64,000 nt of DNA from Methanosaeta sp. PtaU1.Bin112 (GTDB taxonomy: Archaea; Halobacteriota; Methanosarcinia; Methanotrichales; Methanotrichaceae). Positions 1 through 64,000 of the stretch are shown here, one piece after another (position 1 is the stretch's first letter; every line of letters starts with the position of its first letter). The stretch covers positions 1-64,000 of the forward strand of contig MVRL01000148.1 of assembly GCA_002067705.1 (NCBI GenBank), read 5' to 3'. Under the pieces are notes generated by a model, which saw only the letters and a list, made by a program, of their open reading frames with translations, was not told where the DNA came from and searched no databases. The translations under genes and the position numbers were made by a program.

Positions 1-45
1 GATTAATCAGATTATTATAGAACAAACAGATGAAGGCTGATTTGT

Positions 46-225
46 TTATCGCCCGCCCCAGCGAGCAGCCCGCAGAATGTGGCCATCTTGGGGGTCGTTA
101 ATATCCAGCCAGTACCGCCCCAGCATGTCGATCTTGAAGGCGATCTCCCGGATCTCCTGAATAAATTCCCGAGGCATCCCGGCCCGCCGAAGGTGAGTTG
201 TGAACCAATGGCGGCAGCAGTACGC
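46..225 (-). pseudogene. C-terminal fragment of a tyrosine recombinase/integrase
   Basis: The minus strand from about 225 down to a stop at 46-48 encodes a short piece containing RHWFTTHLRRAGMPREFIQ. This matches the R-box (HxxRHxxxTxL, then GMPREFIQ) of archaeal phage-type tyrosine recombinases. An in-frame stop lies immediately upstream (226-228), there is no start codon, and the segment after the R-box does not show the usual catalytic-tyrosine tail. It is therefore a decayed fragment. The R-box is seen directly; the family call is inference from a short stretch. Confidence 0.45.
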
Positions 226-330
226 TTAGCCAAAAAGCATCTCAGAAATGCACAAGTGCATTAACATTTGGTACTGTGCATTTTCCGTGCATTTTCTTTG
301 CCCTCTCGCCAAGCTTTCTGTAGGTGGATG

Positions 331-688
331 CTACAGGTGATTCAAAACAAGCAAATCATCCAGCCGGAAGGTCCGGCTTGCCTGGTTCTCCTCCACTACC
401 AGCCGCACGAAATCCCGGTTTACTTTCCCTCTATGCCTCTAGCGGTGCGTTCCATGATTCCGGCTCTCTTGAAGGCATCCGCAAGAGAGGGATTGCGTGG
501 TCTCGGAGGTGTGACCGGCAGGTTATCCAGCCGGACGCCTTCAGGAAAGCCGCCCGGATTGAAGATCTCAATCCTCCTCATGCCATTGCACATGCACAGC
601 CCCAGTCTGGGGTAATCGCGGTGAATCAGGGCATTAGCCAGACCTTCACGAAAAGCCTCTCTCCGAAAGTTTTTTCTGCTTTACACTC
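331..688 (-). pseudogene. Broken RecG-like / AlbA-HATPase_c_4 domain protein
   Basis: Minus-strand translation gives EAFREGLANALIHRDY, then IEIFNPGGFPEGV and a stretch with PPRPRNPSLADAFKRAGIMER. This is the C-terminal ATPase-like region of the putative transcriptional regulator/RecG-like family (AlbA_2 plus HATPase_c_4). The frame breaks near 437-445: a stop follows GIEGK, and the sequence continues in another frame (VNRDFVRLVVEENQ) to a stop at 331-333. There is no N-terminal DNA-binding domain and no start codon. It lies next to the integrase fragment, so both are probably remnants of one degraded mobile region. Confidence 0.5.
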
Positions 689-761
689 TTTATAATATCA
701 CTATGATTGCCTCAAAGCGCATAGCTTCATTGCTAAGTCTAAGCGAATCCGAGGTATTCTC

Positions 762-1436
762 ATGAAATTATCATGGCCGATTCAGGTTGGGCTCATCCTT
801 TTTGTGCTTTTATTCTTATGGACGCTTTATGGGGTGATTATTTCCATGTCGGTATCTGAAGCAAGTTACCAGGTCCTGGAGACCTTAGAGAATGGAGTAG
901 AAATCAGGGCCTATCCCGAGGAGATCTGGGCGACCACAGTTGCAGAGAATCAGAACGATGCCTTTAGCCCATTGTTCAGATACATCTCCGGAGACAACGA
1001 AAGGAGCGAAAAGATCGAGATGACGGCACCGGTGGTTACGCCAGCGCCGCAACCGGCCAAGACAAAAACCACTAAGGGTGAAAAGATCGAGATGACTGCG
1101 CCTGTGGTGACAATGAATAATGAAAAGGGTCAATTCATGGCGTTTATTATGCCGGAGCGATTCGATATCCATAGCATTCCCAGGCCTTCATCAAGCAATG
1201 TCAAGATCCAATTAGTTGAACCAAGAAAGCTGGCTACGATAAGATTCTCCGGTTACATGACCGAGGGAAATTATGAAAAGAATCTGGATCTATTGAGCAA
1301 GACGCTGGATGTTCGGGGGATCTCGACCGAGGGAGAGCCGCTATTGATGCAGTATAACGATCCATGGACTCCACCATTCTCTCGCAGAAACGAGATTGCA
1401 TTGCAGATAATCAATGATATAGCTGCAGATAAATAA
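762..1436 (+). CDS. SOUL family heme-binding protein
   Basis: The 224-residue protein has one N-terminal membrane segment (residues about 6-28, hydrophobic with VLLFLWTLYGVII), then a SOUL domain with the core motif KIEMTAPVV twice (residues about 86 and 109), FIMPERF near 129 and a C-terminal YNDPWTPPF motif. The family includes heme- and tetrapyrrole-binding proteins of uncertain physiological role. Here it is probably membrane-anchored. The doubled KIEMTAPVV element is common in bacterial and archaeal members, so it is not an anomaly. A TATA-like sequence lies near 689-696. The gene stands alone between the decayed region and a convergent gene. Confidence 0.85.
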   Translation: MKLSWPIQVGLILFVLLFLWTLYGVIISMSVSEASYQVLETLENGVEIRAYPEEIWATTVAENQNDAFSPLFRYISGDNERSEKIEMTAPVVTPAPQPAKTKTTKGEKIEMTAPVVTMNNEKGQFMAFIMPERFDIHSIPRPSSSNVKIQLVEPRKLATIRFSGYMTEGNYEKNLDLLSKTLDVRGISTEGEPLLMQYNDPWTPPFSRRNEIALQIINDIAADK

Positions 1437-1471
1437 CATGGAAAAATCTTGAAGTGGCCGGAGACCAGTAG

Positions 1472-2650
1472 CTAATTTTTTTGAAGAGCTCTTTTCTCGA
1501 TGGTGACTATGCCCTGGTAGCCATCAACGGTCAAGATATCTCCGGTCTCAATCAGCTCGACCGCCTCTGGAACGCCGGTCACGCAGGGAATGGCATACTC
1601 CCGGGCAATGATGGCTCCGTGAATCAGCATTCCGCCCCGCCTCTCCACGATAGTCGAGCAGAGCGGCACTGCGAAGGTCATATTTGGATCCACTGCATCG
1701 CATACCAGCACCTCACCCGCCTTGAAGGAGAACAGATCGGCCGGGTCTTTCACCACTCTGGCTGCACCGCTGCCTATACCCATGCTTGCAGGCTGGCCCA
1801 CCAACTGTCTGGGGGCAACTTTGGCCGGTCTGCTATCTCCATCTTTATCTTTCTTTGGAATATATCCCGGATCTTTCAGCGCCTTTACGATCTCTTTTCG
1901 GGAGGTCTTGTATTTCAGCCCCAACCGTCTCAATCCCTCCTGTTCCGCCTCGGATACATTAGCTTCTATCTGCCCCAAATAGATATTATCGTCATCCCTT
2001 AGACGGTAGCTGGCTCTGGCCAGATCGAGCATTTCAACTGCTTTGGCTCTTTGCTCTTCCGGAAAACTGGCCAGGAAGGACTCTTCTCTAATTGCAGAAG
2101 AACTTGTGTCCATGTACTTCTTCTGAGGAGAGGGATTTTTTGCCATTTCCTGGATAAGATCGATCAAGCCTTCACGAGCGGAAAGAACGCTTTTATAGGT
2201 ACCGGCGTACTTATCCATGAATTCATCCAATAAGCCCTGCAGATCATCATCTCTTCCTGACCGCAGCCGCTTTGCCATCTCTTCTAATAGTCTGTTCCTC
2301 TGCAGGCTCAGCATGTCGCCTCTTGCCAGAAGATCCATGAACTCAAAAGGATCCCTGGGTTTCATAACATCGTTATAGACCTGAGCGAAGAGCCTCACTC
2401 CATGGGCAAAGGGGATGAACTCTTCCCAGTAAATATCGTGCCATTTCTGATATACTCCGGCACGAAATTCTATCTCCCCAGCTAGATTTGCATTGCTCAG
2501 TCCTGATAGCTCCTTTTCCATTCCGGCTGCCTTGGTCATGCCGGGAATATGTTCCTTCTCAATTTTTCTTCTTGATACAGTCCTGATGCCTTGATGCAGC
2601 TGAATATACAGTAACTGCGCCCTTTTTTTAAACTCTTTTTCCGATGGCAA
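1472..2650 (-). CDS. PEP-utilizing-enzyme mobile-domain protein
   Basis: The 392-residue protein has a C-terminal swivelling PEP-utiliser domain (about residues 285-385). It contains GGMLIHGAIIAREYAIPCV, whose His is the phosphohistidine residue in PEP synthase, PPDK and rifampicin phosphotransferase. The N-terminal 250 residues are mainly helical and show neither an ATP-grasp domain nor the PEP-binding barrel. It is thus not a complete PEP synthase. It could act with a separate ATP-grasp subunit or as a stand-alone phosphocarrier, but no such partner lies next to it. The start is the ATG at 2650. Specific function unknown. Confidence 0.75.
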   Translation of the reverse strand: MPSEKEFKKRAQLLYIQLHQGIRTVSRRKIEKEHIPGMTKAAGMEKELSGLSNANLAGEIEFRAGVYQKWHDIYWEEFIPFAHGVRLFAQVYNDVMKPRDPFEFMDLLARGDMLSLQRNRLLEEMAKRLRSGRDDDLQGLLDEFMDKYAGTYKSVLSAREGLIDLIQEMAKNPSPQKKYMDTSSSAIREESFLASFPEEQRAKAVEMLDLARASYRLRDDDNIYLGQIEANVSEAEQEGLRRLGLKYKTSRKEIVKALKDPGYIPKKDKDGDSRPAKVAPRQLVGQPASMGIGSGAARVVKDPADLFSFKAGEVLVCDAVDPNMTFAVPLCSTIVERRGGMLIHGAIIAREYAIPCVTGVPEAVELIETGDILTVDGYQGIVTIEKRALQKN

Positions 2651-2867
2651 CTTAGACTATCTCCTCAACACCATCTTAAGCAACTATCCTCTTTTGCCTA
2701 TTTAACTTATCTTTTATGGTCCAGGAAATTTCCGTTCATGAATTCGGGTAAGGAGTGCTATCGATACAAGAAAGCCTGATGCCGTAGCGAATCCTCAGGT
2801 TATTTGAGAAACACCCCTTGCGAATCAGCGACAATTATTATAGAGAGCGGCTCCACAGTATATCCTC

Positions 2868-3887
2868 ATGAGATCATTCGCCAGGCCTAAGGTGGTGTTG
2901 AGCAGGTGCATCGAATTTGCTAAATGCCGATATGACGGCAGCATGATTCCCAGCGACTTTGTCAAGGCGTTAGAGCCTCATGTGGACTTCCTCCCGGTCT
3001 GCGCGGAGATGGAGATAGGCCTGGGAGTGCCCAGAGACTCCATAAGGATCGTATCGATTAATGGAGAACATAGGCTGGTCCAGCCGGCCACTGGCCTGGA
3101 TGTAACTGACAAAATGAGGGACTTTTCAAGCAGTTTCCTGGCTTCTTTGCAGGAGGTGGACGGATTCATCCTCAAGTACCGCTCTCCTTCCTGCGGCATG
3201 AAGGATATCAAGGTCTATTCAGGCTCTGCAAAGTCAACAGCCGTATCCAAGACGGCGGGCTTCTTCGGAGGAGCCGTGGTCAAGACCTTTCCCGATCTGG
3301 CAATCGAGGACGAAGGCAGGCTCCGAAATTTCAACATCAGAGAGCACTTCCTGACCAAGCTTTATGCTCTGGCCAGCTTCAGAGAAATGCAGAAACACGG
3401 AACGGTCTCGGATCTAATCCAATTCCATACCGAAAATAAGCTGCTTCTTGCCGCTCATAGCCAGAAGGAGGTCAAGATCTTGGGAAATATAGTGGCCAAC
3501 CGAGAGAGCCAGAATTTTGCGGATCAAGCCCGATTGTATCGAATGCATCTGGGGGAAGCCCTCAAGAGGCCTCCCCGATATACCTCCAAAGCAAATGTGC
3601 TCAATCATTCTCTTGGATACTTCTCCGAGGAGCTGTCTATTGACGAAAAGGCCAATTTTCTCAGGAACATAGAGCGATTTAAGGAGAGAAGACTTCCTTT
3701 CAGTGCCCTTCTGGCCGTATTGCAGAGCTGGATAGCTCGTTTTAGGGTGGAGTACTTGAGGAATCAGACCCTTTTCGAGCCTTTTCCTGAGGAGCTTATT
3801 GAGCTGTGCCGGGACACTCAATGCGAATGGTCTGGCTCTGAGCTTTTTGAAGGAAGAGAGGCCGCCAGAGGGATTCGAAGATCATGA
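2868..3887 (+). CDS. DUF523-DUF1722 (YbgA-type) protein
   Basis: This 339-residue protein fuses two domains. Residues about 8-160 are DUF523, with conserved cysteines in [26 protein letters not shown] and SPSCGMKD, which could bind a metal or Fe-S cluster. Residues about 200-320 are DUF1722/YbgA, with [17 protein letters not shown]. In bacteria this fusion often lies beside photolyase genes. Here its last four bases (ATGA) overlap the start of the UV-damage endonuclease gene, so the two are one translationally coupled unit and a role in DNA-damage response is a reasonable inference. Biochemical activity is not established. Confidence 0.85.
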
Positions 3888-4765
3888 AGATCGGATATCC
3901 TACCATCGCCTTGGGCTTGGGATGCACGCCCAGTCATACCTTTCGTCTCGCATCTTATTCGGAGGAGAGGCTCATCAAGACTGTCACCAAAAACCTGGAT
4001 TGCCTGGAAAAGATCCTGCAATATAATCTGGATAACGATTTCCTGTTCTTTCGCATAAGCTCGGACATTGTTCCATTCGCATCGCATCCTATCTGCAAAT
4101 TTGACTGGACACATTATTTTGCAGCCCGCCTGGCGGATCTGGGGCAATTCATAAGAGATAATGAATTTAGAATATCCATGCACCCGGACCAGTTTATTGT
4201 GCTCAATTCTCCAGACCAGAAGATTGTGGAAAGATGCATCGCAGAGCTTGAATATCATGGCAAGCTGCTGGGTGCCATGGATCTGGACCCAAGTGCAAAA
4301 ATTCAGATTCATGTGGGCGGCGTCTATGGAGATAAGAAGGCTGCATCTTCTCGATTCATCTCCAATTACAAAAGGCTTCCATTAGCCGTAAAAAGAAGAC
4401 TTGTGATTGAGAATGATGATAGGCTTTATAGTATTAGTGATTGTCTGAAAATTAATATTATCACCAAAATTCCAATAGTTTTCGATACACTTCATCATGA
4501 ATGCCACCCTAGTGGAGAAACCCTTAGAGAGGCACTCGAAGAGATAAATAAGACATGGCGCGATTCTGACGGAATTGCCATGGTGGACTACAGCAGCCAG
4601 GCTCCGGGGCAGAAGGCTGGAAAGCATGCAAGGTCCATTGATGCGAACAACTTCAAGAAGTTCATTGAAGACACAGAGGGACTGGACTTCGACATAATGC
4701 TTGAAATAAAAGACAAAGAGATGAGCACATCCATTGCTCACCAAATTATGAGAGAATACAGATAA
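3884..4765 (+). CDS. uvsE: UV damage endonuclease UvsE/UVDE
   Basis: The 293-residue TIM-barrel endonuclease nicks DNA 5' of UV photoproducts and other lesions, starting alternative excision repair. Recognisable family segments are [13 protein letters not shown] at the N-terminus, [15 protein letters not shown] (about 50-64), RISMHPDQF (about 97-105), [10 protein letters not shown] (about 146-155), LVIENDD (about 175-181) and FDTLHHE (about 202-208). These contain the His, Glu and Asp metal ligands of the tri-manganese site. Length is normal for the family. It starts inside the stop of the DUF523-DUF1722 gene (ATGA), showing co-expression. Confidence 0.92.
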
Positions 4766-4940
4766 AATTTATCAGAGGCTCTGGGATAATCCCTATTTTT
4801 GTGACTACAAGAGCTCTCCAATTCCATCCCTCTACAGGGAAAGTTCTCAAATAAACTTAATTCTACTATTAATATCTCGCTTAGTATCCCAAAGATATAA
4901 ATCTTGCTAAGGTACTATATTGTATTAAAAGGTGGAAATT

Positions 4941-5222
4941 ATGGCCGGAACACTCGATGATTACAAGAGGCTTTTCCGAGAGGCAACTGTCTCGGACCAG
5001 ATGAAGCTGTTTCAGCTTCACATAGTCATTTATCTGGCGGTGAACATTATCTGGCTGGCATTGAATATGATAGGTACAATTAAGATTGATCCGTCCTGGG
5101 CTATATATTATTCGCCCGTAGGATGGGGTCTTCTGATAATCGTTCACTATTGGTTCTATGTGCGTGGTGCTGAGAACCTATGCAGGCTCAGGGAGGAGAA
5201 AGTAGAGTCAAAGATGAGGTAG
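4941..5222 (+). CDS. 2TM domain-containing small membrane protein
   Basis: A 93-residue protein with two predicted membrane segments (about residues 25-47 and 58-78) and charged termini, as in the 2TM domain family. The ATG at 4941 is preferred over an in-frame GTG at 4932, because AAAGGTGG (4928-4935) is a ribosome binding site with about 5 bases spacing to the ATG. Its 3' end is 29 bases from wrbA on the same strand, so they may be co-transcribed. Function unknown; family members sometimes sit in sensory proteins, but no sensor domain is present here. Confidence 0.75.
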   Translation: MAGTLDDYKRLFREATVSDQMKLFQLHIVIYLAVNIIWLALNMIGTIKIDPSWAIYYSPVGWGLLIIVHYWFYVRGAENLCRLREEKVESKMR

Positions 5223-5251
5223 TCTCATAACACCATCTGAGAGGTTAATTT

Positions 5252-5863
5252 ATGAATGTCTTGATAGCACATTACTCAATGCTAGGACATACTAATCGCC
5301 TGGCTGAAGCTATTATGCAGGGAGCAAAAGGCGAAGGTGCAACAGTATTTCTGATGCGCATTCCGGAGATACTGACAGAGGAGGATATTAAGCAAAGGGC
5401 CATCTCCGAATTTCAGAAATCATTCAAAGAAATCCCCATCTGCACCCAGGATAGCCTGATAGAAGCTGACGCAATTATTCTCGGCGCGCCCACATATTTG
5501 GGCAATATGTGCGCTCAGATGCAGTATTTCCTCAATTCTCTGGGAAAGCTGTGGAGAGATGGCGCCTTGGTGGGAAAGGTAGGCAGCGCCTTTACCAGCT
5601 CTGGCTCGCAGCACGGCGGACAAGAGGCCGCCCTTCTCAGCGTGCATACGACTATGCTCCATCTGGGAATGATTGTGGTCGGTCTTCCATATACCTTCAA
5701 AGGCCAGCTGCGCATTGATGAGATAACGGGAGGAACGCCTTATGGAGCCACAACGATAGCTGGCCAAAAGGGAGAGCGCATGCCAAGCGAAAACGAGTTG
5801 GCAGCGGCGAGATTCCAGGGGAAGCATGTGGCATCTATTGCTGCCAAATTAGGAAAGAAATGA
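5252..5863 (+). CDS. wrbA: NAD(P)H:quinone oxidoreductase, WrbA type flavodoxin
   Basis: The 203-residue flavodoxin-fold protein has the FMN phosphate loop near the N-terminus (AHYSMLGHTNRLAEAI), GAPTYLGNM (about 73-81), and the WrbA signature GSQHGGQEAALLS followed by GGTPYGATTIAG. WrbA proteins are tetrameric FMN enzymes that reduce quinones by two electrons, limiting oxidative damage. They occur widely in methanogens. The start has GAGAGG about 7 bases upstream. It follows the 2TM gene closely. Confidence 0.93.
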   Translation: MNVLIAHYSMLGHTNRLAEAIMQGAKGEGATVFLMRIPEILTEEDIKQRAISEFQKSFKEIPICTQDSLIEADAIILGAPTYLGNMCAQMQYFLNSLGKLWRDGALVGKVGSAFTSSGSQHGGQEAALLSVHTTMLHLGMIVVGLPYTFKGQLRIDEITGGTPYGATTIAGQKGERMPSENELAAARFQGKHVASIAAKLGKK

Positions 5864-5925
5864 ATAAGCAACGGATATGGCAAGGCAAGGACCCCTATCT
5901 GGCAAATCCAAGTTGTGATAAAACG

Positions 5926-6417
5926 TTATGGTCCTCCTGAATGCTTCAAACCCAATATATCCCCAACATTGACACCTGCCAACTTCCAGACACTGTTGCG
6001 CTCCTCGGTAAGCAAAACATCAAATGGCTCATCTGGTGAATGCCCCAAAGCAGATAGCACATTTGATGATAGATTTTTCTTTTTAATCATTTCCACGAAC
6101 TTCTGCCTTACAATGTTCTTGATTCCTTGATCTTGCACCTCTTCAAGGCGACCCGATAAGGCGACAAAGGCAAAATTGGAGAGGTCGGGAGTATACTTTT
6201 CAACCTCAACCGTTACAGAAGGATTTTGTTTGAAGTGCTGTATTTTTTTCCCATACTTTGTGGATAGAAAGTACATGAATTTGCCATCGAAGATGTATAA
6301 GAATGGAGCGATATAAGGATGACTTTCTCCTTTGAAGGCTATGCGACAAATGTACTCCTCATTTATTAGCGTGTCATACTCCGACTTTTCCATTGAGGGC
6401 ATTTTAAAAATTATCAT
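5926..6417 (-). CDS. Pyridoxamine 5'-phosphate oxidase-fold protein (NimA-like)
   Basis: The 163-residue split-barrel flavin-binding protein shows the family pattern: helix with EYDTLINEEYICRIAF, strand with HPYIAPFLYIFDGKFMYFLSTKYGKKIQHF and VTVEVEKY. It resembles the NimA/PPOX-putative group, which bind FMN or F420 and reduce or sense small electrophiles. It is convergent with wrbA. Substrate unknown. The start has no strong ribosome binding site, as is common in archaea. Confidence 0.8.
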   Translation of the reverse strand: MIIFKMPSMEKSEYDTLINEEYICRIAFKGESHPYIAPFLYIFDGKFMYFLSTKYGKKIQHFKQNPSVTVEVEKYTPDLSNFAFVALSGRLEEVQDQGIKNIVRQKFVEMIKKKNLSSNVLSALGHSPDEPFDVLLTEERNSVWKLAGVNVGDILGLKHSGGP

Positions 6418-6745
6418 GAGATCACCATTTACATGCTGAAGCGAATTTCATACACCAACGATCTTGATAGAATTATTCATTTTATCGAAGAATCCTTTTC
6501 TAAACTCATTTGCATATTAACACATTACGATCTCTAAGGATATAAATTCATTCAGACTCAATATATTTTTAGATAAATGAAAAATAACCGCTTCGTATAT
6601 GCATCTGTGATTATTGTTTTTTTACAAATCTAGAGAGGATAGGCGTCATTGGCTTTGTGGAGGACTCTTTTCCGTTGCCCTTGCTTTTTTAATATAATTC
6701 TCGTTAAGCCAGCTATAGACAACGCCTGGACTTTGTCCAGTGCCT
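6418..6745. other. AT-rich intergenic region
   Basis: No gene is supported in this 328-base stretch between two minus-strand genes. It is AT-rich and contains TATA-like elements (for example ATATAAAT near 6539-6546), compatible with a promoter for the PPOX-fold gene. A short hairpin lies at its right edge. Confidence 0.5.
6726..6740 (-). terminator. Short hairpin at the 3' end of the deaminase gene
   Basis: CTGGAC (6726-6731) and GTCCAG (6735-6740) form a perfect 6-bp stem with a TTT loop, six bases beyond the stop codon of the minus-strand deaminase gene. The position suggests transcript end or stability control. There is no long U-run after it, so the call is tentative. Confidence 0.35.
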
Positions 6746-7249
6746 TTATGGATATGCACTAGTATTATCACTTAACGATTTTGACTTAACACCAGATGGC
6801 ATCAGAAGATCAGGATTTAGCTCTGATAGGAACTCATTCCAAAGCGTTCGATTCTCGCTTATATATCTCTCCATCAGTTCCCTGCACTCCTTCATGTCTA
6901 AGTTTACCACCTCTATACCATGAGATTCCATGAAATCACTGGCTTCTGGTGCGCTATTGGATTCTCCAACTACGACCTTTTTTATGCCGAACTGGACGAT
7001 CGCCCCGGCACAAAGATAGCAGGGCATGAGCGTGGAATATAGGATCGTATTGTGGTAGCCGCCCGTGAGCCTGGCATTGCGGAGACAATCAATCTCCGCA
7101 TGCATGAGTTGATCTCCCTGTTGCACTCTCTTGTTTCGTCCTCTTCCTATTATCTTACCGTCCTCGACCAATACAGCGCCTATGGGAACTCCACCCTCTT
7201 TCAATCCCTTAAGGGCTTCTTCTATCGCCGCACGCATGATGATATCCAT
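6746..7249 (-). CDS. Nucleoside/cytosine deaminase, yeast FCY1-like
   Basis: The 167-residue zinc deaminase has HAEIDCLRNA (about 51-60), in which His is a zinc ligand and Glu the catalytic acid/base, and MPCYLCAGAI (about 74-83) with two cysteine ligands. The downstream part (IKKVVVGES, SHGIEVVNLD, RELMERYISENRTLW) follows the fungal cytosine deaminase pattern more closely than tRNA adenosine deaminases. Likely role is salvage deamination of cytosine or a related base or nucleoside. A TATA-like sequence lies about 27 bases upstream of the ATG, so the transcript may have almost no leader. Confidence 0.85.
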   Translation of the reverse strand: MDIIMRAAIEEALKGLKEGGVPIGAVLVEDGKIIGRGRNKRVQQGDQLMHAEIDCLRNARLTGGYHNTILYSTLMPCYLCAGAIVQFGIKKVVVGESNSAPEASDFMESHGIEVVNLDMKECRELMERYISENRTLWNEFLSELNPDLLMPSGVKSKSLSDNTSAYP

Positions 7250-7270
7250 AATATCCAGTGGCCTATTGTT

Positions 7271-7281
7271 ATTACATAATA
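7271..7281 (-). promoter_or_regulatory. TATA-like promoter element of the deaminase gene
   Basis: ATATATAAATT on the plus strand reads AATTTATATAT on the minus strand, 22-32 bases upstream of the deaminase ATG. This is the distance expected for a leaderless or nearly leaderless archaeal transcript. Confidence 0.4.
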
Positions 7282-7367
7282 TATAAATTGCTGCGCGAGG
7301 GTTCCTATAAACTATCGCCTCTAAAAAGTATCGGATTGTATATATACTAATTATACTATAGATTGTT

Positions 7368-7842
7368 ATGAATTCTTTTGTAGGATGGGCATTAAAACAG
7401 GAAAAGAGAAAAAGAAAATGCCTGAAAATCGGCTACTACAGATATCCAATCTGCTCGATTGGACTCCAATCCGGAAGCTTCTCGATGAAATGTATAAAAA
7501 ATAAAACCGATAGAGGTGGACGGCCCAACTTCGACGCCATTGCTATGTTCAGGATTCTTATACTTCAGCAATGGTATGGCCTGAGCGATCTTGAAGCTGA
7601 TCGACAGATATCCGATCGTTTCTCATTTATGGAATTTCTCGGCTACCCTGATCTACTCGATTATAATCAAACTGAGAGCACCTGGCGAACGTCCATATGG
7701 GGTTCTCAAACGAGTATTCAATTCGGGAAGAGTTCTTGTCACTACTGTTCAGAGAGCTGGCATTAAGATGATGGCGGAGGCATTTGCTATTAACCTATAT
7801 CCGTTCTGCACACTGAAAAAAAGCAAATATTATCTAGGATGA
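7368..7842 (+). pseudogene. Degraded IS5-type transposase
   Basis: Three reading frames hold pieces of one transposase. Around 7415-7500 a frame reads LLQISNLLDWTPIRKLLDEM. Then KTDRGGRPNFDAIAMFRILI and GLSDLEADRQISDRFSFMEF (7503-7660) give the DUF772 N-terminal region typical of IS5. After about 7680 another frame gives LRAPGERPYGVLKRVFNSGR and KMMAEAFAINLYPFCTLKK, the C-terminal end of the same family. The catalytic DDE core between them is missing, so an internal deletion plus frameshifts has killed it. Terminal inverted repeats were not found by eye. Confidence 0.8.
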
Positions 7843-8054
7843 GCGGATGCTATCGAGAAAGCGATGGAAAAAAATATAGCTAAGCAGATTTAACATCTCA
7901 ATGGCAGAAAAAGAAGAATCATCTACTGATACTCAGATTTAATAGGGATTTAGCAGGTTACTAGGAATGCTCATCCATCTTACGAAAAAGAAAAGCTGAT
8001 ATAAAGAAACAAGGATAGCGAAGGCATTAACAGTCTCATGCGGATGTTTTGAAT

Positions 8055-8663
8055 ATGGATTCATCAAGGTCGAGTAAAGCACTCCTTGTGGTTGATGTAC
8101 AAAACGACTTCTGCCCAGGCGGCGCTCTGGGCATCCGCGATGGTAGCCGGATCATCCCCGTTCTTAACAGGTACATCGATTTTTTTACCAAGGAAAGATT
8201 GCCGGTCATTGTGACCCGGGACTGGCATCCCGAAATCACCAGGCATTTCCAGCAATTCGGCGGAGTCTGGCCGGTCCATTGCGTTCAGGATAGCTTTGGC
8301 GCCCAGTTTCATCCTGAGCTAAAGCTTCCCGAGGGAGTACTGGTAATGTCCAAGGGCATGGACCCGGAGGAGGACAGCTATTCGGCCTTCCAGGCCACGG
8401 ACTCTAGCGAAATCTTGTTGGCGGACTTGCTGAAGGGCCTTGGAGTTGCCCGGATTTACATCGGCGGGCTGGCTACCGATTATTGCGTGAAGTATTCCGC
8501 ACTGGATGCCCTCAAGATGGGACTGGACGTTCACATTCTGAATGACGCCATCGCCGGGGTGAACCTGCAGCCCGAGGACTCCAGCCTGGCGATGGAGGAA
8601 ATGGTCAGAAGCGGAGCTAAAAAAATGTATCTGAAGATTTTTTTGGATATGAGTGAGCGATAG
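8055..8663 (+). CDS. pncA: Nicotinamidase (isochorismatase family)
   Basis: The protein of about 202 residues converts nicotinamide to nicotinate for NAD salvage. The catalytic triad is visible: Asp in LLVVDVQNDFCPGG (about 10-23), Lys in VMSKGMDPEEDSYSAF (near 99), Cys in GGLATDYCVKYSALDAL (near 141). The metal site is TRDWHPE (about 55-61). The ATG at 8055 is chosen over an in-frame TTG at 8049. Length is typical. A T-rich stretch just after the stop (8671-8679) may end the transcript. Confidence 0.93.
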   Translation: MDSSRSSKALLVVDVQNDFCPGGALGIRDGSRIIPVLNRYIDFFTKERLPVIVTRDWHPEITRHFQQFGGVWPVHCVQDSFGAQFHPELKLPEGVLVMSKGMDPEEDSYSAFQATDSSEILLADLLKGLGVARIYIGGLATDYCVKYSALDALKMGLDVHILNDAIAGVNLQPEDSSLAMEEMVRSGAKKMYLKIFLDMSER

Positions 8664-8970
8664 AACGTTTTCTTTTGACAGCTCTTCATTAGATCTCGTC
8701 CCGTCCTCACGCTTTCGAGCACATCCGGCCTTGCCGCCATCATCGTCTCCGCGCCCTCTCAGGCAGCCTCAGTGCCGTCCACCGGGCCTTCGTTCATAGC
8801 ATCAATAGGATCTCGTAGACAACAAAGCTCATGGGCTTTCCTTGCAGTTTCAAAATCCGCTCTGGGGCGTACATACCAAGTTTTTGCATCTGGATCTGCT
8901 TGCATGATCTACCATCTCATGGCTCTTTTTCTCGATGCCGTACATACACATTCGACATTAAATGCAGAAA
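8664..8970. other. Intergenic region without a supported gene
   Basis: About 300 bases between pncA and the repeat protein. Short open frames here lack ribosome binding sites and family-like sequence. The only recognisable element is the TATA box at its right end. Confidence 0.5.
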
Positions 8971-8971
8971 A

Positions 8972-8978
8972 TATAAAT
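8972..8978 (+). promoter_or_regulatory. TATA box for the propeller-like repeat protein
   Basis: TATAAAT lies 23-29 bases before the ATG at 9001. With the usual archaeal spacing the transcript would start at or next to the ATG, giving a leaderless mRNA. No ribosome binding site precedes the ATG, which agrees. Confidence 0.55.
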
Positions 8979-9000
8979 AGTAACAATTCTTATTATTATT

Positions 9001-10071
9001 ATGCTCCAAGAGGTTTATGCTCCTGCTCTGACTAAATGCACAAATGGAGACTTTGTAGTCATTGTCCCGGAATTTGCATCGAGGCGTTATGGCATCCAGC
9101 TAAGGTGCTATTGGAAAAATAATAAGACGGCTGGTGCACCTTGGGAAATGAAAGATCTCTTCGGAAATGATGTCACATCGGCTCCCGCGTTGATTCAGAG
9201 CAGTGAACCGAAAACTGATGGCCGCTTAGAGGTTGTGGTTCGTGAAAAAGGAAATGTTTTAAGACATTACTGGTGCAATCCTATTTTTAAAGAAGGCCAA
9301 GATTGGCAGTGGCAACAAGGAGATAAATTTGCTGAAAATGTCAAATCAAAACCCGCGATTGTTGAAAACCCGAACAACCGCAACATCGAGGTTGTATTTT
9401 GGGGCGTCAGCATGCTTGAAAAGCAGAAATATCAGCCTGATGTGCTACAGCAATGGTGGGGCGATAAAGCTTCTTGCCCTTCTGCTTGTCCTAAGTGGAA
9501 GCCGGGACTTTCCTCTTTTGGGGTAGACGTTGCTTCGGGTCCCTCAATGATCTATAGCACATATGGCAACTATGAAATCGTTTATTGCGATAGCAATTCT
9601 AAAATCAGGTTACTGTGGATACCAGTTGGCTTTCAAATGTGGCAGGAAGTTGGAAAACCTTTTGGAGAGAACATAGCCTCGGATCCTGTATTAATTCAGA
9701 GTGACCTAGACAATGGAACCAAGAACTTTGAAGTGATGTACCGTGATAATTTTGGCCAGTTAAGACATTGGTACCGAGATAACAATGATCCCAAAAAGCC
9801 ATGGAATCCAATACGTTCTCCTGAGAAAAGGCCAATCTGTATTGGAAATAATGTCCTGTCAGGCCCTTCATTGATCACGAGTGGAAAAGGCAACAAGGGC
9901 AACTTCGATGTTGTGGTCGTTGAGGCTTCGGACTCCTCTAATGGATATCTGATGCACTATTGGCGAGACAATGATGACCCTATTTGTAAAAAAATTCTAA
10001 TAGTTTGTCCTCCGAAATGTCCATACTGGAAATCAGAAATTATTGGGAAGTTGCCAACCATAACTTACTGA
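9001..10071 (+). CDS. Repeat protein resembling PLL-type beta-propeller lectins
   Basis: The 356-residue protein has no signal peptide. It consists of six visible repeats of about 50-60 residues, each with a core like FEVVxRExxGxLRHYWRDN, a Trp-rich turn, FGxNVxSxPxLI and a short linker. Clear copies include LRCYWKNN, VLRHYWCNP, LRHWYRDNNDP and LMHYWRDNDDP. This pattern fits the PLL/PHL fucose-binding seven-bladed propeller family or related DUF346-like repeats. The N-terminal YAPALTKC and C-terminal LPTITY could close the last blade. Ligand and cellular role are unknown. It stands alone, near IS debris, and may have been acquired by transfer. Confidence 0.6.
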   Translation: MLQEVYAPALTKCTNGDFVVIVPEFASRRYGIQLRCYWKNNKTAGAPWEMKDLFGNDVTSAPALIQSSEPKTDGRLEVVVREKGNVLRHYWCNPIFKEGQDWQWQQGDKFAENVKSKPAIVENPNNRNIEVVFWGVSMLEKQKYQPDVLQQWWGDKASCPSACPKWKPGLSSFGVDVASGPSMIYSTYGNYEIVYCDSNSKIRLLWIPVGFQMWQEVGKPFGENIASDPVLIQSDLDNGTKNFEVMYRDNFGQLRHWYRDNNDPKKPWNPIRSPEKRPICIGNNVLSGPSLITSGKGNKGNFDVVVVEASDSSNGYLMHYWRDNDDPICKKILIVCPPKCPYWKSEIIGKLPTITY

Positions 10072-10264
10072 GCATCCCATTAAGTAGGCGCTGTAGAGAA
10101 AAATCAGCTTTCGACGGATGATTCAATGGCTTCGCCGCAAAGTTGCCCAAAGAAATACCTCCTTGATCGGCCGCAAACATGCGGGCAACTAGCGGACACT
10201 TAGGTCTTCCTATGCAATGGACTGGCGAAAATGACTAAAGTACCATAGCCAATATGAAGGAAGA

Positions 10265-10626
10265 ATGCAGGGAACAGACTCAGCAATATCAGAGCAGGAC
10301 AGGATGCGAGCCGTGCGAGATGCCAGAATCCGGGAAAAGCTTGATACCGATCATGAACTTTATCGAGTGATAGACAAAAAGCCAGGGTCCGGCGTATACG
10401 AATTGCTAAATAGCTGGGGTGGTCAAGCGGCAAAGGTGTACGGTTCTGTTCGTCGGTTAAAAGAGATCACTGGATTTTAACAGAAAAAGCCGAACGATGC
10501 GGCAGATCCGTTTTGAAAGTAAAGCCGGTCGAATGGTTTGAGTTCCTGACACCGGATGAAGTTGAAGAGTTCAAAAAGATGGACTTTTGGGCAAAAGGAG
10601 CAGATCCGCCCTCCTCTTGCCAATAG
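10265..10626 (+). pseudogene. Frameshifted winged-helix DNA-binding protein
   Basis: The first frame (10265-10480) encodes a charged helix and a segment with YELLNSWGGQAAKVYGSVRRL, resembling winged-helix regulators in which a helix recognises DNA. The second frame, shifted by one base from about 10455 on, continues with WILTEKAERCGRSVLKVKP, VEWFEFLTPDEVEEFKKMDF and a stop at 10624-10626. Joined, they make one protein of about 120 residues with the normal wing and tail. The start has GAAGGA about 5 bases upstream. It is either a pseudogene or a sequencing error. Confidence 0.55.
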
Positions 10627-10641
10627 ACGCGAAATCCTTCC

Positions 10642-11928
10642 TCAGACCTTCGGCTCCAGCCTTCTTCTCACCGATTCGGCATGCGCCTTCAGGCCTTCCG
10701 CTTCCGCCAGAGTGATAATAGTATCCTCGAGCCCCAGCAGCCCCTCATCGGTTATCATCTGCACGGAGATCTTCTTGGTGAAGTGGTCTACATTCAGTCC
10801 CGAAAAGGTCCCGGCATAACCGGTGGTGGGAAGCACGTGATTGGTGCCGCTGGCATAGTCTCCTGCGGCAACGGGCGTGAACTTGCCCAGGAAAACGCTT
10901 CCCGCGTTCTGAATGTGCCTGAAGACATCCATGGGATCCCTGGTGATGATCTCCAGGTGCTCGGGCGCAAAGGCATTGCAGAAGTCCACCGCCTGATCCA
11001 TGTCGTCGGCTACGAGCACCGCGCTGTGCTCCAGGCTCTGCTCAATTATCTCACTGCGGGCTGCCGCCGGGGCCTGAATGCTCAGCTCCTCTATCACTGC
11101 GCTGGCCAGCAGGTCGTCGAGCGCCACCAGCACGGATATGGACCTGGGATCATGCTCGCCCTGGGCGATCATGTCTGCGGCGATTGCTCCCGGATCTGCG
11201 CTCCGGTCTGCCAGGATGAGAACCTCGCTCGGACCGGCGGGAAAGTCGATCTCCACGCTGCCTCTGAGAATCATCTTGGCCGCAGTGACATAGACATTTC
11301 CCGGCCCCACGACCTTCTGCACTCTGGGCAGGCTCTCCGTTCCCAGGCCCATGGCAGCTATCGCCTGAGCCCCGCCAAGCTTGTAGATCTCATCCGCTCC
11401 CGCGGTGTCGGCAGCGACCAGTGTCAGAGGGGTTATGGTGCCGTCCGCTTTGGGTGGGGTGCATACTACTATCCTGGAGACCCCGGCCACCTTAGCTGGG
11501 ATTATATTCATCAACGCAGAGCTGGGGTAAGATGCCCTTCCGCCGGGAACATAGGCGCCTACGGATTCAATGGGCACGGTCTTCTGGCCCACAGTAACGC
11601 CAGGAGCAATCTCGGCCATCCACAATTGTCGCTCCTTTTGCATCCTGTGGAACTGGTAGATGTTATCGGCAGCCGCAGAGAGAGCCTCCAAAAGCCTATC
11701 ATCCACCAGGTCATAAGCGGCCTCAATCTCCTCCTCGCTTACCATCAGATCGTCAAGGGCAGCGCCCTCAAACTTCTCTGTCAGCGCGAAGAGAGCCTCG
11801 TCTCCTTTATTTTCCACTTCCAAAATGATTTCGTTGACCGCAGCGAGCACCTCGGAGATGCCCACATCCCTAGAGAGAAGGGCTCCTAGCTCTTCGCCGT
11901 TCAACTCTCTTAACATTTTAGTAATCAT
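10642..11928 (-). CDS. hisD: Histidinol dehydrogenase
   Basis: The 428-residue enzyme carries out the last two NAD-dependent oxidations of histidine synthesis, from histidinol to histidine. Family motifs are VPGGRASYPSSALMN (about 128-142), VVGPGNVYVTAAK, DFPAGPSEVLILAD, AQGEHDPRS (zinc/catalytic His region), FAPEHLEI and GDYASGTNHVLPT. Length is standard. The ATG at 11928 is preceded by GGAGGGG with about 7 bases spacing. It is the last gene of a minus-strand run behind DNA ligase, homoserine dehydrogenase and the ACT protein. Confidence 0.96.
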   Translation of the reverse strand: MITKMLRELNGEELGALLSRDVGISEVLAAVNEIILEVENKGDEALFALTEKFEGAALDDLMVSEEEIEAAYDLVDDRLLEALSAAADNIYQFHRMQKERQLWMAEIAPGVTVGQKTVPIESVGAYVPGGRASYPSSALMNIIPAKVAGVSRIVVCTPPKADGTITPLTLVAADTAGADEIYKLGGAQAIAAMGLGTESLPRVQKVVGPGNVYVTAAKMILRGSVEIDFPAGPSEVLILADRSADPGAIAADMIAQGEHDPRSISVLVALDDLLASAVIEELSIQAPAAARSEIIEQSLEHSAVLVADDMDQAVDFCNAFAPEHLEIITRDPMDVFRHIQNAGSVFLGKFTPVAAGDYASGTNHVLPTTGYAGTFSGLNVDHFTKKISVQMITDEGLLGLEDTIITLAEAEGLKAHAESVRRRLEPKV

Positions 11929-11941
11929 CTATTATCCCCTC

Positions 11942-13618
11942 CTATGGAATTACCCTGCCCCTCTGACCCCTGTAGAGGGAGACCACCCGCTCCAGACTGT
12001 CCGCCTCCTCCAGAGACTTGTCGTATCTCACGGCAACCATCCTGGGAAAACGAAGAGCATATCCGGATGAGTAGTTGGGACTCTTTTGGATCTCCTCGTA
12101 GGCCACCTCGAAGATCACCGCTGGCTTGATCTCCACTTCCATGCCCTTTTCCAGAACAATCAGCTCCCTGAACATCTCTGTCAGCTCAGCCAGAGACTCA
12201 TCAGTAAATCCCGTAGCCACAAAGCCCATATCCAGGAGATTGCCGGTGGCAGCATCCTGGCATCCCAGTCGATAGGATCCCAGCAGGCTCGCTCTGCGGC
12301 CCTCGCCCCACTTTGCCCCTATTACTACCAGATCGAGCGTCTCCATGACCGGCTTGATCTTCAGCCAGTTCTTTCCTCTCTTTCCCGGCGCGTAGACCGA
12401 GGCGGGATTCTTCAGGATAATCCCTTCGTGTCCTGCGGCTAAGGCCTGACGGTAGATCTCCTCAGCAGCTTCTTTGCTTGCCGAGACAACCTGATCTGCG
12501 AGAATGCCCGGATCGGCAATCTTTTCCAGGAGATCTCGTCTCTCTCTAAGGGGCAGATCGGTTACGCTCCTGCCATCAAGATAGATAAGATCGAAGAGAA
12601 AGAGCCGCAATGGTATCCTGGCGGCAAGCTTTTCAACATTGTATTTTCTGCGGAATCTTTTCAGGATGTCCTGGAAAGCCATTGGCCGGCCGTCCTTGCC
12701 TATGGCCACTGCTTCCCCGTCCAGTATGGCGCTCTGGGCCCTGATCTCTTTAGCAGTCTGGACGATCTCAGGTAAAGATGCCGTCACGTTCTCCAGCCTG
12801 CGGGAAAAGATCCACACATGATCTGCATCTTTATGAATCTGCACCCGAGCACCATCATACTTCCATTCGATGGCTGCGGTGCCGATCTCCCCTAACGCGG
12901 AAGCGATGCTCTCGCCAAGCTGAGCGAGCATCATCTTGATGGGCCGATGGATCATGATAGATAATTCTGCCAGAGTGCCCCGCCTGGCATTGACCGCTAC
13001 CAGTCCCATATCGTTGGTGAGGTTGTAGGCCTGCTCGACCCTCTCAGCGTCCGCCCCTATCTCGTGGAACGCCAGGGCGATGGCATCGCGCATGCCTCCT
13101 TCGCCAATGCCTATTCTCATGTCCTCGATAGCCAGGCGGGCGATGTATCTCGCCTCCAAGGGGCTGGCCAGGCTGAAGAGATATTGCAGGTTCTTGACCT
13201 TGATATCCTGGCTCTTCTTGCCGGAAGCGCGAGCTACTGCCATAAATCTTTCAGAAACGTCGGCGATGGAGAGCGGCCGGGATTCCTGAAAGGCGGCAAA
13301 TCCGATGGGCCTTCTTTTCTCCACAACGCCTGCGGCAACCAATCCCGGATCGCCGGTGGCCCGCAGCATCTCTCCGATCTGCTCGGTCGAGCAGCCGCAG
13401 GCTTTCGAAAGGGCCTCGTAGAGTATGCTTGGCCCCACACCCATCGCCAGGCTCTGGCTGGGGGGAAAGATGGTGCCCATTACATAGCTGCAGGCGACTG
13501 ACAGCTCAGGCTCATCCAGGCTCGAAAGGAATGCTGCGACTAGGTTGATCTTCTCAAGTGAGCCTGCTGTCGCCTCGACCTTCTGACAGAGCTCTGCAAA
13601 GGCAAGAAAGCTGGTCAT
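11942..13618 (-). CDS. lig: ATP-dependent DNA ligase
   Basis: The 558-residue replicative/repair ligase seals nicks through an enzyme-adenylate intermediate. The N-terminal DNA-binding domain (about 1-200) is followed by motif I EWKYDGARVQIH, whose Lys is the adenylated residue, motif III FLFDLIYLDG, motif IV HEGIILKNP, motif V KNWLKIKP, and the OB domain with ATGFTDE and PNYSSGYALRFPRMVAVR. Length matches archaeal ligases. It begins directly after the stop of hom with no gap. Confidence 0.96.
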   Translation of the reverse strand: MTSFLAFAELCQKVEATAGSLEKINLVAAFLSSLDEPELSVACSYVMGTIFPPSQSLAMGVGPSILYEALSKACGCSTEQIGEMLRATGDPGLVAAGVVEKRRPIGFAAFQESRPLSIADVSERFMAVARASGKKSQDIKVKNLQYLFSLASPLEARYIARLAIEDMRIGIGEGGMRDAIALAFHEIGADAERVEQAYNLTNDMGLVAVNARRGTLAELSIMIHRPIKMMLAQLGESIASALGEIGTAAIEWKYDGARVQIHKDADHVWIFSRRLENVTASLPEIVQTAKEIRAQSAILDGEAVAIGKDGRPMAFQDILKRFRRKYNVEKLAARIPLRLFLFDLIYLDGRSVTDLPLRERRDLLEKIADPGILADQVVSASKEAAEEIYRQALAAGHEGIILKNPASVYAPGKRGKNWLKIKPVMETLDLVVIGAKWGEGRRASLLGSYRLGCQDAATGNLLDMGFVATGFTDESLAELTEMFRELIVLEKGMEVEIKPAVIFEVAYEEIQKSPNYSSGYALRFPRMVAVRYDKSLEEADSLERVVSLYRGQRGRVIP

Positions 13619-14626
13619 TTAGAATATGGCGTCAATGCGTTTCGTCCGGTAGATGCTTATGATGTCGGTCAGAATGGCGGAAGCCGTCTCGATGGACCCG
13701 GCACCAAGACCGGTTACGGTTATGGTCCCGGATAGATCGGTATAGATCGCTGCGGAGTTCAGTGTTCCGGAGACCGCTATGGGGCTTCCCAGAGGGACAA
13801 GTGTGGGCCGAACTGTAAGAGCAGGCACATCGCCGATGAGCTTGATGGCATATCCGCGTTTCTTGGCCAGGGCCAGGGCTTCGGGCGTGACCCCGGTAAT
13901 GCCGGTGACATCCACATCGCTGTATTTAACGTTCATGTCGAATAGCGAATTGGCCAGGATCACTACCTTTCCTGCCGTGTCCACTCCCTCAACATCATAG
14001 CTCGGGTCGGCCTCGGCGATTCCCATATCCTGGGCCTCGCTCAGAGCATGGGTGTAGGGTATGCCTTCTTCGGTCATGCGGGTGAGGATGTAGTTGCAGG
14101 TGCCGTTGAATATCCCACGGATGCCGAAGATGGTATTGCCAACCAGAGTGCGTTCCACCAGGCTGATGAGGGGCATGGTGCCGCCCACTGTGGCCTCGAA
14201 CTTCATCATCACGCCGTTGTCCTCAGCCAGCTTCTTCAAGCGGCTGTAGGAGACCACCAGCGGTCCCTTGTTGGAGGTAACGACGTGCTTGCCGCTGGAG
14301 AGGGCCGCTTCCATGTGACCGAGACCAGGCTGGCCGTGTACGATGTTGGTGGGAGTGACCTCTATAACCAGGTCAGAGTCGATGGCGGATATGGCCTCTT
14401 TGCCCTTCATGCTGCTGGTGGCCAGATTTGCCAGGGTCTTCTCTGCCAAGATCTTCTCCGCATCCACACCATCTTCAGCGATTACCGTTCCGGTGTGGTC
14501 GGTGACGCTGATCAGCTTAGCATTTAGACCCATATCCCTGAGCATCTTCTTCTTTCGGCTGAGCACATCGACTACGCCGTGGCCGACGATACCGTAGCCC
14601 ACCAGGGAGATCTTGATATCCCTCAT
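13619..14626 (-). CDS. hom: Homoserine dehydrogenase
   Basis: The 335-residue enzyme reduces aspartate semialdehyde to homoserine for threonine and methionine synthesis. The NAD(P)-binding motif VGYGIVGHGVV is at residues 9-19, HVVTSNKGPL near 114-123 and the homoserine-binding stretch GIFNGTCNYILTRM near 170-183. There is no C-terminal ACT domain; a separate ACT protein is encoded just upstream, so regulation may be in trans. GGAGGCG precedes the start. It abuts the ligase gene. Confidence 0.95.
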   Translation of the reverse strand: MRDIKISLVGYGIVGHGVVDVLSRKKKMLRDMGLNAKLISVTDHTGTVIAEDGVDAEKILAEKTLANLATSSMKGKEAISAIDSDLVIEVTPTNIVHGQPGLGHMEAALSSGKHVVTSNKGPLVVSYSRLKKLAEDNGVMMKFEATVGGTMPLISLVERTLVGNTIFGIRGIFNGTCNYILTRMTEEGIPYTHALSEAQDMGIAEADPSYDVEGVDTAGKVVILANSLFDMNVKYSDVDVTGITGVTPEALALAKKRGYAIKLIGDVPALTVRPTLVPLGSPIAVSGTLNSAAIYTDLSGTITVTGLGAGSIETASAILTDIISIYRTKRIDAIF

Positions 14627-14628
14627 AT

Positions 14629-15135
14629 TCAGAGCGCCTCCGCTTCTATCGGTTCAATGACAAGCAGCTTCTTTTCAGCCCCTACTTCTCGCAGGATGGC
14701 CAGTGCCTTCTGGATCTCGGCCTTGCCGGTAGCGCGGATCTTGAGATATGCGGAGGATGGCTCCTCCACTCCGGTCATGGTCAAAGAGACATCCATTACC
14801 TCGGCAAATCCTGTGGAATCGATGCGGTTTACGGTATCTCCGAGATCGCTGTGCAGAACGTGGCCTACCAGCACTACAGAGACCGCCTCAATGAGGCGGT
14901 CCTCGCCTGATCTGACCACTGAGATGCCGCTCTCCTTGAGCTTGGCATTGACGGAATCGATCTTGCTGCGGTCCATCTCGACCACGAAGCGAACCGGAAT
15001 CATGCCGCGCGGTGTCTTTCTGTCCCTGTGATGAACCACGCTGATGATGTTGGCTTTATTGTCCCTAAAGGGCTGCAGAGCCAGGAGAAGCTGACCTGGT
15101 ACATCCTGCAGCTCTAAATCCATGGAAAGTCGCAT
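14629..15135 (-). CDS. ACT domain protein upstream of homoserine dehydrogenase
   Basis: About 168 residues. The N-terminal ACT domain (about 4-75) is seen in DLELQDVPGQLLLALQPFR and IISVVHHRD; the C-terminal half has a second ACT-like arrangement. The ATG at 15135 is chosen over the one at 15147 because GAGGA lies 6 bases before it. The gene ends 2 bases before hom and is conserved beside hom in methanogens. It probably binds an amino acid and controls homoserine dehydrogenase by feedback (inference from context). Confidence 0.85.
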   Translation of the reverse strand: MRLSMDLELQDVPGQLLLALQPFRDNKANIISVVHHRDRKTPRGMIPVRFVVEMDRSKIDSVNAKLKESGISVVRSGEDRLIEAVSVVLVGHVLHSDLGDTVNRIDSTGFAEVMDVSLTMTGVEEPSSAYLKIRATGKAEIQKALAILREVGAEKKLLVIEPIEAEAL

Positions 15136-15215
15136 AGCATTCCTCATAATATGATAGGGGTGTGGTTTATGTGATGGGAAATAAAGGTTGTGCAGATCTG
15201 CTCAGACAGGTATGC

Positions 15216-16244
15216 TCATGCCAAACTCTTTGCCTGATCCTCTGTCATCACACGAAAGATCCCGGTCACTACTCCGATCATCGCCGGAGCAAGGAAGAAA
15301 CCGGCAACTCCAGCGACAAGACCCCCGCCCAGAAAAGCAAGCAGAACCAGCAGTGGATGAAGCTTTGACCTGGTGTAGACGATGTAAGGACGGATGACCA
15401 GCTCAGCGACATGAACAAGAATCGAGGCGGCCAGGAAGAAGAGCCCGGCATCCAGGGGGCCGATCTCGATATACCGGCCTATCGCCGTAGGTATGAAGAC
15501 CAGCCAGGTGAGAAAAGGAACCATTCCCGCCAGAAAGACTATGCTGGCCATGGCAAAGGGCCTGGGAACCTCAAATATGTAAAAGATGGCGACAGAGGTT
15601 ATCCCTCCCACTATGGCGGTGTAGATGCTGCCCATATAAATACCGCAAAGGATGCTATCGATTCTCGCCAGACAGCGCATCTCAAAGCTGCCCTCATCAA
15701 GACTTAAAAACGCCCTTACTGCCTGGCTGAGACGCTCTCCATCGAGCAATAAAAAGTAGCAAACGCAAAAAGCAATCAAGAAATTGATTATGCCCAGGGT
15801 TATGGTCGATCCCAAGCTGAAGACCGGCAGGCTGGCCAGGAGATGAAAGCTCATTGCCATAATATTTGCCATCCCGCGAGATATCTCATCCAGTATCGCC
15901 TGAGGAATATGAACTTTGGAGACCAGCTCAAAGATGAGAGATACAATAACACTCTCATGGCTCTCCAGCCATCTGATCTGGTTGGACATCTCGATGACTC
16001 CTGCGGCAAAGATTGCAGATAGGGGAACGACAATGCAGACGATGGCTCCCAGGGAACCAATGCGCCTGTTTCTTCCGAACAGATCTCGCACCGGCCTGCC
16101 CACGTAGGCGAAGACGAGTCCCAGAACAAGGCCATCGAGAAGCGGCCAGATGTAGTAAGAGAGCAGGAGAACCAGAGCTATAGTGAAGAAGAGTGTCCAG
16201 TTTTTCCGATCCAGGTGAATTGGCAGAGGCATATCAAGCGGCAT
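15216..16244 (-). CDS. AI-2E family (UPF0118) membrane transporter
   Basis: The 342-residue polytopic membrane protein has about eight hydrophobic segments and the family features: N-terminal pair of helices (WTLFFTIALVLLLSYYIWPLL), a central soluble stretch, and a C-terminal region with FLTWLVFIPTAI and VIRPYIVYTRSKLHPLLVLLAFLGGG. Members include the putative AI-2 exporter TqsA and Na+/H+ antiporter-like proteins. Substrate unknown here. It lies 80 bases upstream of the ACT gene on the same strand. Confidence 0.88.
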   Translation of the reverse strand: MPLDMPLPIHLDRKNWTLFFTIALVLLLSYYIWPLLDGLVLGLVFAYVGRPVRDLFGRNRRIGSLGAIVCIVVPLSAIFAAGVIEMSNQIRWLESHESVIVSLIFELVSKVHIPQAILDEISRGMANIMAMSFHLLASLPVFSLGSTITLGIINFLIAFCVCYFLLLDGERLSQAVRAFLSLDEGSFEMRCLARIDSILCGIYMGSIYTAIVGGITSVAIFYIFEVPRPFAMASIVFLAGMVPFLTWLVFIPTAIGRYIEIGPLDAGLFFLAASILVHVAELVIRPYIVYTRSKLHPLLVLLAFLGGGLVAGVAGFFLAPAMIGVVTGIFRVMTEDQAKSLA

Positions 16245-16374
16245 GAATCAATCTGCCATTATCCCTGGCAGGATATCAAACTTTGGGATAGCCAGGTTGT
16301 ATTTTCACCCAAAATTAATGGCAAATTCCCGGCAGCAGGACGGGAAGATTGCCTTTTCAAGAATCCCTCTTCAT

Positions 16375-16791
16375 CTATACCCCGGGAAGCGAATCCCCTG
16401 GATTTTGCGGCGTTGTTCCAGGTACTGCGCCAATCCAGGTGTAATAGGAATCCGCAGGATAGCCAAGAATTCTTCCGCTGGCATCAGGCTTCAATACTCC
16501 GGTGCTTGTGGACTTCAGCCCAACGGCGATGGGCGAGAGCATGAACTCATTCATCAAGGCCTGATTATTGCCAAAGGCCTCCCAAAGGAACTTATTATAA
16601 TTTTCCAGATATGTATTGAATTGCCCGGCAGCCTCAGTTACGTATTGGCCTCTCCCATGATATTCGCCCATAAACAGTCCGATCTTCAGCCCATTGGCCA
16701 CTCCTTTCTGGTAATCGGTCATCTCGCCGAAGGCGGGAGCCGCGGCCAATATGAGCATGATTAAGACGGCTACCGCCGCGATCAGCTTCAT
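16375..16791 (-). CDS. Exported hypothetical protein
   Basis: The 138-residue protein begins with a signal peptide (hydrophobic core VAVLIMLILAAAPAF, likely cut after Ala-Phe-Gly). The mature part contains DYQKGVANGLKIGLFMGEY and IGAVPGTTPQNPGDSLPGV at the C-terminus. No known domain recognised. It may be a small cell-envelope or sheath-associated protein; that is inference only. Confidence 0.65.
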   Translation of the reverse strand: MKLIAAVAVLIMLILAAAPAFGEMTDYQKGVANGLKIGLFMGEYHGRGQYVTEAAGQFNTYLENYNKFLWEAFGNNQALMNEFMLSPIAVGLKSTSTGVLKPDASGRILGYPADSYYTWIGAVPGTTPQNPGDSLPGV

Positions 16792-16856
16792 CCTATCTCA
16801 TCTCCAATAGATCTGCATTATGCCATAAGCTTTTAGCTTTTCTGTTCAGAAGCAAT

Positions 16857-16878
16857 GAAAAAAGCAAAAACAGAAAAA
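16857..16878 (-). terminator. Poly-T terminator of the symporter gene
   Basis: On the minus strand three T-runs (opposite A-tracts at 16858-16863, 16866-16870 and 16873-16877) begin 6 bases after the symporter stop. Clustered T-tracts without a hairpin are the typical archaeal terminator. Confidence 0.55.
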
Positions 16879-16883
16879 GGATT

Positions 16884-18470
16884 TTATTTAACACCTCGGA
16901 AGCATTCCGCCAGGTGTTTGTCTCTTGGACCTTTTGTCATCAGGCTCACGATAACCGTTGCAAGGATCGCCATCGGCAGAGCTACTAATATCGGATCTAC
17001 CACCGGCCAGGGCATGGATGCTATCAGCACATCCCTGCCAAAGAGCATCTTGCAGATCCCCAGTGGCACTGCCTCGGCTTTATGGATGAATAGATACCAG
17101 AATACGGTCACGGCAGTGCCGGTGATAAGTCCGGCGATGGCACCGGCTTTGGTGGCTCGCTTCCAGTAGAGTGCACTGGTGTACATGGGCAGGAAGGCAG
17201 CTGCGCACAGGCCGAAGAAGATGGCCGTGCCGCGGGCGATGATGTTTTCCGGCAGGATATAGCCAAGGGTTACGGCGATGATCATGGCAGCAATTATCCC
17301 CATCCTGGTGACCAGTATCGACTTGCCTCCTTTTTTATGGGTTAGCGTCTCATAAATATCCCTGCCGATGGCGCTTCCCTGGGTATGGAACTGAGAGCTT
17401 GAGGTAGACATGGCTGCCGCAAGAAGAGTGAGCATGAACAGGTAGACAAACCACTCCGGAGTGGCAGCGTTGATGTAGATGGGAATTATGCTGTCAGCGT
17501 TGCCCGCAGCAACATTAATGGATATGTTTCCCAGCTTTTGCATAAAGTAGACGTTGGATAGAGCGCCCACAGTGAATGCTACGCCAGTCATCATTAATAT
17601 GAATATGCCGCCGATCAGAACTCCCCGGTTAAGCTCCCGGTTGGACTTGACGGTCATGAATCGCACTACGAGTTGGGGCATCGCCAGAACCCCTATCCCG
17701 ACGCCCAGCACTATCGTGGAGACCAGCGTCCACCACCAGGTGCTCCCCAGTACCGGCATTGCCGTCCAGCCGGCATGCCCAAGGGCGGCAAGCTTGGCAG
17801 GAACCAGATTCGCCATATCTGTGAGAGCCTGATGGGCAGGAACGATTCCACTCAGATGGGAATAGGTCATGAAGAGCAAGAAGACCATGCCCACAAACAT
17901 GATGGTCCCCTGCATGGCATCGGTGTACATGACCCCGCGCAGGCCGCCCCAGATCACATATGCGGCTATTATTACCGAGTAGACGAGAAGCGCCACATCA
18001 AAGTCGATGGCAAGAGTTGTCTCCATAAATCGGGCCGCCCCAATAAGAACCACCGAAGCATAAAGAGGCATCCCGAGAAATATCACAATGCCGCTGAAAT
18101 ACTGGATGAACCGGCTGTCGAACCTCTTTCCCAGAAGCTCAGGGAAGGTCATGGCATTGAGATTGTGGCCGATCTTGCGGGTTCGCTTGCCATAGAGGAT
18201 GAAGGCTATGAAGATGCCCACGAAGATGTTCAGGAATGTCAGCCATAGCAGGCCCATGCCGAAGAGGCCGGCGTTGCCACCGAATCCGACGATGGCTGAG
18301 GTGCTGATGAAGGTGGCACCGTAGCTCATGGCCATGATGTAGGGATGGGTCTTTCTTCCGGCCACCAGGTAGCCCTCTGAGTCCTTGGTTGATTTCCAGC
18401 CTCTGTAGCCCAGATAGAGAGTGGCAAGAAGATAAATTAAAATGATAATATTAAGAAGAAGAAGATTCAT
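16884..18470 (-). CDS. Sodium:solute symporter (SSS family)
   Basis: The 528-residue membrane protein has about 13 transmembrane segments. SSS hallmarks are YLVAGRKTHPYIMAMSYGATFISTSAIVGF at the N-terminus, YVIWGGLRGVMYTDAMQG (about 168-185) and LAAAMSTSSSQFHTQGSAIGRDIY in the sodium-site region. The family takes up organic acids, amino acids or sugars with Na+. In an acetate-using methanogen, a monocarboxylate such as acetate is a plausible substrate, but no substrate residue is diagnostic here. It is co-transcribed with the small accessory protein 6 bases upstream. Confidence 0.9.
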   Translation of the reverse strand: MNLLLLNIIILIYLLATLYLGYRGWKSTKDSEGYLVAGRKTHPYIMAMSYGATFISTSAIVGFGGNAGLFGMGLLWLTFLNIFVGIFIAFILYGKRTRKIGHNLNAMTFPELLGKRFDSRFIQYFSGIVIFLGMPLYASVVLIGAARFMETTLAIDFDVALLVYSVIIAAYVIWGGLRGVMYTDAMQGTIMFVGMVFLLFMTYSHLSGIVPAHQALTDMANLVPAKLAALGHAGWTAMPVLGSTWWWTLVSTIVLGVGIGVLAMPQLVVRFMTVKSNRELNRGVLIGGIFILMMTGVAFTVGALSNVYFMQKLGNISINVAAGNADSIIPIYINAATPEWFVYLFMLTLLAAAMSTSSSQFHTQGSAIGRDIYETLTHKKGGKSILVTRMGIIAAMIIAVTLGYILPENIIARGTAIFFGLCAAAFLPMYTSALYWKRATKAGAIAGLITGTAVTVFWYLFIHKAEAVPLGICKMLFGRDVLIASMPWPVVDPILVALPMAILATVIVSLMTKGPRDKHLAECFRGVK

Positions 18471-18476
18471 AGAGAA

Positions 18477-18665
18477 TCACATTCCCAGCTCTTTTTGCTG
18501 CATCTCTTCCTCACTCTCTTCCCAGGCTTCTTCCTCTTTTTCCTCTAAAGCCTCCTGTTCTCCTTCTTTGTTCCAGTTTACTAAACCGTAAACCAGGCAC
18601 AACAGTGTGCTGAAGATGCAAAGAAGGTAGACGCCCCAAATCCAAGGATCATCAATGCCGAGCAT
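18477..18665 (-). CDS. Symporter small accessory protein
   Basis: A 62-residue protein with an N-terminal MLGIDDPWIWGVYLLC motif, one membrane segment and a Glu-rich C-terminal tail. It matches the small accessory subunits encoded before SSS symporters in methanogens. The ATG at 18665 is chosen because GGAGG lies 6 bases upstream; a longer reading from 18707 lacks such support. It ends 6 bases before the symporter. The subunit is likely needed for symporter function or stability (inference from conserved pairing). Confidence 0.8.
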   Translation of the reverse strand: MLGIDDPWIWGVYLLCIFSTLLCLVYGLVNWNKEGEQEALEEKEEEAWEESEEEMQQKELGM

Positions 18666-18802
18666 GTTTCCCTCCAAATCCATGTGATGTATGGTAGCGT
18701 GTAACATTTTAGCATGCTATAAGGATGTCGGTCAGCAATAAATATTATAATTTTTGGCCATCAAAGGCATCTGTGAAGGGCTCCCGGAAACTCTGGGAAA
18801 AC

Positions 18803-18809
18803 TATAAAT
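18803..18809 (+). promoter_or_regulatory. TATA box of the SLC13/ArsB-like permease gene
   Basis: TATAAAT lies 29-35 bases before the ATG at 18838, so transcription would begin within about ten bases of the start codon. Confidence 0.5.
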
Positions 18810-18837
18810 CTATCTGCATAGATTCCGGATCCTAGCG

Positions 18838-20082
18838 ATGATCGAAGCTCTGAGTAATGCCAATATCTCCCTCCTGACGCTGGCTGCTGTTCTGGTCCTC
18901 ATCGCTGTCAGGCAGATAGGCAAGAATAACCTTGCCATTTGGCAGATCATGGCATTAGGCGCACTGATGGTTCTTTTCACCGGCCAGATCTCTCCTGAGG
19001 ACGCCCTGAAGGCTATAAACCTGGACGTGATGATTTTTCTAGGAGCGATGTTCATTATCGGCGAATCCATGCAGAGGAGCGGCTATCTCCTCTTCCTCTT
19101 CAATCGGCTCTTCAGCCGGGCTCAAAACCTCAATCAGCTTCTTTTCTTCATTCTCTTTATCATGGGCTTTCTTTCCGCTCTGCTCATGAATGATACTCTG
19201 GCCATCATCGGCACGCCGCTCATGCTCTACTTCGCCCGGACGCTCAAGATAGAAGCCAAACTTTTGCTCCTGGCTCTGGCCTTTGCCGTGACCACAGGAA
19301 GCGCCCTGAGCCCCATCGGCAATCCGCAGAATCTGCTCATAGCCGTCAATGCCGACCTTTCCAATCCCTTTATCGTTTTTCTGCATTATCTGCTGCTGCC
19401 CACGGTAGCCAACCTCCTTCTCGCCTATCTGCTGCTGAGAATATTCTACAGAGATCAGTTTGTCAAAAGGACGCTGGAGATTTGCCAGGAGGAGATCACT
19501 GATCCGGCATTGGCCAGGCTCTCGCGCATCTCTTTTGTTCTTCTGTTCGTGATGATCCTTGCAAAGATGGCAGCGGTCTTCCTGGGCCTTGGCAGCGAGT
19601 TTCGTCTGACCTATATCGCTCTAGCCTCTGCGCTGCCTATCCTTCTCTTCAGCAGCAAGAGAGGCGAGGTCCTGAGGGGCATCGACTGGTGCACCCTCAT
19701 CTTCTTTGCCGCCATGTTCGTTCTCATGGATGCGGTCTGGAATTCGGGCTCTTTCCAGTCTCTTCTGGCTGGATTCAATGCCGACTTTACATCCATTTCC
19801 ACCATTCTCGTCTTCAGCGTCCTGGCCAGCCAGCTCATCTCCAATGTGCCCCTGGTGGCGCTCTGCCAGCCGTTGCTGGTCAATCCATCCTCCCAGGCGC
19901 TCATGGCCCTGGCTGCAGGAAGCACCATCGCCGGAAACCTCTTCATACTGGGCGCGGCGAGCAATGTGATAATCATCCAGAATGCCGAGAAGAGCGGAGA
20001 GACGCTCACCTTCCTGGAATTTGCCCGCGTGGGAGTGCCTCTGACAGCGCTGAATGTGCTGGTCTACTGGCAGCTTCTTTGA
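18838..20082 (+). CDS. SLC13/ArsB-like anion permease
   Basis: The 414-residue membrane protein of the ion transporter superfamily has about 11 segments. Two homologous halves carry the helix-loop signatures MNDTLAIIGTPLM with GSALSPIGNPQNLL (about 118-168) and SNVPLVALCQPLL with GSTIAGNLFILGAASNVII (about 338-382). These are the usual substrate/Na+-binding hairpins of the CitMHS, NhaD, ArsB and SLC13 families. Possible substrates are arsenite, dicarboxylate, sulfate or Na+/H+. No ars gene lies nearby, so substrate is open. Confidence 0.85.
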   Translation: MIEALSNANISLLTLAAVLVLIAVRQIGKNNLAIWQIMALGALMVLFTGQISPEDALKAINLDVMIFLGAMFIIGESMQRSGYLLFLFNRLFSRAQNLNQLLFFILFIMGFLSALLMNDTLAIIGTPLMLYFARTLKIEAKLLLLALAFAVTTGSALSPIGNPQNLLIAVNADLSNPFIVFLHYLLLPTVANLLLAYLLLRIFYRDQFVKRTLEICQEEITDPALARLSRISFVLLFVMILAKMAAVFLGLGSEFRLTYIALASALPILLFSSKRGEVLRGIDWCTLIFFAAMFVLMDAVWNSGSFQSLLAGFNADFTSISTILVFSVLASQLISNVPLVALCQPLLVNPSSQALMALAAGSTIAGNLFILGAASNVIIIQNAEKSGETLTFLEFARVGVPLTALNVLVYWQLL

Positions 20083-20187
20083 TCAAAAGTCTGAAGAAGA
20101 ATGATTCAATTCAAGGAATTATTTCTTATATACCCTTGAAGAATTAAGCACTAGAAATAATTCGGCCAACGAGAGATTGATGATTTT

Positions 20188-22764
20188 ATGGCGAAAGATG
20201 TAGGAATAGTTGCAAAAAATGTAATAAAATCGTTTGATAGCATAATATACCCAAAAGCGATTCGTATCTTCACACCTTTTACGCAAAGAATTCCTGTATC
20301 TTCGTGCAATCTTGATCGAACCATTAATAAGCTTCTTTTGAAATATGAACCCAAAGTAAAAATAAATGGTCTATTTCCACATCAGGCCGAGTTTCTCAAG
20401 GCGTATTTTGAGGACGGATATGGGAATTTTATCATTACTTCAGGAACAGGTTCTGGAAAGAGTCTCTGTTTTTGGATATGGATTTTTGACCATCTGATAA
20501 GAGATTCCGATGCGAATGCGATTTTATGTTTTCCAACTCAAGCTCTCATGTGGGGCCAAGCAGAAAGACTTGTTCGTCTCTCTGAGCCAGATTCGCTAAT
20601 TTTTCCGGATGGTGGTGACACAATATTCTACGGAGGAACAATTAAAATTGGAAGCAAGAGCCTACCATGGACAATATGGCATGGCGTTGGCTGGGGAAGC
20701 ACTCGCGATGAAAAAATGGCAGATCATGAAGAAAGCGAATTTTTCAAAGCGGCGCGAATTCGGATAGCTACACTTGATAAAGCCAATTGGAGTCTCATCG
20801 AAAAGCATAAAGATTTTCTCAGACATTTGAGATGCATTGTTCTTGACGAAGCTCACATGTATGATGGCGTGTTCGGCGCAAATGTTCATTACTTTTTAGA
20901 GAGAGTCTATCTGTCCTGTGAGGTTTTGGGTGAAACCAAGCCCTATTTTTTTCTCGCATCAGCCACCTTAAGTTCTGCTGAGGATTTCGCAAAAATGCTT
21001 CTGCCGGTACAAGCTTGTGAGGATCTTAAGCATATCAAAGACACCACCAATCAGGAGATTGAGCTTATACCGGTATCGAGTGCTTCTGATGAATTGATAC
21101 ATCCTCGAACTGACGGACTGCTCCGCATGGTCTTCCTCCTGGATTGTGAGAACGTTAAGGTGGATATCCCTAAATTTATGAGCAGCAAAAATGGCCTAGG
21201 AGATAATGTTAATGCTATTTATTTTTCCCAGAGCAAGTACCGCAGCAAGAGACTGAAACTCAGATTGATGAAGGAAAACAAGGTGCGAGATGCGGTTATC
21301 TATGATGCGGATCTGCCACCCAAGAGAAGACGAGAAGTCGAAAAGCTGCTAAATAACAATCGAGATAAAGGGATCACACTAATCGGAACCAGCGCGCTTG
21401 AATTGGGAGTGGATATTGAAGGCCTGGATGTTTGCATAATCCAGGAAATACCTCCAAGTCAGGCTGACATGCTTCAACGTATGGGGCGGGTTGGGCGAAG
21501 AGTCGATAGTCCTGGCCTTGTCATCATGTGCTTATCATCGGAACCTAGAGACAGGAGCATTCTGGATGCCCCACAAGAAGCTTTCAAGTTGGATCTTACA
21601 AAGACAATTCCCATCCCCCTTCACCTGGAGATGGTAAAATGGCGGCACATGTTGGCTGCATATATTGAATGGATGGCGGCGCTGAAAAAGGGCGATGCAA
21701 GCTGGACCGATTTTAATAATGCATTGAAAACGTATTTTGGCGAGACTCCAAAATACCCGGATTTGAAAGAACGATTTGAAGAAAGATATGGCTCGTTGGT
21801 GGACACGAGCGAACGCGCGTGGGTTCACAAAGGATTTAGAGCCAGTGCAAGCGAAGGGAAGGTGGTCCTGAAAGAAAACGGCAATGAAGTGGCAAGAATA
21901 GATGACATCGCCATATTTCGAGACGCACATCCTGAAGCTGTTTACCTGGGTCATGACCTGAAAAGATACCGTGTCGTGGGCTATGAAGGACAGTGGAAAA
22001 TTGCACAATGGGAGCATCAGGATAGCGATGTCATACTGGGAAAATGGCTAAAGGCGATAAAGACAGTTGAATTGAAACAAGAAAAACGAAATATCATTAC
22101 TCGCGGATTATGGGATGAGAATTTCGACCTGTACAAATCCAGCATGAATTCCGCAGATCATTTAAAACTTCCTAAGAAAGGAGTCCTGGAATTTGGCATA
22201 TGGACCTATAGCAGGCGATTTCAGGGCTATAAGGAAATCGACCTCAGCGATGAAGAGCGTACTCGAACTGTATCACTTGATGATGTCAAGAGGCGATTCA
22301 AAGAAGCTAAAGATCGAGGCGAAAACCCTCCGTTCTTGTTTGACTTTTCATACCGAACGCTTGGGTGGCAGTGGCGCTTCAAGTCGATAAAATTCGAGGA
22401 AAATGAGGAGAATGATCAACGATCTCTGGGAAGATTGACTTGCAACATACTGGAACATTTCCTGGCGGATGCTGTCGAATCACGAATATCCGACCTTCAA
22501 ATTGGGCTTGATTTGGAGGATAGCACTTTACAGGTTCTGGATTCCACTCCAGGCGGCAACGGTTTATCGGAAGCCCTTTTGGCGGAAGATCGAATGCAAT
22601 CGGCACTTCAAAGGTGCGAAAAGAGACTTTCAAAGTTCAGGGGCAGAGCAGAAAATCAAAAATTTAAAAAATTTGTTTTGGATTTATGCAGAGATGAGCC
22701 TCAGCATTCTGCAAACGAGGTAGAGAATGTCATTAAATGGCTTTATGCTAATTGGTCCAGGTAA
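20188..22764 (+). CDS. DEAD/DEAH-box helicase with MrfA/DUF1998-like C-terminus
   Basis: The 858-residue superfamily 2 helicase shows Walker A TSGTGSGKS (near 84-92), motif II VLDEAH (near 215), motif III LASATLSS, a domain-2 segment GTSALELGVDIEGLD and motif VI QRMGRVGRR. The C-terminal third ends with STPGGNGLSEALL, which recalls the PGG element of DUF1998 helicases (YprA/MrfA and DISARM DrmA). The four-cysteine zinc site typical of MrfA is not evident. It is followed by an overlapping PLD nuclease gene. Function is likely DNA repair or defence. Confidence 0.85.
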   Translation: MAKDVGIVAKNVIKSFDSIIYPKAIRIFTPFTQRIPVSSCNLDRTINKLLLKYEPKVKINGLFPHQAEFLKAYFEDGYGNFIITSGTGSGKSLCFWIWIFDHLIRDSDANAILCFPTQALMWGQAERLVRLSEPDSLIFPDGGDTIFYGGTIKIGSKSLPWTIWHGVGWGSTRDEKMADHEESEFFKAARIRIATLDKANWSLIEKHKDFLRHLRCIVLDEAHMYDGVFGANVHYFLERVYLSCEVLGETKPYFFLASATLSSAEDFAKMLLPVQACEDLKHIKDTTNQEIELIPVSSASDELIHPRTDGLLRMVFLLDCENVKVDIPKFMSSKNGLGDNVNAIYFSQSKYRSKRLKLRLMKENKVRDAVIYDADLPPKRRREVEKLLNNNRDKGITLIGTSALELGVDIEGLDVCIIQEIPPSQADMLQRMGRVGRRVDSPGLVIMCLSSEPRDRSILDAPQEAFKLDLTKTIPIPLHLEMVKWRHMLAAYIEWMAALKKGDASWTDFNNALKTYFGETPKYPDLKERFEERYGSLVDTSERAWVHKGFRASASEGKVVLKENGNEVARIDDIAIFRDAHPEAVYLGHDLKRYRVVGYEGQWKIAQWEHQDSDVILGKWLKAIKTVELKQEKRNIITRGLWDENFDLYKSSMNSADHLKLPKKGVLEFGIWTYSRRFQGYKEIDLSDEERTRTVSLDDVKRRFKEAKDRGENPPFLFDFSYRTLGWQWRFKSIKFEENEENDQRSLGRLTCNILEHFLADAVESRISDLQIGLDLEDSTLQVLDSTPGGNGLSEALLAEDRMQSALQRCEKRLSKFRGRAENQKFKKFVLDLCRDEPQHSANEVENVIKWLYANWSR

Positions 22765-23305
22765 AGTACTGGCTTATTTAAGGGATGATCTTTCCAGAGC
22801 ATCGGAGTCTCTCGTGATCGTGGGGCCCTGGCTGGATGATTATTTTGCAGATCAGGTCGTATTGGCTTCTCCATCAGAGCTGGATGCTCGCGCAATCGTC
22901 AGGGAAGAAGAGCAGATGGACCCAGAGGCGTGGCAGCGAACTTCGGCAGCGCTCTCCATTTTCGCGGCAAAATGGACTGATTTCAAGGCCAGGACGCAGA
23001 GTAGGCTTCATGCAAAATTCTTGTGTATCGACGACAAGATCCTATATCTGGGCAGCGCCAACTGGTATCGCTATAGTCTGGAAAAGAGCTTTGAGTTGGT
23101 CTTAAGAGGTCCTAAAAACGAGATAGTAGGCTTTGATGAAGAGCTGGAAAGGCTCTGGCGAAATGCTGCGGATCTAAAAGTTCAACAAAATTCTCGCAAG
23201 TCAAACAAATCGATCGCCAAGGGTATTGACTATGAAATAATAGATCCGATTGCCCAAAAAGCCTTGAAAGAAAATCCTAAAGCATTTGTCCTCAGAAGAA
23301 ATTGA
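22727..23305 (+). CDS. Phospholipase D-like nuclease (single HKD motif)
   Basis: The protein of 192 residues (ATG 22727; 186 from ATG 22745) has one complete HKD motif, HAKFLCIDDKILYLGSANW (about 97-115), as in Nuc-type endonucleases and DISARM DrmC that work as dimers. The N-terminal region (VLAYLRDDLSRASESLVIVGPWLDD) is the usual first strand/helix unit. It overlaps the helicase gene by 38 bases (20 bases from the second ATG), so the two are translationally linked and probably act together. Confidence 0.82.
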   Translation: MSLNGFMLIGPGKVLAYLRDDLSRASESLVIVGPWLDDYFADQVVLASPSELDARAIVREEEQMDPEAWQRTSAALSIFAAKWTDFKARTQSRLHAKFLCIDDKILYLGSANWYRYSLEKSFELVLRGPKNEIVGFDEELERLWRNAADLKVQQNSRKSNKSIAKGIDYEIIDPIAQKALKENPKAFVLRRN

Positions 23306-23340
23306 CAATGGCAAATCGAGATCAAAGGTATTATGATATT

Positions 23341-23370
23341 GGATCAATTTGGATCAATTTGGATCAATCA
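23341..23370 (+). repeat. Three tandem 10-bp repeats before the methyltransferase gene
   Basis: GGATCAATTT occurs twice followed by GGATCAATCA. The units are 10 bp apart, about one helical turn, and end 13 bases before the ATG. Next to them AATCA-ATTG-TGATT (23366-23379) is an imperfectly centred inverted repeat. This could be a regulator site or a slippage-prone repeat. Confidence 0.6.
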
Positions 23371-23383
23371 ATTGTGATTAACT

Positions 23384-24118
23384 ATGAAAAACAATTCTAC
23401 CATCTCATGCTACGACAAACACGCTAGAGCCTACGACCTCTACCAGTCCGCAGTAGTTCCCGGCTACCAGGAGATGCTCGACCTTGCGGCTGGTGCCTGC
23501 AAGCGCTACCTGCCGCAGAATGCAATGATCATCGATCTGGGATGCGGAACCGGCAATGCCTCTCTGGCTGTGCTGCGAAAAATGCCCTCTGCCAGAGTCT
23601 ACCTCATCGACGGCTCTGAGAGAATGGTCCAGGTGGCGGCAGAGAAGATCTCGCGCGCCTATCCGGAGGCGCTTTTGGGCTGCAAGGCGGCAAACCTTGT
23701 TGATGGCGATTGGGATGAAGGCATTGATGGGCGGGGGCCGGCTGGCGAAGTCAAAGGGTATGACGCCATAGTATCCACTCTGGTCCTCGAGCACCTGCCC
23801 TTCGATCTCTATAAATCTGCCATTGCCAAATGCTATCGGCTGATCAGGCCCGGAGGCTGGCTCCTGGCAGCAGAAGGATACACCGAAGCGGGAAGCGACA
23901 TGCAGGAGTGGTTCTTTGAGGAAATGGAAGAGCGGCGAAGGTCGCTTGATCCGGAGCTATCAGATTTTGTGGCCAGGCTGAGAGATGAGAAAGAGACTCA
24001 CTATTACACCAGCAGAGCTGAGAAGGAAGAGTGGTGGCGGCAGGCGGGATTCGTGCAGGTAAATGTGCTCTGGCAGTATCTCTGCATAGCGCTGATGGCG
24101 GGAAGAAGGCCGATGTGA
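23384..24118 (+). CDS. Class I SAM-dependent methyltransferase
   Basis: The 244-residue protein has the SAM-binding motif I IIDLGCGTGNASLAVL (about 49-64), motif II acidic end VYLIDGSERM (about 73-82), and a later VSTLVLEHLPFDLY and LIRPGGWLLAAEGY. This is the UbiE/Methyltransf_25 type that methylates small molecules; there is no DNA-methylase catalytic motif. Substrate unknown. The tandem repeat upstream may control it. Confidence 0.85.
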   Translation: MKNNSTISCYDKHARAYDLYQSAVVPGYQEMLDLAAGACKRYLPQNAMIIDLGCGTGNASLAVLRKMPSARVYLIDGSERMVQVAAEKISRAYPEALLGCKAANLVDGDWDEGIDGRGPAGEVKGYDAIVSTLVLEHLPFDLYKSAIAKCYRLIRPGGWLLAAEGYTEAGSDMQEWFFEEMEERRRSLDPELSDFVARLRDEKETHYYTSRAEKEEWWRQAGFVQVNVLWQYLCIALMAGRRPM

Positions 24119-24150
24119 TTCTTTTCAAGGAGGGATAGTTATGAAAAATT

Positions 24151-24157
24151 TATAAAT
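24151..24157 (+). promoter_or_regulatory. TATA box of the C69 peptidase gene
   Basis: TATAAAT lies 28-34 bases before the ATG at 24185. It overlaps too closely with the TTG at 24164 for that to be the start, which supports the ATG. Confidence 0.5.
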
Positions 24158-24184
24158 AGTTGCTTGACCACTGAAGTATTCGTT

Positions 24185-26047
24185 ATGGTCGTAGCCAGAT
24201 TTGTCTATGCATTTTGCCTCATCCTCGTCCTGACGACAATGGGTTTAGGGTGCACGACATTTGGCGTCACAAAGTCAGCCTCTGCCGATGGATCGATCTT
24301 CATCGGCCATACTAACGACGGATTTTCGCTTGGCGACATCGGCGGCACCATCAAAGAAGATATGGTATCATTCCGGTACATCCCTGCCCAAAATTACACA
24401 CCCGGTTCTTTGCGTCCTATCATCTACGATCCGAATAGCGGCGCAAAATTGGCCAACAAGGGCATTTCTTACCAAGGAAATAAAACGCAAGATTTTGATA
24501 CAATAATAGGCTATATCGATCAGGTGGAGCACACATATGGCTATCTGACCGGAGTCTATGGGATTATCAATGAATACCAGTTGATGTCTGCAGAATGCAC
24601 AGACTATTCTAAGATCTTTCCTGATGCTGAGGAAGGAAAGCGCATATTCTACAGCTCTGAGCTATCAAATATTGCCATGGAACGCTGCAAGACAGCTAAG
24701 GAGGCAGTAAACCTGACCGGACGCCTGATCGATGATTTTGGGTACTATGGGTCTGGAGAGACATTGATCTTCGCCGATACGGAGGAAGTCTGGGTAATTG
24801 AGATGTGCGGAGGTACGCCATCAGGAAGCGGCGGATATTGGGTAGCTCAAAGAGTTCCAGACGGCGAAGTTTTTGTAGCTGCGAATGAGTTTAGAATCAG
24901 GGAGATCGACCCGAAAAATGAAGATCAGCTCTTCTCTTGGAATCTCTTTAGCGATGCCGAAAATATGGGATGGTACGATCCTGCCGAAGGACCATTGGAC
25001 TGGGCCGCGATATTTGGAGCAGGCGAATTCCTGAATCCCTACTATTCCCTGCAAAGAGTCTGGCGCATTATGGACAGAATTGCTCCCACCAGGAAACTCT
25101 CTCCTTATGTAGATGGGCCATTTACCAGAGAGTATCCCTTCTCAATTGCACCTGATGAGAAGATCGATATTCGAGACGCATTTGATCTCTTCCGGGATCA
25201 TTACGAAGGCAGCGTCTTTGATTTAGCTAAGCCCCCGGGAGGTGGAGCCTTTGCCGATCCATACAGAGTCTGGGGTCCACTGGAAGATGATGACCATCCG
25301 TCGCATGGAGAAGTTAAACCTGGTGCCTGGTCTAGGCCCATCTCCACAGATCAGTGTGGTTACTCCTATGTCGCTCAAGCCAGAGACTGGCTGCCCGATG
25401 CCATCGGTGGCATCTGCTGGCTGGGGCTCTCCTCGCCCTCGGAAACCTGTTACGCGCCTTTTTATGCCGGAATTTATGATATTCCGGCTCCGTACAAGGA
25501 TGGGTCACATTGGGATTTCGATATGAATACGGCCTTCTGGCCCTTTGAGATTGTGCAAAACTGGGCCAGACTCATGTATTCTGAAATGATGCCGATAATC
25601 AGGGCAGAACAGGTGCGCCTTGAAGGGGCAGTGTTGTCCAGACAGACCGATATTGAGGCGCAAGCTCTAAAGCTGCTTGAGAAGGATGAGAGATCAGCCA
25701 GGGCATTTCTCACTCAATACACAAATTCTACAGCAATTGAGAACCTGGATAGCTGGAAAAAGCTATTTGAAATTCTGGTGGTCACATGCCGCAATGGCCA
25801 GTATAATGATATTAGGAATAAAACGATAACGAATATAGGATATCCAGATTGGTGGCTCGATAATGCTAGCTATCAGTACGGCCCGCGAGTCTATGATCTG
25901 AAATCGCTAAGAGAGATTCCCAATGTGAGGTATACAGGCAGGACTGAATATCTCGCTTCAGCTGATGCGATCGGATATATCCAGCAGCATCAATTGAAAA
26001 ATTCCCGCCATCTAGTTAAACCAGCGCGCTCAATAGCAATCCAATAA
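24185..26047 (+). CDS. Family C69 dipeptidase (Ntn hydrolase), exported
   Basis: About 620 residues. A hydrophobic N-terminus (residues 2-21) leads directly into GCTTFGVTKSASADGS; Cys23 is the expected N-terminal nucleophile exposed by processing, as in PepD-type dipeptidases. Other family blocks are GIINEYQLMSAECTD, GYYGSGETLIFADTEEVWVIEMCG and GGICWLGLSSPSETCYAPFYAG. The signal-like leader implies action outside the membrane. It lies 25 bases upstream of the agmatine gene on the same strand and may share its transcript. Confidence 0.85.
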   Translation: MVVARFVYAFCLILVLTTMGLGCTTFGVTKSASADGSIFIGHTNDGFSLGDIGGTIKEDMVSFRYIPAQNYTPGSLRPIIYDPNSGAKLANKGISYQGNKTQDFDTIIGYIDQVEHTYGYLTGVYGIINEYQLMSAECTDYSKIFPDAEEGKRIFYSSELSNIAMERCKTAKEAVNLTGRLIDDFGYYGSGETLIFADTEEVWVIEMCGGTPSGSGGYWVAQRVPDGEVFVAANEFRIREIDPKNEDQLFSWNLFSDAENMGWYDPAEGPLDWAAIFGAGEFLNPYYSLQRVWRIMDRIAPTRKLSPYVDGPFTREYPFSIAPDEKIDIRDAFDLFRDHYEGSVFDLAKPPGGGAFADPYRVWGPLEDDDHPSHGEVKPGAWSRPISTDQCGYSYVAQARDWLPDAIGGICWLGLSSPSETCYAPFYAGIYDIPAPYKDGSHWDFDMNTAFWPFEIVQNWARLMYSEMMPIIRAEQVRLEGAVLSRQTDIEAQALKLLEKDERSARAFLTQYTNSTAIENLDSWKKLFEILVVTCRNGQYNDIRNKTITNIGYPDWWLDNASYQYGPRVYDLKSLREIPNVRYTGRTEYLASADAIGYIQQHQLKNSRHLVKPARSIAIQ

Positions 26048-26072
26048 TTATGTGAAATGCGTAGGGAAGAAT

Positions 26073-28043
26073 ATGCCGGCAGATAAACCTTCGTCGAAAG
26101 TGAGCATCGCATTGATTCAAACCACTGTTAGCGAAGACCTCGACCACAACCTGCAGAGAACCGTTGAAAAATTAAGGCAGGCCGCAGGCAAAGGCGCGCA
26201 GATCATCTGCCTGCAGGAGCTTTTCCGCACGCGCTACTTTCCGCAGTGGGACAAAAAGGATGCCTCGGCGCTCGCAGAGAGCATTCCCGGCCCGTCCACG
26301 CAGGCCTTTTCTGATCTGGCAAAAGAGCTGCAGATAGTGATAATAGTTCCCCTCTTCGAGAGAGACGAGATTGGATTCTACAACTCCGCCGCGGTGATTG
26401 ATGCCGACGGCAGCCTTCTTCCCGTCTATCGCAAGGTGCATATTCCCCACGATCCGCTCTTTTATGAGCAGAGTTACTTCACTGCCGGAGAGGAGATCCG
26501 CATTTACGAGACCCGATACGCCAGATTTGCCGCTCTCATCTGCTACGACCAGTGGTTTCCGGAAGCAGCGCGCGCTGCCGCCCTGGGCGGAGCCGAGATC
26601 ATCTTCTATCCTACGGCCATCGGCTGGATAAAGGGGGAGGAGGACCCGGCAGAGGGCGACTGGCATGATGCCTGGGAGACGGTGCAGAGGGGCCACGCCA
26701 TCGCCAATAGCGTCTATGTGGCTGCTGCCAACCGCGTGGGCCGGGAGGATGACCTGGTCTTCTGGGGCAGCTCCTTTGTCTGCGACCCATTCGGAAAGAT
26801 CCTGGCCCGTGCCAGCAGCAGCGATGAGGAGACGCTGGTGGTGGAGCTGGATCTGGCTATGAACGAGTCGGTGCGGGATGGCTGGGGCTTCTTCCGAAAT
26901 CGCCGCCCGGACCTTTACTGGCCGCTCATCGAGATGGTTAAGGAAAAGCATGCAGAAATGCCGCAGCGCCGGGCCGGGTCTGGAGCCGGGCTCTGCCTTC
27001 AGGAGACGCCCCTATCGTTGGGCTACCACATGCCCGCAGAGTGGGAGAGGCACGAGGCCATCTGGCTCTCCTGGCCCTACGACCTGGACAGCTTCCCTGA
27101 GATAGAGGCGGTGGAGAAGGCATACCTTGCCATCATCAAAGCCATTCATGCCAGCGAGATTGTCAACCTGCTGGTTAAAGACGAGCTGATGCAGAATGAG
27201 GTTGTGGACCGGCTGAGAGATGAAGAGGTCGATCTGCATCGGGTTCACTTCCATGTGATGAGATATGCTGATGTCTGGTTCAGGGACTACGGCCCCACAT
27301 TTGTCGTAAACCGGAACAATGATTCTGGTAAGAGAGTGGCGGCAGTAAACTGGATATTCAACGCATGGGGAAAGAAGTATCCGGAGCTCATGGACGACAG
27401 CAGAATCGGCGGGCTCATCAACGAGGATCTCAAGATGGACTACTTCCTGCCAGGAATCGTCATGGAGGGTGGCTCAATCGATGTGAATGGCTGTGGAACC
27501 GTTCTCACTACGGAGCAGTGCCTGCTCAACAAGAACCGCAATCCTTCCCTGAACAAAGAGGAGATTGAGGGCTATCTCAAGGATTACCTGGGCGCGAGCA
27601 AAGTCATCTGGCTAAAAGAGGGCATTGCCGGGGATGACACGGACGGGCATGTGGATGACATCGCCAGGTTCGTCAGCCCGACGACGGTGCTGTGCGCATG
27701 TGAGGATGATCCTGAGGACGAGAACTTCATGCCTCTAAAGAGAAACTACGAATTGCTCTGCGGTGAGACGGACCAGGACGGACTCCCTCTGACGGTCATC
27801 AAGCTGCCCATGCCTGGGCGCGTTGGGGCGGAGCGCCGGCTGCCTGCCAGCTACGCGAACTTCTACATAGGCAATGATGTGGTCATGGTGCCGGTCTTCG
27901 GACACAGCAATGATAAGAAAGCTCTGAAGATCATCCAGGAAGCCTTCCCGGACCGCCGGGTCGTGGGCATCAAATGCCGGGAGATGGTGCATGGGCTGGG
28001 GACGGTGCACTGCATCAGCCAGCAAGAGCCGCTGGGGGAGTGA
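26073..28043 (+). CDS. Fused N-carbamoylputrescine amidase - agmatine deiminase
   Basis: One chain of about 656 residues carries two consecutive enzymes of putrescine synthesis. Residues about 8-290 are a nitrilase-fold amidase (AguB) with the Glu-Lys-Cys triad in CLQELF, VYRKVHIPHD and ALICYDQWFPEAA. Residues about 315-655 are agmatine deiminase (AguA): ETPLSLGYHMPAEWERHEA, DVWFRDYGPTFVV, GDDTDGHVDDIARF and the nucleophile Cys in GTVHCISQQEP. Together they turn agmatine into putrescine via N-carbamoylputrescine. The ATG at 26073 has GGGAAGA upstream and is preferred over GTG 26052. Both halves keep all catalytic residues. Confidence 0.93.
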   Translation: MPADKPSSKVSIALIQTTVSEDLDHNLQRTVEKLRQAAGKGAQIICLQELFRTRYFPQWDKKDASALAESIPGPSTQAFSDLAKELQIVIIVPLFERDEIGFYNSAAVIDADGSLLPVYRKVHIPHDPLFYEQSYFTAGEEIRIYETRYARFAALICYDQWFPEAARAAALGGAEIIFYPTAIGWIKGEEDPAEGDWHDAWETVQRGHAIANSVYVAAANRVGREDDLVFWGSSFVCDPFGKILARASSSDEETLVVELDLAMNESVRDGWGFFRNRRPDLYWPLIEMVKEKHAEMPQRRAGSGAGLCLQETPLSLGYHMPAEWERHEAIWLSWPYDLDSFPEIEAVEKAYLAIIKAIHASEIVNLLVKDELMQNEVVDRLRDEEVDLHRVHFHVMRYADVWFRDYGPTFVVNRNNDSGKRVAAVNWIFNAWGKKYPELMDDSRIGGLINEDLKMDYFLPGIVMEGGSIDVNGCGTVLTTEQCLLNKNRNPSLNKEEIEGYLKDYLGASKVIWLKEGIAGDDTDGHVDDIARFVSPTTVLCACEDDPEDENFMPLKRNYELLCGETDQDGLPLTVIKLPMPGRVGAERRLPASYANFYIGNDVVMVPVFGHSNDKKALKIIQEAFPDRRVVGIKCREMVHGLGTVHCISQQEPLGE

Positions 28044-28115
28044 AAGGGAATTTGGTGGCAGAAGAATTAGAAGGATGGTATTATGATGTGCCACTATCTC
28101 TTAGGATATCATCCT

Positions 28116-28844
28116 TCAGAGGACCTCCAGGCGTCCCTCTCGTCTTAACTCTTCTGCAATCTTGCAGACCAATTCATAGTCCAATTTAAGGCGGTCTTCG
28201 ATATCAGAAGGATATGCTTGTCCGTTCTCCTTAAAGTATTCAATCACTCTCTTCTTGGCAGCCTCATAATCCAGATCGTGATCTTCCAAGGATTTGGTGG
28301 CAATCAATCCATATCGTCTTGCTGCGACCTTATTCAATATTGATCGAGATTTGGCAGTGATGGTCCTCGCAGATCTCTGCCAGACAACGCATAAATATAT
28401 TATAAGCAAAATTGAAACTAGATCACAGAACACTAAAATAGGTACATAATCATACCATTCTACAGTCGGAACTGACAGCCCAATCGCAAGAGCCATGAAT
28501 TGAGTTATGATAATAACGCCCAAATGAGAGAGTAGTATTATGCTATGCCAACGATTAGTTCTTCTCAGCTCTCTCTTGTAATGCTCCCATCTCAGTGCTG
28601 GTATTTCTTTTTCTATATATTCTCGTATATATATCGAGGCATCTCTTATCCCGTAGTCGTCTTGTGTCCAGGCAACTGCAATAAATGCCGCCAATGGTGG
28701 ATAGATGAGCGCCGCTGATTGATATTCGGGATTATTGGCGAGAAAGCCAAGGAAAGCGCCTGCTAGTATTAAAGTTGTTGCCAGCAGCTTTTGCCGGAGG
28801 TCAATTCGAACAAGGATCTCATCTCTTAATGCTTTGTATTCCAT
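28116..28844 (-). CDS. Membrane protein with a C-terminal winged-helix-like tail
   Basis: About 242 residues from the ATG at 28844. There are two pairs of hydrophobic segments (TTLILAGAFLGFLANN with a following segment, and LLSHLGVIIITQFMALAIGL with VPILVFCDLVSILLIIYLCVV). The C-terminal 60 residues look like a winged helix: VIEYFKENGQAYPSDIEDRL and YELVCKIAEELRREGRLEVL. The frame stays open to 29108, but that would run over a terminator hairpin, so a shorter start (28844 or 28889) is preferred. No family recognised; possibly a membrane-bound regulator. Confidence 0.6.
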   Translation of the reverse strand: MEYKALRDEILVRIDLRQKLLATTLILAGAFLGFLANNPEYQSAALIYPPLAAFIAVAWTQDDYGIRDASIYIREYIEKEIPALRWEHYKRELRRTNRWHSIILLSHLGVIIITQFMALAIGLSVPTVEWYDYVPILVFCDLVSILLIIYLCVVWQRSARTITAKSRSILNKVAARRYGLIATKSLEDHDLDYEAAKKRVIEYFKENGQAYPSDIEDRLKLDYELVCKIAEELRREGRLEVL

Positions 28845-29084
28845 ATCGAGAGCAGATCGGTCTGGAGCCCTCCTTGCAATCTCGCACATGAAGCAGAAAT
28901 TGATATCATGGCAAATAAAGATTATGCTGATATCAGGAATATCGAGAATATTGATAATATATGGAGATACGAATAAAAAATAATCCATTCCTGGATCAAG
29001 GCTTAGAATTGCCAAAAAACTCGGCGCACTACTTCGCCGCATCATTCTGGCATGAGCTTTGTGGGAAGCCGAAAATATTGAGAT

Positions 29085-29102
29085 CCCGGCCTTAAAGCCG
29101 GG
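29085..29102 (-). terminator. Hairpin after the three-repeat exported protein gene
   Basis: CCCGGC (29085-29090), loop CTTAAA and GCCGGG (29097-29102) form a perfect GC-rich 6-bp stem 16 bases beyond the stop of the minus-strand gene ending at 29119. Confidence 0.5.
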
Positions 29103-29118
29103 CACCAATGCATTCTCT

Positions 29119-30267
29119 TTACGTCACCTTGAAGGTATATTCCGTATCAAACGAGCCGCCATTGAGGTCGACTACGCCGAAGTAATACCATCCCGCCTTG
29201 TCGATATCCACCTTCAGCAAAACATCGTCGCCCGGCTTTTGGGCATCGGCTCTGGTTATCCAGTTGTAATTCTTGCCGTAGAGGTCTATCCGGCCTTTCA
29301 TGCTGGCCTTGGTGGATTTGGGGACATCCGACAGTGAAGCCTGGAGCGATCCGGGCGCGTCGATGTAGATCTTGTAGAATTCCACGTCACCTGCCGGGAA
29401 GATGAATCTTTTAACCTCGCTGCCCTTCTGGATCTCGGTTGCATCGGCTATTTCGTTGTCCGGCTCCATATCCACTACCGGCTCGAAGCTGACCAGGAAT
29501 CCATATGTGGTGTTGTAGGATCCGCCGTTGAGATCGCCCACACCCAGATAATACCATCCGGGGTTTCCGATGTCAACCGTCAGGAGAACATCATCTCCTG
29601 GGTCCTCTGCATCCTTCCTGGTTATCCAGTTCATATTCTTGCCGTAGAGATCTATCCGGCCTCTCATGCTGCCAGTAATGGCCTGGGGGACATTTGAGAG
29701 CGACGCATTCAGGATGCCGGAGCTGTTGAGAAATACCTTGTAGAAATCTCCGTCCCCCGCCGGGAAGATGTATGCATCAACCTGCCCAGCCGGGGCAACT
29801 TCGGTTGCATCTCCAATCTCGCCGTTGGGCTCCTCATCAATAACCGGCTCGAAGGATAGCGCCAGGGAATAGTCAGATCCGTAAGATCCGCCATTGAGGT
29901 CACCTATTCCGAAGTAGTACCATCCCGGTTTGCCGATATCTACCGTCAGGACGACTCCCTCGCCAGGATTCTCTGCATCCTTCCTGGTTATCCACTCATG
30001 GTTCCTGCCGTAGAAATCGATCCTCCCTTTCATCTCTGCCGGCACATTGGATAGCTGGGCCTGCAATACCCCCTGGCTTTCAATAAAGATGCTGTAGAAA
30101 TCTCCATCTCCTGCCGGATAGATGCTGGCGCTGGCCGACTGGCTGGAGCTGAGATCAGTTGCATCGCCGATCTCATTATTCGGTTCGTTGGCATCCGCCT
30201 GCTGGCCGGCGGCTGAAGATAGGACCGCCATCAAGAACAGGAGGAAAATTAGCAATGATCTGGACAT
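29119..30267 (-). CDS. Exported protein with three PPC-like repeats
   Basis: The 382-residue protein has a signal peptide (LLIFLLFLMAVLSSAAG) and three repeats of about 118 residues. Each has the order EPNxEIGDATE, IFPAGDGDFYKxFI, LxASLSNVP, GRIDLYGKNxxWITRKDA, PGDDVLLTVDIGxPGWYYxGVGDLNGGSY. The pattern resembles bacterial pre-peptidase C-terminal (PPC) beta-sandwich domains without any enzyme domain. It is probably a surface or sheath-associated adhesive or structural protein. The high identity between repeats points to recent internal duplication. Confidence 0.75.
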   Translation of the reverse strand: MSRSLLIFLLFLMAVLSSAAGQQADANEPNNEIGDATDLSSSQSASASIYPAGDGDFYSIFIESQGVLQAQLSNVPAEMKGRIDFYGRNHEWITRKDAENPGEGVVLTVDIGKPGWYYFGIGDLNGGSYGSDYSLALSFEPVIDEEPNGEIGDATEVAPAGQVDAYIFPAGDGDFYKVFLNSSGILNASLSNVPQAITGSMRGRIDLYGKNMNWITRKDAEDPGDDVLLTVDIGNPGWYYLGVGDLNGGSYNTTYGFLVSFEPVVDMEPDNEIADATEIQKGSEVKRFIFPAGDVEFYKIYIDAPGSLQASLSDVPKSTKASMKGRIDLYGKNYNWITRADAQKPGDDVLLKVDIDKAGWYYFGVVDLNGGSFDTEYTFKVT

Positions 30268-30336
30268 CTTAATCTCCTCATAAGATAGCTGACTTTTTCA
30301 TTATTAATCCTTTTGATTGTGCAGTCATATTAAAGT

Positions 30337-31881
30337 CTATTTTCTCACAAAGTCGATGAATCCCTGCTCCACATCCACAGAGGCCAGCTCTACCTGTACC
30401 TGATCTCCTACGTCAAGCCCCCGGATGCCGCTCTTGAGCATCCCTTCTACAGGCATCTCCAGGAGCCGAACCCAGGTCCCTTTCTCAGATGCCCCGGTGA
30501 CCATGGCATCAAACCTCTCTCCGATCCTCGACTGCAAAAGAAGCGCAGCTGCCGATTTGCCCACCTGCCTCTCCACCTTGACTACTTCATCCTCTTTTTT
30601 TGTGCAGTTCTCTGCCAGAGATTCCAGCTCCTCCAGGGTGTAGGGCATTTGTCTTCCCTCAATGGCAGCTTTGAGAAGGCGCTGGGTGATCAGGTCCGGA
30701 AAGCGGCGGTTGGGAGCAGTGGAGTGGGTGTAGTCCTTGACAGCCAGGGCGAAGTGTCCAGTGGCTTGCTCTCCGGGCAGCTCTGCTATATATTCGCCAT
30801 TTCCGAGAAGCTTGATCACTGCTAAAGAGAGATCCGGAAACCGCAACGGATCTGCTTTTTTCATCATGGTCAGAAACATCTCCAGCTTTCTGGGGCTGGG
30901 GCTCTTGGGAAGCTTGAAGGCGTGATCGGCGGCTATCTGCACGATTCGATCCCATCTTCTGGGAGTGCGCACCACGCGGCGAATGGATGGAATATTTCGA
31001 GCCGCGAGATATCGCACGGTAACGCCATTTGCTGCGACCATGAAGTCCTCGATGATCTCTTTGGCCCGGTTCTTCTCCTCAACCAATAGACCGCTGATCC
31101 TGTCGCCCTCGAATACAGGCTTTGCCTCGATAGTCTCCAGGCTGAGAGCACCCTGGGCATGGCGCAGGCTCTTCAGCTTCTGGGCGGCCTGGTCCTGAAG
31201 ACGCAGATTCTCAGCCAGACCATCCAGGTCCATAACCGCCTCGGGCGCTGCAGCCCGGCCCTCCAGCCAGGCACCCACGCTGTTATAAGCCAGCTTGGCA
31301 TGATTGCGTACCGCTGCCCGGCAGACATCCGACTCCAGGAGAGATCCATCCGGGCCGATTATCATCTCCACAACAATTGCCAGGCGGTCCTCGTTGAGAT
31401 TCAGGGAGGTGAAGTTGGTGGACAGCTTGAGAGGCAGCATGGGAAAGATCTGAGCAGCGGTGTAGATCGATGTGGTGTTGTGGGCCGCGTCCCGATCGAT
31501 GGCGGAGTTCTTCTTGACCAGAGAATCTACATCTGCCACCGCGACCCGAATCCTCGTTCTTCCCTGGGAGAGCTCCTCTGCGACCGTTAGCTGGTCCAGG
31601 TCCTCAGAGTCGTCGTTGTCGATGGAAGCCCAGAGCAGATCCCTCAGATCCCTAATCTGCGCCTCCTGGCCGGTCTGTTTTGCTCTCGCCGGTGCTTTTA
31701 TCTGTTCAAGCTCTGCCAGGGCCTGAGGAGAAAATTCGGCGAGCAGCCCTCGCATAATCAGGGATTTGCGAGCAATTTCCTGCAGTACTGCTCGATTCTG
31801 AATATTGATATTATTGATGTGATTCTGTGCATGACTCTGGATGCAGTTTGCTTTCCGATCGGAACTCATGTTAGTATTCAT
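30337..31881 (-). CDS. RNB-domain ribonuclease (RNase II/R family)
   Basis: The 514-residue 3'-5' exoribonuclease has the catalytic Asp cluster in WASIDNDDSEDLDQLTVAE (about 89-107), then TSIYTAAQIFPMLPLKLSTN, the RNB-type HAQGALSLET, and HSTAPNRRFPDLITQRLL near 393-410. An S1-like segment (RIGERFDAMVTGASEKGTWVRLLEMPVEGML) ends the protein. N-terminal cold-shock domains are absent, as in other short archaeal members. The first 40 residues look non-conserved, so the true start may be somewhat internal. Role: RNA decay. Confidence 0.88.
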   Translation of the reverse strand: MNTNMSSDRKANCIQSHAQNHINNINIQNRAVLQEIARKSLIMRGLLAEFSPQALAELEQIKAPARAKQTGQEAQIRDLRDLLWASIDNDDSEDLDQLTVAEELSQGRTRIRVAVADVDSLVKKNSAIDRDAAHNTTSIYTAAQIFPMLPLKLSTNFTSLNLNEDRLAIVVEMIIGPDGSLLESDVCRAAVRNHAKLAYNSVGAWLEGRAAAPEAVMDLDGLAENLRLQDQAAQKLKSLRHAQGALSLETIEAKPVFEGDRISGLLVEEKNRAKEIIEDFMVAANGVTVRYLAARNIPSIRRVVRTPRRWDRIVQIAADHAFKLPKSPSPRKLEMFLTMMKKADPLRFPDLSLAVIKLLGNGEYIAELPGEQATGHFALAVKDYTHSTAPNRRFPDLITQRLLKAAIEGRQMPYTLEELESLAENCTKKEDEVVKVERQVGKSAAALLLQSRIGERFDAMVTGASEKGTWVRLLEMPVEGMLKSGIRGLDVGDQVQVELASVDVEQGFIDFVRK

Positions 31882-31952
31882 CCGACGAATTCTTTGCTCT
31901 CAAAGGGCATGAAGCTGTTGGGCCGGATTCCGCTATATGATGCATTTGCGGA

Positions 31953-32837
31953 TCAAGGATTTCCCGAGCCGAATTCCTTCTCCAACTGCCTCCACTTTCT
32001 TACGCCAATCAGATCATTGAATTCAGACCAGTTTACGCCCAATTCCCCTACCTTTTCAAGATCGCTATTCCTCAATGCCTGCAGCGCATCCTGCATGGCT
32101 TTGACCGCCGGATAGAGGCAGACCATGGGTATAGAGATGTATTTGACTCCGATCCTTTCCAGCTCGGATAAGGAAAAATTCGGTGTCTTGCCGCCAGCAA
32201 TCAGGTTGAATGCCAGAGGGATCTCGATCTTCTTGACAAGATGCTCTACCTCCTGCAGTGACTGCGGGCACTCCACGTAGATGTAATCCGCACCGGCCCC
32301 GGCATAGGCAACCGCACGTTCGATGGTCTTTTCGAATCCTTCTATTGCCCTGGCATCAGTTCTTGCTCCAATGACCAGATCCGATCCTTCTTCTTCTCTT
32401 GCTCTGATCAGAGCTGCGATTTTGGAGACCATATCTTCCTTGGAGATGATGGTCTTCCCACTCATGTGACCGCAGCGTTTGGGCCAGGTCTGATCCTCGA
32501 TTCTGATGCCCGCGGCATCGATCCAGATGAAATTCTTGGCAGTCCAATAGGCATTCAGGGCATTTCCGTATCCAGTATCAGCATCCACATCGACCGGTAT
32601 TGATACGCTATTGACTATGTTTTTAGCTCGCTCCAGCAGCTCCCCAAAGCTGATCAGCCCCAGATCCGGCTGGCCGATTGCCGATGCAGAGATGGCATAT
32701 CCGGATGTTCCCATCAGCTTGAATCCTGCTCTTTCGATCATAATAGCAGATAGAGCGTCATAGCCGCAAGGTCTCAGAAGAAGACCGGGCTTTTCCAGAA
32801 GTTGGCGGAAGAGTTTTGCTCTTTGCATATTGGTCAC
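31953..32837 (-). CDS. Isocitrate lyase/PEP mutase family protein
   Basis: The 294-residue TIM-barrel enzyme has GYDALSAIMIERAGF (about 24-38), the metal-site VDVDADTGYGN (about 82-92), GIRIEDQTWPKRCGH (about 109-123; the KRCGH loop carries the catalytic Cys in lyases), and VIGARTDA near 155. The presence of KRCGH favours a C-C lyase such as 2-methylisocitrate or oxaloacetate/carboxyphosphonoenolpyruvate-type chemistry over a phosphonomutase. Substrate not determinable from sequence. Confidence 0.85.
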   Translation of the reverse strand: MTNMQRAKLFRQLLEKPGLLLRPCGYDALSAIMIERAGFKLMGTSGYAISASAIGQPDLGLISFGELLERAKNIVNSVSIPVDVDADTGYGNALNAYWTAKNFIWIDAAGIRIEDQTWPKRCGHMSGKTIISKEDMVSKIAALIRAREEEGSDLVIGARTDARAIEGFEKTIERAVAYAGAGADYIYVECPQSLQEVEHLVKKIEIPLAFNLIAGGKTPNFSLSELERIGVKYISIPMVCLYPAVKAMQDALQALRNSDLEKVGELGVNWSEFNDLIGVRKWRQLEKEFGSGNP

Positions 32838-32973
32838 CAGCCAATCAGAGATTACTCATTAGTATGTTATTTTCAGTTGATATAGATTTGGCTTCGCCAA
32901 AGCAGAAAAATCATATCCAAGAACGCAGATAGTCTGCTCGGGATTTAGCTATAAAATTCCGGCGGATGATATA

Positions 32974-34230
32974 ATGATCAGGGAGATATTGATTGCCATT
33001 CTTCTGTTATGTTTTGCAAATGCTACGATACTGCCGGCTCTTGGTCAGAATGAGCAGACCGGCACGACGGGCGCATTGCTTAAAGCTCCGGCTAACGAAT
33101 CTGAGCTGGCCTCCTTTGTGCAATCAGCGGCGTCGCATGCCAGAGATGTGGGCAAAAATGAGGCCATTAAGGATTTCATGGACAGAAATGGCTCTTGGGT
33201 GAGGGGAGATGTCTACATCTTCGCCCATGACTTTAATGGCACGGCTTTATGCCTGCCATTCATGCCCAATGAGGTAGGCACAGATCGCTCCAATATTCAA
33301 AATGACAAAGGAGTCCGTATCAACAGGGATATGCGGGCCATCGCCCTGAACGGAAGCGGCTATTACGAGTACGATTGGAATAATCCCCTCACCAATCAGA
33401 GCGAGCCCAAAGTGAGCTATGTTATGAAGGCCGATGACACCTGGTATCTGGGAGCCGGGATCTACAAATCGGAATTGATCCAGGAAAGCGATGCGGAGGA
33501 TGGGAACATGGCATCTTTTCTTTTGCGTCTCCAGGCGGATTTGCAGGGGCAGCTTTATGATCTGGATGCGGCAGTGGCAAATTCCGCTTTTAAGCTTAGT
33601 ACCGCGGGAATTAAAGGAGAGAACGCCAGAGATGTACTGCAAAATCTGACCAATGCAAGCGCTCATTTTGTAGAGGCGACCATCAGCAGTCCAGAAGGAA
33701 AGATAGTAGTCGCTGAGCCTGCCGCCTTCAAGAATGCCGAAGGCGCTGACATCAGCAAAACCGATTCAACAATTCGCTTGATGCAAACCAAAAGCCCGGT
33801 CTTCAGCCAGGTATTCCGCCTTGTAGAAGGCTACGATGCGATAGTAATCTCATACCCAGTCTTCTCTGACTCCGGACAGTTCATGGGCGGAGTGGGGGCA
33901 ATAATCAAGCCTGAAGAGCTCATAGGATCTATTGCCGCGCTCCTGCTGAATGATACAGACTACAGCGTCACAGTCATACAAAAAAATGGCCTTTCTCTGT
34001 ATGATACCGATTCCAGTCAGATAGGAAAGAACCTCTTTGAAGACCCCATTTACAAGCCATATCCGCAGCTATTGGCTCTGGGTAGAGATGTGGTTGCTGA
34101 GCGTTCCGGCACGGGAAGCTATGTCTTCCTTAATGGGGAGCATAATGGAAATGTCACCAAAGAGGTATGCTGGACGACGGTAGGGCTTCACGGCAACGAA
34201 TGGCGCCTGGTTGCTATCCGCGCCTATTGA
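32974..34230 (+). CDS. Exported protein with Cache sensor domains
   Basis: The 418-residue protein has a signal peptide (IAILLLCFANATILPALG). Residues about 45-165 form a single Cache domain with ASHARDVGKNEAIKDFMD, YIFAHDFNGTALCLPFMP and YVMKADDTWYLGAGIY. A second Cache-like half (about 180-400) has GGVGAIIKPEELI and VTVIQKNGLSLYDTDSSQIG. No membrane-spanning output domain, kinase or methyl-accepting region follows, so it may be a ligand-binding protein acting outside the cell. A smaller paralog lies at 35067. Confidence 0.82.
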   Translation: MIREILIAILLLCFANATILPALGQNEQTGTTGALLKAPANESELASFVQSAASHARDVGKNEAIKDFMDRNGSWVRGDVYIFAHDFNGTALCLPFMPNEVGTDRSNIQNDKGVRINRDMRAIALNGSGYYEYDWNNPLTNQSEPKVSYVMKADDTWYLGAGIYKSELIQESDAEDGNMASFLLRLQADLQGQLYDLDAAVANSAFKLSTAGIKGENARDVLQNLTNASAHFVEATISSPEGKIVVAEPAAFKNAEGADISKTDSTIRLMQTKSPVFSQVFRLVEGYDAIVISYPVFSDSGQFMGGVGAIIKPEELIGSIAALLLNDTDYSVTVIQKNGLSLYDTDSSQIGKNLFEDPIYKPYPQLLALGRDVVAERSGTGSYVFLNGEHNGNVTKEVCWTTVGLHGNEWRLVAIRAY

Positions 34231-34461
34231 CGATGAAATAGATATTTTTTCCGATAGCTTCGCTACTGATGGAAAGTCGCTCTCCGATGGAGTCCACAAC
34301 GGTCTCCAGTGTGGGCTATACCTTAGATCGGTATTGGAACGCGGCTATTATTATCCTCAGATTGGGATTGCAATCTGTTGGCATAGGAAGCCATAGAAAG
34401 CCCTTCCCTTCGGAGCAGAGGAGTAGTCACCTTAATTTATCTTGAGATCGTTTAATTAGCT

Positions 34462-34677
34462 ATGACAGAAATTGCGGTCGAATCGGTCTTTGGCATAAAT
34501 GCCGGCATTGTCTGGGAGGCCCTTAATAAAAATGGTCCCAGCGCCATCGATAATCTCGTTAAAATGACGGGATTGAGCAGGGAATTGGTCTTTGGAGCAT
34601 TGGGCTGGTTGGGTCGGGAGAACAAAATCCTCCTGGAGAAGCGAGGACGAGCATTCATAATCTCGCTCGTGCCTTGA
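34462..34677 (+). CDS. Winged-helix domain protein (DUF2582 type)
   Basis: The 71-residue protein is a single winged helix: FGINAGIVWEALNKNGPSAI, DNLVKMTGLSRELVFGALGWLGRENKI and a wing ending LEKRGRAFIISL. This matches the small DUF2582 family. It may bind DNA or protein. It stands alone; a T9 run lies about 130 bases downstream. Confidence 0.8.
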   Translation: MTEIAVESVFGINAGIVWEALNKNGPSAIDNLVKMTGLSRELVFGALGWLGRENKILLEKRGRAFIISLVP

Positions 34678-34808
34678 CTATTGGAACCATAAATCAAGCG
34701 AACAATCAGGCGGACTGGCAGGATTAAATTTAATAATTTTAAGTAAATAATGCAGCCCGCCTACTGGCTATATTTGCTGCAACCAATCCCAATCATCCTT
34801 AAGATCTT

Positions 34809-34818
34809 ATTTTTTTTT
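34809..34818 (+). terminator. Poly-T terminator
   Basis: A run of nine or more T (TATTTTTTTTT, 34808-34818) on the plus strand lies between the DUF2582 gene and the next promoter. It is the likely end of that transcript. Confidence 0.45.
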
Positions 34819-34854
34819 AGAGGCCCATATTTGCCCCCATTTGCTCAAAGAAGA

Positions 34855-34902
34855 TTATGAAGATTTGTTATAATTGGCAATTCCGTAGGGCAATCTTCAT
34901 AA
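34855..34902 (+). promoter_or_regulatory. Promoter enclosed by a perfect 11-bp inverted repeat
   Basis: TTATGAAGATT (34855-34865) and AATCTTCATAA (34892-34902) are exact reverse complements separated by 26 bases. Between them are a TATA-like TTATAATT (34868-34875) and the small palindrome AATTG-G-CAATT (34872-34882). This looks like an operator pair that could block or bend the promoter of the downstream 33-codon frame and Cache gene. Confidence 0.5.
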
Positions 34903-34937
34903 ACGCGATTGATATTGTCTTGTAGGGGGTGTTTCAT

Positions 34938-35039
34938 ATGAGGCGATCCTGCAATTACATTTGCTGCGATCCATTTGCTGTGATTCATCCCGGTCTTGAT
35001 ATGCGGCCACCAACTAACGCAACAAGCAATGGTATTTGA
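34938..35039 (+). CDS. Possible 33-residue leader peptide or microprotein
   Basis: An ATG at 34938 has GGGGGTG (34925-34931) 6 bases upstream. The frame runs 33 codons and includes CNYICCDPF, so it has three cysteines. It ends 27 bases before the small Cache gene and lies just downstream of the TATA-like element. Coding status is unproven; the good ribosome site is the only support. Confidence 0.3.
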   Translation: MRRSCNYICCDPFAVIHPGLDMRPPTNATSNGI

Positions 35040-35066
35040 TGAAAAAATCTGAGATGTGATGAAACG

Positions 35067-35582
35067 ATGAAAAAATGGAATATGCCTATGGCATCAATCC
35101 TGCTGCTGACTGCAGCATTTCTTATCATGCCATTGGCCGTGGCGAGCGAAAAATCGGTAGAATCTGCGAATGATTCGCAGATCGAAGCTTACAACGCGAC
35201 GGAATTGGTATCATTTGTTGAATCTGCCGTGGCCTATGCCCATGAGAATGGCAGGGATAAAGCACTTGATGTGTTTTCAAATAAGACCGGCTCATTTGTC
35301 AAAGGAAACCTTTACATCTACGCCTATGACTTCAATGGAACCAACATTGCCCATCCCTTCAAACCGGATTGGATAGGCAAGAATAAAATAAACCAGACCG
35401 ATTCCAATGGAGTACCCTACATCCGAAACCTGATTGAAGTTGCCAGGGAAGGAAAAGGTTTTACATATTTCATCTTCCCAAATCCGGCTCACGATAGCAG
35501 GGACGAGTTCAAGATAGGCTATGCAATGAAAGTGGACGACGCCTGGTGGCTGGGGTCCGGAATCTATGTTTCATGTCCTTGA
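35067..35582 (+). CDS. Small exported Cache-domain protein
   Basis: The 171-residue protein has a signal peptide (ILLLTAAFLIMPLAVA) and one Cache domain paralogous to residues 45-165 of the 418-residue protein. Shared blocks are AYAHENGRDKALDVF, LYIYAYDFNGTNIAHPF and IGYAMKVDDAWWLGSGIYV. It ends right after the domain, with no output module. It is probably an exported small-molecule-binding protein. Confidence 0.82.
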   Translation: MKKWNMPMASILLLTAAFLIMPLAVASEKSVESANDSQIEAYNATELVSFVESAVAYAHENGRDKALDVFSNKTGSFVKGNLYIYAYDFNGTNIAHPFKPDWIGKNKINQTDSNGVPYIRNLIEVAREGKGFTYFIFPNPAHDSRDEFKIGYAMKVDDAWWLGSGIYVSCP

Positions 35583-35599
35583 CATGGAACAACCCCAAT

Positions 35600-36775
35600 T
35601 TATAGGAAGACTCCTCTATTGGCTTTGCTTCTCAGGGTGGATAGCTTTTGCAGAGCATCCTCCAAAGTATCTTGTTTTTTAGCGAAGTGGAAACGAATCA
35701 AGTGCCTTACATCCTCCCGGAAGAAGCTGGAGCCAGGAACTGCGGCCACACCTACTTCCTTTGCCATCCATTCGCAGAAGACGGTATCATCCGGACAGCC
35801 GAATTCGGATATGTCCATCATTACATAGTAGGCCCCTTGTGGATAGGTGTAAATGAGACCTTCTTCATCCAGTCCCTTGATGAAATAGTCCCTCTTCCGG
35901 GTGTACATCTTTAGCAGCTGCTCATAATACTCATCAGGAAAACCGAGCGCTGTGACCGCGGCTTCCTGCAAGGGCGCCGGGGCGCCTACCGTCAGGAAAT
36001 CGTGCACCTTTCTAACGCCGTCGATTATGGCAGGAGGAGCAATCAGGTATCCCAGCCTCCAGCCGGTGATGGAATAGGTCTTGGACAGAGAGCTGCAGGA
36101 TATGGTCCTTTCAAACATGCCTGGCAAAGATGCGAAGTAGACATGCCTGTGAGGTCTGTAGACTATATGCTCGTAGACCTCGTCGGTTATTACGAATGCA
36201 TCGTGCCGCTCTGCCAGCTCGGCAATGAACTGCAGCTCCTCCAATGTGAAGACCTTGCCGGTGGGATTGGAGGGATTGCATAGAATCAGTGCCTTCGGCT
36301 TCTGTTCAAATGCTGCCGCCAGCTCTTTTTCATCAAATGAGAAATCCGGGGGATAGAGCGGCACAAAGATGGGCTCTGCTCCGGAGAGTATGGCATCGGC
36401 GCCGTAATTCTCATAAAACGGAGAAAAGACGATAACCTTATCGCCGGGATTGCAGACGGTCATCATGGCGGACATCATGGCTTCAGTGCTCCCGCAGGTG
36501 ACAACTATCTCCCTCTCCGGATCGACTGGCAAGCCCATGAACCTTGTCTGCTTTTTGGCCAGAGCCTCCCGGAAATTCTGGGCCCCCCAGGTTATTGCAT
36601 ACTGATGGGGCCCATTTTTGGCCACATCTTCAAGGGCATGCAGCAGCGGCTGGGGAGGCTGGAAGTCAGGAAATCCTTGAGAGAGGTTCACGGCCCCATG
36701 TGCGTTGGCAATTCTGGTCATCTTGCGGATGACCGATTCTGTAAAGTACTCCAGGCGGCGGCTTGTTGACGGCAT
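35600..36775 (-). CDS. PLP-dependent aminotransferase (class I/II)
   Basis: The 391-residue fold-type I aminotransferase has AHGAVNLSQGFPDFQPP at the N-terminus, LILCNPSNPTGKVF, VITDEVYEHIVY and SSLSKTYSITGWRLGY, whose Lys binds pyridoxal phosphate. Near the C-terminus, HLIRFHFAK holds the substrate-carboxylate Arg. It resembles the kynurenine/glutamine-type and archaeal aromatic or aspartate aminotransferase group. Exact amino acid substrate unknown. Confidence 0.9.
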   Translation of the reverse strand: MPSTSRRLEYFTESVIRKMTRIANAHGAVNLSQGFPDFQPPQPLLHALEDVAKNGPHQYAITWGAQNFREALAKKQTRFMGLPVDPEREIVVTCGSTEAMMSAMMTVCNPGDKVIVFSPFYENYGADAILSGAEPIFVPLYPPDFSFDEKELAAAFEQKPKALILCNPSNPTGKVFTLEELQFIAELAERHDAFVITDEVYEHIVYRPHRHVYFASLPGMFERTISCSSLSKTYSITGWRLGYLIAPPAIIDGVRKVHDFLTVGAPAPLQEAAVTALGFPDEYYEQLLKMYTRKRDYFIKGLDEEGLIYTYPQGAYYVMMDISEFGCPDDTVFCEWMAKEVGVAAVPGSSFFREDVRHLIRFHFAKKQDTLEDALQKLSTLRSKANRGVFL

Positions 36776-36952
36776 AATGCAATTGACCTCTGCGGCATTA
36801 GAAATCCAACATGTACTAGATTAATCTGTGGGTTTTGCTTTGAAAATGGCAGGGGCAATTCGTCCAGAAAGCAATTTTGGAAAGCTGTCAACTGGTGCCA
36901 TTGAGGAAAGCTCTAAATAATAACAGCAAACAAAAGTCGAGCACGATCTGAA

Positions 36953-37387
36953 ATGGACTATAATGATTGCCTGAAATTCGCCAATGACAATCCGGTCAGC
37001 TTCATCGCCACAATGGATGGAGAGATGCCCAGGGTTCGGGCCTTTTTGATGTGGTTTGCAGACGAAAGCGGCTTTTACTATCATACGGCAACGTCAAAGA
37101 GCGTCTGCAAGCAGCTCATGAACAATCCAAACATAGAGGTCTGCTTCTATCATGCTGGCGACATAATGGCAAAAAATATGATGCGTGTCAGTGGAAGAGT
37201 TGAGTTCTTGGATGATGCCGGCCTCAGGGCCAGGCTCCTGGAGGAGAGGCCATTTCTGCGAGCTATCGTAAATGGCCCGAAAGATCCTCTGCTGACCATA
37301 TTCCGGATTCATGAGGGCGAGGTGCAGTTCTGGAGCATGGCCGATAACTTAAGGGAAGCGGATACACCTAGGATCAAATTCGGATGA
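36953..37387 (+). CDS. Pyridoxamine 5'-phosphate oxidase family protein
   Basis: The 144-residue split-barrel protein has NDNPVSFIATMDGEMPRVRAFLMWF and TATSKSVCKQLMNNPNIEVCFYH, typical of small archaeal FMN- or F420-binding members. It heads a same-strand run with the YkgJ, geranylgeranyl-reductase and prenyl synthase genes. Substrate unknown. Confidence 0.82.
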   Translation: MDYNDCLKFANDNPVSFIATMDGEMPRVRAFLMWFADESGFYYHTATSKSVCKQLMNNPNIEVCFYHAGDIMAKNMMRVSGRVEFLDDAGLRARLLEERPFLRAIVNGPKDPLLTIFRIHEGEVQFWSMADNLREADTPRIKFG

Positions 37388-37411
37388 TGAGATGAGGGAT
37401 CGTCGAGGAAC

Positions 37412-37885
37412 ATGCCGCTAGATCCATACGATTATCTTCGCATCCAGATCCAGATGGATTTCCAGTGCCAACGCTGCGGCCATTGCTGCCAGGTTGCCGA
37501 TCCCATTGATATTTACCCCAAAGACGTTCGCAGACTGGCGAGCTTCTTTAATATCTCTTTAGAGGAAGTAATCAAAGAGTACACCATCCCCCACCCCAGC
37601 GAGCCCGACCTTCGGGCTCTCAAAGATGCCGCACCCTGCCGATTTTACGATGCTGAGCAGAAGGGATGCAGGATTTATAAAGCACGGCCCATGGTATGCA
37701 GATGCAGCCCATTTCTAAGTCCAGGCCAGATTGGCCTTCAGGGCGTGGAGATCTATGAGGACTGCCCGGCTTCAGAGAAGAGCTACACAAGAATTAAAAG
37801 GGATCTGGACATTTTGCTCGCACCCAATGCCAAAACGCAGAGAAAGCTCGAGAAAGCACTGGCCAAGATGATGCAGATAGAATGA
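37412..37885 (+). CDS. YkgJ family cysteine-cluster protein
   Basis: The 157-residue protein has two cysteine groups: CQRCGHCC (about 15-22) and CRFYDAEQKGC with ARPMVCRCSPF (about 74-103). This is the pattern of the YkgJ/CxxCxxCC family, proposed to bind zinc or an Fe-S cluster. It lies 24 bases after the PPOX-fold gene and 20 bases before the reductase gene, so it may serve the same pathway. Confidence 0.85.
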   Translation: MPLDPYDYLRIQIQMDFQCQRCGHCCQVADPIDIYPKDVRRLASFFNISLEEVIKEYTIPHPSEPDLRALKDAAPCRFYDAEQKGCRIYKARPMVCRCSPFLSPGQIGLQGVEIYEDCPASEKSYTRIKRDLDILLAPNAKTQRKLEKALAKMMQIE

Positions 37886-37905
37886 AAATATAGAATGAAA
37901 CTACA

Positions 37906-39093
37906 ATGAAAACCGACGTCATCGTAATAGGAGCAGGCCCAGGAGGATCGATGGCTGCCAAGGCCGCGGCAGAATCGGGCCTGAATGCCCTTCTTTTGGA
38001 AAAGCGGCAGGAGATCGGAGAGGCAATCAGGTGTGCCGAGGGGATAAGCTTCAGATCGGAGCTCTATGAATTGGTCAGGGTTCAGCCCGACTGGATATCG
38101 AGCGAGGTGCACGGGGTCAGGATGCACTCCCCAAATAACGATAGCGTTTCCATCGATGTGAATAGCAAAGGCGAATGCGGCGGATACATTCTGGAAAGGA
38201 AGTGCTTTGACCGGGGCCTTGCCCTCCAGGCCGCCCGAGCCGGAGCTCGGATCCTGGTAAAGACCCGGGCTACGGGACTGGTCAGAAAGGACGGCATGTG
38301 GAGAATTGCAGCCAGCTGCGGCGGCCATCCCCTGCAGATCGAGGCGCCACTGGTCATAGGCGCGGACGGCATCGAATCCAAGACGGCCAGATGGGCAGGA
38401 ATCGACACCAGGCTGAAGCTGGAGGACATAATGGTCTGTGCTCAGTTCCTGGTTGCAGACGAAGGCATCGACCAGGATTGCTGCGAGTTCTTCTTCGGCA
38501 ACAGAATAGCGCCGGGAGGCTATGCATGGATCTTTCCCAAAGGAAGAGGACTTGCAAACGTGGGGATAGGCATACAGGGCTCCCAATCCGGTCCTGGCAA
38601 GGCTCTATCGCTTCTGGAGCGGTTCATGCAGGATAAAATGCCCAGGGGCAGGATGCTTCAGATGGTGACTGGAGGAATCCCTACCTCTGGACCAATGAGC
38701 AGCACAACGTCCGACGGAATAATGCTGGTGGGCGATGCCGCCCATCAATCCGATCCGCTCACCGGGGGCGGGATCATAAATGCCATGAGAGCAGGAATAC
38801 TGGCCGGAGAGACGGCTGGCAAGGCGGTCCATTCTGGGGATGTAAGCCGCGCCTCTTTAAAGGGATATGAGGATCGATGCAAAATAGCCATCGACAAGCA
38901 ATTAAAGAGACGCTACCACGCCAAAAATCTATTCCTGAAGCTTGCAGATGAAGACCTGAATAATCTTATTGGATCGCTGCATGGAAAGGATCTCACCAGC
39001 ATGAATACGCGGAGCCTGATGAGCGTTCTATTCAAGCAGAATCCGAGAATGCTCTGGAGATTGGGCGTCTCGAATCTGATTGAGCGTCTATGA
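37906..39093 (+). CDS. Geranylgeranyl reductase family flavoprotein
   Basis: The 395-residue FAD enzyme has the dinucleotide fold VIVIGAGPGGSMAAKAAAESG (residues about 5-25), the family motif PGGYAWIFPKG (about 203-213) and a second FAD motif MLVGDAAHQSDPLTGGGIINAM (about 274-295). Archaeal members hydrogenate the isoprenoid chains of archaeol lipids or of quinone/prenol side chains. The next gene makes prenyl diphosphates, which supports a membrane-lipid role. Confidence 0.9.
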   Translation: MKTDVIVIGAGPGGSMAAKAAAESGLNALLLEKRQEIGEAIRCAEGISFRSELYELVRVQPDWISSEVHGVRMHSPNNDSVSIDVNSKGECGGYILERKCFDRGLALQAARAGARILVKTRATGLVRKDGMWRIAASCGGHPLQIEAPLVIGADGIESKTARWAGIDTRLKLEDIMVCAQFLVADEGIDQDCCEFFFGNRIAPGGYAWIFPKGRGLANVGIGIQGSQSGPGKALSLLERFMQDKMPRGRMLQMVTGGIPTSGPMSSTTSDGIMLVGDAAHQSDPLTGGGIINAMRAGILAGETAGKAVHSGDVSRASLKGYEDRCKIAIDKQLKRRYHAKNLFLKLADEDLNNLIGSLHGKDLTSMNTRSLMSVLFKQNPRMLWRLGVSNLIERL

Positions 39094-39135
39094 ACGGTTA
39101 TTGATACGAGGAATAAGCGCGGAGGCAAAGGAGAG

Positions 39136-40170
39136 ATGAACTACACTGATGTGCTCGATAACTACGGTACGATAATTGAGGAGGACCTCAAGAAAAGAAT
39201 GGATGAGATGGTCAGAGATGGCAAAAAGTACCATCCGTTCCTGGGAGATGTCTATGATGCCACCAGTGAGTTCGTGCTCAGAGGAGGAAGAAGGCTCTCC
39301 GCAGTCAGCACTCTTATCGTCTACCAGGGCTTTTCCGGCAAAACAGACGATAAAATAGTCCGTGTTTGCTCCGCCATTGAGCTTTATCGGCACAGCATCC
39401 TTATTCATGACGATATTGTTGATGTGGAGGAAAGACGGAGAGGCGGAGAGACGCTGCACAAAATTTTTGCCAGAGGGCTCGATGAGCGCTTCGGCATCGG
39501 CACTGCTATGTTTGTCGGTAATATCCTCTATGCTCTGGCAATCGAATGCCTCCTGGAGTCGGGATTTGAAAGTGACAGGATTGCAGATGCAGCGAAACTC
39601 CTGGCTACAGAATTTCGGGCGGTCAACGAGAGCCAGATCCTGGATATGCTCTTTGAATACAAAGATCCGGACGTGAACGAGTGGTCGGTCATGGCTGCCA
39701 GAAGAGCCGCCTCTCTCTTCAAGGCATCGATGCTCACCGGGGGATTGTTGGCATCCGCTTCCGACAAGGATCAAGACCTGCTGCTTAAAGCTTCCAGGCA
39801 CATTGGATTTGCCTTTGACATTCAAGATGACATAATCGATACCTTCGCCACAGAGGAGCAGTATGGGCGGATTCCCTGTGGAGATATCGGCAAGAGGAAA
39901 AAGCCGCTGCATGTCATCCTCGCTCTGCAGAAGGACAGTCGTCTCGCAGCAATCATGCAGGAGGGAAGATGCCTTGATGAGGCAGAAATCGTGCATGTCC
40001 AGAGTCTGATCAGGGAGTGCGGCGCTCTGGATGAGGCCAAGTCTATATCGAGGTGGCATGCAGCCCAGGCAGAGGACCTGATTGCTAAAACCGAGATGGA
40101 TCAGGATGCTAAGGATTTCTTCGTATCCTTCATAAGATTCGTGGACGAGAGCCTTGACTGGTATAAATAG
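39136..40170 (+). CDS. Isoprenyl diphosphate synthase (polyprenyl synthetase)
   Basis: The 344-residue trans-prenyltransferase has FVLRGGRRLSAVSTL, the first Asp-rich motif ILIHDDIVDVEERRRG (DDxxD near 91-95) and the second AFDIQDDIIDTFATEEQYGR (near 229-248). It condenses isopentenyl diphosphate onto allylic diphosphates. The fifth residue before the first motif is the small Ser, which in this family allows longer chains than farnesyl; product length is still uncertain. It is clustered with the reductase gene. Confidence 0.92.
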   Translation: MNYTDVLDNYGTIIEEDLKKRMDEMVRDGKKYHPFLGDVYDATSEFVLRGGRRLSAVSTLIVYQGFSGKTDDKIVRVCSAIELYRHSILIHDDIVDVEERRRGGETLHKIFARGLDERFGIGTAMFVGNILYALAIECLLESGFESDRIADAAKLLATEFRAVNESQILDMLFEYKDPDVNEWSVMAARRAASLFKASMLTGGLLASASDKDQDLLLKASRHIGFAFDIQDDIIDTFATEEQYGRIPCGDIGKRKKPLHVILALQKDSRLAAIMQEGRCLDEAEIVHVQSLIRECGALDEAKSISRWHAAQAEDLIAKTEMDQDAKDFFVSFIRFVDESLDWYK

Positions 40171-40231
40171 GCTGCAAGAAGCGAGAAAGGCAAAGACTTG
40201 GGCGTAGGATGATCAAGCAGAAGGAGAAGCA

Positions 40232-40771
40232 ATGAAGGTTCTGACAGTGTTGGCAAGCCCCAGGAAGGGCGGCAACACCGAGATTCTTGTAGATGAGATG
40301 CTCAAGGGTGCGCAGCAGAAAGGCCACATTACAGAAAAGGTGCACCTCTATGATTGCGAGATCCTGCCCTGCCTGGATTGCAGGGGCTGCAAAAGGGCCT
40401 CATCCGGATACACCTGCTCTCTTTCGGACGGAATGAGAGAGATTTATGCCCGGCTGGAAGAGGCGGACATCATCATCTTCGCCACGCCTGTCTACTGGTA
40501 CGGGCCAACTGCCAAGATGAAGCTGCTAATCGATAGGCTTCGGCCATATATCGCCAGCCGCAAGCTGGCCGGCAAGAAGGGGCTGGTGATCAGTCCGTCC
40601 GAGGAAGGGGCGTCGTGCTGCGGGCCCCTCTTGCAGATGTTTGCCATGTCCTTTGATTATCTGGGCATGGTGAACGCGGGAAGCCTGCTAGCCAAGGCTT
40701 ATGAGAAGGGCGAGATCAAGAAGAGTCCGGAGGAGCTGGAAAGAGCAAAAGAGATGGGACGGTCGCTGTAA
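40232..40771 (+). CDS. Flavodoxin-fold FMN reductase, iron-sulfur-flavoprotein-like
   Basis: The 179-residue protein starts with LTVLASPRKGGNTEILVDEM (FMN phosphate loop) and has FATPVYWYGPTAKMKLLIDR. A cysteine group C-x2-C-x2-C-x8-C sits at residues about 46-61 (CLDCRGC). This is close to, but one residue longer than, the compact motif of methanogen iron-sulfur flavoproteins that bind a 4Fe-4S cluster. AAGGAG precedes the ATG. A T-run at 40780-40785 probably ends the transcript. Confidence 0.85.
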   Translation: MKVLTVLASPRKGGNTEILVDEMLKGAQQKGHITEKVHLYDCEILPCLDCRGCKRASSGYTCSLSDGMREIYARLEEADIIIFATPVYWYGPTAKMKLLIDRLRPYIASRKLAGKKGLVISPSEEGASCCGPLLQMFAMSFDYLGMVNAGSLLAKAYEKGEIKKSPEELERAKEMGRSL

Positions 40772-40865
40772 GCTGCACCTTTTTTCCCTCGGGTTCTGTG
40801 GAATTTCGGCCTCAGAAATATTTATCATTAATGATGGTATTTGATTTTGATAGCCGGTGATTTCT

Positions 40866-41552
40866 ATGTATCAAAGAACACTCACCTTATTCGGGCTTGC
40901 CGCCGCCATATGCTCTTGCATGCTGGTGGCGGGATCAGTTGCATCAGAGATGAAAAATGGTTCCAATGCTTTCATAGATGCGGGCTGTTTTGCAGAAGAC
41001 TACAATCTGAATTGCGATAGCCTGGAGCTGGAGGAGAGGTTTGGATGCATGCAGATCATTAATGCCTCCCAGGAATTGGATAACCTCTCACCGCGGCTGC
41101 CTATAGTCGAATGCCTCTATCTGGGAGAGGATTTTGGCCCCTCCCAGGGCATACTCCGAGAAGGCTGCATGATGCCGCTCTTCCGGAAATACATCGTCAG
41201 GCAGGGAGAAGAGATCAAGCTGATAGAGAGCGCCGAGGATTTCCGGTCAGAATTTGCTCCGGTGGAGACGAAGGAAGAGGCGCTGGCCTTCGCTATCGCT
41301 CTGACAAGCTCACTATCCAGATATGATACCTCCGTGCCGGAAGACTACTTTTCGGTATCGCCAACAATAACGCCAACTTATGCCAGTGAGACTGCAGGAG
41401 GCTTTGTGGTCCATCTATTCGATAGCCAGCTATGCGGCTGCGGCACACATCCGTATTATGCGATCGATTATCTGGTTAGCAGAGACGGCAATGTGACAGA
41501 GATGTCAAGACAGGAGGTCTTCAACAGCACAAGGCTGGTCTGCTTTGACTGA
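40866..41552 (+). CDS. Exported hypothetical protein
   Basis: About 228 residues with a signal peptide (LTLFGLAAAICSCMLVAGSVA). The ATG at 40866 is chosen because GGTGAT lies just upstream; GTG 40857 is the alternative. The mature part contains several cysteines (for example CGCGTHPYYAIDYLV near the C-terminus) that could form disulfides. No known domain recognised. Confidence 0.65.
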   Translation: MYQRTLTLFGLAAAICSCMLVAGSVASEMKNGSNAFIDAGCFAEDYNLNCDSLELEERFGCMQIINASQELDNLSPRLPIVECLYLGEDFGPSQGILREGCMMPLFRKYIVRQGEEIKLIESAEDFRSEFAPVETKEEALAFAIALTSSLSRYDTSVPEDYFSVSPTITPTYASETAGGFVVHLFDSQLCGCGTHPYYAIDYLVSRDGNVTEMSRQEVFNSTRLVCFD

Positions 41553-41569
41553 ATCATGCCGCGGAGGGG

Positions 41570-41634
41570 GCTAGACATATGAAGGCAATGAAAGCCAGGC
41601 AACAGACGCCAGAATGCCTGGCGATCTGTCTAGC
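41570..41634. terminator. Nested inverted repeat between convergent genes
   Basis: Outer arms GCTAGACA (41570-41577) and TGTCTAGC (41627-41634) enclose inner arms GCCAGGCA (41594-41601) and TGCCTGGC (41615-41622). Both pairs are perfect 8-bp complements. The structure lies between two converging genes and overlaps the last codons of the minus-strand one, so it probably ends both transcripts. Confidence 0.55.
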
Positions 41635-42202
41635 GCTTTGCAGCCTTGGCTTTTCCATCGCCCATAAATTCGCCTCCTGAACTGAGAATATAAGTTCCTG
41701 ACATAGAATTGATGGGAGTGCTATTTTCCAGAAAGAGGACGAGATCGTACTTGTCAGTAACCTGGCCGGAGTATTCCGAATCAGCCGATGAGACGGTTAG
41801 CGCAAGTTCATCCCCCTCAAGGGTGCCACTGGCCGTAACCGAGTTGCTTTTGCTGCCGCGAGCCAGTGTTCCATAGCCCATGAATTTTGTCTTGCCTGAA
41901 GACCACAGGGTCAGATCAAGCAGACTATCAGGCCGATCTTCGAATCTTATCGACCACTTGCCGCTCAAGACATCAGATTGATCATCATTTTTATTCTCGG
42001 TCTGATTTGCTTTGCTATCGGAAAGATTATGCTGGACCTGTTTTGGCTCAGGCATTCCCATATTCGGACTGGTGATCTTTGGCGTTGGCATTTTCATATT
42101 CGCGAACGGAATGCTGGGCTCCGCGATATCTCCCGGTTCGATTGCATATGCTTGAAGAGATAAAACGGAGAGCAGTATTGCGGGTAATAGCAGGTTAATC
42201 AT
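41630..42202 (-). CDS. Exported hypothetical protein
   Basis: About 190 residues from the ATG at 42202; the frame also opens at TTG 42217. A signal peptide (INLLLPAILLSVLSLQAYA) is followed by a low-complexity Pro/Met/Asn linker (about 25-75). A beta-rich domain of about 110 residues follows, with SGKWSIRFEDRPDSLLDLTL, GTLARGSKSNSVTASGTLEG and MSGTYILSSGGEF. The domain resembles secreted beta-sandwich or barrel folds but no family is recognised. Confidence 0.65.
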   Translation of the reverse strand: MINLLLPAILLSVLSLQAYAIEPGDIAEPSIPFANMKMPTPKITSPNMGMPEPKQVQHNLSDSKANQTENKNDDQSDVLSGKWSIRFEDRPDSLLDLTLWSSGKTKFMGYGTLARGSKSNSVTASGTLEGDELALTVSSADSEYSGQVTDKYDLVLFLENSTPINSMSGTYILSSGGEFMGDGKAKAAKR

Positions 42203-42300
42203 TCTCAATGAGTCCAACCTCCAGCCTTATGCTGCTCTTACTATTGCAGGCGAACAATTTTAAGGTTATTGCGTTTTCAATATAATCTGGTGACATCTCC

Positions 42301-43317
42301 TTGAGCATATGTGAATCGAGAACCATCTGGTGGGATGATGGACTGTGGCTGATCGATCAGACCCTACTTCCCGGAAAGCTGCTGCCCCTTCGCATTAAGA
42401 GCATCCGGCAGCTCATCGAAGCTATCAAGATCCTGCGCGTGCGCGGCGCTCCCGCCCTGGGTGCCGCTGGAGGCTATGGGATTGCGCTCGCTGCCAGCCT
42501 CTCCCCGGCGACAAATGCGCCGGAGCTGATGGATGAGCTGGAGACTGCCGCCGCTATGATCAAAGGCTCGCGCCCAACTGCGATCAACCTCTCCTGGGGA
42601 GTAGATAGAGTCTTGCGAGCCGCTGCCATCCAGGAGACGGCAGAGGATATTCGCGAGGCAGCGTTCCGGGAGGCTGAGGAGATCGCCGAGGAGGACATCC
42701 GCATCAATAAGCTCCTGGGAAAGAACGGAGCCAGGCTTCTGAATGATGGGGACAGTGTTCTCACCCACTGCAATGCCGGAAGGCTGGCCTGCGTCGGCTG
42801 GGGGACAGCCCTGGGAGTGATCCGCTCTGCCGTTGCCGCAGGAAAGCAAATTCATGTCTACGCCTGCGAGACCCGGCCACTGCACCAGGGATCGCGCCTC
42901 ACCTGCTGGGAGCTGGCCCAGGACGGGATACCGGTCACCCTGCTCTGTGACAGCATGTCAGGAAGCCTGATGAGGAAGGGCAAGATCGACAAGGTCATCG
43001 TGGGAGCGGACCGCATCACGAGGGACGCAGCCTTCAACAAAATCGGAACCTACAGCCATGCAGTCCTGGCAAAACATCACAAGATCCCCTTCTACGTGGC
43101 TGCGCCACTCTCCACCTTCGACCGCCAGCACGGAGAGGATGAGATTGTAGTTGAGGAGCGGGACGGTGAGGAGATCTGCCGGATGGGTGAAGTTCAGCTT
43201 GCCCCCAAGGGAATCGGGGTCTACAATCCGGCTTTCGATGCCACGCCTCTGGAGCTGGTGTCTGGACTGATAACAGAGAAGGGAGTATTCAGGCCGCCTC
43301 TGATGCCGCCTATTTGA
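42301..43317 (+). CDS. mtnA: S-methyl-5-thioribose-1-phosphate isomerase (aIF2B-like)
   Basis: The 338-residue enzyme isomerises methylthioribose-1-phosphate to the ribulose form in methionine salvage. Motifs are RVRGAPALGAAGGYGIALA (about 49-67), NLSWGVDRV, LTHCNAGRLACVGWGTALGVI with the catalytic Cys, and VIVGADRITRDAAFNKIGTY with the catalytic Asp. It starts with TTG at 42301; GGTGA lies 7 bases upstream and no ATG or GTG fits the family length. The neighbouring mtaP supplies its substrate. Confidence 0.92.
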   Translation: MSICESRTIWWDDGLWLIDQTLLPGKLLPLRIKSIRQLIEAIKILRVRGAPALGAAGGYGIALAASLSPATNAPELMDELETAAAMIKGSRPTAINLSWGVDRVLRAAAIQETAEDIREAAFREAEEIAEEDIRINKLLGKNGARLLNDGDSVLTHCNAGRLACVGWGTALGVIRSAVAAGKQIHVYACETRPLHQGSRLTCWELAQDGIPVTLLCDSMSGSLMRKGKIDKVIVGADRITRDAAFNKIGTYSHAVLAKHHKIPFYVAAPLSTFDRQHGEDEIVVEERDGEEICRMGEVQLAPKGIGVYNPAFDATPLELVSGLITEKGVFRPPLMPPI

Positions 43318-43342
43318 ATGCATTTAATATAGAAGGACCTGA

Positions 43343-44107
43343 GTGCTTTCCATGATTTCCGACCTGGCCGTCATCGGCGGAGTGGGCTTCGCACTGCCGG
43401 GGCTGGCTGACGAGATTGAGACGCCCTATGGACTGGTGCCCGTCGTTCGCAGCCGAATTAAAGGACAGAAGATCATCTTCATCTCCCGTCACGGAGAGGG
43501 CCATCTTCCTCCTCACAGGGTCAACTACCGAGCGATCATCTCCGCTGCCAGAATGGCTGGCGCAAGCTGTGTCATCTCCACCAACACCGTGGGCAGCATG
43601 GCAGGCCATCCCATCGGCAGCATCTTTTTGCCTGTCGACTTTGTAGAGTTCACGAGGAGCCGGCCCAATACCTTCTTTGAAGAGAGAGCGGTTCATGTGG
43701 ACATGAGCCAGCCCTATTGCCCGGCCCTTAAGAGCTCACTCGCTGATGCCGCCCGCTCGCTCGGCCAGATGGTCAGTGAGGGCGTCTATGTCTGCGCCGA
43801 GGGCCCCCATCTGGAGTCGCCCGCCCAGATCAGGATGATGCGCCAGTTCGGGGATGTGGTGGGCATGACCGGCTATCCGGAGGTGGCTTTAGCCAGGGAA
43901 GCTGCCCTTTGCTATGCCTCGCTATGCATTGTCACCAACCCAGCCGCGGGAATGACGGGCGGAGGCAATCTGACTGTATCTGAGATCGCCGATCTCATGA
44001 AAAGATACCAGATGACCGCTATAGAAGTAGTCTCTCTGGCAGCGCAGACTATAACGGATCAGAGATCATGCAGCTGCAGGGATGCACTGAAATGTGCGAG
44101 GTTTTAG
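43343..44107 (+). CDS. mtaP: S-methyl-5'-thioadenosine/thioinosine phosphorylase
   Basis: The 254-residue PNP/MTAP family enzyme cleaves methylthioadenosine or methylthioinosine with phosphate to the substrate of MtnA. Motifs are IISRHGEGHLPPHRVNYRA (phosphate site), ISTNTVGSM, GVYVCAEGPHLESPAQI, GDVVGMTGYPEVALAREA and CIVTNPAAGM. GTG 43343, with AAGGA 5 bases upstream, or ATG 43352 may be the start. Some methanogen homologues act on methylthioinosine, so base preference is open. Confidence 0.92.
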   Translation: MLSMISDLAVIGGVGFALPGLADEIETPYGLVPVVRSRIKGQKIIFISRHGEGHLPPHRVNYRAIISAARMAGASCVISTNTVGSMAGHPIGSIFLPVDFVEFTRSRPNTFFEERAVHVDMSQPYCPALKSSLADAARSLGQMVSEGVYVCAEGPHLESPAQIRMMRQFGDVVGMTGYPEVALAREAALCYASLCIVTNPAAGMTGGGNLTVSEIADLMKRYQMTAIEVVSLAAQTITDQRSCSCRDALKCARF

Positions 44108-44164
44108 TCTCCAATTTTAGTCGTCAATAGTTTTATATATAATTTAAACAGTTACCTATCTGCT

Positions 44165-44722
44165 ATGTATTCCACAAAAATTGCAGGATTGCTATCCTTC
44201 GCAGGAGCCTGCCAATTTCTTATCATTATGCTCATCTGCGAGGCGATCTACCCAGGCTACAGCATCTCAAAAAATATGATAAGCGATCTTGGGATCGGAC
44301 ACACTGCAGGATTATTCAACAGCTCGATCATCCTCCTGGGTATGATGATAATCCTCTCTGCAATATCATTTCATTCCTTTCACAGAAATAGGATATTCAC
44401 AATCCTGATGATCCTCACCGGTGCAGGGGCAATGGGTGTGGGAATCTTTCCGGAAAATATCAAGCCCTACCATGAGATCTGCGCTGGCATTACATTCCTC
44501 TTTGGCGGACTGTCTGAAACGCTCTCCGTCTTTCTCATAAGATTTCCCATGTCCATAGCAGCCGCTTTTCTGGGAGGGCTTACATTGGGCTGCCTGGCGC
44601 TCTTTGTGCTGGGAAATGACCTGGGGCTGGGTTCGGGCGGCATGGAGAGGATGATAGTCTATCCGGTGATCCTCTGGGGAGCAGGATTTGGTGGATACCT
44701 GATGGCCTCAGAGCGAAGGTAA
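44165..44722 (+). CDS. DUF998 family membrane protein
   Basis: The 185-residue protein has six hydrophobic segments. The N-terminus (AGLLSFAGACQFLIIMLICEAIYPGYSISKNMISDLG) carries the Asn-Xaa-Ile-Ser-Asp-Leu pattern of DUF998. A TATA-like ATATATAA lies near 44134-44142. Function unknown. Confidence 0.82.
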   Translation: MYSTKIAGLLSFAGACQFLIIMLICEAIYPGYSISKNMISDLGIGHTAGLFNSSIILLGMMIILSAISFHSFHRNRIFTILMILTGAGAMGVGIFPENIKPYHEICAGITFLFGGLSETLSVFLIRFPMSIAAAFLGGLTLGCLALFVLGNDLGLGSGGMERMIVYPVILWGAGFGGYLMASERR

Positions 44723-44815
44723 GCCTTTTCAGCTTGCTTTCAGATCATCTTTTATTTCATCTTCAATTCATCTTCAGATAATCTAGTGATCATTCAATAG
44801 CAGAGGGATAAGCCA

Positions 44816-45604
44816 ATGCCCGAACTTCCCGAGGTGGAGATGGCTCGCCGTTATCTGCAGGCCACATCCCTTCACCAGACCATCCTGTCGGCAAGAGTCC
44901 TGGACGAGCGCATCCTCAGCGGCGTCACCGCGGCCCGGATGGACCGGGCCCTGACGGGCAGGCAGTTTGATTGCGCCATGCGGCACGGAAAGAGGCTCTT
45001 TTTAAAGCTGCAGGATGATCTCTGGCTGACTCTTCATCTGGGACTCACCGGAATGCTGATCCACCTGGAAAGCGGCCAGGATGAGCCCAACCACACTCGC
45101 CTGCTGGTCATCTATGAAAGTGGCTCTCGCCTGGCCTTCGATGACCTCAGGATCTTCGGAGAGGCCGGAATCACGAAGAGCCCTCAACTCTTCATCAAGG
45201 AGCGAAATATCGGACCGGATGCCTTGCAGCAGGACCTGAATGGCTTTCTGGAGAGCATGATCGGAAGAAAAGGGCTAATCAAGCCAGCCCTTCTAAACCA
45301 GAGGCTTGTCGCGGGCCTGGGCAATCTGTATGCTGATGAGGCGCTCTTTCAGGCAGGCATCTGTCCAATGGCTCGCTCTCTTTCGGTCGAGCAGCTTACT
45401 GATCTTTTCTCCTCCTTTCAGGAGGTGCTCAAGACATCGATTGCCGTTCATGCCCATCTGGATGAATTGCCCCGGTCCTATCTCCTGCCCCACCGCCATC
45501 CCGGAGGAAGGTGCCCTCTTGATGGCGCTCTGCTCAGCCGCGAGAAGATCGGAGGGAGGACGAGCTATTATTGTCCGATGCACCAAAAAATGAAGAAAAG
45601 TTAA
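44816..45604 (+). CDS. mutM: DNA-formamidopyrimidine glycosylase with unusual zinc finger
   Basis: The 262-residue Fpg/Nei-family enzyme removes oxidised purines. The N-terminus PELPEVEMARRYL contains catalytic Pro2 and Glu3; the beta-hairpin Lys is in RHGKRLFLKL (near 59) and the helix-two-turn-helix segment in LVAGLGNLYADEALF. The C-terminal finger keeps the family spacing but reads C-x2-D-x16-C-x2-H rather than four cysteines. It may still bind zinc. Fpg is uncommon in archaea, so a bacterial origin is likely. Confidence 0.93.
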   Translation: MPELPEVEMARRYLQATSLHQTILSARVLDERILSGVTAARMDRALTGRQFDCAMRHGKRLFLKLQDDLWLTLHLGLTGMLIHLESGQDEPNHTRLLVIYESGSRLAFDDLRIFGEAGITKSPQLFIKERNIGPDALQQDLNGFLESMIGRKGLIKPALLNQRLVAGLGNLYADEALFQAGICPMARSLSVEQLTDLFSSFQEVLKTSIAVHAHLDELPRSYLLPHRHPGGRCPLDGALLSREKIGGRTSYYCPMHQKMKKS

Positions 45605-45685
45605 GGATATATAGTACGAACTATGTAAGATAACTATCCAGCAGCTTTGGCAGAAGTCACAGCTGCTGGCGGGGATGGTAGGAGA

Positions 45686-46066
45686 ATGAAAGAAGGAGGA
45701 GACGTTTCTTGCGATGTAATCGACCAGTCGGTGCTGGCCAGCCTCCGGGAGCTGCAGGATGAAGGGGATCCTGACATCATCGCCGAGGTGGGCGGATTGT
45801 TCCTCAAGCATTCGCCCGATAAGATTAATGCCATTTTGCAGTCCGCGGAAAACAAAGACGCCAAAGGGCTGCAATTGGCCGCCCACAGCCTGAAGTCGAG
45901 CAGCGCTTACATCGGAGCTATGCGCCTTTCCGCCATGGCTAAAGAATTGGAGATGATGGGGCGGTCCAGTTCGTTGCAGGGGGCGGCAGAGCTGGCGCAG
46001 AAGCTGAAAGAGGAGTATTTGCTCGTCATGACGGCACTGAAAAAGGAGATCAATGAGCAAGGCTAA
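45686..46066 (+). CDS. Histidine phosphotransfer (Hpt) domain protein
   Basis: The protein of about 126 residues is almost entirely one Hpt domain: LFLKHSPDKINAILQSAENKD, then LAAHSLKSSSAYIGAMRLS, where His is the phospho-acceptor. Phosphorelay intermediates of this type link hybrid histidine kinases to response regulators. The ATG at 45686, with GGTAGGAG upstream, is preferred over TTG 45647. No kinase or regulator lies in this window. It overlaps the next gene by 14 bases. Confidence 0.85.
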   Translation: MKEGGDVSCDVIDQSVLASLRELQDEGDPDIIAEVGGLFLKHSPDKINAILQSAENKDAKGLQLAAHSLKSSSAYIGAMRLSAMAKELEMMGRSSSLQGAAELAQKLKEEYLLVMTALKKEINEQG

Positions 46067-46733
46067 AAGCATATGCGATCGTGTCTATGCCGTGGGCGGA
46101 TCGAGCTTATCTGTCCCGGAAGACGCGTTCGTCTATTTGGTTGACGCCGGCAGTGAGCTGGTGCTGGTCGATTCCGGAGTAGGCTATAGCGCAAGCAGAA
46201 TCGAGGGCAATATCCGGTCTCTGGGTTTTGAGCCTTCCAGAGTCTGGCACATAATTGCCACTCATTGCCATATCGATCACATCGGAGGTCTCTTCACCTG
46301 GAAGGAGCGATACGGCTCCAAGATCATCGCCCATGAGCTGGACCGGGCTGCAATTGAAGGTGAGAACAATGCTCTCACCGCAGCCAGCATGTATGGCGTG
46401 GACTACAAGCCGGTCAAGGTAGACAACCTGCTTGCCGGACAAGCGCAGGAGCTTACACTGGGCGACATGAAGTTTAATTTCCTGCACACGCCCGGCCATA
46501 CGCCTGGAAGCATCTGCGTCTACATCGATACCAGAGATGGCAGGGTCCTATTCGGGCAGGACATTCACGGGCCTTTTTCGCCTGACTGGGGATCGGATCT
46601 GAATATGTGGCGCGATTCTATGCAGAAGCTTCTGGCCCTGCGGGCGGATGTTCTCTGCGAAGGTCATGCCGGAGTCTACCGGGGCGACAAAGTGAGCAAA
46701 TATATCGAGTCGTATTTGAATAGATACAGCTAA
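46053..46733 (+). CDS. Metallo-beta-lactamase fold hydrolase
   Basis: The 226-residue protein has the metal motif ATHCHIDHIGG (about 69-79, HxHxDH), a third ligand in FLHTPGHTPGS (near 148) and DIHG near 170. It is close to the glyoxalase II/MBL subfamily that hydrolyses thioesters or other esters. Substrate unknown. Its start lies inside the Hpt gene, so the two are co-translated. Confidence 0.85.
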   Translation: MSKAKSICDRVYAVGGSSLSVPEDAFVYLVDAGSELVLVDSGVGYSASRIEGNIRSLGFEPSRVWHIIATHCHIDHIGGLFTWKERYGSKIIAHELDRAAIEGENNALTAASMYGVDYKPVKVDNLLAGQAQELTLGDMKFNFLHTPGHTPGSICVYIDTRDGRVLFGQDIHGPFSPDWGSDLNMWRDSMQKLLALRADVLCEGHAGVYRGDKVSKYIESYLNRYS

Positions 46734-46785
46734 ATAGCAAAAATGAGCAGAGTCGCGAAAGATAAATTGAAGAAGATAGCAGAAG

Positions 46786-47376
46786 GTGAGTCGCATTACC
46801 TCCAAGTCCTGGCTCATAATAATGGCAGTAGCACTGATTGCAGCTGTCGTGTTTTTTTACGGGGATCGAGGGCCGTCCAGCTCAAAATCACCCGTCTCCG
46901 GATTTGGCTACAGCGGCGCAGGCATTCCCGAGAACTACTATTTCAGCATGAATGCTGCTGACATAGACAGTCCCATAGAGCTGGTCCGTTTTGCCACCAG
47001 CATAAAGCCGGATACGAGCAGCCTGGACATACCGATGAGGGCGGCATACTATCAGTGGTATCTTAAGAACCGGGGCTTCAATGCGAGCTTTGCCTACAGC
47101 GACAATTTCCGGAATCAAGGCATCGAGCATGTCTGGCTCCTGGTGAAGAACCAGCAAGGGGAGAGCATGTATGTCGATCCCAGCTCAGACAGGATGAAGG
47201 CGGATTCCATCTGCCCTACAACGCCAGAATACAAGAGATATCAAGAGACGTATAAAGACATAAATGAGCTGAGCAGAAGCACGGGCGGCGTGGAGAAATA
47301 CGCCTGGTGGAATACGAACGATGGGAAGAAGCTGTATGAAAACAGCGTTCTCTTGCTGAAGAAAGAGCAGCTTTAG
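46786..47376 (+). CDS. Membrane-anchored hypothetical protein, transglutaminase-like
   Basis: The 196-residue protein (GTG 46786; ATG 46822 is possible) has an N-terminal membrane anchor (WLIIMAVALIAAVVFFYG). The external part contains PMRAAYYQWYLKNRGFNASF, IEHVWLLVKN and MYVDPSSDRM. The order resembles transglutaminase-like proteins with a His and Asp, but the usual catalytic Cys is not seen. Function unknown. Confidence 0.6.
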   Translation: MSRITSKSWLIIMAVALIAAVVFFYGDRGPSSSKSPVSGFGYSGAGIPENYYFSMNAADIDSPIELVRFATSIKPDTSSLDIPMRAAYYQWYLKNRGFNASFAYSDNFRNQGIEHVWLLVKNQQGESMYVDPSSDRMKADSICPTTPEYKRYQETYKDINELSRSTGGVEKYAWWNTNDGKKLYENSVLLLKKEQL

Positions 47377-47529
47377 CAGGACGGCATCATTTTTCTTATC
47401 TCTGCCAATTCTGTCTTCCACCGGCAAGGCGAATTAGGATGAGTCGCTTGAAGAATATCGATGATTGCTTTGAGCGGGGCTTGTTGCGTAGGGTTGAGCC
47501 TTCTCGATCCAAGAGCGGGCAATCTTTGC

Positions 47530-47560
47530 GCCAGGCAAGATCTTTTTCACCAAGCCTGGC
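47530..47560 (-). terminator. Hairpin at the 3' end of folD
   Basis: GCCAGGC (47530-47536) and GCCTGGC (47554-47560) are perfect 7-bp complements with a 17-base loop. They span the folD stop codon at 47547-47549. A transcript-end structure is likely. Confidence 0.4.
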
Positions 47561-48386
47561 TCTCGGTTGCATTCACCGTCTGGGAGAGGAGCATGGCCAC
47601 CGTAAGCGGCCCCACGCCGCCCGGAACCGGGGTTATGGCGGAGGCAATATCCTTCACGTTATCGAAATCCACATCTCCTACGGTTTTGTCTCCCACCCGA
47701 TTGATGCCCACATCAAAGACGATGGCACCGGGACGGACCATCTCCTTTTTGATCAGGGCGGGAACGCCTGCCGCTACTATGAGTATCTCGGCGTCCTTGG
47801 TGTGCTCGGCCAGATCCCTGGTGAAGACATGGCAGACCTGCACCGTAGCGTTTCGGTTGAGCAGCATGGCTGCGAGGGGCTTGCCGACAACATTGCTGTG
47901 GCCGACAATCACCGCCTCTGCTCCCTCCAGCTTCTTTCCGAGCCTCTCCAGGGCAAAGATGATGCCCCGCGGGGTGCAGGGCACTAGCCGCTCCGCTCCC
48001 AAAAGAAGAGCGCCCATGTTCACAGGATGAAATCCGTCCACATCCTTCTCAGGCAGTATGCTCATCATGGCCTTCTGAGGGCTGAGGCCTTTAGGCAGAG
48101 GCAGCTGGAGGAGAATGCCGTTGATGTCCGGACGGCGATTCAGCTCCTGTATCTTGGCGATGAGATCCACCTCAGTGCTGCTATCGGGAAGGACTACGTT
48201 CTCGGAGCGAATGCCCACCCTGGCGCAGGCGGAATGCTTGAGCCGGATATACATCTGCGAGGCGGGATTCTCTCCCACCAACACCGTGGCCAGGCCAGGG
48301 AGGATCCCCTTTTGCGCCAGCTTTTTAACTCTCCGGGCGGTCTCGGCCTCAACATCCGCCGCCAGAGCCTTTCCATCGATTATCAT
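47547..48386 (-). CDS. folD: Methylene-tetrahydrofolate dehydrogenase/cyclohydrolase
   Basis: About 279 residues from the ATG at 48386, where the family begins ([14 protein letters not shown]). It oxidises methylene-tetrahydrofolate and hydrolyses the methenyl form. Motifs are [17 protein letters not shown] with the catalytic Tyr and Lys, [20 protein letters not shown] and the NADP loop [11 protein letters not shown]; the end has [16 protein letters not shown]. It lies 19 bases after glyA, forming a one-carbon unit. Confidence 0.95.
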
Positions 48387-48405
48387 GTCAATCACATCAT
48401 GCCGA

Positions 48406-49653
48406 TCACGGCAGATCCGGATAGAGTGGGAACTTCTGGCACAGCTCCAAGACCTGCCGGCGCACATCAGCTATCGTCTCTTCGTTCTTTATGTCCCTAA
48501 TTACCATCGTGATCAGGTCGGCAATCGTTACCATCTCTTTCTCTTTCATGCCTCGGCTGGTTGCTGCCGGGGTGCCGATGCGAATGCCGCTGGTGACGAA
48601 GGGAGTTGCCGGGTCGAAGGGTATCATGTTCTTATTGAGGGTTATGCCCGCCCTCTCCAGAGTCTCATCTGCGATCTTGCCGGTGATGCCTTCCTTGATC
48701 AGCTTGACCAGCATGAGATGGTTGTCGGTGCCGCCGGATACCAGGTCGAATTTGTTTTCCAGTAGCCTTTCTGCCAGGACGCGAGCATTTCTCACCACCT
48801 GGAACTGGTACTCTTTGAACTCAGGGGTCAATGCCTCCTTGAAGGCCACCGCTTTGGCAGCTATGGCATGCATGAAAGGCCCGCCCTGAGTACCGGGGAA
48901 GACGGATCGGTCGATGGCTGAGGCCAGCTCCTCTTTGCAAATGATCAGAGCGCCCCTCGGTCCGCGCAGGGTTTTATGAGTAGTAGTGGTAACGATATCT
49001 GCATAGGGCACTGGCGAGGGATGAGCGCCCACGGCGCACAGGCCCGCGATGTGGGCGATGTCCGCCATGACCTTTGCTCCCACCTCGTCTGCGATCTCGC
49101 GGACGACCTTGAAGTCAATGGTTCTGGGATAGCTGGATGCGCCCACCACTATGAGCTGCGGCCTGTTCTTTCTGGCGATAGCCGCCATTTCCGAGTAGTC
49201 GAGCATCTCCGTCTCTGGAGAGACGCTGTAGGGCACAATCTTGTACATCCGGCCCGAGAAGTTGACCGGGCTTCCGTGCGAGAGGTGGCCGCCGTGAGCC
49301 AGGTTCATGCCCATGATGGTGTCGCCGACCTTCAGCACGGCAAAGTAGGCGGCCATGTTGGCCTGGGTGCCGCTCACCGGCTGGACATTGACATGCTCAG
49401 CTCCGGCAAAGAGCTTCTTGCAGCGTTCGCGAGCCAGATTCTCGGCCAGGTCCACGCAGGCGGTGCCGCGGTAGTAGCGTTTGCCAGGGTAGCCTTCCGC
49501 GTACTTATTTGTCATGACGCAGCCCTGTGCTTCCATTACGGCTCTACTTGCGAAGTTCTCAGAGGCGATCAAAATTATATTATTTCGCTGCCGCTCCAGC
49601 TCAGACTGGATCGCAGAGGCGATTTCGGGATCTTCAACGCTTAAGGGCTTCAA
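48406..49653 (-). CDS. glyA: Serine hydroxymethyltransferase
   Basis: The 415-residue PLP enzyme interconverts serine and glycine with a one-carbon carrier. Motifs are [43 protein letters not shown] and [14 protein letters not shown], in which Lys binds PLP. Length and motifs match the bacterial/Methanosarcina type. Pairing with folD points to tetrahydrofolate rather than tetrahydromethanopterin as carrier, as known for Methanosarcina barkeri. Confidence 0.96.
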
Positions 49654-49722
49654 ATCAAATCACCAGTATATTATCATTCGATCAGGATTGGAGGAGATGC
49701 AATGAGGAGAGCAAAATAGATT

Positions 49723-50304
49723 ATGGTAATGAGGCTGTTGGGTGGAAGCCATCGAGATGAAGATGAGACCATCGGGACGCAGGATCTGCCCCCTGCAAGG
49801 CATAGCTCTTTATTGTCCGGCGCAAAAGGATACCTCTGGAAGGACGGAAAGATGCTGAAGCGTGCCAGGATTTTAGCCGATTATCAGTTTGGCCGGGGAG
49901 CGGGCGAGGCCCTCTTTCCCGAGGGTACAACCTACAGCCTCTCCAAGACGCGCCGGCTGAGGTACCTCTACACCGGAAAGGAGAGGATCGCCACAGTTCG
50001 AGCCAGCGACAACCTCTTGACCCTCAGCATGCTGGGCGCGGGAAGGCTGCATGCCTTTTTGCCAAGCCCACGCCTCAGGGTGGTGGCCTGCGAGGATGCC
50101 GCGCCGTTTGTCTCCAAAGGCGGCAACCTCTTCGCCAAGCACGTCCTGAGCGTGGATGAAGAGATCAGGGCAGGGGAGGAGGTGCTGGTCGTGGACGCCC
50201 GGGACCGGCTTCTGGCCACGGGGACGGCAGTGCTTTCCCCGGAGGAGATGCTGCAGATCAAGCGCGGCATCGCGGTGGCGGCAAGAAAGGCTGCGGAGCA
50301 CTGA
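49723..50304 (+). CDS. PUA domain protein (ArcTGT C2-PUA type)
   Basis: The 193-residue protein has a C-terminal PUA domain (about 120-190): PRLRVVACEDAAPFVSKGGNL, FAKHVLSVDEEIRAGEEVLV and LLATGTAVLSPEEM. The preceding part (RARILADYQFGRGAGEALFP) resembles the C-terminal domains of archaeal tRNA-guanine transglycosylase. It lacks the catalytic barrel and probably assists RNA modification or binds tRNA/rRNA. Confidence 0.8.
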   Translation: MVMRLLGGSHRDEDETIGTQDLPPARHSSLLSGAKGYLWKDGKMLKRARILADYQFGRGAGEALFPEGTTYSLSKTRRLRYLYTGKERIATVRASDNLLTLSMLGAGRLHAFLPSPRLRVVACEDAAPFVSKGGNLFAKHVLSVDEEIRAGEEVLVVDARDRLLATGTAVLSPEEMLQIKRGIAVAARKAAEH

Positions 50305-50309
50305 TCACT

Positions 50310-50456
50310 TCACATTAAATTGACGATTAGGCTTCCACAGACAGTCAGCAGCACATTGGCGAAAGCATATGGAGCGGCATAGCCCAATGCCGCCAGAGGG
50401 CTGTCGGATCCCTCAATGATCACATATGCGGAACGCTGCTTATTTTGCTCCGGCAT
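50310..50456 (-). CDS. Small membrane protein of 48 residues
   Basis: An ATG at 50456 has a strong AGGAGG 6 bases upstream and a TATA-like TTTATAAA near 50491-50498. The 48-residue product has a polar N-terminus, then EGSDSPLAALGYAAPYAFAN and a hydrophobic end VLLTVCGSLIVNL. The hydrophobic part recalls the last membrane helix of AspT-like transporters, but here it has its own promoter and ribosome site. Function unknown. Confidence 0.55.
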   Translation of the reverse strand: MPEQNKQRSAYVIIEGSDSPLAALGYAAPYAFANVLLTVCGSLIVNLM

Positions 50457-50489
50457 ATCTTCCTCCTGCTTATGTTATGTACCAGGTCA

Positions 50490-50500
50490 TTTTATAAATT
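50490..50500 (-). promoter_or_regulatory. TATA-like element of the small membrane protein gene
   Basis: TTTATAAATT on the plus strand (AATTTATAAA on the minus strand) lies about 35-44 bases before the ATG at 50456, leaving room for the AGGAGG ribosome site in the leader. Confidence 0.45.
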
Positions 50501-50675
50501 ATATTTGCTTGTTTGACATGATCCTTACGTTTGAAGGGAGACGTGCGGGATGCGGGATGCTGAGAATAAAAGTCAGACCACCTGCAAGTTCAAATTAGGT
50601 GGCTGCTCGGACCGATCGATATCCAGTGAACCGATGGGTCCAAATTCACCGAACTGCTTCAATAAACATTATCAG

Positions 50676-50695
50676 AAAAAAATTTTAAAAAATTC
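50676..50695 (-). terminator. Poly-T terminator of the injection-system operon
   Basis: The minus strand has two T-runs (opposite A-tracts 50676-50682 and 50687-50692) beginning about 25 bases after the last stop codon of the baseplate operon. This is a typical archaeal termination signal. Confidence 0.5.
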
Positions 50696-50716
50696 TCTTG
50701 CATGGCAGAAACTTCG

Positions 50717-51553
50717 TCATCTCATCGTACCTAAGATGCTCAAATCCAGTACAACATTTGCGATTAGAGATGTATCTGACTTTAAAATAAGAGGCTCATG
50801 TCCCTTGTGAATGATTTTTCCCTTCTTGGAGGAAACTGTCAAGTATGTCTCTATCTTTCTCAACCTCCCCAACTTGTCAATGGTTCCCGAGTCTATCTGA
50901 ATGGCATAGTAACCTGAAGCATCCGTTTCGCCGGCTAATGACCTGAACTCATCTCCTTTCCCGCTTTCAATAAAAACTCTGAGTCCTTTTATTCCCCGAT
51001 ATGACTTACCCGTCACTCGTCCATGCAAGAGAGTGCCGCCTTCCGGTATCTCAGGTACATGGATTTTTGCAAGTTCTGCTTTGACCTCCAGATCCTCAAC
51101 GATGCTCAGATTTTGCTTCAGGCGCGTCTCCATCTGCAGAACCCGCATGTGGTCAGCACCAAGCTTTTTCTTCAGCCGCAGAGCCTCTGCCTGAAGCAGA
51201 GTCTGTTTGATTGCCTGCAGGTCTTTGAAGTCTTTCAATAACGAATTGAAGAGACGGCATTCATCCCCCTTAGATGTGTATTGATCTTGTTCCCCAGGCA
51301 GAGAGTTCAGCCAGCATCCGACCGCGTATTTTATATCTGCATCACTATTATAAATAAATTTTAGGCAAACATCCTCCTCTTGGGAACTCATTGAAGTCTG
51401 ATTTGGTTCTTTGATCAGTTTTGCGCCGCTTCTGGCAACGATGCAGTTATCACCCTGATTGTGAACCGTGATGTTCAGCTTCGAACTTACTGCCAACAGA
51501 GAAAGTCTCCTTGAATCCAAACTTAGCTCGGCCATCGATCTCATCTCCCGCAT
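50717..51553 (-). CDS. Unknown protein with Ig-like domain, end of baseplate operon
   Basis: About 278 residues from the ATG at 51553, 8 bases after the beta-helix gene stop; the frame is open to 51628. The middle is a long helical, charged stretch (about 110-170, with ALRLKKKLGADHMRVLQMET). The C-terminal 90 residues (GGTLLHGRVTGKSYRGIKGLRV and GETDASGYYAIQIDSG) match carboxypeptidase-regulatory-type beta-sandwich domains. It lies last in the contractile-system operon; it may be a chaperone, fibre attachment or cargo protein (inference). Confidence 0.65.
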   Translation of the reverse strand: MREMRSMAELSLDSRRLSLLAVSSKLNITVHNQGDNCIVARSGAKLIKEPNQTSMSSQEEDVCLKFIYNSDADIKYAVGCWLNSLPGEQDQYTSKGDECRLFNSLLKDFKDLQAIKQTLLQAEALRLKKKLGADHMRVLQMETRLKQNLSIVEDLEVKAELAKIHVPEIPEGGTLLHGRVTGKSYRGIKGLRVFIESGKGDEFRSLAGETDASGYYAIQIDSGTIDKLGRLRKIETYLTVSSKKGKIIHKGHEPLILKSDTSLIANVVLDLSILGTMR

Positions 51554-51561
51554 CAAATCCG

Positions 51562-54500
51562 CTACATCACTTTTGCAAAGATAGTTGCATTCTCTCTGAA
51601 GCGATTGTTTGCTGCTCGCAGATAGCATGCCATCAGCATTGTATTCACTCTTAATATCCCGCCAGTGGCCATTACTTCCGAATAATTCGCATGAAACTCC
51701 AAATCATCTTTTGTGGCAATGAATTGCGAGGTGACGCCGATCAGATCTGCCCCAAAACGAATTTGGTTATTGCTAAACATGATATTTCCTTTGGTGAAGT
51801 CGAGGGGGCTCAGTTTGGTTTTGCCACTCATCAAGCCATCCAGAGATGCCTCCCCTCCCCAATCAGTGATGAATACCACACCCGCGCAATCTTCTATCCG
51901 GCCAAGAAGAGATCCCTTCACCTGGTTGGCATTGCTGGAAAAATCCGTTCTGAACTGGTTATTCAATACAGAGACAGGTCCCAACGCATTCATGATAAGA
52001 GCATGTCCAACCGGCTGCCTAATCACATTTTCATGTATTTGGGCAGCATATCCACCCAGATCAGAGATGAATTCAATGACAGATCTTAAAGGACTGTCTG
52101 CACTAGATGCGAACCTTGACATATCGATGTTCATCGGCGTGTATATGACCTGCCTCAAGACCAAGCCCCCCCTGAATCCAGGATGCAGATCGAGGATGGC
52201 CTCATCGCCAATGGTAACATCAATTGGCCCATTATCTGAAATCTTGTTGCGGCTGATATCTACCTGACTTGCAGCGGAGATAAAGATGCCGCAAACTGGA
52301 TCGCGGTGATCCCGGCCATTGCTCAGGATGCGATTCTCGCAAATTGATACGTTTTCGCAAAGGCCCAAGGAGATGCCCCCTTCACCCCTCAGCATCACCA
52401 GATTTCGCATTGATTTACTCAGGAGGGTATTATTAGAGATGTCAAATATATTTCGTAAGCACTCATGTATATCATTATTGCAGATGGCGAGATCTTCAAC
52501 AATTCCGCTCAGAATACCATATCCGGTGATATATTTGATCAGAGAATCATCTGATGTCGAGAGAGCCGTGAGCAAATTTTTTTGTGGAGTTCCAATTCCT
52601 GAAAGCCCCATATATGAGATCTCATTTTCTTCAATCCTGATGCCGTAAATAGTGGCCAGGATATCCGCGAGTTCTTTTTCGCCAGAGCTGCCATCGGTTT
52701 CGAGATAACTTCCCAGGGTGATGCCATTGCCCCAACCTCCCCGGATATAATTGCGGCTCACTTTAACGCGTTCACAGCCGCTGGCGATTTGTATCCCTCC
52801 ATGCGCTCTAAAAGGATTTCTTATCTTCGATGAATCACTGGAGGACTGCATAATGCTATTCATCAGATATGCCACCTGGACTCGTTCTTCTATTGCATCT
52901 GCATTCTCATTGCATTCATCAATCAGTTCTTCACCTCCAACATCACCAATAGCACCTCGGCCAGCGGCAACAGCTCCGGCTGGAATAACAATGACCATAT
53001 TATCATCGATTGAGCTATCACAGGCATGGATAGATATGGCTGTATCACCGCCAAACCTATCCAGCATAAAGATCTTATTATTGTGAATACCGACCCAGGA
53101 GGGTACTCTTTCGCTTAAGCCCTGCCCTGCCGCAGTTGAGCCAACTTCAATGGCATGCTTGTACGCCAGGATGTAGCTATCCTTGATCTCTACATGCTGG
53201 CAGCCTTCCACTTCTATTGCAGTGCCTCCTGGCTTGGACAGCGTCATATTCTCCAGTGTGACCACCATGGAGCCAGATATGCGGAAGAGGGGAACTTCGG
53301 CATTCTTGGATCTGGACAAGACCCATGTCTTCAGTCCGCAGCCCCGGATGGTTAGGTTGGTCATCCCGCTGATTACTGCGTCGGTTAAATGCATCCCCGG
53401 CAGCAGACAGATCTCTCCGCCCAATATCCCCCTCCACCTGGATTTATCGGCGATCTTCTCCAGTGCCTCTTCGATTGTACTGCAATCTCCGCCTTCGCCC
53501 ACTGTATAACGGCAACATAACTTCTTGCTTGTCAGCGGCCCAAAAACCCGCCGGCAATCACTTATGGATAATGGCGTTCCCCACTGCAATATGGCCAGAG
53601 GCACCCGGTGATAATGAATGCCCTGTGGCGGCTGATCCCATATCAGAGGCGATGGGTTGCCTATTTCTCCCGCCCGGACTGAGAAGGTCCAGTAGTCTTC
53701 CGGCAGATAGATGGTGTTATCTGCCGGCGGACTGAATTTCAGATTGATTCCGTCACACAATTCTTCTTCGTGGATATACTCAGTAACCTTTTCAATGCCA
53801 TCCCATAGACGGAAAAATACATTTCCAAATGGCATCTCATGATAAAGGCGCACTTCCCGAACCTTCAAAATCCCTTTATCCAAGGTCACTTCAGCGCCAA
53901 AAATGACATGCCAATACCGTTCATTTACTTCCTGAATTATTTCCATGTAAAAGCTATCCCGTTCTAAGCTGGTGATGGCTTGAATATTTCCGGTAATGGT
54001 GATTGTAGCCATGGAAGGGTCTCCGCCAGGGCCGCTCTGGAAATCCCCTCTGCCCACCAATCCGCCGTTGAATTTGGAATATTTAAAATAGGGCGAATCA
54101 TCGTCGTCAACCTCGGCCATCTCGATTCGGTAGAGGCAATGCTCAAATCCGAGATAGCCTCCCTTCTCAGATTGGGGACATTCGTCGTCGCTCTCATTTG
54201 GCGATCGGAGAGTGACAGTCAACTTGCCCCACCCGGAAAGATCATCCTTTAGATCGGCCAGGATATTCTCACAATCCCGATCTGGCCCCACCCGCAGCAG
54301 CTTCAAATCAAAGGCCGTGTGAACTCTCTCCGTGGTGTCAGGTCCACCCAGCGCGGGTTCGATCAGCTCATCAGGCATCTGAAATCCATTGATCTCCTCC
54401 CGCCAGACCTCCAGGATCACTGCAGCTTTGTCATCGCTATTGCTTTCGAGAGGCTCAGGCGGATTGAGGTATGAAATGATCTCCTCCTTCAGGTGAACCA

Positions 54501-54780
54501 GCAGACCATCTGCCCAGATCCGACCGGGCGATAAGGTGACTTTAACTTGGCCGTTGCTCATGACCTCGGCATTTGCTACCTTGAATGAGTCCCGCTCCTC
54601 GGCCGGTACCGCAGCCACACCAGGCCCAAATGCGTCCCTGGCTGCCTCATCCTGCCAGTTATTGGTGATCTGGGTCTGGGCGTTCCAGTCGGAATCGAGA
54701 AGAACCCGGCCCTGCTGGTGCAGCACGCCGTTGAAGTTGTCTTCCGAGCTGTGCAACCATCTTGAGAAATCTCCCTTCAT
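51562..54780 (-). CDS. DUF6519 / right-handed beta-helix protein of the injection system
   Basis: The protein of about 1072 residues starts with MKGDFSRWLHSSEDNFNGVL and GRVLLDSDWNAQTQI, the DUF6519 signature found next to baseplate genes of phage-tail-like systems. The ATG at 54780 matches the family start and has GGTGGAG 8 bases upstream. Residues about 1-420 form the DUF6519 part. Residues about 440-1050 are a parallel beta-helix rich in NNKI/ENRI turn repeats (SICENRILSNG, DISRNKISDNG). Beta-helices of this kind build tail spikes and receptor-binding fibres. No enzyme motif seen. Confidence 0.8.
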   Translation of the reverse strand: MKGDFSRWLHSSEDNFNGVLHQQGRVLLDSDWNAQTQITNNWQDEAARDAFGPGVAAVPAEERDSFKVANAEVMSNGQVKVTLSPGRIWADGLLVHLKEEIISYLNPPEPLESNSDDKAAVILEVWREEINGFQMPDELIEPALGGPDTTERVHTAFDLKLLRVGPDRDCENILADLKDDLSGWGKLTVTLRSPNESDDECPQSEKGGYLGFEHCLYRIEMAEVDDDDSPYFKYSKFNGGLVGRGDFQSGPGGDPSMATITITGNIQAITSLERDSFYMEIIQEVNERYWHVIFGAEVTLDKGILKVREVRLYHEMPFGNVFFRLWDGIEKVTEYIHEEELCDGINLKFSPPADNTIYLPEDYWTFSVRAGEIGNPSPLIWDQPPQGIHYHRVPLAILQWGTPLSISDCRRVFGPLTSKKLCCRYTVGEGGDCSTIEEALEKIADKSRWRGILGGEICLLPGMHLTDAVISGMTNLTIRGCGLKTWVLSRSKNAEVPLFRISGSMVVTLENMTLSKPGGTAIEVEGCQHVEIKDSYILAYKHAIEVGSTAAGQGLSERVPSWVGIHNNKIFMLDRFGGDTAISIHACDSSIDDNMVIVIPAGAVAAGRGAIGDVGGEELIDECNENADAIEERVQVAYLMNSIMQSSSDSSKIRNPFRAHGGIQIASGCERVKVSRNYIRGGWGNGITLGSYLETDGSSGEKELADILATIYGIRIEENEISYMGLSGIGTPQKNLLTALSTSDDSLIKYITGYGILSGIVEDLAICNNDIHECLRNIFDISNNTLLSKSMRNLVMLRGEGGISLGLCENVSICENRILSNGRDHRDPVCGIFISAASQVDISRNKISDNGPIDVTIGDEAILDLHPGFRGGLVLRQVIYTPMNIDMSRFASSADSPLRSVIEFISDLGGYAAQIHENVIRQPVGHALIMNALGPVSVLNNQFRTDFSSNANQVKGSLLGRIEDCAGVVFITDWGGEASLDGLMSGKTKLSPLDFTKGNIMFSNNQIRFGADLIGVTSQFIATKDDLEFHANYSEVMATGGILRVNTMLMACYLRAANNRFRENATIFAKVM

Positions 54781-54792
54781 TTCCATCTCCAC

Positions 54793-57141
54793 CTATGTAA
54801 CAGGTATCAGCAGCGGCCTCACCCCAACGGGCATGAACTCGCGATAGCGAATCTGCAGGTTGCGCCACTTATGTGCTTGCATGAGAAAGCCAAAGGCTCC
54901 CATGGCGTCCTCCTCCGGCCCCCGTTCTCTGATGCGGTAGTCCGCTGTATGTGCCAACTGGCCATAGCCTGGCTCACCGAACACTTCGCTGACGAAGTGC
55001 AGCCGCGCATGGCTTCCAGTGACGCAAGCATGGTTTGGGGGCAGGCGGTCTCCCCGGTCTGAGAAATAGCAGTACTTGAGGCAGCCAACCTGATTGTTCC
55101 GCACCTGCAGCGAATTCGCCCAGATGCCGCCTTTGCCACTTATGCTCTCAACACGCATCCGGCCGAAGACCGTGGCACCTTCCACCTTAGTTGGAGAACC
55201 CCAGCCGCAGGCCAGCTCACCGTCTGCTGGATCATCAGGGCCGGCAACGGCAAATTCGGCTTCTGAATCAGGACCGGCATCTATAATGGTCTGTTCCAGC
55301 TTCAGATGATAGCCTCTACCGATACGGATCGATCCTGAGATTGTGCACCTGATCACTATCTCTGGAGACTGATCGAAGGCATCTTCCGCCTCGGTATCAT
55401 CAAATCCATAGGATTCCTCCAATCGCATGGCCGTGTAGCTTGGCGCTCTTGTACCATTGAGCTGCCTGGATCCACCCGGATCAAGGGTACAGTTTACGAT
55501 CTCCAGACGGTCAACGGCCGCCCGGGCAATCAGCGGCATTCTCTCATCGACCTCGTAATCAACATCTTCAAACCGGGTCAGAAAGAGCCCTTCCAGTCTA
55601 ACGATCAGACCCGCGGCCTTGGCGGCATCCTTCGGGCCGAAACGCAGGGGATGTTTGAGCTTGATGATGGGCCTCTGGCCATCCGCGGCGCGTATGAGCA
55701 GGGGCCGGCTTAGCAGTAGATCAGGCACACCCTCATGAATTGGGATTCCATCTCCGCGGTCAAATCCAAGTACATGAATCAGACTATCTCTGATCTCGAT
55801 TATGACAGGTCCAGCTGCATCCAAAGCCTCCAGGATAGCCTGCTTTAAACTGGATGAGGAGGCGTCAAAGCCGCTGACGATGATAATCCTAGAATCCTCA
55901 TCCCACGGCTCAAGGGAGGGAGACCGCGCGGCTGGATGCGCGCCAACCGGACCGGCCGCCCCATAGGTGTAGGTCACCAGCAAGTGATCCTTGAGAGCTA
56001 AAGCTTGCTCATCACTGGAAATCCCTATCAACAGCCGGCCTAAAACGGGATCAACCACAAGCTCCCGGTCTTTAACTCCAGATGCCAGACCCTCTTCCCA
56101 ACAGCGCAGGTCGGCGCCTCTTACCGTCCAGGCGCTTGAGCCGTCATCTGGCCATGATGAGCCGGCAAAGGCTGTTGCTGGCAGATGAAGCTGCAGACCG
56201 ACATCGGAGATATCCCTGGTGGCAATCTCGGTATTGATTGGATTATATGTATCGATGGACAGGTACTTCTCAGGCCTTCCCGCTGCAGAGTTCTCAGTCA
56301 ATCTGGGTGCAGGAATCGGGCCGGGGGTGGCATCGATCTCGGTTACCAGAGGAGGCTGCCGGAGGGGGTCGAACTGATAGGTATTAAAAAGATGGACTGG
56401 ACGTCCCAGCGGGTCGATATCAAATCGGACAATGCAAGCTGCAGCATCGGGATCCTCGGATGGTGCAGGACTTATAGTTATAGTCTCCCGCCAGCATGGC
56501 CTTGTAGCTCTGACCTGATAGCCCTCCAATCTCCACAGAAAGATGGCCAGGTTGGGCAGGTTGTAGCGTATACCCCTCCAGGCAGGCGGTTTTATATCTG
56601 CGAGATGGGCGAAGGGATCAAAAGGCGTGCCCAGCAGGCTGAGCATGGCCGGATCGCGTAGGTTGACCGTGCCTCCAAAGATGGGGGTGAAGCGATTGAC
56701 AGACGGCTGACTGTATGGCGGTGCTCCTCCCACATCAGGTCGCTGGTGGTTCAGATGCTGGTTCCAGACCAGATTCTCTCGCAACTGTACACAATGCACT
56801 CCCCACCCGGTGAGGTCATATGTCAATCGCTCAATGCTTGCCAGTGTGCCTTTGCGGCGGCGAAGGCTGATAGCATCGGCCACCTCAGCCCTTAAGGTCC
56901 AGGCATCGCCGCTGATATGACCGACACCGAGGAGATCGCCGATGTAAGGAACCACCCAGTCATCACAGGTCTCTATGAACAGGTCATGGTACAGGGCCTC
57001 GATATTGCGGTGAATCTCATCCAAGACACCTTCCACCAGCGCCAGATAACTCTTGAGCTGTCCAGGAGGCTGCTGCGTCTCATCCCGGATCCGGTAGATC
57101 TCTGGCAGCCGCTCGTAAAGGGAAATGCGTCTCTCAGTCAT
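54793..57141 (-). CDS. gpI-like baseplate/tail protein with long C-terminal extension
   Basis: The 782-residue protein has an N-terminal tail-protein-I-like domain (about 1-160): SLYERLPEIYRIRDE, YDLFIETCDDWVVPYIGDLLG, and RRRKGTLASIERLTYDLTGW. This is the pattern of TIGR02242-type tail proteins. Residues about 350-780 are beta-rich with repeat-like segments (VIRCTISGSIRIGRGYHLKL), perhaps a beta-helix or spike. GGAGGTG precedes the ATG, which overlaps the previous gene by 8 bases. It likely links baseplate to fibre. Confidence 0.82.
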   Translation of the reverse strand: MTERRISLYERLPEIYRIRDETQQPPGQLKSYLALVEGVLDEIHRNIEALYHDLFIETCDDWVVPYIGDLLGVGHISGDAWTLRAEVADAISLRRRKGTLASIERLTYDLTGWGVHCVQLRENLVWNQHLNHQRPDVGGAPPYSQPSVNRFTPIFGGTVNLRDPAMLSLLGTPFDPFAHLADIKPPAWRGIRYNLPNLAIFLWRLEGYQVRATRPCWRETITISPAPSEDPDAAACIVRFDIDPLGRPVHLFNTYQFDPLRQPPLVTEIDATPGPIPAPRLTENSAAGRPEKYLSIDTYNPINTEIATRDISDVGLQLHLPATAFAGSSWPDDGSSAWTVRGADLRCWEEGLASGVKDRELVVDPVLGRLLIGISSDEQALALKDHLLVTYTYGAAGPVGAHPAARSPSLEPWDEDSRIIIVSGFDASSSSLKQAILEALDAAGPVIIEIRDSLIHVLGFDRGDGIPIHEGVPDLLLSRPLLIRAADGQRPIIKLKHPLRFGPKDAAKAAGLIVRLEGLFLTRFEDVDYEVDERMPLIARAAVDRLEIVNCTLDPGGSRQLNGTRAPSYTAMRLEESYGFDDTEAEDAFDQSPEIVIRCTISGSIRIGRGYHLKLEQTIIDAGPDSEAEFAVAGPDDPADGELACGWGSPTKVEGATVFGRMRVESISGKGGIWANSLQVRNNQVGCLKYCYFSDRGDRLPPNHACVTGSHARLHFVSEVFGEPGYGQLAHTADYRIRERGPEEDAMGAFGFLMQAHKWRNLQIRYREFMPVGVRPLLIPVT

Positions 57142-59755
57142 TGAGGGGCACCTCCGTCGGGCTTACTGAGACCGGGTGCAAATGGCAATCGGACGCATTC
57201 AGGCAGAGAAGCGAATGTTCGTGGCATTCTACCTTATCTGTATGATATATTATTCCCAGCTTCAATCTGAATATTGAGACCTTCACCCAGACTACGCCTT
57301 TGATATTCTGAACAGCTCCCTTGATGCGAGTGGCATGCTCCAGCTGGCCAAACCGCCGGTTCTGAGAAGCAAAAAGGCCATGCGATCCATCGATCCCCTC
57401 GTCCTCACCTCCCGAGACACCCAATGCCTCCTTGATCGACTTTTGCAGAAGCTGCCATTGATACGATGGGTCGTACCCCACCTCCAGGTCAAGCTTCACC
57501 AGTTGCCGATGGCCTGGAGCGACTATGATCGCGAAACGCTTTGCCCCCCGATCCTGATCCGCCTGGATGAGTATGCCTCTTGCCTCCTCGTACTCCTTCT
57601 CCCTGCCGCTCTCCATCAGAACTGTGATCACCACCGCCGGGACATTGTTATTAAGCGCCCAGCGGGCCTTTGCCTTGGCGACCCCGGCGATGGACAGGGC
57701 TTCCGCCTCGAAGTCCTGCAGGCTGACCAGCCTTCCCAGGCTCTGGACCTTTCCAGGTGCGGCCTGCCTGGCCTTCTCTCCGCTCTCGGGCAGGTCGCCT
57801 CCGGTGACGATTCCAGGAAGGTGGATCTTTTGCAGATGGTTAAGCCGGGCACCGGCCTGAACTGTCGTTCCTTCCTTGAGCGGACCGAATGCTCCTGTGC
57901 CCGTTCGGTAGCCGGCCACGACGTTCTGGAAGCCGGAGGGCAGCCTTGAGCCAGCCTTGCCGTCTCCGAACTGCACCCAGCTATTCCCCTCTGAGTCCTC
58001 CCGGATGATGTAGATCTCCTCTTTGGGCCCATGGCCAAAGAAGAAGGGCACTCTCGTCCAGAGCCTGCCGCTGACAAACACCTCCAGCTCCGGGACTTCA
58101 GGAGGAGTCTGTTCCCCGGACCGGAAGTAGGTCAGGGGCGATTTAGGAAGTTTGAAGGTCTGAAACATCTCCCGGCTGTCCCCGCTGCCCAGCACGGCTT
58201 GCTTTTCGGTCTTGCCCTGGGTGGCTTGGACCAGGTTACCGTAGACAATGGCCCGGGGGTCTTCTTCATTGAAATCTGACAGCGAAAATCCTTCCAGGGG
58301 TCTATCGAGATAGACGGGCCATAACCAGGGATTGATTGTGTCTTTATCCTTGAGCGCCTCCTCGAATATCCTCATACTGTTTGTCACACTAATCTGTTGA
58401 GATTCAGCTCCCTCTTTTTGCAGTATTAGGCTCCTTCCTTGCAGCTTCAAGGCTTGATCATAAGTTCCCCAATAGTTGAGAGTATTCCCGATCGCGGATT
58501 CGCTTTCCCACTCCGTTCCAGCACGAAGAATCATCTCAGGCCCTTTTACTTCATGAAAACTCATTTTTCGGATGTTAGCGCGCTCTGGCAACCTAACAAG
58601 AGGCTCATCAAGCGTAATAACCGATGATGAACCAGAGAGATTGCCCCAGCATAAAGCATCAGATCTGATATCGACAATTCTCCTCAGTTCCGTAAGAGAG
58701 TCTTCACCTGGGATCACATGTTCGGAACCATCAACATCAACGGCGGTCATAGTATAGGGCAGGAAGAATTGGCAGACAATTGCATTTCCTGTCGCAAGAT
58801 CATCGACTATTGCGTCCAAAGGCATCTCAGAGGGGCTCAGGTTGCAATAGCCTTCATAACCCGCAGATAACGATCTATTGAAATCCGTATCATTCTGGCT
58901 TATTCGACGCCCAGATCCCAGCAGCCTGGTTGTTAGAGCCGGTGCGTTATAGCCAAAATGACGAAAAGTACGACCAATGCGATGAGCCTCTACAGCGAAA
59001 CCATAATGTTCTTTTCTCAGAGATCCCTCGAACTCGATGATAATGCGATCGAGCACCCGCCTAACCTCAGACACGATGAGAATTTCTCCCGAGGGAATGA
59101 GTATGATGCGATCGCCAGCCATGAGCTTTAGCGCCAATTTGCTGGCAATGTCTGTCTTGACCTCATCGTCTTCAGAGACGACGGATTCCACCTCCAGACG
59201 ATTGCTCCCCTTTGCTATCCGTTGACCTTCGGCACGGGGACGATAAAGGTTAAACTTGGACAAGCCTGGATAGGCCACTATTTCGGCTGCCCCCTGGAAA
59301 TCCACCTGGACCTCAGAACCCTCAACTTGAGCCTTGATTGGAAATCCTTTGGGAATGACTACAGGCTTATCTCCCTTCACCTCAAATGCAAACGTGGCCT
59401 TGCCACCCACACCTGGAGATAACCGATATCCCAAGAGTCGCACCAGATCCCCGATGCTCTCCCGCCACTCTGCGGTTCGCAGATAGGCTTCATTGGCGTA
59501 AAGCTCCTGGTAAAATGTCAGTATATCGCCCAGGATGGATGCCCCCTCCAGCAGGGCGATGCCAGGATCATCCGCCTCCCTGTGGGTCCAATTTATCAAT
59601 ACTGGATCTAGATTCAGCTGTCTCAGCAGTGCTTCCCGGATATCAGCGTACGTCCCAATGCGGTAGTCGATATGGGATAGGCCGGGTCGGTTCTCTGGTC
59701 GTTTCGGAAACGATTTAAGAGCCGTGCAGTCATTGCGGCATTCATCATCGCTCAC
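57134..59755 (-). CDS. Baseplate J-like protein 2
   Basis: The 873-residue protein has the wedge-protein pattern: IDYRIGTYADIREALLRQL, DDPGIALLEGASILGDILTFYQELYANEAYL (about 63-92) and RLLGYRLSPGVGGKATFAF. The later Baseplate_J part has SWVQFGDGKAGSRLPSG and KVQSLGRLVSLQDFEAEALS. It matches Afp12/gp7-like or TIGR02243 proteins that form the baseplate wedge. The GTG start at 59755 overlaps the stop of the previous gene and has GGAGGTGG upstream. Confidence 0.88.
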   Translation of the reverse strand: MSDDECRNDCTALKSFPKRPENRPGLSHIDYRIGTYADIREALLRQLNLDPVLINWTHREADDPGIALLEGASILGDILTFYQELYANEAYLRTAEWRESIGDLVRLLGYRLSPGVGGKATFAFEVKGDKPVVIPKGFPIKAQVEGSEVQVDFQGAAEIVAYPGLSKFNLYRPRAEGQRIAKGSNRLEVESVVSEDDEVKTDIASKLALKLMAGDRIILIPSGEILIVSEVRRVLDRIIIEFEGSLRKEHYGFAVEAHRIGRTFRHFGYNAPALTTRLLGSGRRISQNDTDFNRSLSAGYEGYCNLSPSEMPLDAIVDDLATGNAIVCQFFLPYTMTAVDVDGSEHVIPGEDSLTELRRIVDIRSDALCWGNLSGSSSVITLDEPLVRLPERANIRKMSFHEVKGPEMILRAGTEWESESAIGNTLNYWGTYDQALKLQGRSLILQKEGAESQQISVTNSMRIFEEALKDKDTINPWLWPVYLDRPLEGFSLSDFNEEDPRAIVYGNLVQATQGKTEKQAVLGSGDSREMFQTFKLPKSPLTYFRSGEQTPPEVPELEVFVSGRLWTRVPFFFGHGPKEEIYIIREDSEGNSWVQFGDGKAGSRLPSGFQNVVAGYRTGTGAFGPLKEGTTVQAGARLNHLQKIHLPGIVTGGDLPESGEKARQAAPGKVQSLGRLVSLQDFEAEALSIAGVAKAKARWALNNNVPAVVITVLMESGREKEYEEARGILIQADQDRGAKRFAIIVAPGHRQLVKLDLEVGYDPSYQWQLLQKSIKEALGVSGGEDEGIDGSHGLFASQNRRFGQLEHATRIKGAVQNIKGVVWVKVSIFRLKLGIIYHTDKVECHEHSLLCLNASDCHLHPVSVSPTEVPLND

Positions 59756-62349
59756 TTCCGGCCACCTCCGATAACGAAGGTCATGAATCCATCCTCCATG
59801 TGATCCGGATCGTTTCGGACCCTGATGATCTCGTTGGAGCGCAGCTCAGCGATCTCCTCTCTTCCAATAGCATCCTCGTTCCAGCGTTTTATTGTTACGG
59901 AGACAACGTGATCTATGCCCTTGATCTGCTGGATGCGGCCGATGATCTGGCTGGAGTGCAGCCCCTGCCCGAAGCTCCAGCGATCTGGATGAAAGAATGC
60001 CCGCCTGCCATCTGGGGTATAGCCTTCGGAGAACTCCTGCCCCAGAATGAATCGTATGTCTTCTGTCCAGTAATCCTGATGGACGCAGAGTGTGACCTTG
60101 ATATCCAGAGGCACAAAACTGGGGCCACGAATCTCCAAATCCTCGCCGATCAATCCCACCGCCTGCAAATGGCCGGCTACCTCATCCCGCAGTTCGTCTG
60201 AGAGCTCCGCCGTGCCTGCTGGGTCTACTGCCACCTGCACCGTTCGCCAGCTTCCTGTCCAGGCGTATCGGGCCGCGGCCCTGGCAACTTCTGGCAGCTC
60301 TTGGGCCCGGTTCTCATAATCCTGCAGCGTCACCGCCCGCAGCTGGCGTGATCTGTATGCCTCGGGAGCCCGGCGGATGATATCGGCAGCTGGTTCAGGT
60401 GCCCTACCATTGACAACATCGAACGGATTCCAGACAGACTGGATCTCCGGATAGATCGATGTATCGAAATACCTCAGGGCACCAGCACCGATATTTCCGT
60501 CCAGACCATGGCCCAACTGACAGAAGCAATGTACCTCTGCTCCTTCCGGCAGCTTCCTGCCGTTGTCATCATTGCCGAAGCGAAGCAGGCTCATGCCCGC
60601 TTCATCCGTCTCCACAAGGAAATGATCGCCCCCTTCGGCGCTGCCATCACTGTGCACAAGACTGATGACCTCTTCCCAGGGATCTGATTCCCCGGCAGAG
60701 ACCACTTCCACTTTAAGGGTGGACCTGGGAGGGACCTCGCCGCCCAAAGGCGTATCTCGATAGGAGAGAGGGGCTTGCGGCAATCGGCAGACCGTCCCCC
60801 CGCGATCGGTCATTTCATAATGCAGTTCGTCTTCTGACAGCAGGGGCTCATCCGGATCTTTGAATATGGCATGCAACGGCCATCCGTGGCAGACCGCAAT
60901 CAAGTTACCATGAAACAGGGAGATGTTCTCGTGCTTTCCATCCGGACAGGAGACGGTAAAACAATAATTGGCCCTCAGGGCATCTTCCTCTCGCCATCGC
61001 ACCCTCACGAACCATGCCCCTGCGACGGGATCTCTCAGGGATTCAGCCCCCTGAACCCCGGAAAGCAACCTCAGAAGTTGACGCTTGCCCGGATCGCTCC
61101 CTGCCCCAAGGCCAGTCGCCGGATTGAGCCACTCCTGAATCAGCAGATGCTGGACCTTTCCGGAGCGAATCAAGTCCCGCACTTCATTTATCGAGATTTC
61201 ATCAATCAGAGGCAGCCCGCTGGCATCAAGCGGCTGCAGATCTGCCGTGCTGGAGCCGGCTGCCAGTGATGGAATCGAGCCATCCCAGGTATACAGAGCA
61301 AGCCTGTTGAGAAGGGGATAAAGGTGGGGAGAATAGACAAATAATTTATTAAGAATTTTCTTAATTAAATAAATCTTTCCTTCGGTCTCATCCAAGATGG
61401 CCCATTCATCGCGCTCATTTCGCTTCTCGATTCTGGCTGATGGTGAAAGCCCAATATCATGTGCTGCGAAGACCTCTCTCAGATCCTCCGACAGGTTTCC
61501 GCCTGAAGGGTCAAATTGGTCCAGGATTTCCTTGAATTCGAGATCAAGGGCAAAGGAATGATCCCTGTCAGCCATAAATACGGCTGACGATGCAACCTGA
61601 GTCTCACCTCCCGTCCAGATCATAAAACCGGTGGGCAGGCCGATTGATGCCGTGCCGCTAATCTCCAATGCCAGCCAGGTGCTGGCCTGATTGCCCTGAT
61701 GAATGTGGTAATCCATCAGCCGGGCATGACGTGCCAGCGAGACCCTCTTTCGAGCCGTGAATAGATAGGCCTCATTCATCACCCGGTCCTGATAATCGCT
61801 TAGTTCGTCGGCTGCTGCAGAAAATAGCTCTATAAGGACTTGATCCAGATCGGCCTCGCTGCTGGGCAGCCATCCCGGCACGCGCTGTTCCATGGCGGCG
61901 ATCAAGGTGTGCTTGAAGGAATGATAGTCCTTGGCCAGATAATCGATCGCCGGATTGTCCTGGGGTGGTGGTGCCGGTTCCCATTCCGGGGCACAGTCTA
62001 TCCTGAAGCAGCCAGGCCGGAACTTGAAATCGATCTTGCCGAAGAGAGGATCGATGCTGAATCTCGTATCCTCGGGATTTATGGCCAGCGTATATGTAGA
62101 GTAGTCACCAATAGGGCTGACAGTGAGATTCAGCACCGGCTGCTGGCTATCCAGATCGCTGGCTGCAGTGACCCGCACCTGCCCTGGTTCGCTGCCTGCA
62201 GGCAGTCGCCTTCCTCCCTTGATGGGGAAGAGGTGGCAGGATGCCGGGGGACCTCGACTGGCGAGAGAAATGAATCCTTCAAAAAATATTCTATTGAAGA
62301 AGTGGACTTCAAGTATGGCCTCCTCTCCATCTATGCTCACCAGCAGCAT
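59752..62349 (-). CDS. Baseplate J-like protein 1
   Basis: At least 865 residues. After an N-terminal domain come IDYLAKDYHSFKHTLIAAME, a DQVLIELFSAAADELSDYQD segment and RLMDYHIHQGNQAS. The J domain has SLLRFGNDDNGRKLPEGAEV and RQLRAVTLQDYENRAQELP. It matches Afp11/gp6-like or TIGR02243 wedge proteins. The frame is open and family-like (EHNGIRMLLVSIDG) for 26 codons above the first ATG, up to 62427, but there is no ATG, GTG or TTG in that part. Either the start is non-standard or a base is missing. Confidence 0.88.
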   Translation of the reverse strand: MLLVSIDGEEAILEVHFFNRIFFEGFISLASRGPPASCHLFPIKGGRRLPAGSEPGQVRVTAASDLDSQQPVLNLTVSPIGDYSTYTLAINPEDTRFSIDPLFGKIDFKFRPGCFRIDCAPEWEPAPPPQDNPAIDYLAKDYHSFKHTLIAAMEQRVPGWLPSSEADLDQVLIELFSAAADELSDYQDRVMNEAYLFTARKRVSLARHARLMDYHIHQGNQASTWLALEISGTASIGLPTGFMIWTGGETQVASSAVFMADRDHSFALDLEFKEILDQFDPSGGNLSEDLREVFAAHDIGLSPSARIEKRNERDEWAILDETEGKIYLIKKILNKLFVYSPHLYPLLNRLALYTWDGSIPSLAAGSSTADLQPLDASGLPLIDEISINEVRDLIRSGKVQHLLIQEWLNPATGLGAGSDPGKRQLLRLLSGVQGAESLRDPVAGAWFVRVRWREEDALRANYCFTVSCPDGKHENISLFHGNLIAVCHGWPLHAIFKDPDEPLLSEDELHYEMTDRGGTVCRLPQAPLSYRDTPLGGEVPPRSTLKVEVVSAGESDPWEEVISLVHSDGSAEGGDHFLVETDEAGMSLLRFGNDDNGRKLPEGAEVHCFCQLGHGLDGNIGAGALRYFDTSIYPEIQSVWNPFDVVNGRAPEPAADIIRRAPEAYRSRQLRAVTLQDYENRAQELPEVARAAARYAWTGSWRTVQVAVDPAGTAELSDELRDEVAGHLQAVGLIGEDLEIRGPSFVPLDIKVTLCVHQDYWTEDIRFILGQEFSEGYTPDGRRAFFHPDRWSFGQGLHSSQIIGRIQQIKGIDHVVSVTIKRWNEDAIGREEIAELRSNEIIRVRNDPDHMEDGFMTFVIGGGRK

Positions 62350-62410
62350 CCTGATGCCGTTATGCTCTGTCGAGCCGTACAGAGCCGTTGCTCTCTCTTC
62401 GAGCGCCTCT

Positions 62411-62803
62411 TCATCGATTATCGTCGCTCAATCCCCTCTGAAAGCTAACCACTCTGCTCTCTTCGGATCCCGGCAAGCGGTACTTGATCTCTATGTCTAT
62501 GGTCTCCTCATGCACATCCACCGTCAGAGCCTGAAGTGCCAGTCTGTGGCCCAGCCAGCGAGATATGGCATTGGTGAGCATAGATCTGGTCACGCTCTGG
62601 GTGGCCTCGTTTACGCCCTCAAAGACCAGCCGTCTGGCTCCACCTCCGAACTGCGGCAGAAAGAGCCTCTCTCCAGGACTGGTAAGCAGCAACTGAACCA
62701 GCTCATCGCGGACATGCTCCTCTTGAGACATGACCTGCTCGGTCCGGCCGGACGGCCCTATGCGAAAGGGGAATGATAGATGCCTGCCTTCACGCGGATT
62801 CAT
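62411..62803 (-). CDS. gp25-like baseplate wedge protein
   Basis: About 130 residues from the ATG at 62803, which overlaps the PAAR-like gene stop by four bases (ATGA). The gp25/GPW lysozyme-like fold is seen in HLSFPFRIGPSGRT, VRDELVQLLLTSPGERLFLPQFGGGARRLVFEG and ISRWLGHRLALQALTVD. gp25 anchors the wedge and initiates sheath assembly in contractile systems. The longer frame to 62875 overlaps the upstream gene and is not favoured. Confidence 0.9.
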   Translation of the reverse strand: MNPREGRHLSFPFRIGPSGRTEQVMSQEEHVRDELVQLLLTSPGERLFLPQFGGGARRLVFEGVNEATQSVTRSMLTNAISRWLGHRLALQALTVDVHEETIDIEIKYRLPGSEESRVVSFQRGLSDDNR

Positions 62804-63132
62804 TGTCCTGATGCCCTCTGCTGTGTATTCACCACTATTGCCACTCCCTGTACGCTCCCGGCAGCATTGAGGCACTGGCCTATGCTTGTTTCCACCAGGG
62901 TGGCAGTCCTATCTATGGAGACCCGGCCCGTGCCCGACTGCCACTCGATCCTGACGCAGGGAGAGTAGCTACTTCCAACTGTAAATGGGCAGCCTGTTAC
63001 CGGATGAACGTCCGACTCCAAGAGCACCTTCGATCCATCCGCAAAGACCGCCCTATTGGCCGTTGACAGCAGCGCCCTCCCACCATGTGGGCAGATCACA
63101 GTGCTCGAAGTGGTCAGCTGGCGGCCTGGCAT
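62800..63132 (-). CDS. PAAR-like spike-tip protein
   Basis: About 110 residues from the ATG at 63132, with GAGGTGA upstream and the ATG overlapping the gpV stop by one base (TGATG). The sequence has CPHGGRALLSTANRAVFADG, TGCPFTVGSSYSPCVRIEW and a Cys pair, as in PAAR-like/DUF4280 tips of contractile systems. The tip sharpens the spike and may bind a metal. Identification rests partly on its place between gpV and gp25. Confidence 0.7.
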   Translation of the reverse strand: MPGRQLTTSSTVICPHGGRALLSTANRAVFADGSKVLLESDVHPVTGCPFTVGSSYSPCVRIEWQSGTGRVSIDRTATLVETSIGQCLNAAGSVQGVAIVVNTQQRASGQ

Positions 63133-63692
63133 CACTTCACCTCAAAGGCTCCATTGTTGATATTCACGCTGCCGCTCTTAGAGAGAACAATCTGGGCAGA
63201 GCCGATCTTCAGGGTGATATCGTTCTCGGTCATTGTCATCTCTGCTCCCCCAGAGTGCTCTCTTCCCCAGGAGTGCAGTATTCGTACCTGGTTCTGCTCA
63301 TCGTCCAGGATCAGCTTATGGCCGGCGGTGGTCACAAGTGTCCGCACCTGAGGGCTGCCCGGCTCGACAATCTCATCATTCACAAACCAGCAGCCTGTCC
63401 AGATGGGAGAGGAGATGTCGCCTTCCATGAACTCGATCCACACTCCGTCATCCACCTCGGGAAGGACCATAAATCCGTGATCCGGACCGGCGAAAGGCAC
63501 GCAAGGCATGGCCCAGGGTGATAGATCTGTCTCTTCCTCTCCATAGATCTCAGGAACCAAAGCCCTGATCTGTCCCAGGTTCTCTCCCTGGCCCACCTCC
63601 TTGACTATGCCCTGATATTTGCCGAAGTAGCGGCTGCGCATGTATCGAGCGGCTTCAACCAGCAACCTCTCCGTCTCTTGGTCCAGCATCAT
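63132..63692 (-). CDS. gpV-like spike protein (OB-fold)
   Basis: The 186-residue protein has the gp5/gpV N-terminal OB domain: FGKYQGIVKEVGQGENLGQI, SPWAMPCVPFAGPDHGFMVLP and DDGVWIEFMEGDISSPIWTG. A short beta-prism-like C-terminus follows (EMTMTENDITLKIGSAQIVL). It forms the trimeric spike of the baseplate. The start overlaps the stop of the hub gene (ATG 63692 or 63689). Confidence 0.9.
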   Translation of the reverse strand: MMLDQETERLLVEAARYMRSRYFGKYQGIVKEVGQGENLGQIRALVPEIYGEEETDLSPWAMPCVPFAGPDHGFMVLPEVDDGVWIEFMEGDISSPIWTGCWFVNDEIVEPGSPQVRTLVTTAGHKLILDDEQNQVRILHSWGREHSGGAEMTMTENDITLKIGSAQIVLSKSGSVNINNGAFEVK

Positions 63693-64000
63693 CCCACCTG
63701 ATGTCTCAAACTGGCCTGGCTTTCACTGCCTGTCCTGGATTGTGCATTTCGCCTGAGCGTAAAGGATTGAGAGTACATCGACCGGGTTAAAGTGTGGGTG
63801 ACACGGAATATCACATAAGACCCGCTCTCGGCGCTCTCTGACGCCCTCACAGCGACAAGGTGGTAAGGGCGCAGCACACCTCGATAGCAGCCATCGATGG
63901 TCGATCCGCTGGCCTGGAAAGCGTAGCTGGATTCCTCTGCCGTGGCTGAGACTGCCCGGTCCATGCGGCGGCGCATGAAGGGATTGGGCCGCAGAAGCCG
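63689..64000 (-). CDS. gpD-like baseplate hub protein (partial)
   Basis: Only the last 103 residues lie in the window; the gene continues beyond base 64000. GVLRPYHLVAVRASESAESG, YVIFRVTHTLTRSMYSQSF and TLRRNAQS match the C-terminal domain of phage late control protein D (gp27/VgrG hub). It overlaps gpV by a few bases. The rest of the operon (tube, sheath, LysM) would be expected further along. Confidence 0.8.
   Translation of the reverse strand, partial: RLLRPNPFMRRRMDRAVSATAEESSYAFQASGSTIDGCYRGVLRPYHLVAVRASESAESGSYVIFRVTHTLTRSMYSQSFTLRRNAQSRTGSESQASLRHQVG

What the first reader, a model, noticed from the sequence alone, without database searches (positions are those of the whole stretch)
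50717..64000. Archaeal contractile injection system baseplate operon
Nine tightly coupled minus-strand genes encode a gpD-like hub, gpV spike, PAAR-like tip, gp25 wedge, two J proteins, gpI, a DUF6519/beta-helix protein and a terminal unknown. Overlaps at nearly every junction show one operon. Separate gpD and gpV plus DUF6519 differ from the Afp/PVC layout, in which hub and spike are one protein. No capsid, terminase or lysis gene is seen. In a sheathed methanogen such a particle would have to cross or be released through an unusual envelope, so its target and release are open questions.
Basis: partly seen in the sequence, partly recalled or inferred. Interest (0 to 1): 0.88.

Follow-up and report, generated by a model that had tools for sequence, protein, structure and literature searches.

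The report
Bacterial-type injection system in a methanogen
A sheathed methane-making archaeon carries a complete, phage-tail-like protein-injection machine of a known kind (an eCIS), but the whole 30-kilobase gene set was acquired from bacteria and sits between two ordinary archaeal genes, so the reported baseplate operon is real and intact, and its origin is the surprising part.

Summary
In detail: nine minus-strand baseplate genes lie at 50717-64000. Beyond 64000 the contig runs to 71229 and adds the rest of the hub, LysM and CIS_tube proteins, two eCIS_core (DUF4157) effectors and the end of an AAA ATPase. Contig C46 carries the rest of that ATPase, a Pvc16-type cap, tube and contractile sheath. 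It joins in frame by a 9-bp overlap, and its outer end is nifS. The PUA gene at window 49723-50304 and nifS are neighbours in most Methanothrix genomes and on a second contig (C168) of the same MAG. The locus is therefore a bounded ~29.7-kb insert with no capsid, portal or terminase gene: a complete eCIS, not a provirus or remnant. Split hub/spike and DUF6519 are ordinary here: hub and spike are separate in all 83 loci checked, and DUF6519 is the published eBAP5 tail-fibre domain. The new result is origin. Structural genes resemble bacterial loci (42-74% identical to a Pseudomonadota locus), not the other archaeal ones (mostly 25-40%). Trees place it inside an all-bacterial clade; an AU test rejects one archaeal clade (p = 0.0002). 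Verdict: new member of a known kind, with a sharply bounded bacterium-to-archaeon transfer. Particle, target and release are untested.

The parts
63689..64000 (-). baseplate hub (gpD-like), C-terminal part; full gene is contig C148 63689-64831, 380 aa
   Evidence: PHROG 196 baseplate hub 1.6e-4; 51% identical to hub of L074
63132..63692 (-). spike (gpV/VgrG OB-fold domain), 186 aa, a gene separate from the hub
   Evidence: Phage_base_V 6e-21; matches VgrG/Pvc8 C-terminal halves in PDB
62800..63135 (-). PAAR-like spike tip (DUF4280-like), 111 aa
   Evidence: weak DUF4280 match; 68% identical to the ORF at the same position in L074
62411..62875 (-). baseplate wedge gp25, up to 154 aa (start codon uncertain)
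   Evidence: GPW_gp25 6e-14
59752..62349 (-). baseplate J protein 1 (Cis11-like), 865 aa
   Evidence: Baseplate_J, TIGR02243 4e-53; tree
57134..59755 (-). baseplate J protein 2, 873 aa
   Evidence: TIGR02243 4e-45, PHROG 219 baseplate wedge; tree and AU test
54793..57141 (-). baseplate/tail protein gpI (Cis12-like), 782 aa
   Evidence: Tail_P2_I 6e-4, TIGR02242; 61% identical to L074
51562..54792 (-). tail fibre with DUF6519 (eBAP5) attachment domain and beta-helix, 1076 aa; probable target-binding protein
   Evidence: DUF6519 5e-11 and Beta_helix 3e-9; PHROG 2234 tail spike; model resembles polysaccharide lyases and phage tailspikes at low TM-score; eBAP5 in PMC12923769
50717..51628 (-). terminal gene, 303 aa: helical hairpin plus transthyretin/CarboxypepD_reg-like beta-sandwich; marker of this sub-lineage, probably fibre-associated
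   Evidence: homologues in 10 other loci, in those examined directly after the DUF6519 gene, fused to it in L077; model mean pLDDT 70, confident from about residue 130 on
49723..50304 (+). left host flank: TGT_C2/PUA-domain gene, core Methanothrix gene next to which the locus is inserted
   Evidence: Pfam; adjacent to nifS in relatives
50305..50716 (.). left end of the inserted stretch (insert continues past 64000 to contig 71229 and on through C46 1-8761; about 29.7 kb in all)
   Evidence: empty sites of 10-100 bp in relatives and in own contig C168

Best explanation
The region is the 3' part of a complete extracellular-type contractile injection system (eCIS), acquired whole from bacteria and now resident in a Methanothrix chromosome. 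Gene order (contig C46 reversed, then C148 reversed): sheath, tube, gp26-like baseplate protein, 408-aa unknown, Pvc16-type cap, AAA ATPase, two eCIS_core (DUF4157) effectors of 1027 and 484 aa, 126-aa unknown, CIS_tube/Cis7, LysM, hub, spike, PAAR-like tip, gp25, J1, J2, gpI, DUF6519 fibre, 303-aa fibre-associated protein. Shown: gene content, completeness, bounded insertion between two host genes, bacterial ancestry. Inferred from known eCIS: a sheathed tube assembles in the cytoplasm on the baseplate, the ATPase helps load effectors, the beta-helix fibre binds (and may cut) a surface polysaccharide, and sheath contraction drives tube, spike and effectors into the target. The 1027-aa effector ends in a second HExxH site, so it probably acts as a zinc protease. 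With no membrane protein and no lysis gene in the locus, the likeliest mode is a free particle released when the producing cell lyses (about 55%), rather than a membrane-anchored T6SS mode or a purely cytoplasmic one (about 20% each).
For: Completeness: family matches for sheath, tube, cap, ATPase, effectors and baseplate; a second locus of the same order on one contig, C90. Join of C46 and C148: 9-bp overlap, ATPase in frame, aligning without a gap to the L074 ATPase across the join. Insertion site: PUA gene and nifS adjacent in relatives and on C168. Bacterial origin: the 12 closest J1 relatives are all bacterial; J1 tree clade of 13 at 100 with sister L074 at 99; J2 tree the same, AU p = 0.0002 against one archaeal clade; of the 12 structural genes on the L074 contig, L074 is the best hit for 10 and a bacterial locus is best for all 12. 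Residence in the archaeon: codon usage as close to the host as that of other Methanothrix eCIS loci (0.054 against 0.10 for L074). No close phage relative.
Against: The genome is a MAG (99.2% complete, 3.7% contaminated) and holds a second copy of the flank (C168), so a second strain is probably mixed in. The cap gene and the effectors do not resolve bacterial against archaeal affinity. No particle, expression or target evidence exists.
Confidence: 0.87

Rival explanations
1. A membrane-anchored, T6SS-mode system as in Halogeometricum borinquense: it fires from inside the cell on contact and is never released.
For: The sheath's best PDB match is 9ezm, followed by the Streptomyces-type sheaths 8bky and 8bl4; the haloarchaeal CIS, also an archaeal CIS with DUF4157 effectors, works in this mode (PMC11566945).
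Against: The haloarchaeal mode tracks with a six-helix membrane protein beside the cluster; no protein of this locus has a credible transmembrane helix and the next gene upstream is nifS. An anchor elsewhere in the genome was not searched for.
Confidence: 0.2
2. A misbinned or chimeric bacterial contig, so that no archaeon carries it.
For: The genes are bacterial in ancestry, and the MAG has 3.7% contamination.
Against: 50 kb of archaeal genes lie on the same contig, the other end runs into Methanothrix nifS (96-97% identical to relatives), and both ends match the two sides of one known empty site, which would need two independent chimeras; codon usage fits the host.
Confidence: 0.03
3. A provirus or phage tail remnant.
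For: All structural parts are homologous to contractile phage tails.
Against: The insert is bounded by host genes on both sides and no capsid, portal, terminase or integrase was found in it; it has the ATPase, Pvc16 cap and eCIS_core effectors typical of eCIS; phage records give only partial matches at about 30%; the viral contig scan found none.
Confidence: 0.02
4. An intracellular, cytoplasmic CIS that triggers death of the producing cell, as proposed for Streptomyces.
For: No anchor and no lysis gene in the locus; the sheath resembles the Streptomyces-type sheath.
Against: A full DUF6519 beta-helix fibre argues for binding an outside target.
Confidence: 0.2

Closest known systems
Bacterial eCIS loci of the same sub-lineage (e.g. 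L074 Pseudomonadota MAG, L069 Caldithrix, L070 Cyanobacteria, L072/L073 Nitrospira)
   Same: same gene order from hub to 303-aa protein, separate hub and spike, two J proteins, DUF6519 fibre; 42-74% identity to L074
   Different: host is an archaeon; effectors sit between ATPase and Cis7 (as in L074) rather than after the fibre as in several others; the 408-aa and 126-aa proteins have no relative in the loci collected
Methanogen and ANME phage-like protein translocation structures (Methanomethylovorans, ANME; PMC9012536)
   Same: archaeal hosts related to Methanothrix; sheath, baseplate, ATPase, LysM, PAAR-type parts
   Different: ANME-type loci collected here (L091, L094) fall in other clades of the J1 tree, and the window's J1 is only about 31% identical to archaeal ones
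Halogeometricum borinquense archaeal T6SS (PMC11566945)
   Same: archaeal CIS with DUF4157 effectors
   Different: membrane-anchored, with a six-helix putative anchor gene beside the cluster; none found in this locus
Afp/PVC (clade I eCIS)
   Same: contractile tail without head, Pvc16 cap, AAA ATPase, Pvc8-like OB domain
   Different: hub and spike are one protein in Afp8/Pvc8; fibre type differs

Membership tests
eCIS | contractile sheath and gp19-like tube | tested here: met
   PF04984/PF17482 and PF06841 on C46; sheath matches solved CIS sheaths 9ezm and 8bky
eCIS | baseplate: hub, spike, PAAR, gp25, two J proteins, gpI | tested here: met
   PAAR and gpI below Pfam cut-off but positionally conserved
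eCIS | Pvc16-type cap (tail terminator) | tested here: met
   Pvc16_N 5e-32
eCIS | AAA+ ATPase in the operon | tested here: met
   AAA 2e-31, complete after the contig join
eCIS | eCIS_core (DUF4157) effectors | tested here: met
   PF13699 4e-34 and 3e-22; no match in 14 control genomes
eCIS | tail fibre with a baseplate-attachment domain (eBAP) | tested here: met
   DUF6519 = eBAP5
eCIS | no capsid, portal, terminase | tested here: met
   insert bounded on both sides; none found
eCIS | released particle that injects cargo | not testable with these tools
   needs microscopy and assays
T6SS-mode CIS | membrane anchor or membrane complex encoded with the cluster | tested here: not met
   no credible transmembrane helix in any protein of the locus by a Kyte-Doolittle scan; an anchor elsewhere was not searched for
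tailed phage/provirus | head and packaging genes | tested here: not met
   none in the bounded insert; no full-length phage match to J1
Afp/PVC clade I | hub and spike fused (Afp8/Pvc8) | tested here: not met
   separate genes here and in 83 of 83 related loci; OB domain aligns to the C-terminal half of Pvc8

The most novel reading that the evidence does not exclude
A methanogenic archaeon took over an entire bacterial injection machine as one block. Together with three further, phylogenetically distinct eCIS baseplate sets in the same MAG, this would make some Methanothrix among the most heavily armed archaea known, able to use a bacterial weapon type, with its fibre, from behind a protein sheath against bacterial neighbours or syntrophic partners.
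Probability: 0.4. Interest if true: 0.75.

Novelty: new member of a known kind. Interest (0 to 1): 0.52.

Why it matters
Archaeal eCIS are known from genomes, but the only mode shown so far is that of haloarchaea, and transfer between domains has been inferred mainly from incongruent trees. Here a complete system of bacterial descent can be pinned between two archaeal core genes, with the empty allele known from relatives and from the same MAG. That makes it directly testable how such a machine works behind a methanogen's sheath and whom it attacks in methanogenic communities. It also shows that the split hub/spike layout is a lineage trait and not an oddity.

Tried and rejected
The idea that split hub/spike is unusual: rejected, separate in 83 of 83 loci. 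Provirus: rejected (the viral scan used exact patterns of one protein and reaches close relatives only). Contamination or chimera: rejected by the flanks and codon usage. Direct repeats or an integrase at the insert ends: only chance-level 7-9 bp matches and no integrase found. The 303-aa protein by sequence: no solved relative worth trusting; its fold matches are low-TM beta-sandwiches. Hub and 1027-aa effector: no sequence match in the PDB. The 408-aa and 126-aa proteins: no relatives in the collected loci. A weak match of the 1027-aa effector's end to the ATLF metalloprotease family (E 0.027, under cut-off) is recorded only as a hint of a zinc protease. Plasmid records: only distant matches, under 33% identity in the rows shown. 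RNA families and tRNAs in the window: none.
Full report
OBSERVATION. The hub is cut by the window edge.

BEYOND THE WINDOW. The window is the first 64000 bases of contig C148 (71229 bp) of a 3.44-Mb, 200-contig MAG, 99.2% complete, 3.7% contaminated. The genus is Methanothrix: two genomes of the same genus have contigs of 54056 and 15454 bp that equal, in length and in J1 sequence, named Methanothrix records. The remaining 7.2 kb add the rest of the hub (380 aa), LysM (92 aa), a CIS_tube/Cis7-like protein (223 aa), a 126-aa unknown, eCIS_core proteins of 484 and 1027 aa, and the last codons of an AAA ATPase. Contig C46 (9068 bp) carries the rest: nifS C-terminus, sheath (806 aa), tube (163 aa), gp26-like protein (285 aa), 408-aa unknown, Pvc16 cap (438 aa) and the ATPase running off its end. 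The two contigs share a 9-bp end and the ATPase reads through in frame; it aligns to the L074 ATPase without a gap across the join. Contig C90 of the same MAG holds another locus of the same order on one contig.

BOUNDARIES. The PUA/TGT_C2 gene at 49723-50304 and nifS on C46 flank the locus. In most Methanothrix relatives these two genes face each other 10-100 bp apart. The MAG's own contig C168 shows the same empty arrangement at 94% and 89% nucleotide identity, so a second strain is probably present in the bin. The insert is at most about 29.7 kb (C148 50305-71229 plus C46 1-8761 minus 9). No capsid, portal, terminase or integrase was found in it. The same gap holds a methyltransferase-like gene in one relative and a membrane-protein gene in another (names from reading the sequence): it is an insertion-prone spot.

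ORIGIN. A scan of GTDB species genomes with a J1 profile returned bacteria as the 12 closest loci (Pseudomonadota, Calditrichota, Cyanobacteriota, Nitrospirota, Verrucomicrobiota, Acidobacteriota, Planctomycetota), while Methanothrix loci came at about 28-34%. No other of 247 genomes of the phylum has a J1 match at 1e-70. In the J1 tree the locus lies in a 13-row clade, otherwise all bacterial (support 100), with the Pseudomonadota MAG L074 as sister (99). The J2 tree agrees, and holding the archaeal rows together is rejected (AU p 0.0002). Gene by gene, L074 is the best hit for ATPase, Cis7, LysM, hub, spike, PAAR, gp25, J2, gpI and the 303-aa protein, at 42-74% identity, against 25-40% for the best archaeal hit of those that have one. 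For the sheath, tube, gp26-like protein, J1 and the fibre, other bacterial loci are best; the sheath's lead over archaeal loci is small; the cap and the effectors are unresolved. Codon usage is as close to the host as that of other Methanothrix eCIS loci and closer than that of L074, so the locus is resident and ameliorated.

WHAT IS ORDINARY. Hub and spike are separate in all 83 loci that have both, across many phyla. DUF6519 is eBAP5, one of five published fibre attachment domains, often followed by beta-helix folds (PMC12923769). eCIS in methanogens and ANME have been reported (PMC9012536), and a Methanothrix sheath protein was modelled in 2022 (PMC9230969). Geller et al. already noted the propensity of eCIS to move between bacteria and archaea (PMC8213781). 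I found no paper in the library that describes a Methanothrix eCIS.

HOW IT WORKS (inference except where stated). Sheath, tube and baseplate form a spring-loaded syringe. The fibre model has a beta-helix resembling polysaccharide lyases and phage tailspikes (low TM-scores, mean pLDDT 65), so a surface polysaccharide is the likely receptor. The 303-aa protein has a helical hairpin and a beta-sandwich. Its homologues lie directly after the fibre gene in the loci examined and it is fused to the fibre in L077, so it is probably part of the fibre assembly. Both effectors carry the HExxH of eCIS_core, and the 1027-aa one has a second, C-terminal HExxH, suggesting a zinc protease. The 126-aa protein downstream is a candidate immunity or accessory protein, without evidence. 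The locus encodes no credible transmembrane helix, unlike the haloarchaeal clusters with a six-helix anchor (PMC11566945). I therefore favour a free particle released on cell death, at about 55%.

LIMITS. MAG data, no reads, no expression, no particle. Whether all four eCIS baseplate sets belong to one strain is not shown.

Noticed in passing
G000 contigs C90 (L018/L050), C47 (L020/L052), C36 (L049), C70 (L017): Three further J1/J2 baseplate sets and an extra, truncated sheath gene in the same MAG, each J1 in a different clade of the tree; a possible four-system methanogen.
   Followed up: partly
L020:5775-7613 and 7832-9946: DUF4157 proteins of the C47 locus: one ends in an Ntox44 toxin domain, the other carries two PG_binding_1 domains, hinting at bacterial targets.
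   Followed up: partly
L051:197-3484 (contig C146): Orphan 1095-aa protein with two eCIS_core domains near a contig end, away from any structural genes seen.
   Followed up: no
L168:1-518 (contig C168): Empty PUA-nifS site in the same MAG, 94% and 89% identical to the flanks of the filled site; a second strain is probably binned in.
   Followed up: yes
L177, L173: The PUA-nifS gap holds other single genes in relatives (a methyltransferase-like gene, a membrane protein): an insertion-prone site.
   Followed up: partly
G001, G006, G013, G022, G034 (L060-L066): A second CIS layout in the class (cap-sheath-tube-tube-LysM-hub-spike-gp25-J-J-gpI) in which the scan found no ATPase or DUF4157 gene within the stretches fetched.
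   Followed up: no
window 50310-50459 (-): 49-codon remnant resembling the C-terminus of an Asp-Al_Ex permease at the left end of the insert (E 0.007, under cut-off).
   Followed up: no
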